Shown here piece after piece: positions 1-64,000 of a DNA stretch of 64,000 nt; the first letter of the stretch is position 1; the number at the start of each line of letters is the position of its first letter. Below the pieces are notes generated by a model. It saw nothing but the letters and a program-made list of their open reading frames with translations. It did not search any database and was not told where the DNA came from. The position numbers were made by a program, and so were the translations under genes. Origin of the DNA: Chaetoderma sp. LZ-2023a (Eukaryota > Mollusca > Caudofoveata > Chaetodermatida > Chaetodermatidae); NCBI GenBank assembly GCA_034401795.1, contig CM067359.1, positions 144,156,233-144,220,232 on the forward strand, in the 5' to 3' direction.

Positions 1-2
1 CG

Positions 3-185
3 TATCATCCCCTGCAGGCTCGAGGTGGAGGTGGCCAGGTCAGAGGCAAACCACCATCGCAGCCTCGGCCGCGTGCGATTCGGCCAGCAGTGAGGGGGGC
101 GCAGGCTCCTCAGGCGCAGGCAGCCACCCGCACACCGAGGTGCGCGCGGTGCTTGGCGTGGCGCGAGAGGATCTGGTCGTGCTAA
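3..185 (+). pseudogene. possible C-terminal tail of D1 gag-like ORF1
   Basis: One frame stays open from the window edge to a TAA at 183-185. It encodes a Gly/Arg/Pro/Gln/Ala-rich low-complexity tail that begins with a GGGG run. Basic, glycine- and proline-rich C-termini are common for the first ORF of DIRS elements, and the position directly upstream of RT fits. There is no diagnostic motif, so this is inferred from position and composition only. A GC-rich non-coding 5' region is an equally simple reading. Confidence 0.25.
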
Positions 186-337
186 TCGTGCCTGATGGGC
201 GGGTTACCGCGGTGAGAACTGCTCCGGTGTTTCTGGTGAAGGAGACAGTGCCGCTCTTGCACTCCTTATGTCCACCTCTCTCATTAGGTGGACCGGTGGG
301 AGGCCGGTTGGCCGACCACATGTAAGAGTGGGAACGG

Positions 338-1382
338 TTGACTCAGGACCCTTTAGTCTTGCGATGGCTTTCAGTCGGGTATCATCCCAATTGGATGACA
401 GGTCCGCCATCGCGGCTGTCTCTGGTGCCAATCTGGACTCCAAATCCGAGAGATCCAGATCAGCGGTTTTGTATCGAGGAGGAGATAAACTCCCTCATAC
501 AAAAAGGAGCAATTCAGCCGGCACAGAAGTGTCCGGGCTTCTATTCAACCGTGTTCTTAGTAACAAAAAACACCGGAGGGTGGAGACCAATTCTCAACCT
601 CAAGCCATTGAACAAGTTCATAGAGACGCCCAGTTTCAAGATGGAGACTGTGCGGTCTGTGTTGGCGGGGTTAGAGAGGGGAATGTGGACGGCTTCAATA
701 GATTTGAAGGATGCTTATTTCCACATCCCATAGCGAGGAGTTTCCGTCGCTTCCTGAGATTTGCATTCCAGGGCAGACAGTGGGAATTCAGGGTGTTACC
801 CTTCGGAATTTCCACGGCTCCTCTGGTTTTCACCAGAGTGGTTCTTGCGATTACAGCATACCTCCGCAGGAGAAGCATAGCAGTTCACACGTACATAGAT
901 GACTGGCTGTTAAAGGCACTCACCCAGGAAAGTTTATCGGCCAATCTGGAGATTGTTTTGAAGACTCACAGACTTAGGCTGGATAATCAATTTCCAAAAA
1001 TCAGAGCTGACTCCATCCCAGAAGTTTGTTTACCTGGGGATGTTCTTCTATCTAGATACAGGATATGTTTATCCTACTCATGAGAGAGTTCAGAGACTCA
1101 TCTCAGTAATACAGTCAGTGTGCAACAGTCGTCATGTCCTGGCACGGGTTTACTTGAGGATGCTGGGGTTGATGGTTTCTTTGGAACCAGTCATTCCTCA
1201 GGCCGCCTTACGCAGGCGGCCTATCCAGTTATTTCTCATGACGCAATGGACCCAGAGTACAGGTTCGCTGGACTCGAACGTGTCAGTGTTGGCGCCTCTA
1301 ATTCACCACCTGCAATGGTGGTTGGACACAGAGAATCTCTTGGTGGGGGTTATGCTAACCCCTCCTCACCCTCAGGTGACTG
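338..1382 (+). pseudogene. DIRS-type reverse transcriptase, frameshifted
   Basis: RT copies the element RNA into DNA. Three frames are needed to follow it. Block 1 (338-~725) carries FLVTKNTGGWRPILNLKPLN and ends in DLKDAYFHIP, the first catalytic Asp motif, followed by a stop at 731-733. Block 2 (~725-1030, another frame) carries RRFLRFAFQGRQWEF, VLPFGISTAPLVFTR and the catalytic box YIDDWLL. Block 3 (~1030-1380) holds the connection to RNase H, with VYPTHERVQRL and VIPQAALRRRPIQ. Catalytic residues are still visible but the protein cannot be made from one frame. The motif set is that of DIRS RTs. Upstream sequence 186-337 shows no clear coding signal. It lies directly upstream of RNase H at 1383. 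Confidence 0.85.
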
Positions 1383-1970
1383 TATACAGATGCCTCGAGG
1401 GAGGGGTGGGGAGCTTGCCTGGAAGAATCCACGATATCAGGGCTTTGGAATCTGGAACAGTCAAAGGAACATATCAATCTACTGGAGTTAAGAGCAGTAG
1501 TCCTGGGCCTGGAACATTTCTTACAGAAAGTTCAGGGCAAGATTGTTCTTATTCGTTCAGACAACTCAACAGTTGTGAGTTACATAAACCGGCAGGGCGG
1601 AACGAAGTCGCCCAGTCTCTGTATGATGACATGGAGAATGCTTTGTTGGATTACCTTGAAAGCAGTTCATATTCCGGGAAGGTTAAATCTGCTAGCAGAC
1701 TCATTGAGCCGAAGGATGAGTGTTTTACCGACGGAATGGCAACTAAATCAATGTGTGGCGGATCGTCTGTTCGACCATTGGGGGAAACCCAACATCGATT
1801 TGTTCGCAACGAGGAAGAATGCGAAGATGACGACGTACGTCTCTCCGATTCCAGATCCAAGCGCTTTCGCTACAGATGCGTTAGCTATCAGCTGGGCGGG
1901 AATGTATGCATACGCATTCCCTCCAGCAATCCTGATTCCAAAAATTCTTCAGAAAATCCTCTGCCTCTGA
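1383..1970 (+). pseudogene. DIRS-type RNase H plus post-RNase H domain
   Basis: This frame is open for about 195 codons. It begins with YTDAS (first Asp) and continues with LLELRAVV (Glu), RSDNSTVVSYINRQGGTKS (Asp) and HIPGRLNLLADSLSR (last acidic motif). All four RNase H catalytic positions are therefore present. The following part, with NIDLFATRKN and YVSPIPDPSAFATDAL and ending near YAYAFPPAIL, is the conserved post-RNase H region of DIRS elements. The enzyme would remove RNA from the RNA-DNA hybrid. It is the best-preserved part of D1, but it is cut off from RT by a frameshift near 1380 and ends at a stop (1968-1970) about 60 bp before the recombinase. Confidence 0.85.
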
Positions 1971-2034
1971 TGGACGACATTATCTTCCAGGGCAAGGCCC
2001 TTCACAACAATCCGTCAATGTTCCGATTGACTGA

Positions 2035-3296
2035 GTGGATGTTGTCAAGGAATCTAGAATTAAGGAGGGCTTTTCTGAGCAAGCAGCCATGTTTATGGCC
2101 AAAGCCAGGAGGTGGTCAACCTCCAGAGCATATAATTATAAAATCAACAGATTTGCAGAGTGGTGCTCAAAAAGATGTATTGATCCAATGGATTCATCTA
2201 TTCAGGTAGTAGCTGATTTCCTCTGTCACCTGTATGATTCCTATAGCCTCAAGCCTAACTCTATTGCTGGTTATAAATCAGCTTTAATGACTGTTATCCC
2301 TTGCTTGGCTAATAGGGGGAGTGATGAAGTAAGTACATTAAATGTATTAATTAAAGGCATGGGCAATCTTCTTCTTCTTCTTCTTCTTTTCGTTCGCTGA
2401 TCATACCGCCAGTCCTGTAAGTGACTATCGACATGATCATAAGCGTTAAGTGCGTGGATCCATGGAATTATTAGAGAGCGCCGTGCGGCCTGGAACCTCC
2501 GTCTTCAGCACTCGAGGTTTCTGTCAGGGTTACCTCACCCTTACCACCTTTAGTCGCCTCTTACGACACGCAGAGGATACGGAAGGTGTATTCTAAGCCC
2601 CACCTACAGGGCAATCTAAGACCAAGGAATCCCCCGTTGATTCCATCTTGGAGTTTATCTCTAGTGCTTCAGGTACTAGGGGATAAGTCTTTTGAACCAC
2701 TTAGTTCCATTTCTATGAAACTGTTAACTCTTAAAACTGTATTTTTAATTGCTGTGGCCTCAGCTAGGCGTAGGAGTGAAATTCATGCCTTATCAGCCGA
2801 GGAAGACCGTTTTGTGGTTACAGGGGAAGGCCTTAAGCTGCTACCTAGGATTAATTTCTTGGCTAAGAATCAGTCTTTGAAATATCCAGGTCAACCTATT
2901 TTTTTGCCAGCTTTAACTAGATATGATCCTAATTCTAAAGCATGGTGTCCCGTCCGGGCGCTGCTCCGGTACAAACAACGTACATCGGAGTGGCGGACGG
3001 ACCAGTCAGCGTTATGGTTGTCATATATTGAACCCCATGGCAGGGCGTCTAAGGACACCATTTCCAGGTGGATTGTAGAATGTATTCAGTTTTGTCATAA
3101 ATCAGCCACCGGTAAGCAGGTTGACATGGCCAAGGCTCACAGTGTCCGCGGCGTAGTGACATCCACTGCCCTATTTAATGGGGTCCCTGTGGATGACATT
3201 ATGTCGGTTGCTCGGTGGCACTGTGAGTCAAGTTTTACAGACCATTATCTCTGTGACACCTCTAATCCTCTCGCCTTGTCGATTTTGAAAAAATAA
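2035..3296 (+). pseudogene. DIRS-type tyrosine recombinase, split by a SINE
   Basis: The N-terminal SAM-like DNA-binding part (2035-2369, with STSRAYNYKINRFAEWCS) and the catalytic part (2618-3296) are separated by a 239-bp insertion plus a duplicated 9-mer. The catalytic part has the first Arg in ASARRRSEIHAL, the H-x-x-R motif as AHSVRG, then ARWHCESSFTDHYL, which supplies the last His/Trp region and the nucleophilic Tyr. Removing the insertion and one copy of the duplication (248 bp) puts both halves back in the same reading frame. The recombinase was therefore open until the SINE arrived. It would join circular element DNA to the target without staggered-cut duplication. Confidence 0.88.
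2370..2608 (-). mobile_element. SINE insertion, minus orientation, with 9-bp target duplication
   Basis: GGGCAATCT occurs directly before (2361-2369) and directly after (2609-2617) this segment. Read on the minus strand the insert ends in a (GAA)n tail, seen as CTTCTTCTT at 2369-2390. Its body holds GTCGTAAGAGGCGACTAAA, a sequence style known to me from molluscan SINEs. The last bases before the tail (CAGCGAACGAAAAGAAGAAG) nearly equal the end of the LINEs at 5.6 and 46.1 kb. No internal ORF is present. A tRNA-like head was not verified. Confidence 0.8.
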
Positions 3297-3794
3297 TTAG
3301 GTGTACATTTTTGATGAGGACTGCATCAGCCTTCACCACTGGGAAGATGATGTCAGCAGCCAAGTTCAACAAAGTCAGTCTTGTTCATGTGTTGTCCATT
3401 GTTGATTGTATTGTCACGTGACCCTTTGTTATTAAAATGGTGATGGTTTGTGTGTTTATGTGGTTCATCGTTGAGAGTATACGAAAATGGAGCTTTTTCG
3501 TCTCTGTCCTATAGTACATAGCACTTGTACGTAGATAGCGTATGGGACATTGACGTCATTCGAGTCTTCCTCCCAGGAAGGAGGGGTGGGAGGGGGGGGG
3601 GGGCGCATATGACATTCGGTCATCTCTCATACATCTGTTTGTGTTATCCGATGGTTTGTCAAATCCTGACTGTGTTTTCACACGGTTTCAGAAGTTTAAG
3701 TGCCTTAAACGCGGAAAAGCGTATAGGGAAGAGCTGGTCTTTTGACCTCACCTCCCTCCCGCTGAATTCCCTGTCGAATTCTGGCAATGTCAGA
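3297..3794 (+). other. D1 3' non-coding region
   Basis: Non-coding tail of D1 between the recombinase stop and the internal complementary region. It holds a poly-G run (about 3591-3602). The ORF that can be drawn across it (3525-3809) has no recognisable domain. Confidence 0.5.
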
Positions 3795-4165
3795 GTATTA
3801 GGGAGGTAAGTATACTCTTGAAGTGAAGTAAACGAAATCTGGGATTTCTTTTTTCACGAGAGAGTTGATACTTACCTCCCTAATACGGACCCTGCCTCTC
3901 CACCCCACAGAGGCTCGGTCTTCAGGCTCTTAATAGTTGCATGTGTGTCAGCCAATAAATTAGTCAGAGGAAGTGCTAATCTGCGCATGCGCGGTGGTGG
4001 GCCTGGCATCCGCCGGACTGCACTCTGACTCCCTGCCCAGTAGGGGCACCTAACTGTTTTTATTCTGAGTGTTTATTGAGTGAAAGCCGATATTTAGCAA
4101 TATCAAAGAGTATTAGGTAGGTAAGTATCAACTCTCTCGTGAAAAAAGAAATCCTAGATTTTGTT
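3795..4165 (+). repeat. D1 internal complementary region and right terminal repeat
   Basis: 3833-3886 and 4110-4163 are inverted copies (about 51 of 54 identical). The palindromic unit begins with GTATTAGGGAGGTAAGTAT at 3795. In DIRS elements the internal complementary region is complementary to both outer termini and guides circle formation. Here the second half pairs with the right end, and the first half (3795-3832) predicts the missing left end. The shared trinucleotide at the junction is AAC/GTT. Confidence 0.75.
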
Positions 4166-4868
4166 TATATTATTTAGAAAGTCATCATCACTGCATTAAT
4201 TACATGGAACTGAAAAAGCTATACCAAAACTGGTAATTCTGAATAAATCTCTGGGAATCAATAGAATACTTAACTCAAAATACGGTTCTGTTCCCATTTA
4301 AGGTTACTGATGCTAAGCATTCTATCTAACAGTACTGTCAGTGTTTCCAAACTATCATATTCTATATATCCATAGCTGGTAATGATCAATGCAATGAATG
4401 TACTGTTTGCTTTTTTACAAAGACTTTAAATTTCCCACCAATTTACCAGGTCACGGTCACTGCTAGTCATGACTATATAGAACCTGTTCTTGCCTTAGTG
4501 CAAGCTATTTCAAGATAATCCAAGGTAGCGTAAGTGAGTCTACAAATTCAAGGACATCCAAGTAGCTTGAATTCTTTTATATCTGACAAAACAAAGTCCT
4601 AGAAAATCCAAGCTAGCTTGAATTCTGTCAAATCAGAAAAGTCCAAGCAAATCCAAGAAGCTTGCACTTTTTCATGATGATATTAAAAAAGTCCTACTAA
4701 ATACCAGCTAGCTTGAATTATGAGAGGGGGGATTTTCAAGAAGTTCAAGCAACTATATAAAGTCCAAGGTAATTCAAGGAAATCCAAGCTGGTATGGGTT
4801 GAATAATTTTTCAATAGCTTGGATATTCAAGAAAATCCAAGGTAATCCAAGTTAACTTGAAATTTATT
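4166..4868. repeat. 1.2-kb dispersed repeat, right part (copy 1)
   Basis: Closely matches 15851-16556 and 17052-17753. It contains many short words such as CTTGAATT, AATCCAAG and CAAGCTAGCTTG and ends in CAAGTTAACTTG followed by AAATTTATTTCACAC. The left part is absent because D1 ends exactly where this segment begins. There is no coding potential. Class unknown. Confidence 0.7.
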
Positions 4869-4941
4869 TCACACAGTGTAGTCTCATTCTTCTATCATCA
4901 GGGGGTTAGGTTGGGTCCAGGTCGGTCTATCTGTCGAGTCA
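4866..4941 (+). pseudogene. sliver of DIRS RNase H sequence
   Basis: About 75 bp align by eye with 6222-6288 of the D2 RNase H fragment: shared blocks include TCACA-GTG-GTCTC, CATCA-GGGGG and CCAGGTCGGTCT. It joins the end of the 1.2-kb repeat to a LINE fragment. It is probably the left flank of an older DIRS copy into which these elements went. Confidence 0.5.
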
Positions 4942-5679
4942 CAGATGGATCAGCCAAAGATGCAATTAGGAGCGGAGGTGCCGGACTGCACATACAGTAT
5001 CCAAACGGACAACATGCGTCAGCTGCAATACCGACAGACAAACACTGCACAAACTACAGAGCTGAAGTCGAAGCACCGGTTCATGCAGCTAATACCATCA
5101 GCAGAACAGCAGACCCTATTGCACAGATTGTCTTTTTATCTGATGCCCGCTCCGTCCTTGAGGCTATCACCAAAGGTAAGCTGCCACAACGTGAAGAAGC
5201 ACTACAAACCATCAAATGCTTTCGGATAGCACTGCAGTGGATCCCTTCACGCTGTGGAGTCCAAGGAAATGAGGAAGCGGACAAGATGGCAAAGGTGGGT
5301 GCAGAAGAGAATCAGACAGAAAACAGGGTTACCCATACAGAGATGAAGACTATCATCAAGTCACTCTATAGAACACCTCAATCAGAAGATGCCTACCATC
5401 ATCTCTCGAGGCCAGAGCAAGTGACCATTTTTCGTCTCAGAACTGGACACAACAGAATAAACCAGACATCGCCCGCTTGTCCTTGTAGATAAGCAGAACA
5501 GACCACAGAGCACATACTTCAATGTTGCAGTACGTATCAGCTGCTGAGAGTAGAGATCTGGCCTTTGTCAACCTCTTCTTGAAAAGCTGTATGGGTCTGT
5601 GGAAGAACTGCAGAAAACCACAGATTTCATCTTGAGAACGTCTCTCCAAGTGTGATACCAGCGATCGAAAAGAAGAAGA
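4942..5679 (+). pseudogene. LINE 3' fragment (copy B): RNase H and C-terminal Cys-rich end
   Basis: 5'-truncated copy of the same non-LTR family as 46137-50036, opposite orientation. It covers the RNase H domain (DGSAKDA, NYRAEVEAPVHA, FLSDARSVLEA, IPSRCGVQGNEEADKMAKV) and the C-terminal C-x-C/H-x-C zinc-like motif (SPACPC, then EHILQCCSTY in another frame). A TAA at 5490-5492 replaces a codon that is open in the 46-kb copy. The 3' end reads CCAGCGATCGAAAAGAAGAAG-like, the family's tail. No clear target duplication was found. It lies between two pieces of DIRS sequence. Confidence 0.85.
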
Positions 5680-5689
5680 CTGATCTTTC

Positions 5690-6460
5690 TTCACTGGTAC
5701 ATGACCCGCAGCTTTCTCTCTCAGGGGAAGTTATTCCCTCCCTTCCCAATGTCCAGACATTGATGTCCACAATTCAAGCTCTCAAGGTAGGCCAATTACT
5801 TATGGCCAGATCCTTTCTCAGATTCATAGGCCTCATGGGTTCAGTAGAAAAAGTGATTCCTTGGGCTCCTTTGATGAGAAGACTCTTCCAGTTTTATCTT
5901 ATGACCGATTGGAATCAGCTTAGATTCTCTGGATCTTCCAATTCTCATCAAGTTCTCTCATGACTCATTGCCGGTTTTGGAAAGACCATCAGTACCTTTT
6001 ATTAGGGGTTCCGCTACATCTTCCAACCCCTCAGGCAATTATCTTCACAGATGCATCCCTGGAGGGGTGGGAAGCCATTTGGGATTCCAGGAAGATTTCG
6101 GGAGCCTGGTCCCTCAGAATCTTCCTACCATGTCAACCTTTTAGAACTGTGGGCTGTTTTCCATGATCCAGTTCATTGGGAACGCTTGATTCTCAGTATG
6201 TCAGTTCTTATCAGATCAGACAATTTCACAGTGGTCTCGCTCATCAATCATCAAGGGGGGACCAGGTCGGTCTCTCTGTCGAGAGTCCATGATCATGCTT
6301 CAGTGGTGCACGTCCCACAACATTTCTCTTCAAGCATCCCATGTCCCAGGCAAACTGATTTTTCTGGTCGACCAGTTATCTCGTCCTTCCAGGATCCCAG
6401 AAACAGAATGGGAGTTAGTAGTATAGCCGGTAGTAGAAAAATACCACCTCCCTGATCACC
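5690..6460 (+). pseudogene. DIRS-like fragment D2: RT-RNase H junction and RNase H
   Basis: Carries the RT connection region (ARSFLRFIGLMGSVEKVIPW), then FTDASLEGWEAIWDS (first RNase H Asp), SDNFTVVSLINHQGGT (third acidic motif) and a degraded C-terminal part. The reading frame changes near 5960, 6060 and 6290, so no protein can be made. Similarity to DIRS ends near 6460-6480, where the virus-like gene block starts. The recombinase at 13755-14390 could be the other part of the same element, but the ~700 bp expected between them is missing. Confidence 0.75.
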
Positions 6461-6479
6461 TCCCTCAACTGGATTTCCA

Positions 6480-6565
6480 TTTAGACGAATGGCCATTGCC
6501 AAGAATATAAAACTCCCATGTGGACCCCACTGGATACATACAAGATACCCAGGCCCTACACCCAT
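6480..6565 (-). pseudogene. truncated minus ORF at left edge of virus-like cluster
   Basis: A short open frame starts at an ATG (6563-6565) just behind the shared start motif and reads left for about 28 codons with a hydrophobic stretch around SFIFLAMAI. It then runs into DIRS-like sequence near 6480. The divergent arrangement with the Cys-rich gene at 6606 copies that of other pairs in the cluster. An in-frame ATG at 6607 exists but would lie within the motif. Function unknown. Confidence 0.3.
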
Positions 6566-6605
6566 CAGCCCAAGGTTTAAGATCTTGATATAGACGTTAT
6601 CAAAC
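6566..6605. promoter_or_regulatory. shared start motif between divergent genes
   Basis: The 40-bp gap holds TTTAAGATC (6576-6584) and a TATAGAC box near 6589-6595, then ATCAAAC directly before the plus-strand ATG at 6606. The same elements recur before the other genes of the cluster. Confidence 0.45.
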
Positions 6606-6890
6606 ATGCATTATAATACATGCAAATGTCTTATGCGAGGTAATCCTTTTCGATGATTAAGGAACTGTGTTGGAGACTATTGTGCGACACACAATGCTCA
6701 GATTCAGAAGGCTGCTGTTGAGCCGAAGCCGTGCAGAGGATGCGGGGCAGGTATTTATACAGACTGTGGACTATGTAAAGCATGCGGGGGTCGTAGACAT
6801 TCCAACAGAATGAACTACAAGAAAGTCTGTGCTAGGAGAAAGTTCAGTTTAGTTATGGAAGAACTTAAACGCGTCATGCCACGCATTTAG
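6606..6890 (+). pseudogene. small Cys-rich, probably zinc-binding protein
   Basis: A single frame of 94 codons runs from ATG 6606 to TAG 6888-6890, broken only by one TGA at codon 17. Cysteines occur at codons 6, 8, 21, 26, 43, 46, 54, 57, 60 and 75. The core CRGCGAGIYTDCGLCKAC followed by a Lys/Arg-rich stretch recalls the first half of a CXXC zinc finger (the DCGxCxxC element), but the spacing differs and the KFGG part is absent. It could be a small DNA- or RNA-binding regulator of the virus-like element. The start is chosen because the shared TTTAA/TATA motif lies directly before it. Similarity to CXXC is my reading, not verified. Confidence 0.5.
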
Positions 6891-7052
6891 TGACAGGCCT
6901 CCACAGGGATATACACCACCCACAGGTACTGATCGCCACACATAATAGGGTCTGAACTCCCATTTAGAGACAGTATTTAAAAACGCCGACCCAGGTATTT
7001 ACATAGTTACCTATGCATACCTGCCAGTCTGCAAACTTCCGTCAAACCTATG
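6891..7052. other. spacer between Cys-rich gene and microsatellite
   Basis: No ORF. A GTATTTAAAAAC string near 6975 could be a further start motif, but the sequence runs into the GTGA array. Confidence 0.3.
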
Positions 7053-7246
7053 TGTGAGTGAGTGAGTGAGTGAGTGTGAGTGAGTGAGTGAGTGAGTGAG
7101 TGAGTGAGTGAGAGTGAGTGAGTGAGTGAGTGAGTGAGTGAGTGAGTGAGTGAGTGAGTGAGTGAGTGAGTGAGTGAGTGAGTGAGTGAGTGAGTGAGGG
7201 TGGGTGGTGCGTGAGCGGGCGGGCGGGTGGGTGTGTGAGTGAGTGT
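7053..7246. repeat. (GTGA)n microsatellite
   Basis: About 190 bp of GTGA/GAGT units with a few interruptions. It directly abuts the 3' side of the minus-strand Penelope-like ORF, as 3' simple repeats often do in such elements. Confidence 0.9.
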
Positions 7247-7247
7247 G

Positions 7248-8174
7248 TTATGCTTTTTTGTTTATTCCGAACAGGTGAATCATTTTGAGTTCTTTGATCC
7301 AGTAGTGTTCTCTGTTTAATCTTAGTTTTTTGTTAACTGTAAAAATTCTTTCAATTGGTCTTATCGTGATGTCTTTCATAGAATGTCTTGGTTGGTTGAA
7401 ATGCCATGAGATTCTCGTGTCTGTTTGGTGTCGGATTGCATGGATATGTTGTGTGAGTCGTTTCCTGAGTGTTTGACTTGTTTCTCCTATGTATTGAGAG
7501 CTGCATTGTTTGCATTCTATGAGGTAAATAATGTTGGTGGTATTGCAGCTCATTTGTGTGTTGATTTTGTAGTCTTTACCAGTGACGTAACTAGTGAATT
7601 TTTCAGCAGTGTTCATGTATTGTTTGCATGTGATGCAATTGCTGTTGTTGCATTGTTGGAGTGTCCCTACTATGTCGTGAGTGTCATCTGGTGTCGGTAC
7701 GATCTTATTGTTAGCATCTGGATTTTTTATTTTAATTAGGCTAGAGTGGACTAGGTGGTCCCTAATGCTTTTATTTTTCTTGAATGCTACTACTGGGTAG
7801 TTGGGAAAAATTGGTGCTAAGATTGGTGAAGACAAGATGTACTTTTCCCAGTAGGTCCGAATGGATTTGCCTATGTGTTCTAATGATGGGTGGTATTGTA
7901 GTATGCAAGCTGGCCTAGGCTGTTTTTGTGTGGGTTGTTTGTAAAGAATGTCTTCTCTCTGTGTGTTCTCGGTTTTTTCTATGATGGCTTTAATTTCTGT
8001 CTCTTTGTATCCCCGGTGGGTGAATGCATCTGTGAGTTCCTGTGTGCGTTGTTTTATTCTAGTGGGATCTGTGATGATGCGTTTGTATCTTAATGCTTGG
8101 CTGTAGATTATGGAATGTTTTGTGCATATGACTTTGTTCCTCCCTTCTGAACCAGGACCGCAACAGCGACACAT
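7248..8174 (-). CDS. Penelope-like element: RT C-terminus and GIY-YIG endonuclease (5'-truncated)
   Basis: An uninterrupted 308-residue frame. Residues ~20-60 (IIYSQALRYKRIITDPTRIK) match the conserved end of Penelope RTs. The C-terminal part holds a GIY-YIG-type nuclease: NIIYLIECKQC, SSQYIGETSQTLRKRLTQH, then RHSMKDITIRPIERI and NREHYWIKEL with the usual Arg, His and Glu. A Cys pair (CNNSNCITC-like, residues ~170-180) precedes it, as in many family members. The catalytic palm of RT is missing, so the piece is a 5'-truncated insertion that cannot move alone. The first ~20 residues (MCRCCGPGSEG) may belong to the junction. It interrupts the virus-like cluster between the Cys-rich gene and the gene at 8210. 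Confidence 0.85.
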   Translation of the reverse strand: MCRCCGPGSEGRNKVICTKHSIIYSQALRYKRIITDPTRIKQRTQELTDAFTHRGYKETEIKAIIEKTENTQREDILYKQPTQKQPRPACILQYHPSLEHIGKSIRTYWEKYILSSPILAPIFPNYPVVAFKKNKSIRDHLVHSSLIKIKNPDANNKIVPTPDDTHDIVGTLQQCNNSNCITCKQYMNTAEKFTSYVTGKDYKINTQMSCNTTNIIYLIECKQCSSQYIGETSQTLRKRLTQHIHAIRHQTDTRISWHFNQPRHSMKDITIRPIERIFTVNKKLRLNREHYWIKELKMIHLFGINKKA

Positions 8175-8209
8175 TCTGATGCACCACGATGCAATGTCAA
8201 CTCTACCCT

Positions 8210-8859
8210 TTAGATAGCTGTGGCTTGGACCTGATGGTGTCCTCGCTCCACATGCACGATCCGCTGTTTGGAACCCGTTTGCTTCAGCTCCTGGTCATTC
8301 TCGTCATGCCAGACATGAAGTCTTGGAGCATTCATCGTCGCATCTGAGAGCTGCTCTGTGTACACCCGGAGAAACAGCCTATCCTGCATGGCAGCCGGAT
8401 TCACGTATGTGTTCTCGAGGAGGGTTAAGAGTGGAACTGCCACAGGCTTCTCGACACCTGCCCGTAGTTCGAATTCTGTGAACCCCACAGTGTAGTACCC
8501 CTTTCCCTTCAGATAGAAGCTTGGGCCACGAGCCAGCAGACCTAGGACTCGGTTTTCATCGTTAACATAGGTGGTGTCCATGGTGCTGTTCCTCTGCACG
8601 ATCTTCCACCTGTTCAGAACCTGCGGGAGCTCTACCGTCTGTTCTATTGTGCTCTGAAGCTTGAACTCGAGTGTCATACTCTTGATCTCGTGGATCTGTG
8701 CCGAGATTACAAAGTCAATGTACTTCCCAGCAGCAGACAACGGGTTCTCTTCGTGTATACTGGGTCGAATGACCATCAGGCAGTCCTTCTGTGGATCAGT
8801 GCGGTGCGATGTCGCGGGTTCAATGGCCCCCAGGCTGGATGTTGCACATACTCCAGCAT
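8210..8859 (-). pseudogene. unknown protein of the virus-like cluster, possibly capsid-type
   Basis: From the motif-linked ATG at 8859 the frame is open for 27 codons. A shift near 8775-8790 then leads into a second open frame of 188 codons (8776-8210). Total about 216 residues. The longer part is rich in beta-type alternation (YIDFVISAQIHEIKSMTLEF, YYTVGFTEFELR, RLFLRVYTEQL), as expected for a jelly-roll fold. Its length would suit a minor capsid protein or the first half of a double jelly-roll capsid protein cut off by the Penelope insertion. I do not recognise it by sequence. The capsid idea rests on composition and on the ATPase nearby. Confidence 0.4.
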
Positions 8860-8898
8860 GTTTAAGGTCTGACTATATAGAGGGGTTAAACGGCTGGC
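8860..8898. promoter_or_regulatory. shared start motif between divergent genes
   Basis: Contains CTATATAG (8873-8880), palindromic, and TTAAAC (8886-8891), which on the minus strand reads GTTTAACCCCTC. ATGs follow on both sides (8859 minus, 8899 plus). A 39-bp bidirectional promoter is the natural reading. Confidence 0.5.
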
Positions 8899-9757
8899 AT
8901 GTTTGGTAAAGTTCTCCAGCAGATTGTCTATAGGCAGCAGGACAAGTCGGCACGACAGCCACAGCGTGCACTGTGACAGGGTCCGAGGACTGCTTCGTGA
9001 CATCAACATTATCCACGAGCGAGCCAAGGTCACACCTCCGTCTGATGCGGAGATACTGGCCACCATAGAGGAAGGAGCGCCAGCTCGTAGTACAAAAGAA
9101 CTCCTGACTCAGAGACTCTACCTGAAGTTTGACAGCACCCAGGGCAGGACACTCGACCTACTTTCTGTGCCCCAAACCAACAGTCCTCTTATTGTAGCGC
9201 TCCAAACGGCGAGGGTCGACCCTAAAGATCTACTAACGGTCGTGAAGTGGGCTGCAGTATTTAGCCTCCATAGCCAGGAAGAGCGAGATATGCTGGATAG
9301 CCTCCGGTCTGGAGCAAATAACTACTTCAGGGAGGAGGTCAGTGCCGCTGTAGCGGAGAGCCATGACACCGGTCATGCAGAAGGTACTCAGGATGGGTTC
9401 ACTGTTGGCCGCAAGGAGGCTGTTGAGCACATCTTCAACGAAGAAGGGCGCAGGAGATTGGCCAGTGATCTGGCAGCATTTCTGAAATTCCCGGATAACT
9501 ACCAGGACTACCTCAAGTCAGATGCTCGTCACGCATGGACAAAGTGGATCTTTCGTGAGAATTTCCAGAAGAAGAGAGCCCTAGACTCTGTCCCTCAATG
9601 GGTAGAGTTTAAGCGACAGGCTTCTGACGAAACTGACGAAGTTCCTCAAGCTTCTGACGAAGTTCCTCAAGCTTCTGACGAAGTTCCTCAAGCATCTGAC
9701 GAAGTAACAGAGACTGCAGACGAAGTAGCGGAGACCGCGCAGCCTTCTGATGAATGA
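8899..9757 (+). pseudogene. unknown acidic-tailed protein of the virus-like cluster
   Basis: The motif-linked ATG at 8899 opens a 25-codon frame ending at a TGA near 8974. A frame shift there joins to the long open frame that ends at 9757 (itself usable from an ATG at 8903). The body is mixed charged (EILATIEEGAPARSTKELLT, VDPKDLLTVVKWAAVFSLHS). The C-terminus has three to four 7-residue repeats of the type VPQASDE encoded by 21-bp DNA repeats (about 9640-9705), then ETADEVAETAQPSDE. No known domain was recognised. It is the only long plus-strand gene of the cluster and converges with the ATPase gene, the stop codons lying 86 bp apart. Structural or scaffold roles are possible but unsupported. 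Confidence 0.45.
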
Positions 9758-9843
9758 AAAAAGTTGCGGCAGCTGCGAGTCTGTCAGCAATGACGCGTAG
9801 AGCAGGCTAGTTTTCTCGCTGGATTCAGCTTGTAGGTGAAGGT

Positions 9844-10679
9844 CTACGCCTTTTCCAGAGATGGCTTGAAGTGTGACAGCTCACCTGTCTCCATGTTGCT
9901 GAAGATGAAGCGTTACAGCTCAGCTGCCCTCTGTACACCTGCAAATAAATTCCTCTTTGATCTCCTTGAGGGTTAGGCTGTCGTATATGGTCTTGAGCAG
10001 GGCACGGCCACAATTGGAGCTGAAGTATAGCAACCTGGCATTGTGGCAGATGTCTAGATCTCGCGGGTGTACTTCTGAAAGGGGATGAAGACAGTTATCT
10101 TTGTGTGCCGGATGCGCCTGGTGATGTTGCTGAGGTAGGTGACTGTCTTCTGGTCCATTGCAGGGTCATCGATAACTAGAACAAGTGGTTCTGTCAGTCA
10201 GGCTGCCAGCAGCTTCTCCATCAGTGCTTGCAGGTTCTGCGTCTTGGTGATTGGGCCATTGTACCATTGATCATTACTGTCAGACACCAGAAGGATGTAT
10301 TGAGAGTGTAAATGTTCGGCCAGCAGAGCCAGCAGCAAGATGGTTTTCCCGTGTCCTGACGGGGCAATGATCAGCACCACCTGGCCAGCATTGGCCAGCC
10401 TACTGGCAAATGGTACAGACATGCGTGCGGAGGATGGTTAGCACTTGGTCGGCTGTAGCCTCGTCTATATCTGGGAGACTAAACGGCAGTACTTCCTGCA
10501 CCAGCTCTTTTGCCTGCAGAGCGGGGAATCCTGCACCTCCGGCGGATACGAAGGATGCGATGGAGGCGTCAAGCATGAAATCCCAGCAGCAGCTGAGAAG
10601 ATAGCGTAGAGGGGGCTGTGTTAGCACCCACAGTGCCTAGTACATCCAGTATCTGTATGATACATGCACAGGAAGCCAT
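9844..10679 (-). pseudogene. probable A32/FtsK-HerA-type DNA-packaging ATPase, broken
   Basis: About 278 codons from a motif-linked ATG (10679) to TAG 9844-9846. Walker A is IIAPSGHGKT in the frame 10422-10198. Walker B, LVLVIDDP, lies in the same frame but after an in-frame TGA at about 10195-10197. A segment resembling the NITRRIRH element follows, comparable to the conserved Arg/Gln region after Walker B in viral packaging ATPases. Frame shifts lie near 10570, 10410 and 10060, and another stop near 9915. The family pumps genomes into preformed capsids, which is why it is the best evidence that the cluster is viral. Identification rests on motif order, spacing and length (220-280 residues is usual). 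Other small P-loop NTPases cannot be excluded. Confidence 0.55.
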
Positions 10680-10700
10680 GACTATCCTGTTGTCTTAAAC
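10680..10700 (-). promoter_or_regulatory. shared start motif before the ATPase gene
   Basis: Minus strand reads GTTTAAGACAACAGGATAGT directly before the ATG at 10679. The GTTTAA and ATAGTC parts match the other start motifs of the cluster. Confidence 0.45.
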
Positions 10701-10805
10701 CTGTGTACACCCATAAGCTTTGACAAATACCTGGGACGAGGTAGTTCAGCACAGGTGTTATGAGGAACATGGTCTGACTAGCCTTCTTGGCGACTTTCAC
10801 TGTAC

Positions 10806-10807
<2 letters not shown>

Positions 10808-10838
<31 letters not shown>
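10808..10838. repeat. (TA)n microsatellite
   Basis: About 30 bp of alternating TA between two minus-strand genes of the virus-like cluster. The surrounding 10700-10850 has no supported gene, although a short hydrophobic minus-strand frame (TMFLITPVLNYLVPG) is present. Confidence 0.85.
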
Positions 10839-10840
<2 letters not shown>

Positions 10841-10850
10841 CATGACAGAA

Positions 10851-11359
10851 TTACTCTCTAATCGGCAAATGAAAGAACCCTATCTTCTTCACCTCTGGTA
10901 GACGGAGGCTGTCGATAGCACCTGCACCTGTTTGGCCATCGACAGTGATACTGCTCAGGCTGAGGGTGCCTATCTTGAGCTTCCCTCCATCCTGGATGAA
11001 TGTGCTCTGGGGTCTCGAGATATCCTTAACCAGGTCCTGTGCATAGGACTCAGCCATAAGCTTGATGGCTCCAGGCTCATCGACTCCGAACATGCCTCGC
11101 ATCGTCGCCCTCCTTGATTCCCATCCCCTTGTATACAGGCTTGGCCTTGTTAATGGCCGATTGTCCTACTGTATCAGTGTTCCCGATGAGATCTCGGGCT
11201 GAGATGGTACCTCGGATCTCCCGCGGGTCTCCCTTCTCATCGAAGTCTAGGAAGGAGATAGGGGCAACAGTGTTCTCTGAACCGAGGCGTGCCTCGCCCA
11301 AGTGAGCAAGATCGCCTAGCTCTGATTTCTCGGTCTGTGAGTGACAGAGTCATAGTCAT
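10851..11359 (-). pseudogene. unknown protein of the virus-like cluster
   Basis: Three frames are required. The motif-linked start (ATG at 11359 or 11353) gives MTLSLTDREIR. The frame 11301-11077 follows, with NTVAPISFLDFDEKGDPREI, and then the frame 11102-10851, with GAIKLMAESYAQDLVKDI and ending KKIGFFHLPIRE. Shifts lie near 11310 and 11090. The combined length is about 170 residues. No family recognised. The continuous coding style across the breaks and its place in a run of co-oriented genes argue for a real, decayed gene. Confidence 0.4.
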
Positions 11360-11378
11360 ATACCTATACGGATTAAAC
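11360..11378 (-). promoter_or_regulatory. shared start motif
   Basis: Minus strand reads GTTTAATCCGTATAGGTATA just before ATG 11359. It has the same order as elsewhere, GTTTAA(C/T)C followed by a TATA string. Confidence 0.45.
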
Positions 11379-11432
11379 CTACTAGTCATATCCCCAGTGA
11401 AATAGTTGGGCATAGGAGGACGACGCAGTCGG

Positions 11433-11606
11433 CTAAAGGAATAGATAGCCGTGCTCCGGGTACTGGCCCTCTCTGCAGGGGCATGCCTTGTGGGCGGTCC
11501 ACCATTCCCGGGCATTGGCAATCCTCAGTCCACGTGCTCGACTATGGGCTACACACCGCCCTCCGGCACGCCATGCCTTATATGATGCAGGGGTCTCGTG
11601 ATCCAT
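11433..11606 (-). pseudogene. small basic protein of the virus-like cluster
   Basis: From the motif-linked ATG at 11606 a 57-codon frame runs to TAG 11433-11435. It is Arg-rich (KAWRAGGRCVAHSRARGLRI). An overlapping frame continues past the stop (RLRRPPMPNYFTGDM), so the true product may have been longer with a shift near 11500. Small basic proteins are common as DNA-condensing or core proteins in DNA viruses, but no specific match can be claimed. Confidence 0.35.
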
Positions 11607-11631
11607 CTCTCACTATTCAGAGGGGTTAAAT
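11607..11631 (-). promoter_or_regulatory. shared start motif
   Basis: Minus strand reads ATTTAACCCCTCTGAATAGT then GAGAG and ATG 11606. Its left part also supplies the stop codon (TAA) of the next gene upstream, so genes and motifs overlap. Confidence 0.45.
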
Positions 11632-12027
11632 GTAGGCGACAATGATCTCAGCCATTGCACTCGTTGCTAGCCCTGGAACCGAGGCCTCAATTAGTGTAAC
11701 ATGTTCACCCATGATTTTGGCGCCAGCAGTGTAGGCGGCACCACTAAGGGCGATCTTTGGGATGGGGTGAGTTATTCCGAGACAGTGCCCGGCCACCCCA
11801 CTCACCACTGTAGCGAGGACAGCCGCAGTGGCGGCAGAAAGATCCTCACTTCCCCCTGTCATCTTCACCACGGCTACATTCGCCACGTTACTAGCGACAT
11901 GGACTGCCAGAGGGTTTTTTGCTTTGGTCAGTAACTTCTGTGTCTTGGTTCTCAGCAGGTTCTCCACCTTCTGAAGACTCGCCTGGCTCTCGGGCAGCTG
12001 CTTCACGATCTGTACCGTTGACGTCAT
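11626..12027 (-). CDS. hydrophobic protein of the virus-like cluster (133 aa)
   Basis: An intact frame with the start set by the shared motif. Residues 1-45 are charged and possibly helical (QASLQKVENLLRTKTQKLL). The remainder is small-residue-rich and hydrophobic, with two likely membrane segments (SAATAAVLATVVSGVAGHCL; IALSGAAYTAGAKIM) and a third hydrophobic end (LATSAMAEIIVAYI). This could be a membrane-associated virion or penton-vertex protein, or a DNA-binding coat component. No family was recognised. It is one of the few genes of the block without a visible lesion. Confidence 0.45.
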   Translation of the reverse strand: MTSTVQIVKQLPESQASLQKVENLLRTKTQKLLTKAKNPLAVHVASNVANVAVVKMTGGSEDLSAATAAVLATVVSGVAGHCLGITHPIPKIALSGAAYTAGAKIMGEHVTLIEASVPGLATSAMAEIIVAYI

Positions 12028-12145
12028 TGTTTAAGCACTGAGTATACAACGCGGTTAAACATCTGTGTCCCCTGTCGAGAAAGCTAATAAGATCTTCCCT
12101 GTCCGCATCTGCCAGGTGGCCGGGTTGGTACTCAGGAATATTCAT
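11891..12145 (-). CDS. small acidic ORF overlapping the hydrophobic gene
   Basis: An 84-codon frame from a motif-linked ATG (12145). Its first ~45 residues (HLADADREDLISFLDRG) look protein-like. The C-terminal half overlaps the 11626-12027 gene and is biased to E, S, G and P. The original protein may have ended earlier, with the present tail produced by a shift. Unknown function. Confidence 0.35.
   Translation of the reverse strand: MNIPEYQPGHLADADREDLISFLDRGHRCLTALYTQCLNNDVNGTDREAAAREPGESSEGGEPAENQDTEVTDQSKKPSGSPCR
12028..12060 (-). promoter_or_regulatory. shared start motif
   Basis: Minus strand reads GTTTAACCGCGTTGTATACT, then CAGTGCTTAAACA directly before ATG 12027. This is the fullest form, with both an upstream GTTTAAC and a second TTAAAC at the start, as also seen before 8859. 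Confidence 0.5.
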
Positions 12146-12159
12146 CTCTCACCTTAAAC
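12146..12159. promoter_or_regulatory. shared start motif between divergent genes
   Basis: Only 14 bp separate the minus ATG at 12145 and the plus ATG at 12160. The gap reads CTCTCACCTTAAAC on plus and GTTTAAGGTGAGAG on minus. Confidence 0.45.
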
Positions 12160-12559
12160 ATGTCCGGGCTCATGCTATGCGAGAAGTACTATGATGTCTT
12201 CCGGAGGGAGTTGAAGGACTACAAGAAGACACCAGATGAGCTCGCTCAGCTCTCCGCTGCTGAGCTGACAGAGGAGTATCGTCGAGCAGCTCCTGCAAGC
12301 TAAAGGTTTCTACAAGGATCAGGAGTATCTGTCAGATGTGTTCCAGCAGTCACCGGACTCAGAGCTGAACAAGGCTCTGCGATACTATTAAGCTGGAAAA
12401 AGATACACTGTCCAACCGTCCAGCCCTTGGATGTGCATGTTGGCAGCGGGTATAGGGGCTGTAGGGCATGCCAAGCTGGTTCAGTGTCTTACTGTGGTCC
12501 CCACTGCTACTGTAGAGAGTCAGGATAGTCTTATAGCTGAAGTGCTAGCGGCGGAGTAG
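12160..12559 (+). pseudogene. unknown plus-strand protein of the virus-like cluster
   Basis: ATG 12160 opens a 47-codon frame (MSGLMLCEKYYDVFRRELKD) ending at TAA 12301. The other frame continues with LLQAKGFYKDQEYLSDVFQQ to TAA 12389-12391. A third short frame (12431-12559, ending SQDSLIAEVLAAE) may be its end. Frame shifts near 12285 and 12395 would join them into about 130 residues. The helical, charged character is continuous across the first break. No family recognised. Confidence 0.35.
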
Positions 12560-13085
12560 GCTGATCCCGAGCGCCATGATAGCTAGGCCTGACACCACAC
12601 GTAGAGCTACCACGGGAAGCAGTGTCGTGTCGACTGGCTGCAGTGTCGGGGCGCCTGGAGCTGCCGTGTCGACTGGCTTCAGTGTCAGGGTCGGAATGCC
12701 TGTATGGCTCGTACTACGCGTAGGTGCATTGATGGCAGTGTTGAAGCCGAAATGGACACCGGGGGAACTCCCCTCGACTATCATGTTATAGCCCCTGACT
12801 TGGAGGTCCTCGATGTTCACGATCATGTTGCTCGGAATCAACCGTAGGTGTGGCGAAATAGCAAAGTCAAGTTTGCGACGGGCCTTCTGCAATCCCTGCT
12901 GGAACTTGGCAATAAGACTACTGGGGTCTGCCACTATGATCAAATCCTCAATGAGACTGATGAACATGGCCTGAACCTCTGGTCCGCTGACACCATCTAT
13001 GGAATACCGCAGCTGGGTCTCGTCCCTCGTCAGCAGTCAGGGGGGGGTATATTTCTGGTTGCATCCGCCACTCTGATTTTGCCAT
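12545..13085 (-). pseudogene. protein with C-terminal membrane anchor
   Basis: A motif-linked ATG at 13085 opens a frame that shifts in a C-tract near 13040-13046. The main frame then runs to 12545 (about 175 residues in all). The middle is amphipathic (AKFQQGLQKARRKLDFAI). It is followed by a Pro/Thr/Val-rich linker with an imperfect repeat (LKPVDTAAPGAPTLQPVDTT) and a C-terminal hydrophobic helix (LPVVALRVVSGLAIMALGIS) ending LLRR. This looks like a tail-anchored membrane protein, perhaps a virion or spike component. Unrecognised family. Confidence 0.4.
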
Positions 13086-13105
13086 AGTATACCTGGAGAT
13101 TAAAC
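13086..13105 (-). promoter_or_regulatory. shared start motif
   Basis: Minus strand reads GTTTAATCTCCAGGTATACT before ATG 13085. The GTTTAA also provides the stop of the gene upstream (13100). Confidence 0.5.
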
Positions 13106-13645
13106 CTGAATCAGAATCTGCTCATGAGTCCTAGAAGGGTACATTTTGGAGAGCCTGGCGAACCGTGCCAGCTTGCTGGTTTCGAGACAGACGTCTCTTA
13201 GACAGAGGTCATCCAGCACTATGTCGGGTGCCAGTAGCTTTCTGAGACGTGACATCTGGAACTTCACCTTATCACCAAGATAGTAGGTCCGCCGCTGGAT
13301 GGCTTTCATGGTCTTACACTTCTGCGCCATCTCCTCTTCCCACTGTATGACATCTGGCTCATCCTCGTCTGAGAAGACATCTAGGTCATCGTCGTCCGTC
13401 AAGACTCCTGCGTCCCACTTACTCTCCTCCAGGAGGGCCTGCCAGTATCAGAAATTTTCACTGTTCCTTCGCCTCCTTGCAAGGCTCGCGTTCTGCTGAT
13501 ACCAGTTCTCCCGCTGTAGTCGCTCTCCTTGTTGTAGTGCGAGCCTCTGTTCGTTTAAGGCCTTTACCTGTACAGGGGTCATGAAGGGGCGAACCTCTTT
13601 CTTCATCATCTCGGCCAAGGGCAGATAATGCTGGTATGATATCAT
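13100..13645 (-). pseudogene. unknown acidic/basic protein of the virus-like cluster
   Basis: ATG 13645 opens 65 codons (YLPLAEMMKKEVRPFMTPVQ, then Gln/Arg-rich). After a shift near 13450 the frame to 13100 carries YWQALLEESKWDAGVLTDDD, an acidic run (DDDDLDVFSDEDEPD) and a basic helical C-terminus (KVKFQMSRLRKLL). Combined length is about 180 residues. Acidic runs of this kind are seen in histone- or capsid-interacting proteins, but no homology is claimed. Confidence 0.4.
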
Positions 13646-13680
13646 GTCAAGTCAATGAGTAATAAGAGTGTAAACTCTAA
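13646..13680. promoter_or_regulatory. weaker shared start motif between divergent genes
   Basis: The minus strand has GTTTACACTCTTATTACTCA, then TTGACTTGAC before ATG 13645. The plus strand has GTGTAAACTCTAA before ATG 13681. This is a diverged form of the motif. Confidence 0.35.
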
Positions 13681-13752
13681 ATGGACGTCCGATATCCCAT
13701 CCTTGCTGGCATATATGTTAATGGAGGGGCTGTCAAACAGGTGATTTACCCC
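13681..13752 (+). pseudogene. truncated first exon/ORF at right edge of virus-like cluster
   Basis: ATG 13681 opens a frame (MDVRYPILAGIYVNGG) that stays open until it meets a C-tract at about 13750-13761 and then DIRS recombinase sequence. It marks the point where the virus-like DNA is cut off. The rest of this gene is not in the window. Confidence 0.4.
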
Positions 13753-13754
13753 CC

Positions 13755-14390
13755 CCCCCTTTAAGAAACCCATTCCTACTTGGACCCTTTCACTTGTTCT
13801 ACAGGTTCTAGCGGAAAAACTCTTTGAACCTTTGGGTTCTGTTTGCTTGAAACATCTTACGCTTAAAGCAGTATTCCTGTTAGCAGTAGCTTCAGCCAGC
13901 TGTTGTTCTGAAATTCAGCTCTCTGCTGAATTGGATAGGTTTCAGATTACTGGGAATAGTATTATTCTGTCCTAGGGCAGAATTTCTGTCCGAAACTCAG
14001 TTAAAATCTTGGGTAAACCTATTATAATTCATAACCTTTCTTCCCTTTCACCAGATGATTCTGTCTGGTGCCCAGTTAGGGCCCTTAATGTGTATAAGCT
14101 TAGCACTGAATCCAAACGATCCGACAATAGACATCTTTGGGTTACATTTGCTGAATGTGTGGATCGTCCTGCCTCCTTAACAACTATTTCTCGTTGGATA
14201 GTTGATACCATTAAAATTTGCCATGAATTGAGCTCCCCTGGGGACAATGCTATAGTGAGTGTTAAGGCCCATGATGTTAGGGGCCTTACCACCTCTTGCG
14301 CCCTTTTTAATGGATTTTCTCTAGATGACATTATGCAAGTTGCTAACTAGAAATCAGAAAATACCTTTATTAATTTCTATCTTAAAGGTT
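13755..14390 (+). pseudogene. DIRS tyrosine recombinase, catalytic part (D2)
   Basis: Follows the D1 recombinase from WTLSLVLQVL through TLKAVFLLAVASA to FINFYL. The first catalytic Arg is lost: D1 has SARRRSEIH and this copy has SASCCSEIQ. H-x-x-R is kept (KAHDVRGLT) and the final Tyr is present, but stops lie near 13972 and 14348. The DNA-binding half is missing. Its left border is the C-tract at the end of the virus-like block. Confidence 0.8.
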
Positions 14391-14840
14391 CTGGACCCTC
14401 TTCCTTTTTCTTTAAGAACATTCATAAGGTAGCTTCAGGGACCATGACTCATATTCCTTCTTCATCATCATCATCTTCTCGTCCTTCATCATCTTCATTT
14501 TTAATAGTTATATTAGGGATGAGTGCGAGTTCATTACTTCTTTCTCATGTGTGTGTTTCACTTCTATCATATCATCACTTATTTATTCTTCTCCTTTTGC
14601 ATGATCTTTCTCTTCCTTGTCTTCTTGGGGTTGTTTATGATCCCGCTTCTTATCTTGCCCTTTTTTCTTCTGTTTCTTTCTATTAAGATGCTTTGAGAGG
14701 AATTCTGGGGAATTACTATCTTTATAGTATCTTCCTCTACTTGTTATTACTAACTTCGTACTCGTCTCTATTTTTACATCAATGTTGAGCAAAATTTGCC
14801 TCCCTCCGGGCTTTGTTCAGTGTTGAAATCTGTATTTGAG
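14391..14840. other. D2 3' non-coding region
   Basis: Pyrimidine-rich, low-complexity (runs of TCATCATC and TCTTCTT, for example 14457-14500). The ORFs drawn here are compositional and no domain is visible. Confidence 0.4.
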
Positions 14841-14945
14841 CAATAGTAATGCAAGGAGGTAGGTTGTAATGTAGTAATAATGACCAGACGACCCGGGCGG
14901 TCTGGTCTTATGTTTTACTAATTACATATATCTACCTTACAGCCC
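14841..14945 (+). repeat. D2 internal complementary region
   Basis: 14882-14940 is the reverse complement of the right-end sequence at about 18104-18164 (shared core GACCAGACGACCCGG, then TATGTTTTACTAATTACATA). 14841-14866 repeats the terminal-repeat sequence found at 18087-18112 in direct orientation. This is the DIRS signature. Confidence 0.65.
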
Positions 14946-15186
14946 ATCTCAAGCCTCCTCTCTGTCGAATCTTTTTTTGGGGTGGGGGATTGAGGCTTCA
15001 TTGCAATGGTCATATCTTGTTAGTTTGGTTATACTCAACTTAACATATTCATTATATCATTCAGCCCTTGGGTATACCTGGATATGTCAGTCAGATTTTG
15101 ACATATTTGGGCATTTCTGAAAGAACTTTCCTGTCATATAATGTAGAATATTTAGGTTGGTTTTTAATTTCAGCAAGCTGATCCTG

Positions 15187-15321
15187 GCTTTTCCAAGTTA
15201 TTAAAAGCTTGGATTAGCTGGTTTTATTCAAGCTCCACAGAACTTGGATGTTCATGAATATCCAAGTTCTGTGGAGCTTGAATAAACCAGCTAATCCAAG
15301 CTTTTAATAACTTGGAAAAGC
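15187..15321. repeat. long near-perfect hairpin
   Basis: Arms 15187-15249 and 15260-15321 are reverse complements with a single 1-base gap. The loop is GTTCATGAAT. A transcript would fold into a ~62-bp stem. It lies at the left edge of the tandem 1.2-kb repeats. Confidence 0.9.
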
Positions 15322-16556
15322 TTGAATTAGCTTGCTGGTATTGGCCACATAAAATTCAAGATAATTCAAGAAACTCCAAAAAAGGCCTAGTTAAAGTAAA
15401 ATTCAAGAAAATCCGAGGTAACTTGAACATTCAAGATAATCCAGGCTAGCTTGCCGGTATTGGCCACTTAAAATCCAAGAATATTCCAGCTACCTTGAAC
15501 ATTCAAGAAAATCCAAGCTAGCTTGCACGTTCAAGAAAATCCAAGCCTGCTTGAAGATTCAAGAAAATCCCACCTAGATTGGATCTTATTCCAGAAAGTT
15601 CCAGATATCTAGAACTTCAAGAAAATCCCAGCTAATCCTAGCTTTTAAAATAGGTTAGCCATTAACATAAAATGTATGCACGTACACATAAATGCTGCCA
15701 CACAGATTATATATAAATATGTATGCTTAAAAACCAAAATCACCTTCATGGTTACTCAATAACAAACACAATTTCAGCCAGACATTAGCAATGTATGAAT
15801 TTCTGATTGATTTGTCTGTTATTCTTATAGACATAGATTGTTAATGTGCCATATTATTTAGAAAGTCATCATCACTGCATTAATTACATAGAACCGAAAA
15901 AGCTATACCAAAACTGGTAATTCTGAATAAATCTCTGGAAATCAATAGAATACATACCTCAAAATACAGTTCTGTTTCCATTTAAGGTTACTGATGCTAA
16001 GCGTTCTATCTAAAAGTACTGTCAGTGTTTCCAAACTATCATTCTATATATCCATAGCTGGTAATGATCAATGCAATGAATGTACAGTTTGCTTTTTTAC
16101 AAAGACTTTAAATTTCCCAACAATTTACCAGGTCACGGTCACCTCTAGTCATGACTATACAGAACCTGTTCTTGCCTTAGTGCAAGCTATTTCAAGATAA
16201 TCCAAGGTAGCGTAAGTGAGTCTACAAATTCAAGGATATCCAAGTCTCTTGAATTCTTTTATGTCTGACAAAACAAAGTCCTAGAAAATCCAAGCTAGCT
16301 TGAATTCTGTCAAATCAGAAAAGTCCAAGCAAATCCAAGAAGCTTGCACTTTTTCATGATGATATTCAAAAAGTCCTAGAAAATCCCAGCTAGCTTGAAT
16401 TAAGAGAGGGGGGATTTTCAAGATGTTCAAGCAACTATATAAAGTCCAAGCTAATTCAAGGAAATCCAAGCTGGTATGGGTTGAATAATTTTCCAGTAGT
16501 TTGGATATTCAAGAAAATCCAAGCTAATCCAAGTTAACTTGAAATTTATTTCACAC
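15322..16556. repeat. 1.2-kb repeat, copy 2
   Basis: Nearly the same as 16567-17753 (unit spacing about 1201 bp) and, in its right part, as 4166-4868. It has a left part rich in CAAGAAAATCCAAGC/TTGGATT words, a central unique part (about 15640-16150) and a right part ending CAAGTTAACTTG...TTTCACAC. No coding potential. A 68-codon ORF (15994-16200) is preserved only because the copies are similar. Confidence 0.8.
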
Positions 16557-16566
16557 GTGGGGAAGC

Positions 16567-17753
16567 TCTTAAATAACGTGGAAAAGCTTGGATTAGCTTG
16601 CTGGTATTGGCTACATAAAATTCAAGATAATTCAAGAAAGGCCTAGTTAAAGTAAAATCCAAGATAATCCAAGCTAGTTTGCCGGTATTGGCCACTTAAA
16701 ATCCAAGAATATTCCAGCTAGCTTGAACATTCAAGAAAATCCAAGCCTGCTTGAACGTTCAAGAAAATCCAACTTAGCTTGGATTTTATTCCAGAAAGTT
16801 CCAGCTATCTAGAACTTCAAGAAAATCACAGCTAATCCTAGTTTTTGAAATAGGTTAGCCAATAACATAACATGTTTGCACGTGTACACAAACGCTGCCA
16901 CACAGATTATATATAAATATGTATGCTTAAAGACCAAAATCACCGTCATGGTTACTCAATAACAAATACAATTTCAGCCAGACATTAGCAATGTATGAAT
17001 TTCTGACTGATTTGTCTGTTATTCTTATAGACATAGATTGTTAATGTGCCATATTATTTAGAAAGTCATCATCACTGCATTAATTACATAGAACTGAAAA
17101 AGCTATACCAAAACTGGTAATTCTGAATAAATCTCTGGAAATCAATAGAATACATACCTCAAAATACAGGTCTGTTTCCATTTAAGGTTACTGATGCTAA
17201 GCATTCTATCTAACAGTACTGTCAGTGTTTCCAAACTATCATTCTATATATCCATAGCTGGTAATGATCAATGCAATAAATCTACAGTTTGCTTTTTTAC
17301 AGACTTTTTAAATTTCCCACCAATTTACCAGGTCACGGTCACCTCTAGTCATGACTATACAGAACCTGTTCTTGCCTTAGTGTAAGCTATTTCAAGATAA
17401 TCTAAGGTAGCGTAAGTGAGTCTACAAATTCAAGGATATCCAAGTCTCTTGAATTCTTTTATGTCTGACGAAACAAAGTTCTAGAAAATCCAAGCTAGCT
17501 TGAATTCTGTCAAATCAGAAAAGTCCAAGCAAATCCAAGAAGCTTGCACTTTTTCATGATGATATTTAAAAGGTCCTAGAAAGTCCCAGCTAGCTTGAAT
17601 TCTGAGAGATTTTCAAGAAGTTCAAACAATTATATAAAGTCCAAGCTAATTCAAGGTAATCCAAGCTGGTATGGCTTGAGTAATTTTCCAATAGCTTGGA
17701 TATTCAAGAAAATACAAGCTAATCCAAGTTAACTTGAAATTTATTTCACACGG
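16567..17753. repeat. 1.2-kb repeat, copy 3
   Basis: Tandem to copy 2, with only about 10 bp between them. The high similarity indicates a recent segmental duplication or back-to-back insertion. Both copies lie within the right terminal region of D2. Confidence 0.8.
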
Positions 17754-18164
17754 GCATATGCCTCTTCATGGATCTGCTTAAAGCTGGATTATATGACTGG
17801 ATTCGTCAAAGGAATGAAGTCTCGGTTGCTACAACATGGCCATGTGATAGCTATCAGCCAATGAGGTTGTCATTGTGCTTAATGACCTACTCAGTGGCTA
17901 TGGGTATTGGCTTAACCCTCTTCTTGCCTCATACTGAGATATAGCATTCATGCGAATAACTATGGATCTCATCATTAGGGAGAGTATGGAGATTCCTGAA
18001 GAAGCCTTCAGTCACTCTGTAACCACACTACAAAGCAAACATTGGCTGTAAAAAGTTCATCCTACTACGCTTCCCTTCAGAGAAGGAAAGAGCAATAGTA
18101 ATGCAAGGAGGTAGGTATATGTAATTAGTAAAACATAAAACCAGACCCTCCGGGTCGTCTGGTC
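17754..18164 (+). repeat. D2 right terminal region
   Basis: Resumes DIRS terminal sequence. GAGCAATAGTAATGCAAGGA at 18087 repeats 14841. The end at about 18164 is inferred from complementarity with the internal region. Confidence 0.55.
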
Positions 18165-20138
18165 GATACACTACAATCATCCCCTGAAGAAAAGCGAGTG
18201 GTCCTTCTAAGGACCGTTACTAACCAACTAACATGAAACTCATAAGTGCTTCATGATGATCAGTTATGTCAGTCTCATTACAATAAAGACAAGACCATCA
18301 TATTAATTCGCGATTCGGTCATCGCATTAAAGTTTTGCGTATCGGATACCCTGGTATTGACGCCATTTTTGCAGGCTAATGTAACATTACTAGCAATGGG
18401 TTGTGAAACCGTTTTACATTTTATTTAATATCCTGCAAAAATCACTCGAGATTTTATGTTTTCTAATACCGGGCAGGGTTATTCAATACAAGTTTTTTTA
18501 TGGCCTTAGTTTCATGGAAAATGTAAACATTGCCTTGCTATGGGCTATCCTCTTTAGTGTGTAGTAAATTGGCAAATGTCGGACGATCTTGGAATGCCTG
18601 GATGTTCAAAATTATGATACTGATTTGGATCCTCGTAATCACATAACCCTCTATTGTTAGATAGGCTATTAAGCCTGTCAGGTTATCAGGCTCACTTGAT
18701 TTCTAAATCTAGCAAGAGACTTGCATTCACCTGATTTCTAAATCTAGCGAGAAAATTGATCATATATTGGTTATATTGTAATGTAAGTGACCAACATATA
18801 ATGATTCCAAACGAAATACGATGTTCAAGAACAATTGCTTGAACACCAGAGAATTAAACTGAGGTAGACCGCTTCTAATGTTAGCGAGCTAGCCACTGGC
18901 AAAGTAAATCTCCGTTTGGAGGCGCTGACGAGAAGCGTATATCGCATTGATGAATTTCCGATTCCAGGATAACTCTATATCCGAGTACTCACTCAAGATA
19001 CCTCATTGAAATTTGCTTCAACCTGATCTGATCAGATAATATCACGTAATTTATATATCCCGTGATTGATGGAATAAACAATCTTTATTAAAGGATATGC
19101 AATATTTAGGCAGTTCAATTTAATAATTTCACTTCTGCGATTGATGTTTTGAGGTAGATTAACATAGCCACGAGGTGACACGATTTGTGCAGGGGAAATT
19201 CAAAATCCAGAGGAAAACAACGTGACTAAGTTTTATCCTTGTATATAGTGTACACTAATTTTTTGGAACGTGTAAATTGAGCATAAATGTGCGGCCTATT
19301 TGTGGGTTCATAAGTAAATACGCCACTCCCATCTTTGCTGGTACTCATTCATATTCAACTTATTTCTGTTGCAACTTATGACTAATAACTTCGAGAGTTA
19401 AATGGTTAATATTTTGATAGTAAATACTACAAACTTTGATGGCCAAGTTTTACTATATCAGAGATGTTTGTCGAGCTCAGGGTTTTAGTAGCAAGCATAT
19501 AGCCTTTGGATCAGGAAAGTTCTTGACTATCAGACCCTTTTATTAGCCCTAAGATGAGTTTTTTCCTACTTAATGTATAATCTAATCTCTCAGCATTTTG
19601 CAAATTCTTTCTGTGGGTACTTAACTCGGGCAAAATTGGATATAAAGAGCACATACCCAGGCTATGAAGGATCATTCTATCTGCTCTCAATCGATCAATT
19701 GTTATAGTCAACTATAACATTCTGCTTGCAAATGGAACTCATCTGAAAGTCTACCAGAAGAGGGGAAGAACTAACCTAGTTAGAAAAAATTTCTCTCTGA
19801 GGGGTGTGCAAACTGGGAAATGTTTTGTCTGAACATGTTGTTTCCACACCAACTCTTAAAACATTTGAAAATGGGTTAGATAGGCTTTGGCATAGTCAAG
19901 AGGCAATGCATGACTACACCATACACGCAACCCATGACCAGAAGTGATGGCACAGTCGTGGAGCTAAATGAAGACAAGATGAGCATACGGCCTAATTGTT
20001 CTGTGCTCAGTATTATTACTAGATTATAACTCTCAGTATTTACGGTATAGCAATTGATTATAATTAAACTTCTGGTTTAGGTATGCCAAATCAATTTATT
20101 TCTGTTGTTTTGCTGGTATTGTTTATGTTTCTAAATCA
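18165..20138. other. no gene seen
   Basis: AT-rich sequence. 19050-19160 resembles 28980-29060 (shared AATATTTAGGC and TTAATAATTTCACT), so at least part is old transposon DNA. No ORF above background. Confidence 0.4.
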
Positions 20139-21850
20139 CATTATATTTGGGAGGAAGCATTCATAGGGCATATAGATCTAAGTTTGTTCAAACGAAGCGG
20201 ATCGGCCAAAATCCAAGATAGCCACCGGCCAAAATGGCCGATTTTTAGACACTTAAAAATCATCTCCAAAGCCGCAAGAGGAATTGATTCAATACTCATA
20301 ACACATCATCTATGGCAACGTTAGACCCAAGTTTATTCAAGCCAACCTTATTGGCCTATTTACTTGGCGGCCATCTTGGATGACATGGTTTTCCCGAAAA
20401 CGACCTCTCCCCCCCCCCCCCCTACCCGCTGAAGGGATAGAGCTGAAATTTATTAAATATGTTTAGGGACCAAGGGCCATTCAAATTTGTTCAAAGAAAT
20501 TTTGTATGTTAAAAAACATGGCCGGCATCAACCAATCAAAGTTTAGCATTTGTTGGTCATATTGTTTTTTTCGTATTTGATGTATTTTAATGGCGAAAAT
20601 TGCTCTCTATATGCTTATCAGGGTGCTGAGTTGAAATATGCCACTTTCGAGACTGTCGGATAAATGGTTTGGCTACCATCTTGGTTTTGTTTTCCCGCCA
20701 TAGGCTCCCATAGTAAGGCAATGGGCCTATAGTAAAGCAATGGGGAATTCTTTAAACGACTTCTTCTCAAGACCCACGAGGCTGATTTCAATTATATTTG
20801 GCAGGAAACATCCATAGGGCATAGAGATCTAATTTTGTTCAAACGAAGCGGATCGGTCCAAGTCCAAGATGGCCACCGGCCAAAATGGCCGATTTTTAGA
20901 ACCACTAAAAAATCTCCGAAACTGCTCTACGAATTGATTCAAAACTCATAACACATCATCTATGGCAACGTTAGACCCAAGTTTATTCAAGGCAACTTGA
21001 TTGGCCTATGTGCTTGGCGGCCATCTTGGATGACGTAGTTTTCGCGAAAACGAGCTCCCGAACCGCTGAAGGGATAGCGCTAAAATTTTGTATTTTTTGC
21101 TTATGGCCCAAGGGCCATTCAAATTTGTTCAAAGGAAGTTCGTACGTTAAAAAACATGGCCGGCATCAACCAATCAAAATTTAGCTTTTGTCATATTGGC
21201 TTTTTAGTATTTGTTGTATTTTTATGACGAAAAATGCTGTATATATGCTTATCAGGGTGGCGAGTTCAAATATGCCACTTTCGAGACTGTTGGATAAACG
21301 GTTTGACTGCCATCTTGGTTCGTTTTCCTGCCATAGGCTCCCATAGTAAAGCAATGGGCCCATAGTAAAGCAATGGGGAATTCTTTAAACGACTTCTCAA
21401 GAACCACGTGGCCGATTTGAATTATATTTGGCAGAATGCAGCCTATGAGCATAGAGGTCTAGGTTTGTTCATACGAAGCTGATCGGCCAAAATCCAAGAT
21501 GGTCACCGGCTAAACCAGCCAATTTTTTTAGAAATGTCTTTAAAAATCCCCGAAACGGCTTGGGGTTTGATTCAAAACTCATGAAACATCATCTAATGCA
21601 GGAGGAGAAAACAACTTCGTATCCAGAATCGTTGAACAGATTGGGCCAAAATTTGGGAGATATGATAAGGGACTAAGGGCCGTTAGGTTTTGTTCAAAAG
21701 TAGTTAATACATAAAGAAACATGGCTTCTGTTTTCTTGTTATAATTCTGCTCAACTCTGTAGGGTTCTACTTATTGTTGATGGCCTTTCTGGTTGAAATG
21801 CCTATGATGCAGGTGAGCGATACAGGCCCCTTGGGCCTCTTGTTGAATAG
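20139..21850. repeat. three ~640-bp degenerate tandem units ending in a Helentron-like 3' end
   Basis: Units start near 20145, 20791 and 21421 with the landmark ATTATATTTGG, and each has GGCCAAAATCCAAGATGG and GGCGGCCATCTTGGATGA. Spacing is about 652 and 630 bp. The block ends with AGGTGAGCGATACAGGCCCC and TTGGGCCTCTTG (21812-21843), the same end as at 44491-44522. Confidence 0.65.
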
Positions 21851-22139
21851 GTTAGTAATCTCATGTGGCTAGTTTATAAATATTAGCTCCCATTTGTATG
21901 TGTATCCATCCATATGTCTATCCAAATCAGTGGGATTATGTCATCCCACGAAAATGGCGGTGGGGGGGGATTATTTGATTTATTTCATCTAGTTTTAATT
22001 GTGAATAGTGGTTTGCTATCTTTTACTATCATATCTGGCCTGATTTATTTTTCAGATAATTTTTTACATCAGTCTCCTTTCTGTCAGTTAGTAGGATCCC
22101 TCGCCATGATGAAGCATATTTATGTGCAAATGTAAGCGT

Positions 22140-25053
22140 GTCACAATAATAAAGTTAGTCTACATAAGGTACCTCCTCTAATCTTTTTTGTCTTACCAAG
22201 TCTTACACCGCTCCTTTCTCGAGTTCAGTAGAAATTTTGATCTTTTTCTTTGACTAGTGATATGTCTATTTATGTTATTTTCATATGGAGCTGTTTTCTC
22301 TGCCTTATCTATTCAAGCCTATTTTTAATCTTCTAAATTCTAACTTTTCTAGGCATTATTAAATAAATTCCTCAAGGGGGCCTAACCAAGATGATTGGGT
22401 CATTACCTTCTCATGGATTGTGGAATGTTTTTTACCTTTCACCCTTCTGTGTAGTTTCAGTCTTTTGTCCTTACCCTTCATTGATCTGGTAACAGGTTTG
22501 GTGGACTTCAATCCTGTTTAATCATCTGATAAAGATATTAACAATTGGGCTCATATCATACTAGCTTTGTTTAAAATTAGATTTTGTAAAATAAGATTCT
22601 GCAGGTTTATTCTGGTCCTAGCTGTCATGCTTAAGCGCTTCTAGATAATCTCTACTCCCTCAGGGGTGGGGATGGATATAGCTAGCCTCATGCATGTCAG
22701 GTAGCAGATTTCCTACATATAAGGTACAATCAACTTAGTCATTGAATCCTCCCGCTTTTTTTCCATCAAACCATGTTAGTCTCCTGCGACATTAGTCCTG
22801 CTTCTGTTCATGATCAATAAATTTCTGCTCTTCAAGTAGGATACTGTGGAGGAATGGCAGAATCCAAGGATTTTAAGGAGTGTGAGGTGCTGGCAGATCA
22901 TCTTTTTATAGGCTCTTATCTTCAACTCACATATTTATCCTTTTCCGTCAACTTCCAGGAAAATTCTACACTTCATGTCCTTATGATTTAATACTAATTC
23001 TGTTGCATATTTTAGAATTATTTTGGCTGGAACCCATGGCTGCTTTATTGCTGTTTGAGACAGCGATGACTTATAGTCAAATCGTCTTATAATATTCAAC
23101 TCCTTTCCTGATACGTTGTCTCAGAAATGGAGTTGATCGATGAAAGGAATAATATGGACAGTCAAGGATAAGGGACAGTGTTTTCTGATATTTCCATACA
23201 TACAGACTAAAATTTTGGCCGAATGGAGTGAGTTTTGTGTACGAAGGTCAAGTCTGGTAATTCAGAATTTTGTCCTTCAGCCCAACCGCATACACTGCAT
23301 TTTCATTCACTGGGTGGCATCGGTACCAATTCTCCAGTTTATCCATTTGCAGGTCCTTTTTCATATCTTGTTCTTAAGTGGCATCATCAAATCACGCAAG
23401 TTTTTCAGTCCGGTCTTAGACAGGATAAAAAATTGGGAAAAAGTTGGATATATTTCCATACCAATCCTTCATCATCATATTTAAATTTGATCTGTTACTG
23501 GGATTTTTTTCCCATAATATCATGTTGGACTCAATATCAAGCATGATGTATTTTCTTCTCCAGAATACTTTGGTATGTTTAACCCGATTCTGCATCCCAT
23601 CATCAAGTCATAGATTCATGGGATATTTTTTATGACCTAGATCTGTATGCTGGGGTGATGTTATCGTTTTTACTAGCATCTATCCGTCTTTATTTTCTAG
23701 AAGCCGGTTCGAGAGTTAAGTATTTACATCATTTATCCATGGTACAGGTATTTTTAGGGCATAGTGCAAAGACAAATGTCTATAATAAATTCCTCTAATT
23801 CATGTCATGGGTCTATCTGTTTAATTGTATATCTCTGAAATCATTCTTTTTCTACTAGCTGCCGCATTTGTTAGATGGCGTTCTAATATTCATATTCTTT
23901 TTGTGAATGATCTTTTCTAGGTGGTAGGAGATCTGGATACATTCTTTGCCCTTGAAGAGATCTTATATATATATATAAAACCTAATTAAGTGTTTTCAAT
24001 CCTTTCCGAAAACACTACCCAATTTAAAAGATCTTTTTGAAACACCGTTCAGATTACTTAAGCCAGTTTGTTTAGTAAGTGCGTATCCCATCAACTGGAT
24101 TACAGACACCATTAATTGACACTAGAATGTATCTCCAGGAGACACGCAATAAGTGTTAAGGCACACGATGTTCGTGGTATGATCTTCTTCACATTCTGTG
24201 CAGATCTATCAGTGGACGACATTATGTAAGTCGCAGTATAAATGTCAGATTCTACATTATTTTTATCTGAAAGATCAGATTCAATTCACAATCTGACATT
24301 TCTAGTTTCGCCACTCAAACTTAGGCTCAATTGCCTAGATTCTTTAGTCAGCCGTCTTCTTCACCATCTCACGTCTGTTTTTAAATTCTCTTTGCTGAGA
24401 TTTTCTAATTGTCATTATTTTAGTGTATTTTGTTTAGAACATTGGTTTGTTCATGCTCTTTCAGCACTTCAGCGGTTTAGTTGATTATCGTATTTTTGGT
24501 GATTAACCTTTCATTCCTGATTTGCAGTTTACCAACACACCTAGTATTTGGACTCTGACCAATTCTATGTTTTAGCAAACAGTGAATTGAGTGGCTTAGT
24601 ATTTTTGTTGTGTTACAAAACGACCCAGACGTATATACTGGTCTGGCGTTTTGTTAGCTTAATAAAATACTTACCACACAATTAACTGTGGCCCATCTCG
24701 GCCACCCCGCATCGTTAAATTGCAAATCATTAAATTTTGTGGAATTAATTAATGACGGCTTGGACTCGGTCCCATGCATAGTAGCATAAGTGCGCATGCT
24801 CACAGACTCGTTTATATGTACTCTATAGGAATAGAGGAACCGGTTCCCTAGAGCAATGACGGCTTTAGAGTTAAAGCGATACTATCAAGAATACCCAATG
24901 GGGGGATGTATCTCTGCTAACCTTATTAACTAGGGAACCCACATGCCATGGGAATGAATAGATTAAACGTGACTTATAGCAAACAGTGAATTGAGTGGTA
25001 AGTATTTTAGTAAGCTAACAAAACGCCAGACCAGTATATACATCTGGTTCGTT
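22140..25053 (+). mobile_element. very decayed DIRS-like element D4 (left end not found)
   Basis: A recombinase remnant lies at 24090-24240: KAHDVRGM keeps the H-x-x-R motif, and LSVDDIM matches D2. Behind it is an internal complementary region (24580-24690) whose second half is the reverse complement of the right end at 24979-25053 (core CTGGCGTTTTGTTAGCTTA). GTT again stands at the terminus (25051-25053). Upstream sequence 22140-24000 has no readable RT and its extent is uncertain. Confidence 0.6.
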
Positions 25054-25069
25054 TTTCCATTCAGCAAAT

Positions 25070-26060
25070 CATTTATATTTCAGGATTGGTGAAGCCTATT
25101 GGAACTAAACTTGAATACATGGTTAACTATAATGTTAGGATGCAGAATGATAACACGGTGGTCACAAGGTGAAAGGTCAATACCACTGTGACAAACTTGA
25201 GACAGGCGAAACATTTAATTCCTTGGAATTCTTGTTTTTCCAACTTTAACATTTTCCGTTTAGCTCAACTTTTCAGTTTATTTCTCATGTTTGGTTATTC
25301 ATACTGGACCCAAACTTGGACACGCCTCCTTATAATAACACGGCATCACACAATGACCTTCGGGTCAAAGGTCAATGTCATTGTGACCTTGGTAAAAAAA
25401 ACCTTCAACTAACATTTTACGTTTAGCCCAAACTTTTCTGTTTATATCTCATCTTTGGTTAATAATACTTGACCCAAACTTGGACACATGCTTCATCATG
25501 CAATGATGTTGGGTCAAAAGGTCATGGTCCCTGACGCATGTCGTCTGTTGCACATCCGTGAACCTTTGTTTAAAAATTCTACTCCTCATTAACCGCATGA
25601 CAGATTTCAATTTAATTTGGCTGTAAGGACCCTATGCGGGTTGGCCTCGGAACGTGTATAGAGAATTTTGATTGGTACATTTTGTGGGTGAAAATCGGAA
25701 ATTGTCAAAACGCTACTCATGATTAACTGCTTGGCGGATGTCAGTTTACTATGACTATGACTGGAAGGACCCTATTGGAGCTAGACTTTAGAACTTGTAT
25801 ACAGAATTTTGATTGATCGAGTTCTTTGGTGAAAAGCTTAGATTTTATGAAAAATTTACCGGAAATTGTCAAAATGCTACTCATTAACCGCTGAACGTTG
25901 GATATCAACTTACTTTGGCTAGACTGATCCTATGGTGCTAGGCTTCAGAACTTGTATATAGAAATTTGATTGGTCAATATTTTGGTGTGAAGATCTTAGA
26001 CTTTATGAACAATTTAGCGGAAATTCTCAAAACGCTACTCATCATTTAAGAGTATTTAAT
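25070..26060. repeat. dispersed repeat with ~150-bp core units
   Basis: Three core units (landmark TTGTATA..GAATTTTGATTGGT near 25658, 25797 and 25952), preceded by two copies of a GTGACCTTGG...TTTAGCTCAA segment. It is related to 29517-30690 and 42821-44522. Confidence 0.6.
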
Positions 26061-26186
26061 TCCAACTAGTTCAAGTGAGCATTACAAGCGCTTGGGCCTC
26101 AATGACCGAGCCAGTTATTCCAGCGATAAATTGTCAAAAATAGTCTTCTCTTGTCCTGCAGTTGGAAATCTATAACTTCTTGACCA

Positions 26187-26390
26187 TTAACCCTTTAGCA
26201 CCCATAAACGGTTTCTGCAGTGGTCTTGAGAAATTTCCATTTACAGACCAAGAGAAGAGTATTTTTGAAATTTTACCACTACAATGACTGGCTCCATAAC
26301 TGAGCCAGTCTGAAGATTCTATTGGTAATTCTGTGAGAAATGTGAAATATTCTTGAACAAATTTAATGGTTTTAGGGCTAACGGTTTAAC
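26187..26390. repeat. TTAA foldback MITE copy
   Basis: Starts TTAACCCTTTAGCACCC and contains the inverted words AATGACTGGCTC...GAGCCAGT. Same family as 31707-31946. Confidence 0.55.
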
Positions 26391-27230
26391 CTGAGTTTCA
26401 GGGAGAATGGCTGACACTGATATTGTCTTGTTATTATTTATGGTTTCAGTTACGCCGTCTGTTATTGGTGAAAATTTTCACAAATATATCAATGGGTTCC
26501 ATTACGCTGTCTGTCTGTTTGTTTGTCAGCATCCAATCTTGGTTGGGCTAATAGCTCGGCATGGCTTCACCCTATTGGGACTAAACTTGTTCACATGCTT
26601 CCTTATATCAAGGGGATGGGGCTAGGCTTGCACGATTTTGTGATTTAATCGAAAATCGTGATTTTGATTTCAAAATCGCAATTTTCTACGATGTAATTGA
26701 AAAAAAATCGAAAAATCATTAAAAAAAAATTGAGCCAACTATAAGATTTTAAAACTCCATTCATCAATAAAGAATACAGTTATAATCCATTCACGCATGT
26801 ATCCATTGTTTTTTCTGTTCACTACGTGTAAGTCCTAATCGAAACACAAAGCTCTATGGTAAACAAGCTAACAATAGCGAGGTAACACCTTTGTCATTGA
26901 GAAAACCAGCTAGTTACTCCGTTGAATCGCCATATAATTTTCTTTCGTTCGCTGCAGACGCTGAGTTCGTGAAATACCAAGTATATACTTAGTTGCAGAG
27001 TGTTAGGCAATAATCGCTGAACATAATTCTTTTTAATTCTTTTAGCAATTTCAGGCTGTGTACTAATTCTTCCTTTTTGATTCGGCTGTCATGCCTAATT
27101 AAAGAAAATAATGCAACACCATTCCAGATTGTTGTATTTTGAACTGTGCGTTCTGTTGAATGTAAACCGTATATTATGAAACAACTATAAACTGCACTAT
27201 CGGAGCTACTCAAAGTTACCGTCCTATGTA

Positions 27231-28820
27231 TACTGGTCAAAAAAAGTTAGGGATCATGGATTATATTTTGAGTACATTCTGGTAAACGGCTCAGATCAAG
27301 TGAAAACAGCTTTTGTTTACTTCTTTTATTGGTCATTGAGACATGCACGGTGTCGTGTGTTGTCAATTTCACTTTTCATGTGCAAGCGTGCAGCACATGT
27401 GAAGGGTGGCTAAAATTGAGTGTTTTCAGAGATCACAGGTGTGACTGATTTTTTTATGAAGACATCTGATTGAGTCTGATTGAGGCCTTGGTTAACGTGT
27501 ACATTGACCACGGTGGACCACCTTTACAAAATGCCGCAAAGAAGAGATTTACGAGCTTGTGAGGCAAATCAAGCAGTTGGAATGATCCAAACTGCCCAAA
27601 CACAGAGACAGGTGGCTGTTGCACTTGGTGTTTCGCAAAGTGTGATATCCAGGTTGTGGACACGGTTTCAAGCAACTGGAACTGTCAATGAGAGGCATAG
27701 AAGTGGAAGACCACGTACCACAACACGCCGCCAATACCGGTATATCGTCACTTTAGCCAGGGGACATCGTTTTGATAGTGCACGTTCTCTCAACAGACAG
27801 TTCAATGCTGCTACAGATGTTCAGATAACACCCCAGACTTTGAGGAACCGACTTCACGGAGCCAATCTTAGAGCTCGCAGGCCAGCTGTGAGACCAAGGC
27901 TACTCCTACGTCATCGACAAGCTCGCCTGGAATGGGCTCGTAATCACATTAGATGGCAAAGACGTCACTGGCAGCCAGTTTTGTTCACTGATGAATCCAG
28001 ATTCTGTTTAGATTTCCATGATGGTCGCAGACATGTGTGGAGAGAACCCAGACAATGGTATGCACAGTGTATGGTCACTGAACATGACCGTTTCGGAGGG
28101 GGCTCAGTGATGGTTTGGGGTGGGATTTCTTTGACTGGTCGCACTGAACTGGTTGCTATCAGGAATGGAGCTCTGAACGCCATCCGGTATAGGGATGAAA
28201 TCCTTCATCCAGTTGTGAGATTGTTTGCTGGAGCTGTGGGTCCTGACTTTGTTCTCATGGATGACAACGCTCGGCCTCACTGTGCTCGAGTTATCACACA
28301 GTACCTTGAGAGGGAGACCATAGAGAGAATGGAGTGGCCAGCAGTATCACCTGACTTGAACCCCATTGAGCATGTGTGGGACCAGCTTCAACAACAAATT
28401 TCACAACACCAGGTGCCCCCAATGACTCTGGATGACCTGGAAACTGCTCTCAGGCAGGAATGGGACAACCTTCCAGAACAGAACATCGTGCGCCTCATCA
28501 ACAGCATGCAGCGGCGTTGTCAAGCAGTCGTGGCTGCACGTGGAGGTCACACTCGTTACTAAAGTGCATATGGACTGATTTGGAGTGACACACGTTTATA
28601 CGCTTGTTGACTTGCAATCATGAATTCTCATTGTTTCATGGATGCCTTTCATTAACACCTATGTGATGCATTGCTGACAAATCAATTTCAAAACTGTCAT
28701 TAAATATGGATTCAGCAGAGGCTGTTAGTTATCATTTCGAATCTGTATATGTCTGTTATATCGAATGTTTCTAACAATACTGAAAAAACTTCGTGATCCT
28801 AACTTTTTTTGTCCAGTATA
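27231..28820 (+). mobile_element. Tc1/mariner-type transposon, apparently intact
   Basis: Short inverted ends TACTGGTCAAAAAAAGTTAG (left) and TACTGGACAAAAAAAGTTAG (right, inverted) are flanked by TA. They enclose one full-length transposase frame. The two ends differ by a base substitution and a 1-bp indel shortly after. Size 1.59 kb is usual for the family. Confidence 0.88.
27480..28562 (+). CDS. Tc1-like DD34E transposase
   Basis: Cut-and-paste transposase, open for 360 codons. The in-frame ATG at 27531 (MPQRRDLRACEAN, 343 residues) is the likelier start because it follows AAA and gives the usual family length. N-terminal paired helix-turn-helix: ANQAVGMIQTAQTQRQVAVA and SQSVISRLWTRF. A linker with the GRPR-type motif follows (HRSGRPRTTTRRQ). 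Catalytic triad: FTDESRF, VLMDDNARPH and SPDLNPIEHVWD, with 34 residues between the second Asp and the Glu. A GGGSVMVWGG loop lies between them. There are no stops or frameshifts, so it may have been active recently. It is nested in the hAT-like element. Confidence 0.93.
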   Translation: MRPWLTCTLTTVDHLYKMPQRRDLRACEANQAVGMIQTAQTQRQVAVALGVSQSVISRLWTRFQATGTVNERHRSGRPRTTTRRQYRYIVTLARGHRFDSARSLNRQFNAATDVQITPQTLRNRLHGANLRARRPAVRPRLLLRHRQARLEWARNHIRWQRRHWQPVLFTDESRFCLDFHDGRRHVWREPRQWYAQCMVTEHDRFGGGSVMVWGGISLTGRTELVAIRNGALNAIRYRDEILHPVVRLFAGAVGPDFVLMDDNARPHCARVITQYLERETIERMEWPAVSPDLNPIEHVWDQLQQQISQHQVPPMTLDDLETALRQEWDNLPEQNIVRLINSMQRRCQAVVAARGGHTRY

Positions 28821-29516
28821 TATGGATTGCGCAGTATCTCCCCGGGTACTAATATTAGTGTCTTCGCTCTACCCGGGTAATGACCTAAACTCGTCCTACA
28901 AAGGGAGGCTATAAGTGGAAGCCGAAACATGTGATTTATATTTTTTCTCGACGAAATTTTATGTCAAATTTTGATAAAATGAATAATGTTTATTAAACTA
29001 TACACAATATTTAGGCGGTCCCAATTAATAATTTCACTCCCACGATGATGGAATATACGGTATACATTAAGCATAGATGTAGGATAGTCAGAATTTGTCG
29101 CATGAAAGTGTATTCTAATTTCGTGCTATTTTTTGGATCATTTATTTCAACATTTTCTAGAAATTCCAATTCCCAGTTTTCGTGACTTGTTTATACTTTT
29201 GGGAATGTGGACCTACGATTTAATCGAAAATCGTGATTTTTTATATAAAATTGATCTCCGTGTTTCAAAGCAAAAATCGTGCACGCCTAGATGGGGTACA
29301 ATGATATTGAGGTAAAATTTTAAGGTCACAGTGACCTTGGTATAAAACATTACTTTTTACGGTTAAGTTTTATGTTAGCTCAACATATCGTCTTATATCT
29401 CGGTATAGCTCACCCTATTTGGAGTAAGCATGGACACATGCTTCCTAATATAGCAAGGGGAATGAGACCGATGGTATTGAGGTCATGAGGTAAAATTTTA
29501 AACTCAAGTACTTTGT

Positions 29517-30690
29517 TAGCTCACCTGGCCAAGTAACCTTATGCCATGGCGGATGGCCATCTGTTGTCTGTTCAACTCTTTCTTTAAAAGCCTACTCTTC
29601 ATTAACCGCTTGAACGAGTTTAATCAAACTTGGCTGGAAGAATAGGTTCTTATAACGTGGGGGGGGGGGGGGGGTGCTTGTTATGAGCCTTTATCCAATA
29701 TGTATATTTATATATGTAAATTATGCATGCACAAAGACAGATATGGGACCCAAAGGAAGAGCAATCACTGAGCATGTGCAAAGATGGGGCCCAATGGAAG
29801 AACAATCACTGAGCATGTGCAGTGAGTGGGATCCAAAGCCGGGCCCAAATGCCTATAAATAGGGGACACAAACACATTGTCAGGCATCCGACTTTCGTCC
29901 TAAACCTTCAGGACAAGCGTCAGGTATACAAATCCAATGTCGTGCCTTTCCACGTTATAAATAATTGGCTGGAAGGATACTAGGCTGGTAGGTTTCAGAA
30001 CTTGTATACAGAATTTTGATTGGTCACCTTTTCTGGTGGCCATCTTAGGTTTTTTGGAAATTTTGGGAAATCAGTTAAAAGGCTACTACTCATTAACGAT
30101 TTCAAGCAAACATCACTGGAAGGACCCTAGGGCTGTGTGCTTCAGAGGTTTATGCAGAATTTGGATTGGTCAATTTGTTCGGTGTCATCTTAAATTTTTA
30201 AGCGCTACTCCTCATTAACTGCTTGGCTGATTTCAATCAGACTTGGTTGGAACGACCATTATGGTGGTAGGATTCAGAACATGTATACAGAATTTTGATT
30301 GGTTAATTTTTCCATTGGCTATCTTGGGCTTTCCTAAGTTTTGGAAATCATTTAAACGGCTACTCATTAACCGCTTGGCCAATTTCAACCAAACTTAGCT
30401 GGACGGACCCTTGTCTGGTACACTTCAGAACTTGTGTACAGAATTTTGACTGATTGATTTTTTTGGGTGGCCATCTTGGATTTTCCAGAAAATGGGAATT
30501 TGTTTAAGACGCTATTCCTCATTAACCCCATGGGCCATTTAAACCAAATTTGGCTGAAAGGATCCTATAGTGGTAGCCTCTAGAAATTCTATTCCCAATT
30601 TTGATAGGTCAATGTTTTGGTGGCCATCTTGTGACCTTGGTATAAAACTATTTTTTACAGTTAAATTTTTGGTTTAGCTCAACATAGCGT
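29517..30690. repeat. Helentron-like element with ~150-bp core repeats, 3' end missing
   Basis: Begins TTAGCTCACCTGG, as at 42822. Core units with TTGTATACAGAATTTTGATT near 30003, 30149, 30285 and 30432 alternate with GGTGGCCATCTTGG. A poly-G run (29660-29673) interrupts the start. The 3' hairpin terminus is not present. Confidence 0.6.
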
Positions 30691-31706
30691 CTTTTATCTC
30701 GCCAGGGCTTCGCCATAGGTAGCAACAGCACCCAGTCATAATAGTTTCAAAATATTCAATAGCTTACCTGTATAGTTTTCTGGAAATTAATAGTCAGGGA
30801 GTTCAGAGCTCGATCGATCCCAACATGAGCGAGTTCTGGGTGGAGCTTAGCTAGAGATGGGCGGGGCATAGCTAAAATGGAAATGTCCATTCGTACACTA
30901 GTGATGGAATTTTAGATTTTTGTGATGTAGCTGTACCGTGCTTCATTTTGATTCTGACCAGCTATCAAATCACATATTTGATTACTACATCAGATGCTTG
31001 AGTGACAGATCAGATCCCTTCATTATGGCTTGTTAAAAAAACCGGCGTATGTCTACATTTGCTTTAGGGTTTAGGCTTGACCCCTGTAATACCAGAAATT
31101 TATGAGCCAGCAAATACAAAGCCAGGAGAGGACGTCATTGCATAAATCTGCTAAGCGTGCTACGAGCTGTCCTCAAGAAAGCAGGGCTCGGTACACTCAA
31201 GTCAAGAATGGACCTAAGGAAGCTAAGGATTTCGGCTGAGAACAAGACACAGTGGGCAAAAGCGAAGAAGGACTGATTGCGGCTGTAGGATGTTTCTACT
31301 ACTACAGCTGCAGAATACAGTAATCATACATACTGGTACCAACATTGTCCCATTCCTTTTTAGGTAACCACTTCAGCACTAAAGACAGCGCTGGAAAATA
31401 GTGACGAATTAACTCTGCCAGGCGGGCTTATAACTGTGTTAATTGAAGCATGGAATATGCAAGGTATGTAACAAATAATTTTCAAATAGGTACTGGACTT
31501 ATGGGTCGTATTGACCATACATATACGTGTGATACTATGTCATTGTTTATGTTTATCAATCAAGGTTAATAAAGAATGAAATGTGTTTGAATTTGGGCGC
31601 TTGTCTTGAAGTCATTACCTTGTGCTGAGGTCAGCATGTGGCTTTGATTCAAGGTCACTAGCCAGTTACTTCATCATATGTTAGCAGGTCATGGAGGCAG
31701 TAGATA
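30691..31706. other. no gene seen; dispersed repeats
   Basis: 30700-30900 holds part of a palindromic repeat (AGCAACAGCACCCAGTC, TATTCAATAG) and GATGGGCGGGGCATAGCT words found again near 33090, 50090 and 56750. The rest has no ORF or domain. Confidence 0.4.
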
Positions 31707-31946
31707 TTAACCCTTTAACCGTCGAATTTGTTAGTGAAAATTTAAATTTTCCCATAGAAAATGTCCATTTGCAGACAAAGAGATGACTATTTTTGAAAAT
31801 TTACCGCTGGAATGACTGGCTCTGTTATTGAGCTCGTGAGTCATTCCAGTGGTAAATTTTCGAAAATTGTCTTAGTTTGCAAATCCGCATTTCTCAAGAC
31901 AACTGCAGAGGCTGGATTAAGGCCTCTTTAAGCATTAAAAGATTAA
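31707..31946. repeat. TTAA-bounded foldback MITE (best copy)
   Basis: Bounded by TTAA at 31707-31710 and 31943-31946. It is an imperfect palindrome centred near 31835: CTGGAATGACTGGCTC pairs with GAGTCATTCCAG, and the outer words TTTGCAGAC/TTTGCAAA continue outward. The TTAACCC start suggests piggyBac-type mobilisation, which is inferred from ends only. Confidence 0.65.
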
Positions 31947-32061
31947 CTGAAATCTAATTCTTATTGATTTCCTTTAAGTTGCACTCACCAATATGAGGAG
32001 TGTTATGATGACCCTGAAATCTTTAAAAGCCTCTGCCGAAGAAAAACATCTGGTAAGTGTA

Positions 32062-32282
32062 TTAAACCTTTAACATTCAAATTTCTTTTTGAAAAAATTG
32101 GATTTTCTCAGAATAAAAATTGTCCATTTGCAGATCAAGCATTCAAGCGAATATTTTTTTTAGTTTATCTCTTGTAATGACTGATTCAGTTATCATGCTA
32201 GTCATTCCTATGGTAAATGAAAAAAGTATGTCTTGGTCTACAAATGTAGATTTGTTAAGACCAGTGCTAGCTTGAGTGTTAA
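32062..32282. repeat. TTAA foldback MITE copy
   Basis: Same palindromic layout between TTAA at 32062-32065 and 32279-32282, more diverged. Confidence 0.55.
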
Positions 32283-32378
32283 CCATAGTCTCATCTGATG
32301 TCAAAAGTACTGTGTATTTTTAAGTGCCTGTTTAATTAATTATTGAATCTAATGGCTATTAGAAGGATCTATTTCTAG

Positions 32379-32782
32379 CTATGCACTGCCCATTTCTATC
32401 TATGGACCGCCCATATGTAGCTTCGCTCTGCCCATTTCTAGCTACGCTCTGCCGATTTCTATCTCCGCTCTGCCTAGTTCTAGCTATGCGCTGCCCATTT
32501 CTAGCTATGCGCTGCCCATTTATAGCTCCGCTCTGCCTAGTTCTAGCTATGCGCTGCCCATTTCTAGCTATGCACTGCCCATTTCTAGCTATGCTCTGCC
32601 CGTTTTCTAGCTATGCACTGCCCATTTCTAGCTCCGTTCTGCCCATTTCTAGTTATGCACTGCCCATTTATAGCTATGTTCTGCCGATTTCTAACTATTC
32701 ACTGCCCATTTCTAACTATGCGCTGCCCATTTCTAACTATGCGCTGCCCATTTATAGCTATGCAATGCCCATTTATAGCTAA
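32379..32782. repeat. 21-bp minisatellite
   Basis: About 19 units of the type CTATGCGCTGCCCATTTCTAG. Because 21 is a multiple of three, two frames stay open (7-residue periods such as ALPISSY). That is a by-product, not a gene. The unit resembles the GCCCATCTCTAGCTA words of the dispersed repeats around it. Confidence 0.85.
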
Positions 32783-33550
32783 CATCCGTCATTGTGCACC
32801 GATTTAATCTTGATTTTAACTCTGAACCATGAATTCCCAGAATCTCAATTTCACACTAACTATACAGATAACCTGTTGCATATTTTATAAGCTTATTTGA
32901 CTGGACGCTGTTGCTACCTATGGCACCAATAGATAGCTCCCAGTCGAATTAGTTACAAAATATTTTACAGAATATTTAGAAAATTATACATTCATCAAAG
33001 ACATACAACATACAATGAAGACGGACCTCGCATCATTTGATTGAGTGGTGATAGTTTTGAGTAAAATGGACTTTTCCAGTTTGTGCTAAGCCACACCCAC
33101 CTCTAGCTAAGATCCACCCACATCTCACTCGTGTTGGGATCGATAGATCCCTGAACTCCCTGACTATCCATTTCTAAAAAACTATACTGATAAGCTATTA
33201 AATATTTGGAAACTAATTTGACTTGGTGCTGTTGCTGCCTATGGCAACAGTGCCCAGTCAAATTAGTTTCCATATATTCAACAGAATCTTTATTAAATAG
33301 TAAAGACATACAATTCGTACAACAACGCACATTCCGTCTTCAATTATGCATTCGTGACGTACTTATCTATGTCATTCATGACATCATTAATTATGATGTC
33401 ACTCTACACATCAATTAGTTAATTATGATGTCACATGATAGATGGATAGAGCGGAAAGGTCTAATTGTCATTGAAATGTTAACTTGATCAAACGAAACTG
33501 ATTAGCCTGTTTGGAGTTAAGACTGAGCATCTTTTTGGATGTTATTTCAT
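32783..33550. repeat. palindromic ~90-bp dispersed repeats, no gene
   Basis: 33205-33290 is a near-perfect palindrome (GAAACTAATTTGACTTGG ... CAGTCAAATTAGTTTC around GCTGCCTATGGCAAC). Half copies lie at 32880-32960. Similar palindromes occur near 50185-50260, 54860-54950, 55190-55260, 55385-55495, 56870-56970 and 58405-58480. Confidence 0.6.
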
Positions 33551-33557
33551 TGGGATT

Positions 33558-33645
33558 TGTGCTGTGTGTCTACGTGTGTGCGCGTGCGTGCGTGCGTTCG
33601 TGTGTGTGTGTGCACGCGCGCGTGAGTGTGCGCGTGTATGTGTAT
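33558..33645. repeat. (GT/GC)n-rich simple repeat
   Basis: Alternating purine-pyrimidine tract of GTGTGTGCGCGTGCGTGC type, a possible Z-DNA former, about 115 bp left of the D3 insertion point. Confidence 0.8.
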
Positions 33646-33759
33646 CCAAAGCTGTATCTGAAAACTACTGATCTGATTAGTCCCCCGACATCGTCCATGG
33701 GGACTATAGAAATGGGTTCTGTCTGCCCGTCCACATTTAGTTTCTGTTCGATAACTTCA

Positions 33760-34047
33760 GTTGTTATTACACCACAAAAACATCCATTACCGTTCAATCA
33801 CTACTTGCTAAATCAAATATCAGCATTTAGCTATCAGAATAAAATTTTTATACTCGCTTACATACTCCCTAATGCCAATACCATCACCATGTGGACCCTC
33901 AACCAGGCTTCTGGTAGAGGGACCCCCTGCATTAGCCGTACAATAGACTGGCACCAGTCTGTACACACTCCTTGGTGATGCCTGTCACTAAGCACGCTCG
34001 CGCATGCGCAGTAGGTCCCAAATGTGAAAACTGATCCACTTTTCAAA
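33760..34047 (+). repeat. D3 left inverted terminal repeat
   Basis: 33783-34047 is the inverted counterpart of about 40998-41246, with shared blocks such as CCGTTCAATCACTACTTGCT and TTTTTATACTCGCTTACATA. The outermost 23 bp are specific to the left end and reappear, inverted, at 40826-40849. Confidence 0.85.
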
Positions 34048-34572
34048 TATTTTGCTATCAGTACAGTTTGCCTGCTATCAATCTGATATAAAAGTTTTAG
34101 CTTTGCTACTGAAAGTTTTCAGTTATTACTATATTTGACACGAATTATGCCTACCATGAAACCAATCCTTCCTAAGTTATGTTTAACCTTTATATCATGG
34201 TGTTTTAGGTGTTTGTAACTCTAGTTTTTGAGTTACCAGTTTTCGTGTCACTACTCCCGTTTTCGAGGTTAGAGTAACCAGGCCTATTATATACCATCAA
34301 GAGTACCATGTTATAAAATAGCCAGTACCACTCCTATTAACGTAGTTCCTTGTGCCCTCAAACATCATCACTTAGGAATCATTATGATTCCTTTCTTCAG
34401 GCACTTTCTTAAGTACGCCTATAACGTATTCTCATCAAAGCTAGCTGCTTTATTTCTTATCATTTCTTATTTTTCAAAGGAAGTGTCCTTAACTTCTGAG
34501 AAAGTAAAATGTACGTCAATCAAGTGTGATCGTTTTTCACGCTAAGGACTATGCGGGCCACGTTTACCTGAG
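34048..34572 (+). other. D3 5' untranslated region
   Basis: No ORF. Contains ATATAAAA-like strings near 34088. Presumed leader of the D3 transcript. Confidence 0.35.
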
Positions 34573-35440
34573 GTGTACCTCCTGCTCCCCTCAAAAAAAA
34601 AAAAAAATGTGGGATTTGTAAGGGTTGGCCATTGGTCTTATCTGAATCGTTCTTCAAAGATTTTGTCATTAAGCCTGCGCAAGTGGGCTAAGCCGGTTTC
34701 CTTGACATCTAGGCAACAGATCAAGTCTCCAAAAGGTAAATCCGGCGACTCGAGAAAGAAGCCTGGTAAGTCATCCTCTGGTAGGAGCCAGGCCAAAGAC
34801 CATGTTAGTCTTGAGGATCAACATAATCCTCAAGAGATGGCATCGGTGGCGGAAGCTTCCGATTTGTCATCACATGCAAAAGTTCGTTTCTCAGTGATAA
34901 ACCGATTGCCAGGAATGTTTTAGGATCGCCGATCGCCTCTGCTCCTGGCTTGTCCGGGCAAGCGGGTTTGCTGTCCGGATTGTCTTCTGGTTTCACCGGG
35001 CATCCGGAAATGAGCACCGTGATTGTTTCTGGCTTGGCTGAACATCCGGTGACTCATGATAATCTTGCTTTTTCGTCAACTTCCGCCGTTTCTGGCTATA
35101 GAGTTCAGATTCCGGTAGGAAAAATGTGGCATTGCATCATCCGTCTACTTCCGTTTCCGGTTTTTCAGCTTCCTCTTCCGGTAGTAGTGTTGCTACTTCC
35201 GGTAGGAAGAATGCTTATCTGGGTCTGTTGGACCTGGCATTGCATCATTCATCTATTTCCGTTTCCGGTTTTTCAGCTTCCTATTCCGGTAGTAGTGTTG
35301 CTACTTCCGGTAGGAAGAATGCTTATCTGGGTCTGTTAGACCGGGCATTGCATCATTCATCTATATCCGTTTCCGGTTCAGCTTCCTCTTCCGGTAATTC
35401 TGTACATCCGGGTTGTAGGATCTTGATCAGTTTCCGGTAG
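34573..35440 (+). pseudogene. D3 gag-like region with 36-residue repeats
   Basis: 34573-34923 is open for 116 codons with a Lys/Ser-rich segment (KSPKGKSGDSRKKPGKSSSG), a composition common in DIRS ORF1 proteins. After a stop, other frames (34950-35440) carry a tandem repeat of 108 bp = 36 residues, with units starting near 35151, 35259 and 35367. The repeat contains SSGSSVATSGRKNAYLGLLD and ALHHSSISVSGF. The exact 3n period and the Ser/Gly bias suggest it was once translated. No zinc knuckle was seen. Assignment as gag is positional. Confidence 0.5.
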
Positions 35441-38400
35441 TCTACTGCCGGTTACGCATTTCCGTTTTCCTTTTTTCCCACATCCGGATTTCGTACAGCC
35501 GGGGATAAGGTCATTTCCGGTTTTCATGGATCTTTCTAGTGTTCTAGGATTAGCTTCCGGGTCTGTCTTCCTGTTTTGGATTTCAGGTGATAGAGAACTT
35601 CCTGGGGTTCCAGTTTTGTTCTTCAAGTCCGGTTTACATGTTCGCTTTCCTAGAATCTTGTCATATTCTTGCCTAAGATTTAGTCATATTTCCGTATTTG
35701 TTTAATACTGGGAATGTTGAATGGCTGGAAATATTCATACCGAGTCATTGCCAGTCTCTCTTGGAATTGTAGTCTATTGAGACATTTATTCGTTTATCAG
35801 TGACAATTTTCAACGTAATTAAAGACTCTTCTGACTGGTTGCCGTAGGGTTTTTTTGTTACAGGTTATTTTATTTGCGCATATCATCAGCCGATAAGTCA
35901 ATCTATTCTACGCATTATCTCGAGATACGATTTTTACTTAAATCCAACTTTAGATGGCCAGTTGTCTTCGGGCCAGTCAGCCCTTTTTTCACGCTCCTTT
36001 TACCTCTTATGTCGGCAGGTTGACATATTTATTTTAACCAAAGGGAGTGAATTTGTATAGGGAAAACCCTGATCTGGCGTAAATCGTAGTCTAGTTTTGT
36101 CAGTCGCTGAAAAGAATTAGATTCAGTAAAGGTTTCATAGGGATCAGTATGACTAAAAGATTAATGTCTACAAGAACAATAGTCGCTTAGAAAAGATAAT
36201 CAAGCGGATAAGAGGGCAGGAAGAAGGAATGTAAGCCGAATTCTTCTGCGTTGACAAAGTTTCGGTGAGTTCGTTTTGTTTTCATTTTTCTCTCAGATTT
36301 TTGGTTGTTTTCCCTTTTCTAGCGTAATTTTTGCTCTATTTTGACTGGGTTGCTGCAGGCCTCCGGACGGTGGTTTTGGTGGGCGAGGACTCGGGATTTG
36401 CTGGTTTTGTTTGGGAGCAGTCTGGCTGAGGGTTGTTGGTGAAGCGAATTCCAGTCGAGTCGGTCCAATTGCCAACCCGGCCTACTTAAATTAGTCGGAT
36501 CGGCCTAGGATAAAAAGTCATGTCGGCCCGATTTAATGGTCAAATAGGCCTAGGAATGCAATCAACTGGCTTCTTTCTTCTTCTTTTCGATCGCTGGTAT
36601 CACACTTGGAGAGCCGTTCTCAAGATGGAATCTTTTTACCTGGCTGGAAGCATGGAATAATTGGGAATCTCATATTTCTATATCCTTGATTCGGAACTTT
36701 TCTTCAAAAATTGATGATATGGAAATATGAGATCCCTCTTATACCAGTCGTATTATACCAGCATTAGTCGTCTGTTGGTGGATCTAATAATATTTATTGG
36801 CATTTGCGTCTCTTTATTAAAAGACGGTCAGAATTATTAGTGTCTATTATTTTCACTAACGCGCAACTATTTTACATAAGACGTAGACAATCTTTATCCT
36901 AAAAGCACTATCTTTTTAAGACGATGGCGATCTTAAGATATTACCGAGATTTCCGTGTATGACATGGTATACAGATTATCGTGTGTAGTAGCTACCATAG
37001 AAGTCTAGGTAGGCCTGCTACACTCGATAATCTTTATCCTATTTAAGCGTACTGGTTAGCCCAATAATATCGCTATAGCTATGTTCATATGTACAGTTAA
37101 ATGCGCAGTGTCGGTTCGGCCTAATAGTGCACCAATAGGTATATACATGTGTGCGCATATGTGCATTCGTATGTGGTTATGGGTGATACTGTAGGGTCAA
37201 CTCGACCCAAGGGTATATTCGCACATGTTAGGCATAAACATAGGTCGAGTTGGAACTAGGCCGAGTTGAGGGTGGGCTGGGGTGTATTTGGGCCGAGTTG
37301 ACTGGATGCCGGTGAAGCCACTGGCAACTTTCGGTCGGATTGTTCCCGGACTGTTCGGTGTGTCTTGGGTTTTTTGCTCGTTGAAGTTGTTGTCTGGGGG
37401 CTGGCGACGGGCCGGTTGGAGTGGGGTGGGGGTTGCGCTGGAGGGGTGGAGGAATGGCTGAGAATCTGGATTTAAGCAGCCACCAACAATTTTCGGTCAA
37501 AATGTTTTCAAAATATTTTGCAGGTCCAGAGATATTACAGTTGTAATATGTTGTCTGCAAAATTCAGTATCCAGACAGTTAATATAAAGTATCAGTGTTC
37601 AATCTTTCCTTTTATCGGGATTTCTAACACAATGTCATTTGTTATTACAAAGATGAAATTATTGATTCTAAGACTATAAATATAAGAATCAATAAATATA
37701 TACAAAATCTTTTAAGTTTTCTGCCTCTGGGCATAAATATCGAATGGTTTAGGATATCTAATTGATCAGTATGCCTAAGCCAAGTCTTGAAGCTGGCTTG
37801 TTTTTCCTATGTCGTTGATTTAAATATAGGACACAGTTTTGCAATCATTATAGGATCCTGTCACGTTCAGGCTGATGATTTTCCAGTGATTGCAGTCTAA
37901 TACTTCAGTGTAGAAGAAGTGAGTGCAATCTTGGGAGTTAGTCGACCTTAGGTATATATATATATAAAACCCTGTGACTTGAAGAATGAGTCTAGGTCGT
38001 TTTTGTATGTGTTTTATGTTGGCGCGTTAATTGCTTCTGTTGGTAAAGGATTCCATACATTAACACTATTTGTAAGAAGATAGATCAAGTATTATTTGAC
38101 AAGATGATCTGTCAAGCCCGAGTGGCTAGGCAACCGGTGATGTATTCAATAACAATTTTCTAGTTAAATCTGCTCCATTATTATACGATTTTTAAATTAG
38201 ATAGTCAAATGTTTGCCATAGTTCTCTTAACAGGACCTTGTCATGCGTTCTATTCGTAGAATTGTGATGATGTCATCACAAGTAAGTTTCCCTTATTTCA
38301 TCTTTTTGAGTGGTGGTTTGGGAAACCGTAATTTCTTTTCTTCATTTTATCTTGCTAAATTCTGTCATGATCTGAGGTTTTCGAATTCCAGTCGGGATTA

Positions 38401-39134
38401 TTGCAGATCTCAGGTACAGGATTTGGCTATATCTTGACTCTAAGCACTCCCTTAGGCTTACTATGGGTTTTTTGATTTCCCACGATATCTGGTTAAATCT
38501 CTATAAATAAAATTATCTATAGTTTTTGCAGAGTCTAGCTTTTTAATAAGTTAAGCTATACTGATATGAGACTTTTCTCCATTCAGAGTAAGCGGTATTA
38601 TTAAAATATCCATAATAAACATGAGTTACCTCTTTAGTGAGGGCTAAGCAATAAGGATATAGCCCAGGATTTTGGTTGGAGCATCATGGCAGATGTAATC
38701 TATGTGTTTTCTATAAGCAGTCCTCTTTAGCATATAGTAAGTTTGCCACATCTTTAAGGGCGGCCCTTATCAAAAGGGCCAGATATTCTTGGATTTAGAA
38801 CCCTTCTCTGCAGTCTCCTCCCAAATGGTCTTCTGTTCCTCTAATCAGAAGCTATTAGCTTTAGAGGGGTTGTTGTCTTCTAGGCTCGTCAAGGAGTCTA
38901 AGAAGAGGCTCTTCTTTGGAAAGTAAATCCAGGCTTCTGTTCTGGGTTGGATTGTCTGATAGGCATCTAAATCTCGATTCGTTCAGTCATTGCCATGGGG
39001 TTTTCTTTCATTTTTAGAAGGAGGATCGAGTTTTTCTTGAGATGTCACTAGGTCCAATCTGTTTGCGACATGTCTGATTGGCCAGATTTTATCTTTCATG
39101 TCTCCCTTTTCGGACAGTCAGGTTACGGGTCTAG
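35441..39134 (+). other. D3 interior without readable RT
   Basis: About 3.7 kb where RT should lie. I see no RT motif in any frame. 36290-36480 and 37200-37510 have G-rich, purine-biased sequence with ORFs of no known domain. Either RT was deleted and replaced by unrelated insertions, or it has decayed beyond reading by eye. Confidence 0.4.
36571..36629 (-). mobile_element. LINE 3'-tail fragment
   Basis: About 59 bp identical in layout to the 3' end of the LINE at 46137-50036: on the minus strand CTCCAAGTGTGATACCAGCG, then ATCGAAAAGAAGAAGAAAG. This is an extremely 5'-truncated insertion into D3. A clear target duplication was not found. Confidence 0.75.
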
Positions 39135-39719
39135 TTCTCGATTCGATCGGACAATTCGACAGCAGTCTCTTATAGCAACAGGCAGGGGGGCACAAAGTCG
39201 TCTCTCCTGTTCTTGGAAGTATGGAACCTCCTCATGTGGTGTCGCATGAATATAAATTTTCGAGTGTCCACTCATGTCCCAGGCTGTCTGAGTTTTCTTG
39301 CGGACCAATTGTCTCGGGCGTGGGCTGTGGACGCCCTGTCTCAGTCCTGGTCAGGAATCTTCGCTTATGCGTTCCCTCCCACAATCCTGATTTCTTTTGG
39401 TTCTGAAGAAAGTCAGGGACCAGATCTGCGAGATCTTGTTAATAGTTCCCTTTTGGCCAATAAGGATCTGGTTTGTAGACCTTCTCGATCTTCTAGTACC
39501 TACCATCATCCAAACCCAGGAATCTTAAGTCTGTGCGTTTGGAGTATATCGAGTGCTCGATCCTTGAGAATAAAGTTTCTACAAGATCTCAGGAAATCTT
39601 CGATTCTGCCAGGAGGGAGTCGTCTCGAAGAGTTTACAAGGGTCGGCTTAAGATTTTTGGAGAATGGTGTTCAGATCAAGGTCTCGTGCCTGATTCTGTT
39701 TCTATTTCCCAGATGTTAG
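39135..39719 (+). pseudogene. D3 RNase H end joined to post-RNase H domain
   Basis: Open frame with RSDNSTAVSYSNRQGGTKS (third acidic motif), STHVPGCLSFLADQLSR (last motif), then immediately AWAVDALSQSWSGIFAYAFP. Compared with D1, about 50 residues between the two parts are missing, so this copy has an internal deletion. The first RNase H Asp and Glu motifs upstream are not readable. Confidence 0.75.
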
Positions 39720-40470
39720 ACTCTTTATCTTATCTGTTCGACTCTTTACATCTGTCTGCTAACACTAAGAGGATATAGATTTTCTTTTGCATCTTCTCTT
39801 CCTGGTTTGTTGAACACTGAAGTTGAAGATACTATGGTTCTAAATCTTGATCAGAGGGTTAGGTAATATTCGTCCTCCAGGTGTTAAACCTTTGCCTTCC
39901 TGGAACTTGGCTCTGGTTCTTCAGGTTCTTGGGCAGGTCATCATTTCCAACCTATCTCTACGATTAGCTTGAATCTTTTAACTTTTAAGACTGTTTTTCT
40001 AATTGCATCTGCTTCTGCTAGAAGACGATCCGAAATCCATGTTTTCTCCGCTGAAAAGGATAGGTTTATCGAATCTGGGGACGGTCTGGTCTTATATCCT
40101 TGAAAGGAATTTTTGTCAAAGACTCAATCAATCCGTTATCCAGCTACGCCGATTATTTTACAATCTTTAACCTCCTTTTCTCCGGCTGACAGATTTTGGT
40201 GTCCTGTCAGAGCTCCAAAAGTTTATAAGCGTCGTTCTGATTTTTAGAGATCCGATCTGTCCCTTTTCTGGGTTCCGTATGAAGAGGGGTTGGCCAGTCC
40301 AGTCTCTAGGGCATCTATTCCCAGATGGATTTGTGAGACCATTCACATTAAAGCTCATGTCATTAGAGGGATGGCTTCCTCTTTTGCCCTTTTTGCTGGC
40401 TCTTCTGTAGACGAAGTTAGGCAAGTTACAGGATGGAAATCCGAGTCTACTTTTACTACTTTTTATTGAA
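39533..40470 (+). pseudogene. D3 tyrosine recombinase
   Basis: The N-terminal binding domain is in frame at 39533-39778 (SARRESSRRVYKGRLKIFGE, SISQMLDSLSYLFDSL) and ends at a TAG. The catalytic part is recognisable in shifted frames: SARRRSEIHVFS (Arg), KAHVIRGMAS (H-x-x-R), GWKSESTFTTFY (Trp at the His position and nucleophilic Tyr). Several stops (near 39776, 40103, 40245) and shifts make it non-functional. The motif order equals D1 and D2. Confidence 0.82.
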
Positions 40471-40796
40471 AAAGACCAGAGCACAGCAGCTTCCTTGTTT
40501 AGGAACTTTATGATTTTAACTAAAAAGGCTGAAGACCATTTACCAAGGACATCCCACCATTTTCGTTAGGACCGTGCGTCTGCATGTAATGGTGTGAGTT
40601 GTTCTTTGGTTTTTATTTATATCTTTAAGTTTAAAGAAATCCTTGTTTGATAATCACTGTGTGATTGATTAAGATGCACCATTATGTTATGTTATTAACA
40701 TTTGGTTATCTTTTGTTTGATTTTTATCCTTGCTTATGGATTCTCAAATCTCCTCCCACCAAAGTTTCGTAGTGGGGCACTGACCAAATCTACGGG

Positions 40797-40929
40797 TTTA
40801 GCAAGTAGTGATTGAACGGTAATGGATGTTTTTGTGGTGTAATAACAACCCCCAACAGACCCCCCTTTAGTGGGTTGGTATGTAGTTTTATTAACCACTA
40901 TAAAAACATACTTACCGTTCAATCACTAC
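40797..40929 (+). repeat. D3 internal complementary region
   Basis: 40797-40849 is the exact reverse complement of the left end 33760-33812. 40847-40929 is the reverse complement of the right end 41228-41310 with one mismatch. The two halves overlap in a single AAC (40847-40849). That matches the DIRS model, in which a circle junction keeps one copy of the trinucleotide found at both termini. Confidence 0.92.
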
Positions 40930-40997
40930 GACCCGGCCTCAGCCACCCCGCTGGGTATTGATTTGAGAATCTATTCTGGATATATGGCACTTAAATT

Positions 40998-41310
40998 TTG
41001 AAAAGTGAATCAGTTTTCACATTTGGGACCTACTGCGCATGCGCGAGCGTGCTTGGTGACAGGCGTCACCAAGGAGTGGGTACAGACTGGTGCCAGTCTA
41101 ATGTAAGGCTAATGCTACCAGAAGCCTGGTTGAGGGTCCACATGGTGATGGTATTGGCATTAGGGAGTATGTAAGCGAGTATAAAAATTTTATTCTGATA
41201 GCTAAATGCAGATATTTGATTTAGCAAGTAGTGATTGAACGGTAAGTATGTTTTTATAGTGGTTAATAAAACTACAGACCAACCCACTAAAGGGGGGTCT
41301 GTTGGGGGTT
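40998..41310 (+). repeat. D3 right inverted terminal repeat
   Basis: Inverted copy of the left repeat plus an extension (41247-41310) found only at the right end and, inverted, in the internal complementary region. Confidence 0.88.
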
Positions 41311-41925
41311 AACTTGAATCGATTCATTTCAAATTTGGAATGTCAACTCCTTTTGACGAGACCTCGGTGGAGATTGCATATCGGCTAAATGTGTCTAGAT
41401 ACACCAGAGTTATCCCCCTTGATTTCTTGAAAAATCGTACAATGTGGTTTCCGCTCGATAACTTCAGTTAGCTTGAATGGATTCATTCCAAATTTGGTAT
41501 GTCAACTCCTTATGATAAGACCTCGGTGGGGATTGCATATTGACGAAGTGTGTGTAGACACACCAGATTTATCCCCTTGATTTCTTGAAAAATATCCTAA
41601 AATTTGTGGTTTCCGCTCGATAGCTTCAGTTACCTTTAATGGGTTCATTTCAAATTTAGAATGTCAACTCCATATGACAAGACCTAGGTGGGGATTGCAT
41701 ATCGGCGAAATATGTCCAGACACCAGAGTTATCCCCCTTGATTTCTTGAAAAATCATATGATGTGGTTTCCGTTCGATAGTTTGAATGGATTCATTCCAA
41801 ATTTCTTATGTCAACTCCTTAGTACATGAGCTCAGTGGGGATTGCATATTGACGAAATGTGTCCAGACACACCGGAGTTATCCCTCTTGATTTCTTGGAA
41901 AATAAAATATGTGGTTTCTGCATAT
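41311..41925. repeat. four ~155-bp tandem units flanking D3
   Basis: Units begin near 41311, 41473, 41632 and 41783 with CTTGAATGGATTCATTCC-like sequence and contain GTCAACTCCTTATGA and GGGGATTGCATATTG. D3 is inserted in the unit that starts this array. Its missing left portion lies at about 33720-33759. Confidence 0.8.
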
Positions 41926-42820
41926 GAGGCGACTAAAAGAACTTGGTTAAGAGCTGCCCCGCCACCTCTCTCTCCCTTCTTTCCTCCGTCACCACACTAG
42001 TGCCCCGAGAGAGGATCGTCTAAAAAGTAAGCTCGAGCGCAGGTAGGAAAGATCGCAAAACCACCTACGGCGCTTTCCGCATCCCATGTCTCATGCTCCA
42101 GAAGAAAAAGCACGCCTCGCGTCGTACACACCTCCACTCGCATGCACCTCCAGTTTCTCTGCTGATAATCCCCACCCCACCCCGTCACGAGAAGGACCTG
42201 GGAGGACACCTAGCCTGCGAGACTCATCAAGCAGCACGTGCCAGCAAGAAAGAACACCACCACTGTGACGATGGCACCACTCTGAATCATGGCGAAAAGG
42301 AAAATATCGCGAACCCCCCCCCCCCCCTACCGAGAATGGCCCGGTGACCCGACAACAACATCTGCAAGCACCATGCCATGTGGGGAATGCTCGAACGAGC
42401 CCGCACATTGCCAAGGAGAAGCACCCATGGGGCGACGTCGCAAGCCCTGAGGAATATGACAGAGCCACCAGGAAGGATTACTAGCCATGGGAGACCTACG
42501 GTTGAGCGACCAGACTATACTGGATCGGCGACCAGCCAACGACCTGGAGCTCGAGGACTACCACAACAATGGCACCCCCAGTTCTGCCCCCCCTCCGACG
42601 ACACAACGCACGTCTTCGACGGGTGGGTGGGCTGGGACAGGCGCTGGGCGGCATCCACCCGACCACAATAGAATAACCTGGAGCTCGATCAGTTCAAATT
42701 CTGGAATTGCATATATCTCAGAAACTACTTACCCGATCTCGCACAATTTGCGCCAAAAATATTGGAAAATTCTTTACAGTGCAACTAAGAAGGGAAGATG
42801 ATGGGTTACAATCTCTGATT
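41926..42820. other. GC-rich stretch without recognised gene
   Basis: Clearly richer in G and C than its surroundings, with a poly-C run (about 42316-42327) and several overlapping ORFs of 60-125 codons on both strands, none with a domain I recognise. The ORFs look compositional. Confidence 0.35.
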
Positions 42821-44522
42821 GTTAGCTCACCTGTGAGCGTATGCCATGGTGATGGTTCGTCAGTCCGGCCATCAACTTTTTGCATAAAAACGCTGCTAGA
42901 TTTCAACTTAGTTTGACAGGAAGGCCCCTGTGGGATTAGGCTTCCGAACCTGTATACAGAATTCTGATTGGTCTATTTTTTGGGTGGCCATCTTGAAATT
43001 TTTTTTAAATGGCAGGAAATCATTTAAGACGCTATTCCTCATTAACCGCTGAGGCAATTTCAACCAGACTTGGCTGGGGAGGATAGTATGCTGGTATGGT
43101 TCAGAACATGTATACATAATCTTGATTCATCAATTTCTTCAGTAGCCATCGTGGTTTTCTGTAAATCACTTAAAAGCCTACTCGAAAACTTCTTGGTCGA
43201 TTTCAATCAAACTCGGATGGAAGAACCCTAAAGTAGTATGCTTCAGGACTTGTATACAGGAGTTTGATTGGTCCATCTTTTTCGGTGGCCATCTTGAAAT
43301 TTCTGAAAAATGGTTGGAAATTATTTAATGCGCTACTCATCATTAACTGCTTGGGCAATTTCAACCAGACTTACCTGGTAGGATAATACATTGGTATGGT
43401 TCAGAACTTGTATACAGAATTGTGATTGGTCAATTTTTCCCATAGCCATCTTGAATTTTCTGAAAGTTTCTGAAAATCATTTAAAAGCCTACTTGATAAC
43501 CACTGGGCTAATTTCAATCAAACTCGGATGGCCGAACCCTTGCGTAGTATTCTTCAGAACATGTATACAGAATTTTGATTGGTCCATTTTTCAGGTGACC
43601 AGATTGGATTTTCTGAAAGTTTCTGTAAATCAGTTAATAGGCTACTCCTTAACCGCTTGATCGAGTTCAAGCAAACTCAGCTGGAAGAACCATACACTAC
43701 AGTATGTTTCAGAGCTTATATACAGAATTTTGATTGGTCAATGTGTTCGGTGGCCATCTTGAATTTTCCAAAAAACAATGGCTGAAAATTGTTTAAAACG
43801 TTTCTCCTCATTAGTTGCTTCGGCGATTTCAACCAGACTGGCTTGAACGAGCCTAGGGCGGTAGGCTTGTATACATAACTTTGATTGGTCAATTTTTTTG
43901 GGCAGCCATCTTGGATTTTCTGAATATTTTGGGAAATCAGTTAAACGGCTACTTCTAATAACCTCTTGGCTGATTTCAACTAAACTCAGCTGAAAGAATC
44001 CTAAGCCAGTACGCTTCAGAAAATGTGTACAGAATTTTGACGGCTTGATTTTGATGGTGGCCATCTTGGATTTTCCGAAAAATGAGAATTTGTGTAAAAT
44101 GCTACTCCTCATTAATCAATAATTGGTCAATTTGTTCGGTGCCCATCTTGAATTTTCCGAAAAAATGGTTGAAAATCATTAAAACGTTGCTTTTCATTAA
44201 CTGCTTGGGCAATTTCAATCAAATTTGGCAGGAAGGATCCTATTGTCGTAGCCTCTAGATATTTATTCAGAATTTTGATAGGTCAATGTTTTGGCAACCA
44301 TCTGAAAAAACTACTTCAATCAATATCCCGATTTCAACAAAAATTGGGTGGAATGATCCTATGACGGTAGGCTTCGACATATTAAATGAGAATCTTGATT
44401 GGTAAATTTTGTTTGATGGCCATCTTGGATTTTCCAAAAATCACCCATCATGTCTATTTAAATGCAAATGGTTTTAAATGCTAATGCTCTAGGTGAGCGC
44501 CACAGGCCCTTGGGCCTCTTGT
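42821..44522. mobile_element. Helentron/HINE-like non-autonomous element
   Basis: Begins GTTAGCTCACCTGTGAGC and ends CTAGGTGAGCGCCACAGGCC followed by CTTGGGCCTCTTG. GCTCACCT at the start is the inverse of AGGTGAGC near the end, and AGGCCCTTGGGCCT forms a 3'-terminal hairpin. About nine ~155-bp core units lie between them (landmark TGTATACAGAATTTTGATTG near 42952, 43109, 43252, 43408, 43563, 43719, 43868, 44028 and 44253). This plan (subterminal inverted repeat, minisatellite core, end hairpin, following (GTT/ATT)n) is that described for HINE and 'pearl'-type molluscan elements. The class is inferred. Confidence 0.6.
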
Positions 44523-46123
44523 TGTTGTTGTGTTTGTTATTGTTATTATTATTATTATTATTTATTATTACTATTATTATTATTATTATTCAGATAAGAG
44601 TAAGGCTATCAAACTATTTACATGCAACCTTGCCAAAGATAAGTTGTCCTACCTTCCTGATAGCATATGCAGGAATGATTTATGAAATGTTCAGTGATTG
44701 GGATGATGTACCTGCCAGCTTTAAGGTAATTAACCCTTTAATGGTCAAGATTTGTCACAAAACTTTTTGTTTAGTAAACATCCTAATCGAAGGCCAAGAG
44801 ACTTTTTTGAAAATGTATCACTGAAATGACTGGGTTGTCTCTATGGTTGTTTTTTAATTGATATACTTTGATTCAGTGATGAAAGTGTTGAGCAATATAA
44901 AATAAGTCTGTAATATACAATTTTTTCATGAAATTAAGTTATAATATATAGAGAAGAAGCAAATGATCCTCAGCGTTAAGAACTTCATGTTAACGCTAGC
45001 CAACCCCATTCACTTTTCTGGTAGTTGGGAATAATATTTTAGTTCCTGTGAGCTACCAGGCATCCGTTAATTTTGTATAACCATTGCTTTTGTCTTTTGT
45101 TATTTTTGTCTAGTGGTCCAGTTACTCCTTGTTTAAATCTGTCAAAACCTTGTTTAATGCGGCTAAGACGAGCCAGTTTCAGCTTACGTATATCGCACTC
45201 AACGAGTAAGTTTTTATATATCATTACATTATAAACTAGAAAATTAATTTGTGAAAATGTCATCAGGAGTACCTAAGTGTTACAGGCTGTCATCCATTCA
45301 AGCCTTTGGCTATGAACTGTCACAAAAATGCCTGGATGACATATTCTATTTTGCGATTTTTAAACATGCCGTAGGCTATTTTGTGGGTGCCAGGTGTCCA
45401 GGCAATTCAGGGCTGGGGTCAAATACTTTGAAATTCTTCAAATATAAATACTTGTTTTTTGCAAATTATTTAAATACAAATACTAATAGTTGGCCGGCCA
45501 ACCTGCTGAAATGTGCTTAGAAAAAGTTTTGATGGCATTTTTTGTTAGAAGTGGTCACCTAGGCTGAATCTCTTCGGAAAAGGGTCCTCTCCAACATAGG
45601 GGTGGATGACAGTCTCAATTTTGCATTTTTCTGGACATAAGGGCCAGTTTTGACCACAGGGGGTCAAAAGTGACGCTAATTTTCTTTTGTTTCCTGTGAT
45701 CTATAAGTGGAGGGCTTTCAAGAAACGTGAAGCTCCAACTTATTTATCTACAGATAACGTTATAATCGGTCATCATATATCAAAATCTATATGATAATAC
45801 ATGTAAATTACAAACATAAAATTACGTTTTACTCAAAACTATGTTTGCCTTTATTATATATGCAGTAACATGTCTCTTTTCGGACAAAAATCTTTTTATG
45901 TAATTCAGAACACATCAATTATTATTTGATAATGAATGTTATCCTTATAGATATGCAGCCTGCCAACAATAAATATGTTAAATTCTACTATTAAATAGTA
46001 TTAAGTAATATATATATCTCATGCATAATTATATTCCACAACAATACTACATATATACTGAAACATAATAAATTAGCATGGTGTTTTACAGTGGCACACC
46101 TAGGCTTAACACATTGTAATTTT
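44523..46123. other. no gene; simple repeats and dispersed repeats
   Basis: (GTT)n/(TTA)n at 44521-44590. A half foldback MITE at 44725-44830. 45410-45665 begins CAGGGCTGGGGTCAAATACT, like some hAT ends, and matches 63730-63960 in inverted orientation. The remainder to 46123 is AT-rich without ORFs of note. Confidence 0.45.
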
Positions 46124-46156
46124 ACCCCATGGTGATCTTCTTTTCGATCGCTGGTA

Positions 46157-46914
46157 TCACACTTGGAGAGCCGTTCTCAAGATGAAATCTGTGGTTTTAT
46201 GCAGTTCTTCCACAGGTCTATACAGCTTTTCAAGAAAAGAGGTTGACAAAGGCCAGCTCTCTTCTCTCAGCAGCTGATACGTACTGCAACATTGAAGTAT
46301 GTGCTCTGTGGTCTGTTCTGCTTCTCCACAAGGACAAGCAGGCGATGTCGTAAGGTGGAACCGCCTGTACATGTGTTGGTTTAGTCTGTTATGTCCAGTT
46401 CTGAGACGAAAAATGGTCACTTGCTCTGGCCTCGAGAGGTAATGGTAGGCATCTTCTGATTGAGGTGTTCTATAGAGTGACTTGATGATAGTCTTCATCT
46501 CTATATGTGTAACCATGTTTTCTGTCTGATTCTCTTCTGCACCCACCTTTGCCATCTTGTCTGCTTCCTCATTTCCTTGGACTCCACAGTGTGAGGGGAT
46601 CCACTGCAATGCTATCCGAAAGCATTTGATGGTTTGTAGTGCTTCTTCAAGTTGTGGCAGCTTACCTTAGGTGATAGCCTCAAGGACAGAGCGGGCATCA
46701 GATAAAAAGACAATCTGTGCAATAGGGTCTGCTGTTCTGCTGATGGTATTAGCTGCATGGACCAGTGCTTCGACTTCAGCTCTGTAGTTTGTGCAGTGTT
46801 TGCCTGTCGGTATTGCAGCCGACTCATGTTGTCCGTTTGGATACTGTATGTGCAGTCCGGCACCTCCGCTCCTAATTGCATCTTTGGCTGATCCATCTGT
46901 AGATCCTTATCCAT
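46157..46914 (-). pseudogene. LINE copy A RNase H and C-terminal domain
   Basis: RNase H begins around 46914 in one frame and shifts near 46612 into another (IPSHCGVQGNEEADKMAKV). The C-terminus has SPACPCGEAEQTTEHILQCC, a C-x-C...H-x3-C zinc-type motif usual after RNase H in I-type elements. It ends LHKTTDFILRTALQV with the stop at 46157. The 5 kb copy carries the same domain with different lesions. Confidence 0.85.
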
Positions 46915-48608
46915 GTCTCCTGAGGGTACATTTCTTCCAGCATGGCTATGGTCAGGGCCTTCTTGCTCACATCACTGTGTTCATCTTTGGTTGTGAGATG
47001 AGGTACTGTGGTGCGAATAGCTATGCTCTCTAGTTTGTTTTCCCAGGGTGGAGGATCAAGGGTGTGGTTTGGGTCTTCTATTTGTGCTGGCAACATTTCT
47101 TGGTGTTTCCTTTGAGGTTCTTTTGTCTCTTTCACAAAACTTGATCTTTTAAGTCTTCCTGATGACAGCTGTGCTTGCCTGATCTTCATCGGGTGGTTGT
47201 TGAACGATTTGAACTTTGCAGCTTGGATCAGTGCTTTGCATTCCCTTCCTTTACTAAGTGGGGGGATGCCTGCTGTCTGCTCCATTTTTTCTATTGGTGT
47301 CGATCTCATTCCACCGGTGATGATGCGCAGTGCCTGGTTTTGTACTCTGTCGAGGTTCTGTTGATGAGATTTAGCTGCTGTCATCCATGAGCTGGATCCA
47401 TACTCAAGGTGTGGTCGTACGGCACCTAGGTAGATGGTCTTGAGGATCCTTTCATTGGCACCCCACTTTGTTCCTGCCAGCTTCCTCATGATGTTTAGCT
47501 TTCTTCTGGCCTTTGCCTCTGCGTTCTGGATGTGCTCCTTCCATGTTAATCTTCTGTCATAGGTGACTCCCAGGTATGTCTGCTGGTCCTCGTACTCGAG
47601 TGGAGTACCGCCCAGTGTCAGATTGCCAACCTTGGTTTTTGTGGACTGAGAATAGCATGGCTGATGATTTTTCTTTGTTGATGGTAATACACCAGCGATT
47701 GGCCCAAGCTGTAATTCTGTCCAAGGCGAGCTGCATTCTGTACGTGGCAGTCGTTGTGTACTCCTCGGTGCACCAGAGTATGAGGTCATGTGCATAGAGG
47801 GCTGCTTGGATCCCATTGGGCAGCTCTGCTACAATGTCATTAATGAAGAGTTGGTGATAATACTCTGCCTTGTGGCACCCCTTGTCTCAGCAATACATTC
47901 TGTCCAGATTGTCCATCCACCAACACCCTAGCTCTGCGATTGTGTAGGTATGACTTGGTCCATCGGAACATGTTGCCACCGATGCGTGTGCGCCGGAGCT
48001 TCACGAGGAGGCCATCCTTCCACACCTTGTCAAATGCCTTCTGCAGATCGATAAAGGCAGCTAGCATCACCTTCTTGGCTTGAAAAGTGTCCTCTATGAC
48101 TTGTGCAAGATGTGTTGTTTGATCTTCTGTACTCCTGTATCTTCTGAAGCCAGCCTGCTCTGAAACTATAATGTTCTCCGATTCCAGGTACCACTGGTTG
48201 ACGATGCGCTCCATGGTCTTGGATATGCAGCTTGTAAGACTGATAGGACGGTAGCTCAGCACTTTCGTCTTGTTCTTCCCTTTTTTATCAGAATTTGGAG
48301 TCATTCTGGCTTCCTTCCAGCACTGAGGAACCTCTCCATTGGTCCAACTGATTAAAGATGTCTAGCAACTTGCGGAGAGATGCATTACCAAGGTGTTGGA
48401 TCATTTCATTCGTAATGCCATCTGGCCTGGGAGATTTCTTCTTCTTCAATTGGCGGATAGACTTCTTGAGTTCTGCTAAACTAATATCAACTTTCATTGC
48501 ATCGTGAGTGTTGGTGTCTGCTCTTTCCTTTTGCTCTTTTCTAACCTCTTTGACGCATTCGTGGTATAGAAATGTTGCTTTCTTTTGCATATGCCTTCGC
48601 AAAGGCAT
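46872..48608 (-). pseudogene. LINE copy A reverse transcriptase
   Basis: Palm motifs in order: KKKKSPRPDGITNEMI, SYRPISLTSCISKTMERIV, AAFIDLQKAFDKVW (first catalytic Asp), RQGVPQGRVLSPTL, then the active-site box reads YAHD instead of YADD (about 47765-47776). The first of the paired aspartates is thus replaced by His. The thumb with TYLGVTYDRRLTWKEHI and GAVRPHLEYGSSSWMTAAKS follows. A 1-base deletion near 47843 (after SPTL) and another shift near 48300 separate the blocks. Lost catalysis plus frameshifts mean it is dead. Confidence 0.88.
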
Positions 48609-48681
48609 CTTTCCTGACAGTGTTTGTCCATCTTCTTCAAGAGTAATCTTCTCTCCCCCGACACCCTCATCATTCAGTGCT

Positions 48682-49923
48682 TTAGTCAGTCTCCATAGCT
48701 TTGTGGTGTCTCTCTAAATTAAACCCTGCCGTCTTTTCCCTGCAGCTTCTTCTTTTGGTCTTTAGATACCTGGCTTTAGTTTGTTGTAGTGTGAAGTGGT
48801 TTTCATGACAGGGATTACCCTCTGCATCTTCTCTGGCCTTGTCTAGTTTATCATGTGCTGCTTGCAGTTCTGTTGTCCAGTAGGGGCGGTAGTTTTTCCT
48901 GAACCCTCGAGGAATCGCTTCGTTGGCAGCCTTGAGGATACTTGAATTAAATTCCTTGACCGCATTGTTGATGTTTCTCCCTTCTACTGCTATATTTTGG
49001 GTAAGCTCATTGGAACGATTGTCGAACAGACTCTTTTTGTAGTTCCACCTTGGATGTTGAGGTGAACTTGTCGAAATACTTCCAGAAAGAGAGAGGAGGA
49101 CTGGGCGGTGGTCGCTTCCTCCTAACTGCGATCCGACCACTCTACTGAGGTTTCTGTGAATGTCTTCTGTACAAAATGACAAGTCCGGCGTTGTTGTCGA
49201 GTGCCACCGGCGTAAGTAGAAGGTAGGCTGATCTGTGGGATCATTGACAAGTAAAAGGGGCTTTTCATATTGCCATGCTTCAATGTCTTCTCGTTTATCA
49301 TGTGTTCTGTATCCCCAGCTCTGAGACTGGCTATTAAAGTCTCCAGCAATGAGGAAGTGGCAGTCCGGGACCCGGATTGTGTCAAGTGAGAGATTCTTGT
49401 CATTAGGGCAATAATAATTGACAATGTCAATCACAGAGTTGCTGGTTGTTACCTTGATCTTGATATATTCTGCCGATTCCATAAACGTTTTGATCTGGCT
49501 GGCGTTCACACTGTTTCGGACCAAGGTGATCACCCCGCCTTTCTTTCTTCCTCTTCGATCACACCGGAAAATCTGGTAATCTCTGATCTTAAATGGTTTT
49601 CCTTCTTGCAGGTATGTCTCTTGAATGCAGCAGATATCAATGTTGTTTTCATACAGGAACTGTTCGAGCTCTGATTTCTTGTTGGTAACCCCTTGTGCGT
49701 TCCAGTGCATGATGTTGATACTGGGGTTCTCTTTGGGTTTGGTCTTCTCTTTCGGTTGGCCAGTAGCTCTCCATCCTCGTCCCCTGGCTCCACAAGATGA
49801 GTTGATGGGACCTCCAGTAGCTGAGGGTGGGCTCCTTCGAGGCGTGGAGCCCGGCGCTGCACCTGCCTGGCGGATCCTCACAGGGCGAGCACCATTTCGG
49901 TTGATTCGATCTCCAAGTGTCAT
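48682..49923 (-). pseudogene. LINE copy A APE-type endonuclease
   Basis: Frame of 413 codons. A basic, Pro/Gly-rich leader of about 65 residues precedes the apurinic-type nuclease: IMHWNAQGVTNKK (Asn), CCIQETYLQEG (Glu), GDFNSQSQSWG (Asp, Asn) and GGSDHRPVLLSL (Asp-His). All core metal and catalytic motifs are visible. The enzyme nicks the target DNA to prime reverse transcription. The frame is lost at HHKAMETD (48682) through a shift before RT. Confidence 0.9.
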
Positions 49924-50049
49924 TCATTTGCGTTGTGCATAATGCTCTGGTTAGCCCCTCCAAATGTCTGGATTGACACCCAGTGGGTTACACCTCTGTG
50001 CCACGTTGAGGCCGAGCATATAGTATTAAACAGGGGACCCCATGGTGAT

Positions 50050-50944
50050 TACTACAATGAATTAATTCAGTTTTAGCTATTCCCCGTCCATATCTAGCTA
50101 AGCGCCGTCCATCTCTAGCCAAGCCACGTCCATCTCTAGTTACACCCTGTCCAGAAAAACTATACGGTAAACTCTTGGATAGTGCGAACCTATTTTGACT
50201 TGGCATTGTTACAGCAACAGCGCCCAATCAAATTAGTTTCATAACATTAAACAGAATGTTTATCAAAATGCAAAACCATTCTGTCATGAATTAAACGTTC
50301 AAGAAGAGTTAGCCTTGTCAGCATCTTTAATTCCTAAGAGAAGCTTAGCTTGCTGAGAGACAAGGATATTATCATAATATTAATTACATATTTGATTATG
50401 ATGTCAGCCTGCATATGACATAATTGATAATGGCATTCTATATGTGATTGATAGACTGGATTTCACTATTATGCATCATTATGTGAGCCATCTGCTACGT
50501 ATTTACATAACGTGCGTGGATGCATAATGGTCAGGCAAATATAGGATTTACATAAATTTGGCAAGTGTCTTTAAAACATAATATTACATTGTCATTTACA
50601 TCCATATCCTTACAGCTTAAAAATAATATTACGGTATGGACATATAACAATTGGACCGAAGGTGAGATCTTTTTTCATGAGCCACGTACATGTAGTGTTA
50701 CAGTACAGCTGTGTGATAAGTTAACATATACCCGAAACAGCAAACATGCTAATTAGCAAGAACTTTTCTATTGAATAATTTGAGCTTAATTCTGATCAAT
50801 GATTTCCAATCCAATTATGGTCAAAATACTTTACAGTAGAGACCCTTCTGTTTTGGTACATGTGCATTAGTTTACTACTGAGGTGTACTCATCCATCATC
50901 CAATATAAAACAATGTGTTTTCATATTTCATCATGTTACTCAGA
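50050..50944. other. no gene; dispersed repeat remnants
   Basis: 50080-50160 carries GTCCATCTCTAGC-type words and 50185-50260 the GACTTGG...CCAATCAAATTAG palindrome. The rest is AT-rich without supported genes. Confidence 0.4.
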
Positions 50945-53900
50945 ATCTGAACCATTTATAAGTTGTCCCGATGGGTTGCAACAATCTTCAGCATTACATG
51001 CACAAGCAGTAATACACATCTGCCACAACACATAACATTTACAGTTTGCTCGACTGCATTTTGTTTTACACCCACATGCAATTATTTCTATACACACTTG
51101 AGGAATTGGGGGAATACGAGTCCAAACAATCTGTAGCCGACTTGAAGTGTGTTCACAGTTGGCGTGCTTGCATGTAGCAAGATCTTTGCCTGGTAGTTTG
51201 ACCGGTCCTATGCAGCTCTAGGGCATCCTTCATTGGTGCTAACATTTCCAAATCTTTCTTCCCCTTAGAGTCTACCTTTATCAACCCCACCTTCCACATT
51301 TGGCACGCCATATAAGCGACACACAAACTCCTCTGCTCCTACAAACTCCTTCAAGTAGGTGGCAATTGTCAACATACACCTTCCAACAGGTTTTTTTCCA
51401 AATCTTGCGAATGAGGAGGTTGAATCACATCCCGTAAAAGCATGAAATCCAAGCAGGTTGTTTATACATGGAGGTGTTAATTCTCTGCAAATGAGATGGG
51501 TAGGGTAGCATTTTCGATCTATTGCAGTTCCACTTATCATCCATAATTCTACTTGTTTTGATGCAAATAAAATGGATCAGCATAAGGAAAACATCTGTAT
51601 TACGACACACTACAGTACTTGAATTCTGCTGCACCCTTCATCTGCTGCGTGTAGACTGTGGAGGATCAAACGAGTATCCGCTTCCTCATGGTTTGCGGAC
51701 AATTGTTGAACATCTCCTTTTTTGCTAGAATAAACCTTTTGTTCATCTTCAAAACCGCCAGCTGTTACTAGTTCCTAGTAATCAGGGAGAATCTTGCTCT
51801 TCTCGACCATATATTCACTGGGAAATCTTGCCAGGTTAGCTTTGTTTTCGCCAAGACAAATGAATTGCTGCCACGCTTGAGGTAATGGGACATCACTCCT
51901 GTATATGATTCTTCGTATTGGGTTCCTTTTAGAATGTGCTCTTTTGTCACGTGTTGGTTCTATGATGGATGATCTGCAATATCGGTCAAAAACTACGTCC
52001 ACTCTTAGACTATCAACGGATTTATAAAAATATCCAGACACACGGGAATAGAATATGTCTCCATAATCTCCAAATGTTCTACAAGTTGTAGGTTTCCCAA
52101 GGGACTGGATTAATGAATGTCCATCAATGATCACGCATGACTGTCCATCAAAATCAGGTTGTGTGTCAATGTTCTTTGATAGGACAGTGATCAAGTCTGA
52201 CTTTGTCATTGAATTCATTTGGCCATCTCGCTTGACCAGTGAAAGAGGCAGGCAAGATAATTCATGCTTTAACACATTCTCTAATTCTACTTTTCTTCCA
52301 GCTTGCGATGCATTAAACAGTTGTTGAATAAGCTTTCGATCTGCTTTGACAACCTTTGTTTCGTTCTGTGGTGTCTTAACATTTGTCTTATATAGTGATG
52401 CAAATGTCTTTGAGCTGTTTTTCTTTAGTGTTTCAAAGGATGGAATGCTCCCTGTCACAAGCCGTTCCCTAGCATTTGCCTCTTTCGCGTGCTGTTAATA
52501 GATCCAGTTCAATGTCAGTTGTAGCAATATGATTTGTTGCTATTGAAATGAGATCTGCTTTCAATGCTTCACCTGCCACAGCATCTATGTCGCCCTCTGT
52601 TGATCTAGGCAGATCTTCTAAATCTGTTGCTGGACCAACCACTGTAATGCGGAATACGTTGAACCGTTTGGATTCTTGAACTAGGCGGCCAACAGCTTCT
52701 TCATCATTCTTTATCCGTGATGGCAATGCGTCCTAACGAGTTGATATGACCTGGTCATCATCGTTAATGCCTAATAGAAGCTTGATTTGCTGAGAGACAT
52801 GTAATCTCTCAGCCCAGGTTACACACAACCTGTCTCTTGCTGGATCATTTCTTGTTATTCCAATTATACCACTGGATAGCTTGCACATTTGATTTACCCG
52901 TTCGGTTGCTTGGTCAACTGGGATTTCGTTGAAACAATGCTCGCTGCGCTTAACCACAAAATTTCCATTTTCAAACTCGTCATGTACCTCTGGAGCTGTT
53001 GATGCTAATGCCTTCATATCAGCGGTATACACAGGTCCCCATCTGGCATAGTGTGTGATCATATATTGTCAGCCATGGAAGCATTTCAGTAAAAGCATCA
53101 ATGTGGAGCTGCCAATTCCCCTCTCTATTGGCTCTAATAAAGTCAAGAAGGATTGATACCATATCCATATATGATGTCCAAAACATAAAATTTGGTTGAT
53201 CAGCATATTCCTTCATAAACTCAGTGAACAGCTGTTGTACCGACTCAATGGCATTGGTCAGCTGTACCAAATCATCAGCAAGTTGATTGCACATTTCCGT
53301 GTCTTTGAAATCAGTTATGAGCTTGTTCAACTCCACTTCCAGTTGTATGTCCTTATTGTTGACGCTAAGCCACTCCACAAATAATTGCCATAATACTCTA
53401 AACAGTGCTTCATAAGCTAACGTATGTGCTCGAACGGCTCTACAGTAAGCTTTGCCAGTCATCATAGGGTCTGTACAGTTCTGCGCAAAAAGATCTGCAT
53501 CCACCCATGCATCATCTAAACCAGAACATTCCATATGTTGACCAATTGCTTTGAGAAAATTGAAAAGAATGTGTAGATGGCCTAGAAGTAGAACAACATC
53601 TTTGTATTTCTCTGTAGATGCCCATGTCAGTTCTTTAGCTCTGCTGTAAAGCGGATGATCTACCGCAATTACTGTGTGTGGCTGACCAAGATGTTGTGAT
53701 ATTGACTGAAATCTGTTCATAACTTTTGCCATTGTGTCGTTTTCATCAGCTGGTACTTGAAGGATTGGCATCATTCCAGCTATTGTTACCGCTGCAGTAT
53801 CTGAGCTAACTGCCTCATTAAATGCTCTCCATGAAGGAACTTGTTTGGTTGACCTGACCATGCATGCATGCTAAAAGCCATGCTTGGTTTACTAACCTTG

Positions 53901-53963
53901 CATTTATCCGATTGTGACTCTCTGTGAACCATTTTTCAACATCAATATCTGCAACACTCTTAA
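50945..53963 (-). pseudogene. C-terminal half of an unnamed large gene: helical region, FEN/PIN-like acidic motifs, Cys-rich end
   Basis: Blocks in order on the minus strand. 53963-53019: VEKWFTESHNRIN, VPSWRAFNEAV, LLGHLHILFNFLKAIGQHME. 53062-52733: ITHYARWGPVYTADM, GNFVVKRSEHCFNEIPVDQA. 52726-52469: NDEEAVGRLVQ. 52458-51775: CVIIDGHSLIQSL and RVDVVFDRY. 51770-51541: HEEADTRLILH and VCRNTDVFLM. 51540-51265: GFHAFTGCDSTSSFARFGKK. About 51130-50945: ACGCKTKCSRANCKCYV, a Cys-rich CXC/tesmin-like end. The acidic motifs D, D, EAD, D, GCD occur in the order of FEN1/PIN nucleases. Stops and shifts (near 53040, 52733, 52465, 51770, 51540) inactivate it. I have seen such proteins as uncharacterised invertebrate families, and no name is offered. 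Confidence 0.6.
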
Positions 53964-55034
53964 CCCTAAGGAACCTACGAGCCGTCTAGATGGCGCGCAA
54001 AAAGCGTATAAATAAACCTACGAGCCGTCTGGACGGTTTTCAACAAGTTGACCTAGAAAACTACGCGCCGTCTGGATGGCTTTAAGAGCACCAGTTTCCG
54101 ATCGCTAAATACGCAAGCATTACGGGCGTTTTATCCAATCAAACATAGCGTTACATTACGTCAGATGACTGAATTTTATAAATCCACTGTTGATTGGTCA
54201 ATTCAGTTTATTTACAAATTTCTACGGGAAAATATAAATAGTTTTCTGTGAATGAAATTCCTAGCGTAAAATCGTCAACGATAGCGTACCGATTCCTTTA
54301 TTTAACCGAGTACTCGATTCCCTGATGGCCGGAATCGCTTAGTGAGAATGTCTAACCTGATTTATAATTGCGTCGGTAAAATATTACATACAGCTGAACT
54401 GACGCTTACACAATTTAAAGTGTGCATCCTTACATAGCTTGCCCATTAATACCATTATATCACACCCGTCATTTAGCTTCTAGGGAGATATTGGCGTGCA
54501 TCTACGGTCTAATTTCTGTTCCTCAATCATCTATCATGATACCGCATGTTACGGGGCTGCTACTGGGTCAATACGGGCCCGTAACATGCATTATTAAAGT
54601 AATGCCAGTCATGAGACATTAGCTCTTTGAAATCACCTTTGTTGACTGTTCCAGTTTTATTTCCGTTTTCTATTGTTCTTTCATCTTGTAAATGTTTCTC
54701 CTCTTTTTTTCTTCAGGATCATATGGCGAATAGGACAGTTATCTGGTTGAGATTTCATGAAAATGATGATTCTGTAATTCTATCTTCTGCACTATTTTAT
54801 TAACCCCTACCATTCTGTCAAAATTTTAAATTTTCAAATTAAATTAAAAGAACTGGTGTTCTTGTCTCAACAGATTTGGTGGAAGATGTTGCTGTCGTAG
54901 ATAGCAACATCATCTACCAAACCAAAGTTGTTAAAAAATGTACACCAGTTTCTATTAGTAGAAGTAGAACAGTACCAGTTTTCCAGGCTATTGGCACATT
55001 AAAAGATAGAATATTGACATAAGAGTGGTAAGGG
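53964..55034. mobile_element. piggyBac-like MITE in the unnamed gene
   Basis: TTAA stands on both sides (53960-53963 and 55035-55038). The ends are CCCTAAGG and, inverted, CCCTTACC. The left end carries three copies of a CCTACGAGCCGTCTGGACGG-type subterminal repeat, as expected of transposase-binding sites. There is no transposase. The reading frame of the gene block at 53963 continues at 55038 when the element and one TTAA are ignored. Confidence 0.6.
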
Positions 55035-55038
55035 TTAA

Positions 55039-58000
55039 ATCTGATGCGCTTGATGTAAATCTACTGTACCATTTTATTTCGAATCACTTATTGTATAAGC
55101 TGCCATTGTAAACTACATGTATGTCAAATACAGTTTCTTCTATGTAAGAGTGTCATATTACTTAGTAGGACTGGTGATTAAATTGTTGAATATTTTGAGA
55201 TCGATTGGACTGGAAGATGTTGCTGCATTAGGTGACAACATGTTCCAGTGGTAAAGCTTGCGTATTAAAGGGTTGAATACTGTATTATTTGTAAGCTATC
55301 AGTGTAAATATCAAATAAAGTTTACTCGAAGTGAGAGGGAGAGAGAGAATCTCATCTTAGGTAATCAGATGGACTATGTATAGTAGATTTGTTGAATATA
55401 TCGAGTCCAATTTGATTGGAAACTGGCGTTGTTTTGGACAACAATAGATTCCAATTAAATTTGTCAAAATATACTCAACAGATTGTTTCTTTAGATTGCA
55501 GGTACTTTTGATCTTTATTGCTATTCATTCCTGGAGTATTACCCTTGCCCTAAGGGGAAAGAGGGTATTATGTGTGTGCATGCGTCCAGTATTGCATCTA
55601 AAAAACTACTGATCCGATTCATTTAAAATTTTAACACAACAAACCAACATAACCTAAACAAGGGTTTCCAGACTTTGTGTGATCATACATAAAGATTTAA
55701 CAAATTTGGATATGACAAAAACGGTAGGGTGGTCTCGGGGCGGTGGTTTACAATCTCTGATTACTCCTGTTCATAATGTTATTTATCAAGCATCAAGTCT
55801 TCGACAATGATGGTAAGTGAGTGATAACTAGATTGCTTGGTCGATGACGCATTATAGCAAATCCCCATGCTCACCACTTTGACCTCTTTACCCATCCCAT
55901 CCCTGGGGGAGTCTCCTCTGCACTCCATAATCACATACCAAATTTGTTTGAATTAGTTTCATTACACAGGGACTGGAGTGGATTGATTTGAAAAATCTGG
56001 ATGTCATCAGAGGAAGTGATCTGTGAGAGCAGGAGTTAAAATTAACATGAGCCAGAGGCTAGTAGAAATTGACCAGGGTTAATACAATGACCAGCCCAAT
56101 GGTAACAATTTCATTTGTCAACCCTTTAATGGTCATGGTGGCCAATGAATGCCTCTGCTGTGATCTTAAGAAATGCTGATTAACAGAGCAAGACTTTTTG
56201 AAAATTTACCACTAGAATGCTCGGTAATTGAGCCAGTCATTCCAGTTGTAAAATTTCAAAAATAGTCTTCCCTTGGTCTGTATAGAAAATTTGAAGGGCT
56301 AAAGTAGAATCTAGTAATCACTAGTCCTATCTGAACATAGTGGCTCATTTGGCTTAATTTCAATTCATGGAGAGGGTGCCAACTGGTGTGCAAGAGTGGT
56401 CTATGAAAAATCCAGAAATCTAGATAAATCTGGAAGACTCCAATCTCTGCTTACAACAAATTTCTTTTTCAAAACATGGAGATAATGAATGGACTCAAGG
56501 AGACAAGGTAGGTATGGGGATAATGAATGGACTCAAAGAGACAAGGTTGGTAGGTATAATTAATTCAGTCATCATACTAAAATGTAATTTTCTTTCGGAT
56601 TGAGAAATTAGGCTACAACCATCATTTGCCATGCCACATTGTATTCAGGACTTGTCACGAAAGGGTTAAACATAGTAAAAACTGGAATTGACAAAGGGAA
56701 GGACAGAGCAGAAATTTAAATTTTCTAATGGATAATTTTTTAGCTATGCCCCGCCCATCTCTACATAAGCTCCATCGATGATTTGCGCGTGTTGGGATCA
56801 GTTTATATACTTTGAATCCTGAATTCCAAATTTCATGGTAACCATAGATACAGCTAACTTGGTGAATATTTTGAAACCAATTTCAAGTACTTTGATTTGA
56901 CGGAAAGCTGTTGCTGCCCAACTCACCAGGTCAGCAAAGGCAAACTAATTCTAAAATATTCACCAGCTTTCCTTTATAAATTTTAATTTTTTCCATTAAA
57001 ATGAGGTATGGGCAATTCATCTCTTACCTTTATCTTGTGCACGTTACATTGTGTAGATTTCACTCTGCTGTCGCCGCTACTCTTATAACAAATTCAGTTG
57101 ACGTTTTGCCCCTCCCCCATCAGCCTCTTCCGACCCGAGCAGTGTCACAGCCTAATGTATTAGGTTGTCTCACATTCTACGCCCATAGGGCCATGATATG
57201 GTAAATCACCAGATTTGGTTATATTCCTTTAACTTTGACAGTCTTCCATCAACCCTACCGCCCCCCCCCCCCCCACACCCCTCTGGGAATGGAGCCTAGT
57301 GTAAATGGTGTCTCCCAATCCACAAGCATATCGGTAATTTACACAATAATTTTGATTGAATTCTACCAAAAGCTTTCTGAGGAGATGGATGGACAGACAG
57401 ACAGATGGAGGCGATTGTAATATCCCTGCAGTTTTTTCAAAACATGTGGGTATAATTAAGAGATTAAATTTAATTTATTGATATTTGATTCAAATCCCAC
57501 CCAATCTCAAATGATACATAGAGCTTATGTGAGATGCACATTAGCTGAGCCCTCAGGAATACGGTAGATAACAGTCGGCAGTCGATCCAGAACAGCCGCC
57601 GGCATAGCTGTCAGCCATTGATGTGTGTAGTAGCTGATCATGTTTCGAACGTACATCGTCATGTTTTAGTTCAAATATACTGTTTCCATACAAAAATTAG
57701 ATTATAGAGTAACACAAGTCATCAAATTTTTATTTTTATAAAATCCATGTTAGTAAATCCATTAGGCATAGCAGGAAAAACTGAGTCCGTTTAGAGTTTA
57801 GAAGCCATCGCCCATCAGTCACCTGCAAAAAATAGGAAGGATAAATTAGAAATATCCAAATTCTAGAAGTGTTATATTAAGACTTTAACAATCCAATTTT
57901 TTCATGAAAATTTAAATTTTCTCATAGACAATGCCCATATGCAGACCAAGAGCAAGTCATTCCAGTGATACATTTTCAAAAATAATCTTACTTTGGTCGG

Positions 58001-59872
58001 AAAATTTACATTTTCCTCGACAACTGCAGCAGTTTTGGTCTGACTCAAATGTTAAATGGTTAACAATATACATGTACGGCGCAAGGTCATAGGGATATAT
58101 AGTCCGAGTCTGCTCTGACTCAACCCGTCCCAGTGACAGATATTTGGACAGACTGTCACAGACTGACAGTCTGTCCAAATATCTGTCACAGGGGCAGGTT
58201 GAGTCAGAGCAGACTCAGACTAAGGGATATACTGGTAAACATTATGACCCGACAACGGGTGTTATGGTCATACACCACCCTCAGATTTTAGCGCATAAAT
58301 GAAATGAATAATATAATAAATGGTGGCCATATATCGTCCAAGGAGGGAGTATGACTACTAGTTACTGGATTAACCTTTTCAATCGACAATTGTGTTCTGT
58401 TGAATATTTTGAAACTAATTAAACTGGCTAAGGCAGCACCAGCTTCACATTGGATTCCAAATATTCAACATCTTACATTTATAATGACTGTAAATGTGGA
58501 GTTCTGGAATTGTTTTTGATTTTGGGCACACAAGTTTATTTCAGGGCCCCGGTTCTCTATATCTTTGATCAGAGGATACTGGCCACACAGTAAATGGTGA
58601 TAGAATGTTTGTAACCAGGGCAATAGTGAAATATTTGTTTTCTAAGGAATTATTTGTAAGTTCCAGTCATCAATGATTATTAGTAAATGTGCTGTTACTT
58701 GTAGGTTTTCAGTTACTCAATGACTAATTTAACCGAGAAAGTTATAGATTGTGTTAAGAGAGCAGCTGAACCAATAATATATAAATCAATTTTGTTTACC
58801 TCTGGTCGCGAAATCACAATAAGGTTATAGATAAACAATCCGATAATCTCAATCATCGATGCGTGTCTTTGTTTACAATTTCCGAGATAACTTACTCTTC
58901 AAATTACTAGCATTAATTAGGCCGAGTTGAGATGCGAAAGTTGTTAAATATATCGGCATCCCACTTCCCGATTGGCAATATCGTTAATCTAGTGATCTGT
59001 CTACTTTTTAGTTTGTGGCGTACAAGAAATATGCATAGATTGACATATTTGAACACATAACTATTTTGCAAAACAGCTGATCGTGTCGCCATCTTGCCGG
59101 AAAAATTAATATTCATGTATTCCCAACCAATCAGACGCATCAATCTTATAGTACGCGATACGGTGTTGCCAATAACGGGTAATGAGCTTGGTACTCGTAT
59201 ATTATATACGGGTACAATTCTACAAATTCCTGTCGTTCTCTGGCGATCTTTCACGATAAACGATTCCTATTTGGGACGCCGCTACGAAAAAATGTCCGAT
59301 GCTATAGAATCTTAGTGTAAAACATTCGTGTTCGCTTTTTAAACGGCTGAGTGCACCCAGTAATGCTACATAACATAAAATTTGCCATTTATTCGCTGTC
59401 AACGCTGAGAAACCCTGGTATGTGGTCGATTATGTATAAAGGAATTATTCAACATTGAATGAGGCCTCCCCCCAAAATCATGACCGGAATTTCTCGAAAT
59501 TTTACGGTACCATGACATAATATAATTGTCATTTTCACATCTTGTCGGATGAAAACCTTCACGAAACTTTGGTATCTGTTAGTTTTAATACCATTGTGAT
59601 TAATTTTATCAATGGCATTTGTAAAATTAAAAAAAACTTCGATAAACTTTGCAAAAATAGACCAATGTATTTATCCTATAAGGTGTGGCCATTTTGAGAG
59701 GCACGTTGACTAACTAAAATATATTTTATTCATACAAATTTTATATGTACTTAAAGGTATTTTATTGCCCTTTCTAATGATATATAGTTTTATATATAGT
59801 GATCTGTGACTTTGCCAAAAATAGTTAATATAGTTGGCATGGTAGCACTACGCCGCTATCACTCAGCTACCG
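55039..59872. other. no gene; many small palindromic and TTAA repeats
   Basis: Contains palindromic ~90-bp repeats (55190-55260, 55385-55495, 56870-56970, 58405-58480), foldback MITE copies (56115-56310; half at 57880-58060), a poly-C run (57260-57275), a strong hairpin (58101-58221) and a GA-rich tract (55334-55350). It may represent a repeat-filled intron of the split gene, since both gene halves lie on the minus strand around it. No exon recognised. Confidence 0.45.
58101..58221. repeat. strong hairpin with ~58-bp arms
   Basis: 58101-58158 and 58164-58221 are reverse complements with a few mismatches and a 5-base loop CAGAC. The inner 25 bp (TGACAGATATTTGGACAGAC and on) pair perfectly. 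Confidence 0.88.
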
Positions 59873-61684
59873 CTAACAGGCTAGGTTTCTAAGCAAGTTT
59901 CTAGCTTTTGGCCGTAGGGTTTTAGCACTTTTTTGTAAATTCTTGGTATGGCCCAGAGGGTTAAATACAGGAGATGGTTGCTTGCAGGTAAGTAAAATAG
60001 CTTTGTCAAGCTCATGTAATTTGGCTATCACATCATGCTTGAGCACTTTGTCCCTACCAATGGCGTGGTTGCTGTCATCTGTAGACTCGGTGTAAGGGCC
60101 ACGGTGCCACAGCATCATCTGAGTAGAATGGAATGTGTTTTTGCCATCTAGCGTGGCTTCTAGTACATCAATATTGTCACAAGAAGCGAGGATTAACTTT
60201 CTTGGTGTGTAAGGCATAATCACAGTTGGTACATAAATGCCACCATTTATCAAATTGTCTGAGAATATTTGTACCAATTGATGTCTCTATCCGCCTGATG
60301 GTGTCCATTCCAATTGTGCGTCCTGCTGAATGAAAAAGATCGACTAGCGTCTCAGATCGCGTCGCCTGATGAAGGGATAACCCCAGGCCAACATGTTTTG
60401 GTGTAAGCTCTCTATTGTCAGACACGGCATATACAATATCTTGCGCCAATCTTCACACTCTTGTCTTTGTTGAATCACCCTGATTGATGCCGTCATCAGA
60501 CTCACCAGCACCGTCACTTTCAAGTAGTTGTGTTCCATCCAACAAAACACTTAGGAACAAGTAGAGACTATCTGGAATAACCGCTTGGACATGCTCCTGG
60601 TCAATTTCCTTCCAAGCTGCAGTGTGGTCAAGTGTGTCTTGCAAATCAATTCGTAATTTTAATGCAGTGTGAACGAGTTCCTGCAAGTTCTCACCATATT
60701 GTTGAACGTTAGAAGATGCTGAATCGTCCTCGGACTCGGAAGACAATGATGATCGTGCAAGAGTCTTTGCAATAATGAAATCTGATGCGTCATTTGGATA
60801 CATCAGAAGAAAGGACTTGGAGTTTAATGGTCGTACAAAACTAGCCTTTGAACCAAGACACTGATGAACATGAGCATAGAATGTCTGTCTTCTTGAAACA
60901 TACTTATCTGGTGGAATAACATTTAACTTTTCACAGATCAGTCGGTACTGCTTCCAGACATCTCCCATATCATAAACATGTCCCAGTGACAATCCGTTCT
61001 GAAGTTCCTTGTTAAGACTGGCTAACGCTTGGTCCATACATTTGTCTGATGATTGACATAGAGCTTGGGCCTTCTGTGCCTTCCTTTCGAACTGTACTAA
61101 GCATTTCAAATGGTATTTACCTTCAGCAGCCAGTAGGTCAACAACATTAGTTGTTCTAACCCTCATTATTTCATCACAGTTAGCTAATGACATAATCTTT
61201 TCTGATAATGCAAATGTTGCTACACTGTGAATATTCAGAACTGAGCTTCCTTGGCAGAACATGCAGCGGTTAGAGTCAAATGATATTGCTTTTCCGTTTG
61301 TTCGAATACTAGAAGATGTATCTCCAGATGTTTCACCTCTATACGAACTAGTACTCGCGATAATCTTCTGCCGTATGCATTTCAGATGACCTTCAGATGT
61401 GAATGAGCTATAGCATGTTTTGTGCCACTTGATCGTTACGTGTCCCATTCATCTTCATCAATATTACTAAGATTATTGAGGAGTATTGTTGACTCGGTAT
61501 CTCTTAGTTGTCGTCTGTCTTTGGCAACCTGGGAAATCCGCCATTTGCCTTCAAACGAACCACACCCCAAGGGCTCGTGCTTTTCTAACTGACAAAAAAT
61601 ACAGAGGTTTAAATCTAAATCATCTCTAATTCTCTTCTTCCTTAGGACATGTACATGATTGAGTTCTGGACTTTCCATTTTCAA
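59873..61684 (-). pseudogene. N-terminal half of the unnamed large gene, zinc-finger-like
   Basis: Frames at 61684-61436, 61448-60453, 60550-60344, 60449-60177 and 60277-59873 follow one another. The first part has paired Cys/His modules: LCIFCQLEKHEPLGC, WHKTCYSSFTSEGHL, RCMFCQG, YHLKCLVQFERKAQ. They look like two C-x2-C...H-x2-3-C zinc-binding repeats. Later blocks are MAQDIVYAVSDNRELTPKH and LASCDNIDVLEATLDGKNTF, which I associate with the same uncharacterised family as the half at 50.9-53.9 kb. Lesions lie near 61445, 60480, 60350 and 60200. Strand and block order make it the upstream half of that gene. Confidence 0.55.
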
Positions 61685-62540
61685 TTTTCGTTGTAATTAA
61701 GCAACTAAAGCATTCAAGTAACATCTTATTATAGGGAGTATTGCGCATAACATTACAATATGCTGATTACACACGATCAAATTATACTTGACATAAACTA
61801 TACTAACAGACAGTAACAGTATGGTGAATGACTAGTGAATATATAGTAGCTAAATATATAGTGCACAGGATAAACCAAATAATACAAACGATGGAATGTT
61901 ATTCATGTAAAGATTATAATAGTGAAGACAATTTAAGTAAGCATAATGTAAACATGTTTTGGAAAACAACTTGCTACACAATAGTTGTTTTGACAGTAAT
62001 GACGATATCTATAATAGTTATAAGATATGTGATCAAATCTTCTTGGTCTAAGTCTCTTAATATACTGCTAACACTTTAAACTGGATCATAGTCACACATG
62101 TCTTAATATACTGCTAACAATTTTAACTGGATCATAGTCACACATGTTATGTAAGGCTAGTGGCAAACCTGTCCAGTCTGGGATTTTGTTCTTACAATTT
62201 CTGCTTGAATAGAGTGGTCAGTATGTGATAGCGTGATGCTGAATTCCGAAGTTGAATACACTAAGCGAAATGTAAAGATGCTTTACAACATGATACCCAA
62301 TAGTTAGTTTTACAAACTACTTGTCGAGCGCATAACGTAATGATGATGCCTATAGTACTTATGAGGTAGGCGACAAAGTCTTCTTAGGAGATAGTCAAAT
62401 ATGATGATCATACTAGATCTCTCAATATACACCTGACATATTAAACTGCGACGTAGTCACATCGGGTATGTACAACTAGTGGCAAAACTGGCCAGTCAGG
62501 AAGCTTGTTCTCATGATTTCCGTTTGAAGAGAAATCGTCT
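61685..62540. other. no gene; short tandem duplication
   Basis: A 46-bp unit is duplicated at 62055-62100 and 62101-62146 (TCTTAATATACTGCTAAC...). A third, diverged form lies near 62420-62470. The 83-codon ORF at 61828-62079 has one hydrophobic segment but no other support. Confidence 0.4.
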
Positions 62541-63141
62541 ATGAAAATAAGTGTGTGGAGTATGGAGTCGTCTTCAGGCAGTCCGAGGCAATTAAAAGGT
62601 GAAATAGCGTCCCTTATATACATGCTAAGGAAAAACAAACAGTACATGAATATCGGGGAACGCAACTTATTTTACAAAGCATACATACTATCACATATAG
62701 ATTATTGCTGTCTTGTTTATTATGTAGGTACACCGACTTTCTCAAGTAAATTAGAAAAATTACAAAAGCGTGCTGCAAGAATTTATCTTAGACGTCCCAT
62801 ATAGAACTCCATCAAAGCAATTATATGCCACCCTAAAGTGGACGTCGTTAACTGAGAGAATGGCTATAAATACAAATATAATGACATACAAAGCACTAAA
62901 CAACCTCATACCTAAATACATTAAAAATATGTTTACACCCATAGAGGAAGCACACGCACTAAATCTGCGATCAAAAACTTATGGGCACTTAAAGGCTCCA
63001 AAAATACGAACAGACTATGGTAAGAACAGCTATACATACTGTGCAACACAAATGTGGAACTCACTACCTCAAAAGATTACACAATCGACAACGTTTTCGT
63101 CTTTCAAATCCAACATATTCACTCATCTGAACGTGGGTTAA
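62541..63141 (+). pseudogene. CR1/L2-like LINE, C-terminal end of ORF2
   Basis: 5'-truncated fragment. In the first frame: LIYMLRKNKQYMNI, LFYKAYILSHIDYCCLVYYV, LEKLQKRAARIYL. After a shift near 62790: RTPSKQLYATLKWTSLTERM, ALNNLIPKYIKNMFTP, YCATQMWNSLPQKITQS and SFKSNIFTHL. These are the conserved post-RT motifs of CR1/L2/Jockey-type elements. Only the last third of ORF2 is present. A 3' UTR with (AAT)n at 63277-63291 follows. Confidence 0.8.
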
Positions 63142-63292
63142 GTAAGCGGCCCAAAATTTGCGTGAAAGTTTGTGCATGCGTACGTGTCAGTGCGTTGTTT
63201 TGTGAGGTAGAGTGTAAGTTTGGCCGCGTGGTTAAGAGAAACTGTCTGATTTAGAGTGTATGTGCGAGTTTCAAATAATAATAATAATTACT
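63142..63292 (+). other. 3' UTR and (AAT)n tail of the CR1/L2-like fragment
   Basis: Follows the stop of the LINE ORF and ends in CAAATAATAATAATAATTA, a simple-repeat tail typical of this LINE group. Confidence 0.5.
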
Positions 63293-63729
63293 GTCATATC
63301 GGAATTTAAACTAAGTCTGTCAGAATTTCTTTGTGTGTACATAGATGTATAAATTTGTATATATGTTAATGAGGGCCTCTGTTAGATCAGGTCGTGTACT
63401 TGAAGATTTACCCTCAATAAATAACGATTATTATGAAACATCCAAACCAAACCTGTGAATCAAATAACAATACCTATATTCTAATAAATAATAATATATT
63501 AAATTTTTGGATAAAGTATTTAAATATTTGCATAAACCAACCTAAAATAATAAAACCAAGAAAATCACATTTATGTGTTAATAATTTCCATCTATTATGA
63601 TGTAATTTTCTGGGTATATGCCGTGATTATGACGTTGAAACTAATCCAATTATTATATTTCTTGTATTTTCTGAAAGACATAACATCGGGGATTATCTTG
63701 CGGAAGAAAATTTAAATTACAAAATTTTC
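63293..63729. other. no gene; AT-rich
   Basis: AT-rich sequence with AATAAA strings (63416 on). No ORF or recognised repeat. Confidence 0.35.
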
Positions 63730-63960
63730 TCCCCCAGTGGTCAAGACTGACCACTATGTCCAGAGAAATGCAAAATTGAGATTGTCATCCACCCCTATGA
63801 TGTAGAGGACACTTGAGAATTCATTCAGCATGGGTGACGGCTTCTAACAAGAAATGCCATCAAAAAATTTGTTTGTGGACTTGGCCGGCCGAGTATGCGG
63901 GAAGTATTTGAGATACTTCTCAAATACTTCTTACACGTCTTATAGAAGACCAAAGTATGG
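63730..63960 (-). repeat. dispersed repeat, inverted copy of 45485-45665
   Basis: Shared words include GACTGTCATCCACCCCTAT (inverted), TGCAAAATTGAGA and TGATGGCATTT. The inner end carries the TTGGCCGGCC palindrome seen at 45493. It is possibly part of a hAT-like element. 63900-63925 also has a short palindrome (AAGTATTTGAGATACTTCTC). Confidence 0.55.
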
Positions 63961-64000
63961 CACAGATGTAAGTCTAGTGATGGACAGCGAGCCCCTCAAA

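Follow-up and report, generated by a model that had tools for sequence, protein, structure and literature searches.

Polintons are regarded as a root of many DNA viruses of eukaryotes, and a single capsid design is expected among them. Their published target duplication, given for Polinton/Maverick elements, is 6 bp. In bidnaviruses, a polymerase of Polinton type occurs together with the capsid of a parvovirus, a precedent for such a polymerase alongside a different capsid; PMC11071308 mentions the polymerases of bidnavirids. Vertebrate Mavericks, according to PMC8097293, end in the motif (AGT)2 and, when intact, hold eight (or seven) conserved ORFs. In a survey of 72 Polintons, nine without a capsid gene were also without ATPase and protease, according to PMC4028283. 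A many-copy, partly young animal lineage that has replication and insertion genes without recognisable capsid or protease genes offers an opportunity to ask if this capsid design can be lost or swapped, and its many near-identical copies make unfamiliar proteins and a shared gene-start module testable.

The window analysed here, a stretch of 64,000 nucleotides from Chaetoderma sp. LZ-2023a, very probably holds at about 6417-13749 a dead, truncated copy of a many-copy self-synthesising element of the Polinton/Maverick type. An earlier note had described at 6480-13752 a compact cluster of small genes on both strands, distinct in composition from its surroundings. This compact two-strand cluster is real: all 10 fetched genome copies match parts of 8138-13749, with 6-10 copies at any sampled point, and identity to copies is 84.5-91.2% in a comparison that also took in L002-L008, L029 and L030. 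GC content is 0.520 at 8138-13749 and lower on either side, at 0.428 over 4000-6415 to the left and 0.367 over 13750-20000 to the right. The proposed extent was close to the true one, from the start of the terminal inverted repeat at 6417 to the truncation at 13749, but it took in an ORF at 7248-8294 that is not the element's.

The family is abundant. Gene P (see below) was found at 133 scored places out of 9,891 candidates in the genome, and the beta-rich protein in 123 scored copies out of 8,980 candidates, 89 of the 123 being without a stop (query copy counted). A set of ordinary host genes or a bacterial contaminant can be dismissed with near certainty: no finding speaks for either, and copies are dispersed over every contig from C1 to C17 in a single genome of 2.44 Gb, in which mollusc-type haemocyanin domains also gave 44 matches.

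Polymerase, integrase, terminal inverted repeats and ATPase all occur in relatives elsewhere in the genome, in agreement with the Polinton-type affinity that had been proposed. The family B DNA polymerase of L023 matches PF03175 with an E-value of 1e-9, over the cut-off, and family polymerase sequences contain YDANALYL and DTDSAY stretches, which we take to be motifs A and C. The N-terminal polymerase piece, where terminal-protein and vOTU domains would be expected in a Polinton/Maverick, gave only a sub-threshold Rho_N/HeH-like match (1.4e-4), one long frame of the polymerase, from a young copy (L030:3531-5084), is without Pfam match, and no BLASTP alignment was found between the family polymerase and the C-terminal polymerase piece of L031, a canonical Polinton/Maverick of the same genome (E 0.9). 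The RVE integrase of the relatives has an rve match of E 6.6e-6, under the cut-off, and aligns over 258 columns with the integrase of L031 (BLASTP 4e-9, 21% identity, D, D and E aligned; hhalign probability 93%, E 3.6e-7). With a family B polymerase, a homologous RVE integrase and a P-loop ATPase, the family resembles L031. The polymerase would copy the linear element, presumably by protein priming as expected for its family, and the integrase would insert it, duplicating 5-6 bp of the target. Both genes are missing from the window copy, so that only part of the element is present here, as the earlier note had said.

The relatives are linear, about 12-17 kb long, and bounded by terminal inverted repeats (TIRs) that start with AGTAGT. 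In the window, the left TIR end (AGTAGTATAGCCGG...) lies at 6417..6532 and matches the TIR start over 35-37 bp at 97-100% in 4 of the 5 left ends that were compared, a single duplicated insertion accounting for two of these four, with an inward continuation of 88-95% in all five. Of the first ten copies retrieved, four have TIR pairs of 233-301 aligned bp; where inverted pairs of the Cys-rich gene described below were used to pick places, all five had TIR pairs of 412-483 bp. Four of these five pairs, representing three independent insertions, begin with (A)AGTAGT, one side reading AGTCGT, and the ends of the fifth are unreadable. Flanking 5-mers, compared by eye, are equal at both ends in all three independent readable pairs (GCAAA, TGAAC and TCAAA); two of the three agree over 6 bp, provided that one base is counted as part of the element too, and a scripted 6-mer comparison found at most 4 of 6 positions agreeing. 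Around old copies the flanking duplications are blurred. The (AGT)2 end motif, TIRs, probable short target duplications and mostly degraded copies are all shared with vertebrate Mavericks (PMC8097293). Unlike them, the family has repeat arrays near its ends, a Cys-rich gene in the TIR of a subfamily, and about 16 mostly unfamiliar small genes besides polymerase and integrase.

One unit of a subterminal tandem repeat occupies 6884..6973 and matches repeats near the ends of several copies at 73-97%; L027 carries an array of it at about 2893-3950. The small Cys-rich ORF (6657..6890, plus strand; 77 aa matched) lies inside the TIR in relatives, where inverted pairs of the gene stand at both ends of elements, and in other copies its open frame often extends to 98 aa. 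It has 150 scored matches among 675 candidates in the genome (84-96% identity, self excluded), was not found in L002-L032, and matches Pfam zf-CXXC with E 0.004, under the cut-off. The gene inside the termini is a feature of a subfamily.

The termini and the integrase bear on whether this locus could stem from the chance integration of an ordinary infectious animal DNA virus. Virus-like compact genes with common start motifs would fit such an origin; the 133 scored places, the TIRs, the matching flanks and the relatives' own integrase speak against it. Copy number and integrase have already largely refuted this reading, and we regard it as very improbable. The earlier proposal of an undescribed lineage of integrated animal DNA virus or Polinton stands in its Polinton-type part; the infectious virus is unsupported because no capsid gene was recognised, and "undescribed" is plausible. 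Judged from sequence, the family would be a Polinton-type lineage with unfamiliar genes: for most of its proteins, searches of Pfam, PHROGs, PDB sequences and IMG/VR, as far as each was tried there, were without a significant match, and a literature search outside subscription journals and Repbase found no similar element in print.

Most genes of the window copy can be followed in relatives. The beta-rich protein (8141..8862, minus strand) has lost its 3' part at 8138 and its frame is broken near 8840; it is about 355 aa from the ATG in L030, often a 458-aa open frame in young copies, and reaches 71% identity by tblastn across 310 residues of the query, some of which precede the ATG. Searches of Pfam, PDB and PHROG gave nothing significant for it. 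Gene P (8899..9757, plus strand; about 285 aa) has an acidic SDEVPQA repeat tail and a frame broken near 8973. An intron at its start was considered as the cause and rejected by eye, as the frame is open from the ATG in L029. A gene of about 92 aa without assigned function (10403..10685, minus strand) overlaps the ATPase start, is present in 9 of 10 copies and has a broken frame here, as does another of about 167 aa (10857..11385, minus strand; broken at about 11110). They are followed by a small basic ORF (11433-11606), which may belong to the family, a hydrophobic protein of 133 aa (11626..12027, minus strand), which is open here and 88% identical to that of L029 over its full length, and a small acidic ORF (MNIPEY...; 11891..12145, minus strand; 79% identity). 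A further gene without assigned function (12154..12541, plus strand) is 158 aa from the ATG in L029; here its frame is broken at about 12275 and some 62-75 bp are lost. Of the tail-anchored protein, a 385-aa open frame in L014, only the C-terminal part persists (12545..13021, minus strand; 86% over 88 codons), the remainder being deleted. The last minus-strand genes are the N-terminal stub of a hydrophobic gene (MAKSEW...; 12993..13088; 63% over 28 residues), a gene with an acidic middle (13112..13648; 70% over 185 residues) and a fragment of the next gene (MPIV...; 13672..13749), in which the element is truncated. The Cys-rich, tail-anchored and hydrophobic proteins singled out earlier, like the ATPase, are all members of the family.

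The ATPase (9790..10437, minus strand), interrupted in the window copy and recovered at 73% by tblastn, has a P-loop and an IDD stretch and is weakly A32-like. Its proposed A32/FtsK-type identity is a tentative one; the best Pox_A32 match has E 0.0018, below the cut-off (E of 0.01 or less in 4 of 7 copies), and generic AAA families outscore it. No significant alignment to the ATPase of L031 was found (BLASTP 6.1, hhalign probability 0.5%). If particles form, this ATPase would package the DNA.

A capsid protein was not recognised in the family by Pfam, PDB sequence or hhalign searches, and the family ORFs scanned gave no match to the adenain-type protease PF00770 at E up to 1, with a profile library that does detect PF00770 in L031. 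The recognisable ORFs of L031 lie on one strand and include a protease (PF00770, E 9.4e-4, just under the cut-off), an A32 ATPase (1.1e-5) and a 416-aa protein without Pfam match, which we take to be its probable capsid protein; in contrast, the genes of the window's family lie on both strands, with neither protease nor capsid protein recognised. The lack of a match is weak evidence of absence because fold predictions failed: structure prediction, suggested earlier, yielded models of the tail-anchored (A1) and beta-rich (A2) proteins, with mean pLDDT below 31 (30.4 and 27.9). In addition, hhalign alignments were shallow (Neff of about 1.2-1.3), and an insensitive genome-wide protease search gave one match, L031's own protease not being listed. 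Viral contigs scanned with PolB, A1, A2, ATPase and integrase yielded no relative, which says little because a control with the canonical capsid-like protein was equally blank. Searched against PDB sequences, none of PolB, the beta-rich protein, A1, A2 and A4 gave a match, and A5 gave one at chance level (E 0.04). The copies elsewhere in the genome supplied polymerase, integrase and termini but no recognisable capsid genes.

The morphogenesis genes would either be very diverged from those of canonical Polintons or be different ones. We lean towards the former, an ordinary Polinton whose double-jelly-roll major capsid, penton and protease have diverged beyond recognition, the beta-rich protein being, for example, a penton or short capsid. 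The retained P-loop ATPase and compact small genes with a common start module are consistent with this, as are the strands in the C-terminal half of the beta-rich model (of very low confidence), the 385-aa length of the tail-anchored frame, almost that of the probable capsid of L031, and the finding of PMC4028283 that capsid genes, intact or split, can be recognised in more than 80% of 72 Polintons. Evidence against it is that neither A1 nor A2 could be aligned with the capsid-like protein of L031 (hhalign probability below 1%), nor A2 with its penton-like ORF, and that the tail-anchored protein comes out as helical in its low-confidence model. Loss or replacement of the jelly-roll virion module, leaving a lineage that is capsid-less or has an unrelated capsid, is less likely, though worth considering: neither capsid nor protease gene is recognisable, and dN/dS among copies is 0.55-0.87 in four tested genes without assigned function. 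At the Neff given above, however, unmatched proteins argue weakly for it. The family also resembles the nine capsid-less Polintons of PMC4028283 in that a major capsid gene is not recognisable, yet differs from them in keeping a possible packaging ATPase and many unfamiliar genes. Unlike Bidnaviridae, it showed no parvovirus-like capsid match, and it is integrated, with an integrase in relatives. A version in which a mollusc Polinton would have swapped its double-jelly-roll virion module for unrelated morphogenesis genes while keeping polymerase, integrase and ATPase, with gene pairs on a shared two-way promoter and a zinc-finger-like gene in each TIR of a subfamily, is a doubtful one.

In favour of the Polinton-type reading as a whole, native-frame dN/dS of 0.39-0.69 was obtained for the integrase, ATPase, small gene, gene P and overlapping gene; on the other side, the MPIV gene gave 0.87, and the value of 0.15 for PolB was computed on pieces from different subfamilies. 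This set is without the hydrophobic, beta-rich and tail-anchored genes, whose window stretch contained a stop codon. Many gene starts in the family share a TTTAA/TATA module. In the window it faces both ways at 8868..8890, between the beta-rich protein and gene P (TATATAGAGGGGTTAAAC on the plus strand and TATATAGTCAGACCTTAAACATG on the minus strand), and it precedes the hydrophobic protein at 12041..12059 (GTATAC...TTAAACAATG read on the minus strand). Its strict form occurs at 7 of 17 gene starts, being missing at the other 10, against 3 of 452 other ATGs (p = 2e-9, an optimistic value as the motif was first noticed in the same family). Facing both ways between divergent gene pairs, the module may act as a promoter through which the roughly 16 small genes on both strands would be activated together.

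The window copy is damaged: four genes or more have changes of frame, and it has an internal deletion junction at 13021..13024, where about 1.3-1.4 kb is lost relative to L014, L016, L020, L024 and L026 (about 1.0 kb at 13022 when measured against L012), and a right end truncated at 13749. One DIRS-like retroelement matches both flanks, and the copy sits between two parts of it; the polymerase-integrase side has been lost, as has the right end. In place of the former stands a GIY-YIG ORF outside the element (7248..8137, minus strand; PF01541, E 5.7e-8), which adjoins the cut element end at 8138 and is probably the remnant of a retroelement that we take to be Penelope-type. The minus-strand ORF 7248-8294 was rejected as an element gene: the ten copies have no match to its GIY-YIG part and their alignment resumes at 8138, its first 51-56 codons being read-through of antisense Polinton DNA. 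A (GTGA)n simple repeat at 7054..7245 is likewise outside the element proper. Extra DNA with a (TA)n run is present at 10701..10858, where the matches of most copies stop at 10700 and restart at 10859. Separately, 10701-10810 is 73-74% similar to polymerase-side DNA of two copies.

The gene cluster of the window is very probably a damaged copy of a many-copy Polinton/Maverick-type element of a mollusc genome. When the genome (2.44 Gb in 2753 contigs, the window included) was searched with the plus-strand ORF of 294 aa, at least 139 matches were found and all of the contigs C1 to C17 were represented (133 of 9,891 first-look candidates were scored). Ten places, picked for match length and mostly open frames, were compared together with 10 kb on both sides. 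Parts of 8138-13749 were matched by all ten, with 6-10 copies per sampled point, and the identity of the window cluster to the copies was 84.5-91.2% across all loci compared. The cluster is therefore a member of a repeat family scattered through the genome. In the window, ORFs occupy both strands of the GC-richer stretch (0.520 for 8138-13749, versus 0.428 for 4000-6415 and 0.367 for 13750-20000), bearing out the earlier note's description of a compact cluster on both strands with a composition unlike its flanks. That the host is a mollusc is indicated by one test, the domain PF14830, which we take to be the molluscan haemocyanin domain (44 matches in this genome, best E 5.6e-40, and none in 14 control genomes).

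The window copy begins with a left terminal inverted repeat (TIR) from 6417, followed by a Cys-rich ORF (6657-6890), one subterminal repeat unit (6884-6973), a (GTGA)n repeat and a GIY-YIG ORF (7248-8137; PF01541, 5.7e-8) that is presumably a Penelope-type remnant; the (GTGA)n repeat and the GIY-YIG ORF are missing from the ten copies. The element picks up again at 8138 within the gene for a beta-rich protein, so this copy lacks the polymerase, the integrase and two small genes. Both polymerase and integrase are present in relatives, so the earlier reading that neither was visible and only part of the element was retained proved right. From 8138 onward, the genes are those of the beta-rich protein (minus), gene P (plus), the ATPase (minus), an overlapping gene (minus), a 167-aa gene (minus), a hydrophobic protein with an open frame (minus), MNIPEY, named by its protein start (minus), a plus-strand gene, the C-terminal part of a tail-anchored protein (minus), a stub (minus), a gene with an acidic middle (minus) and a fragment (minus). 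Relative to five copies, about 1.3-1.4 kb is deleted at 13022. The copy stops at 13749, and with the TIR starting at 6417 the previously proposed extent of 6480..13752 was nearly correct.

The ends could be traced in other copies. TIR pairs of 233-301 aligned bp were found in four of the ten first-compared copies, and pairs of 412-483 bp in all five places that had been selected for having the Cys-rich gene as an inverted pair. This gene had 150 matches scored of 675 candidates in the genome; on inspection by eye, 13 or more are found 4.9-7.7 kb upstream of a same-strand gene P match, and there are five inverted pairs with members 10-14 kb apart, so the gene belongs to each TIR in a subfamily. 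It was not found in loci L002-L032 of the same genome. The pairs at C12:77.9 Mb and C12:78.2 Mb have identical flanks and represent one duplicated insertion, and the ends of the C2 pair were unreadable, so the end comparison rests on three insertions. The two occurrences of the duplicated C12 insertion (G000:C12:77.88 Mb and C12:78.20 Mb) face opposite ways and have their flanks exchanged, either by a local inverted duplication or as an assembly duplicate. The three independent readable insertions start with (A)AGTAGT, one side with AGTCGT; (AGT)2 is one of the terminal motifs that PMC8097293 gives for Mavericks of vertebrates. Read by eye, the outer 5 bases are equal at both ends in all three (GCAAA, TGAAC and TCAAA); the rigid 6-mer comparison of the script gave at most 4 of 6 agreeing bases, so a 6-bp target duplication is not demonstrated. 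From coordinates, individual elements are about 12 to 17 kb long. In L029, a young copy, a repeat array and an N-terminal polymerase piece (about 2273-2691) are found on the right and are attached to the MPIV gene, which looks like an exchange or a lengthening of the terminal repeat.

On the left side of the part that they have in common with the window, relatives encode a family B polymerase (PF03175, E 1e-9, over the cut-off; L023:5292-6842) and an integrase (rve, E 6.6e-6, below the cut-off; L015:6845-7924). The same genome also contains a canonical Polinton (L031 and L032; G000:C1:8876600-8896999), whose ORFs on one strand encode a polymerase, an integrase (rve, 7e-13), an A32 ATPase (Pox_A32, 1.1e-5), a 416-aa protein that is presumably the major capsid protein, and an adenain-type protease (9.4e-4, slightly under the cut-off). 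The family integrase aligns with that of L031 in two comparisons, BLASTP (E 4e-9, 21% identity, 180 columns) and hhalign (E 3.6e-7, probability 93%, 258 columns). Between the family polymerase and the C-terminal piece of the L031 polymerase, BLASTP gave no alignment (E 0.9), and this result, together with the 6-mer comparison, slightly lowers confidence in the Polinton/Maverick explanation. The earlier interpretation stands as to a partial, Polinton-type element of unfamiliar gene content, while an infectious virus and an undescribed lineage are left undemonstrated. Genome-wide, the top three matches to PF03175 (G000:C5:55426827, C3:27900868 and C6:57016287) belong to different polymerase genes, perhaps of further Polinton families.

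The family ATPase is weakly A32-like (best 0.0018; E 0.01 or better in four of seven copies). No protease or capsid protein was recognised in the family with Pfam, PHROGs, PDB sequences or hhalign against L031, comparisons that fit diverged proteins as well as absent ones. Searching the whole genome for the protease family proved insensitive: the one match lay elsewhere, and the protease of L031 itself was not retrieved. AlphaFold models of the beta-rich and tail-anchored proteins (pLDDT 27.9 and 30.4) were of too low quality. The MAKSEW gene had only sub-threshold matches, to a hydrophobic stretch (RTX 0.0011, below the cut-off), and these are not taken as a sign of function. In a survey of 72 Polintons, the capsid gene was full-length in 46 and split in 13, and nine without it also lacked ATPase and protease (PMC4028283). 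In contrast to those nine, this family keeps its ATPase, and by that survey a family with an ATPase but without a recognisable capsid or protease would be unusual.

The surroundings of the window copy are a nest of other elements. Another copy has an ORF next to it whose C-terminal part matches 13715-14386 of the window (48%, E 2e-51); 6007-6075 matches a stretch further upstream in that ORF (E 0.005; 61% across 23 residues). The ORF, which we take to be that of a DIRS-like retroelement, has weak Phage_int_SAM matches (0.008), and the two window pieces had no significant Pfam match. Since the middle of the ORF is missing here, the flanks do not together make up a clean empty site. In L009 and L010, a Polinton copy is flanked by two inverted stretches of 91% identity, one carrying the DIRS-like ORF. 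Direct repeats at 4167-4658 and 15851-16340 (94-97% identity, about 11.7 kb apart) enclose the whole nest and are perhaps repeats of a larger retroelement. An RNase H ORF at 4857-5492 (PF00075, 3.3e-10) is presumably part of a non-LTR retroelement.

The window copy differs from the others by about 9-16%. A search with one copy's beta-rich protein gave at least 123 matches, all of at least 91% (123 of 8,980 candidates scored), and 89 of these 123, the query copy counted, have no internal stop; a younger set of copies exists in the family. For native open frames, dN/dS was 0.63 for gene P (55 pairs), 0.55 for a small gene, 0.52 for the ATPase and 0.69 for the overlapping gene (10 pairs each), and 0.39 for the integrase and 0.87 for MPIV (6 pairs each); the polymerase gave 0.15 (13 pairs, with pieces from different subfamilies). 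These values are no more than suggestive of selection on active copies, because the pairs are non-independent and were selected for open frames.

Near the ATG, many family genes are preceded by a TATA stretch and a box of the TTTAA/GTTTAAAC type, and between divergent gene pairs this module points both ways. The strict form, with both boxes within 60 bases, precedes 7 of 17 gene starts versus 3 of 452 other ATGs, a test whose p-value is optimistic since the pattern was chosen after the family was seen. The TTTAAA-type box alone occurs at 10 of 17 versus 15 of 452, and TATA alone at 13 of 17 versus 51 of 452. The module is a putative promoter.
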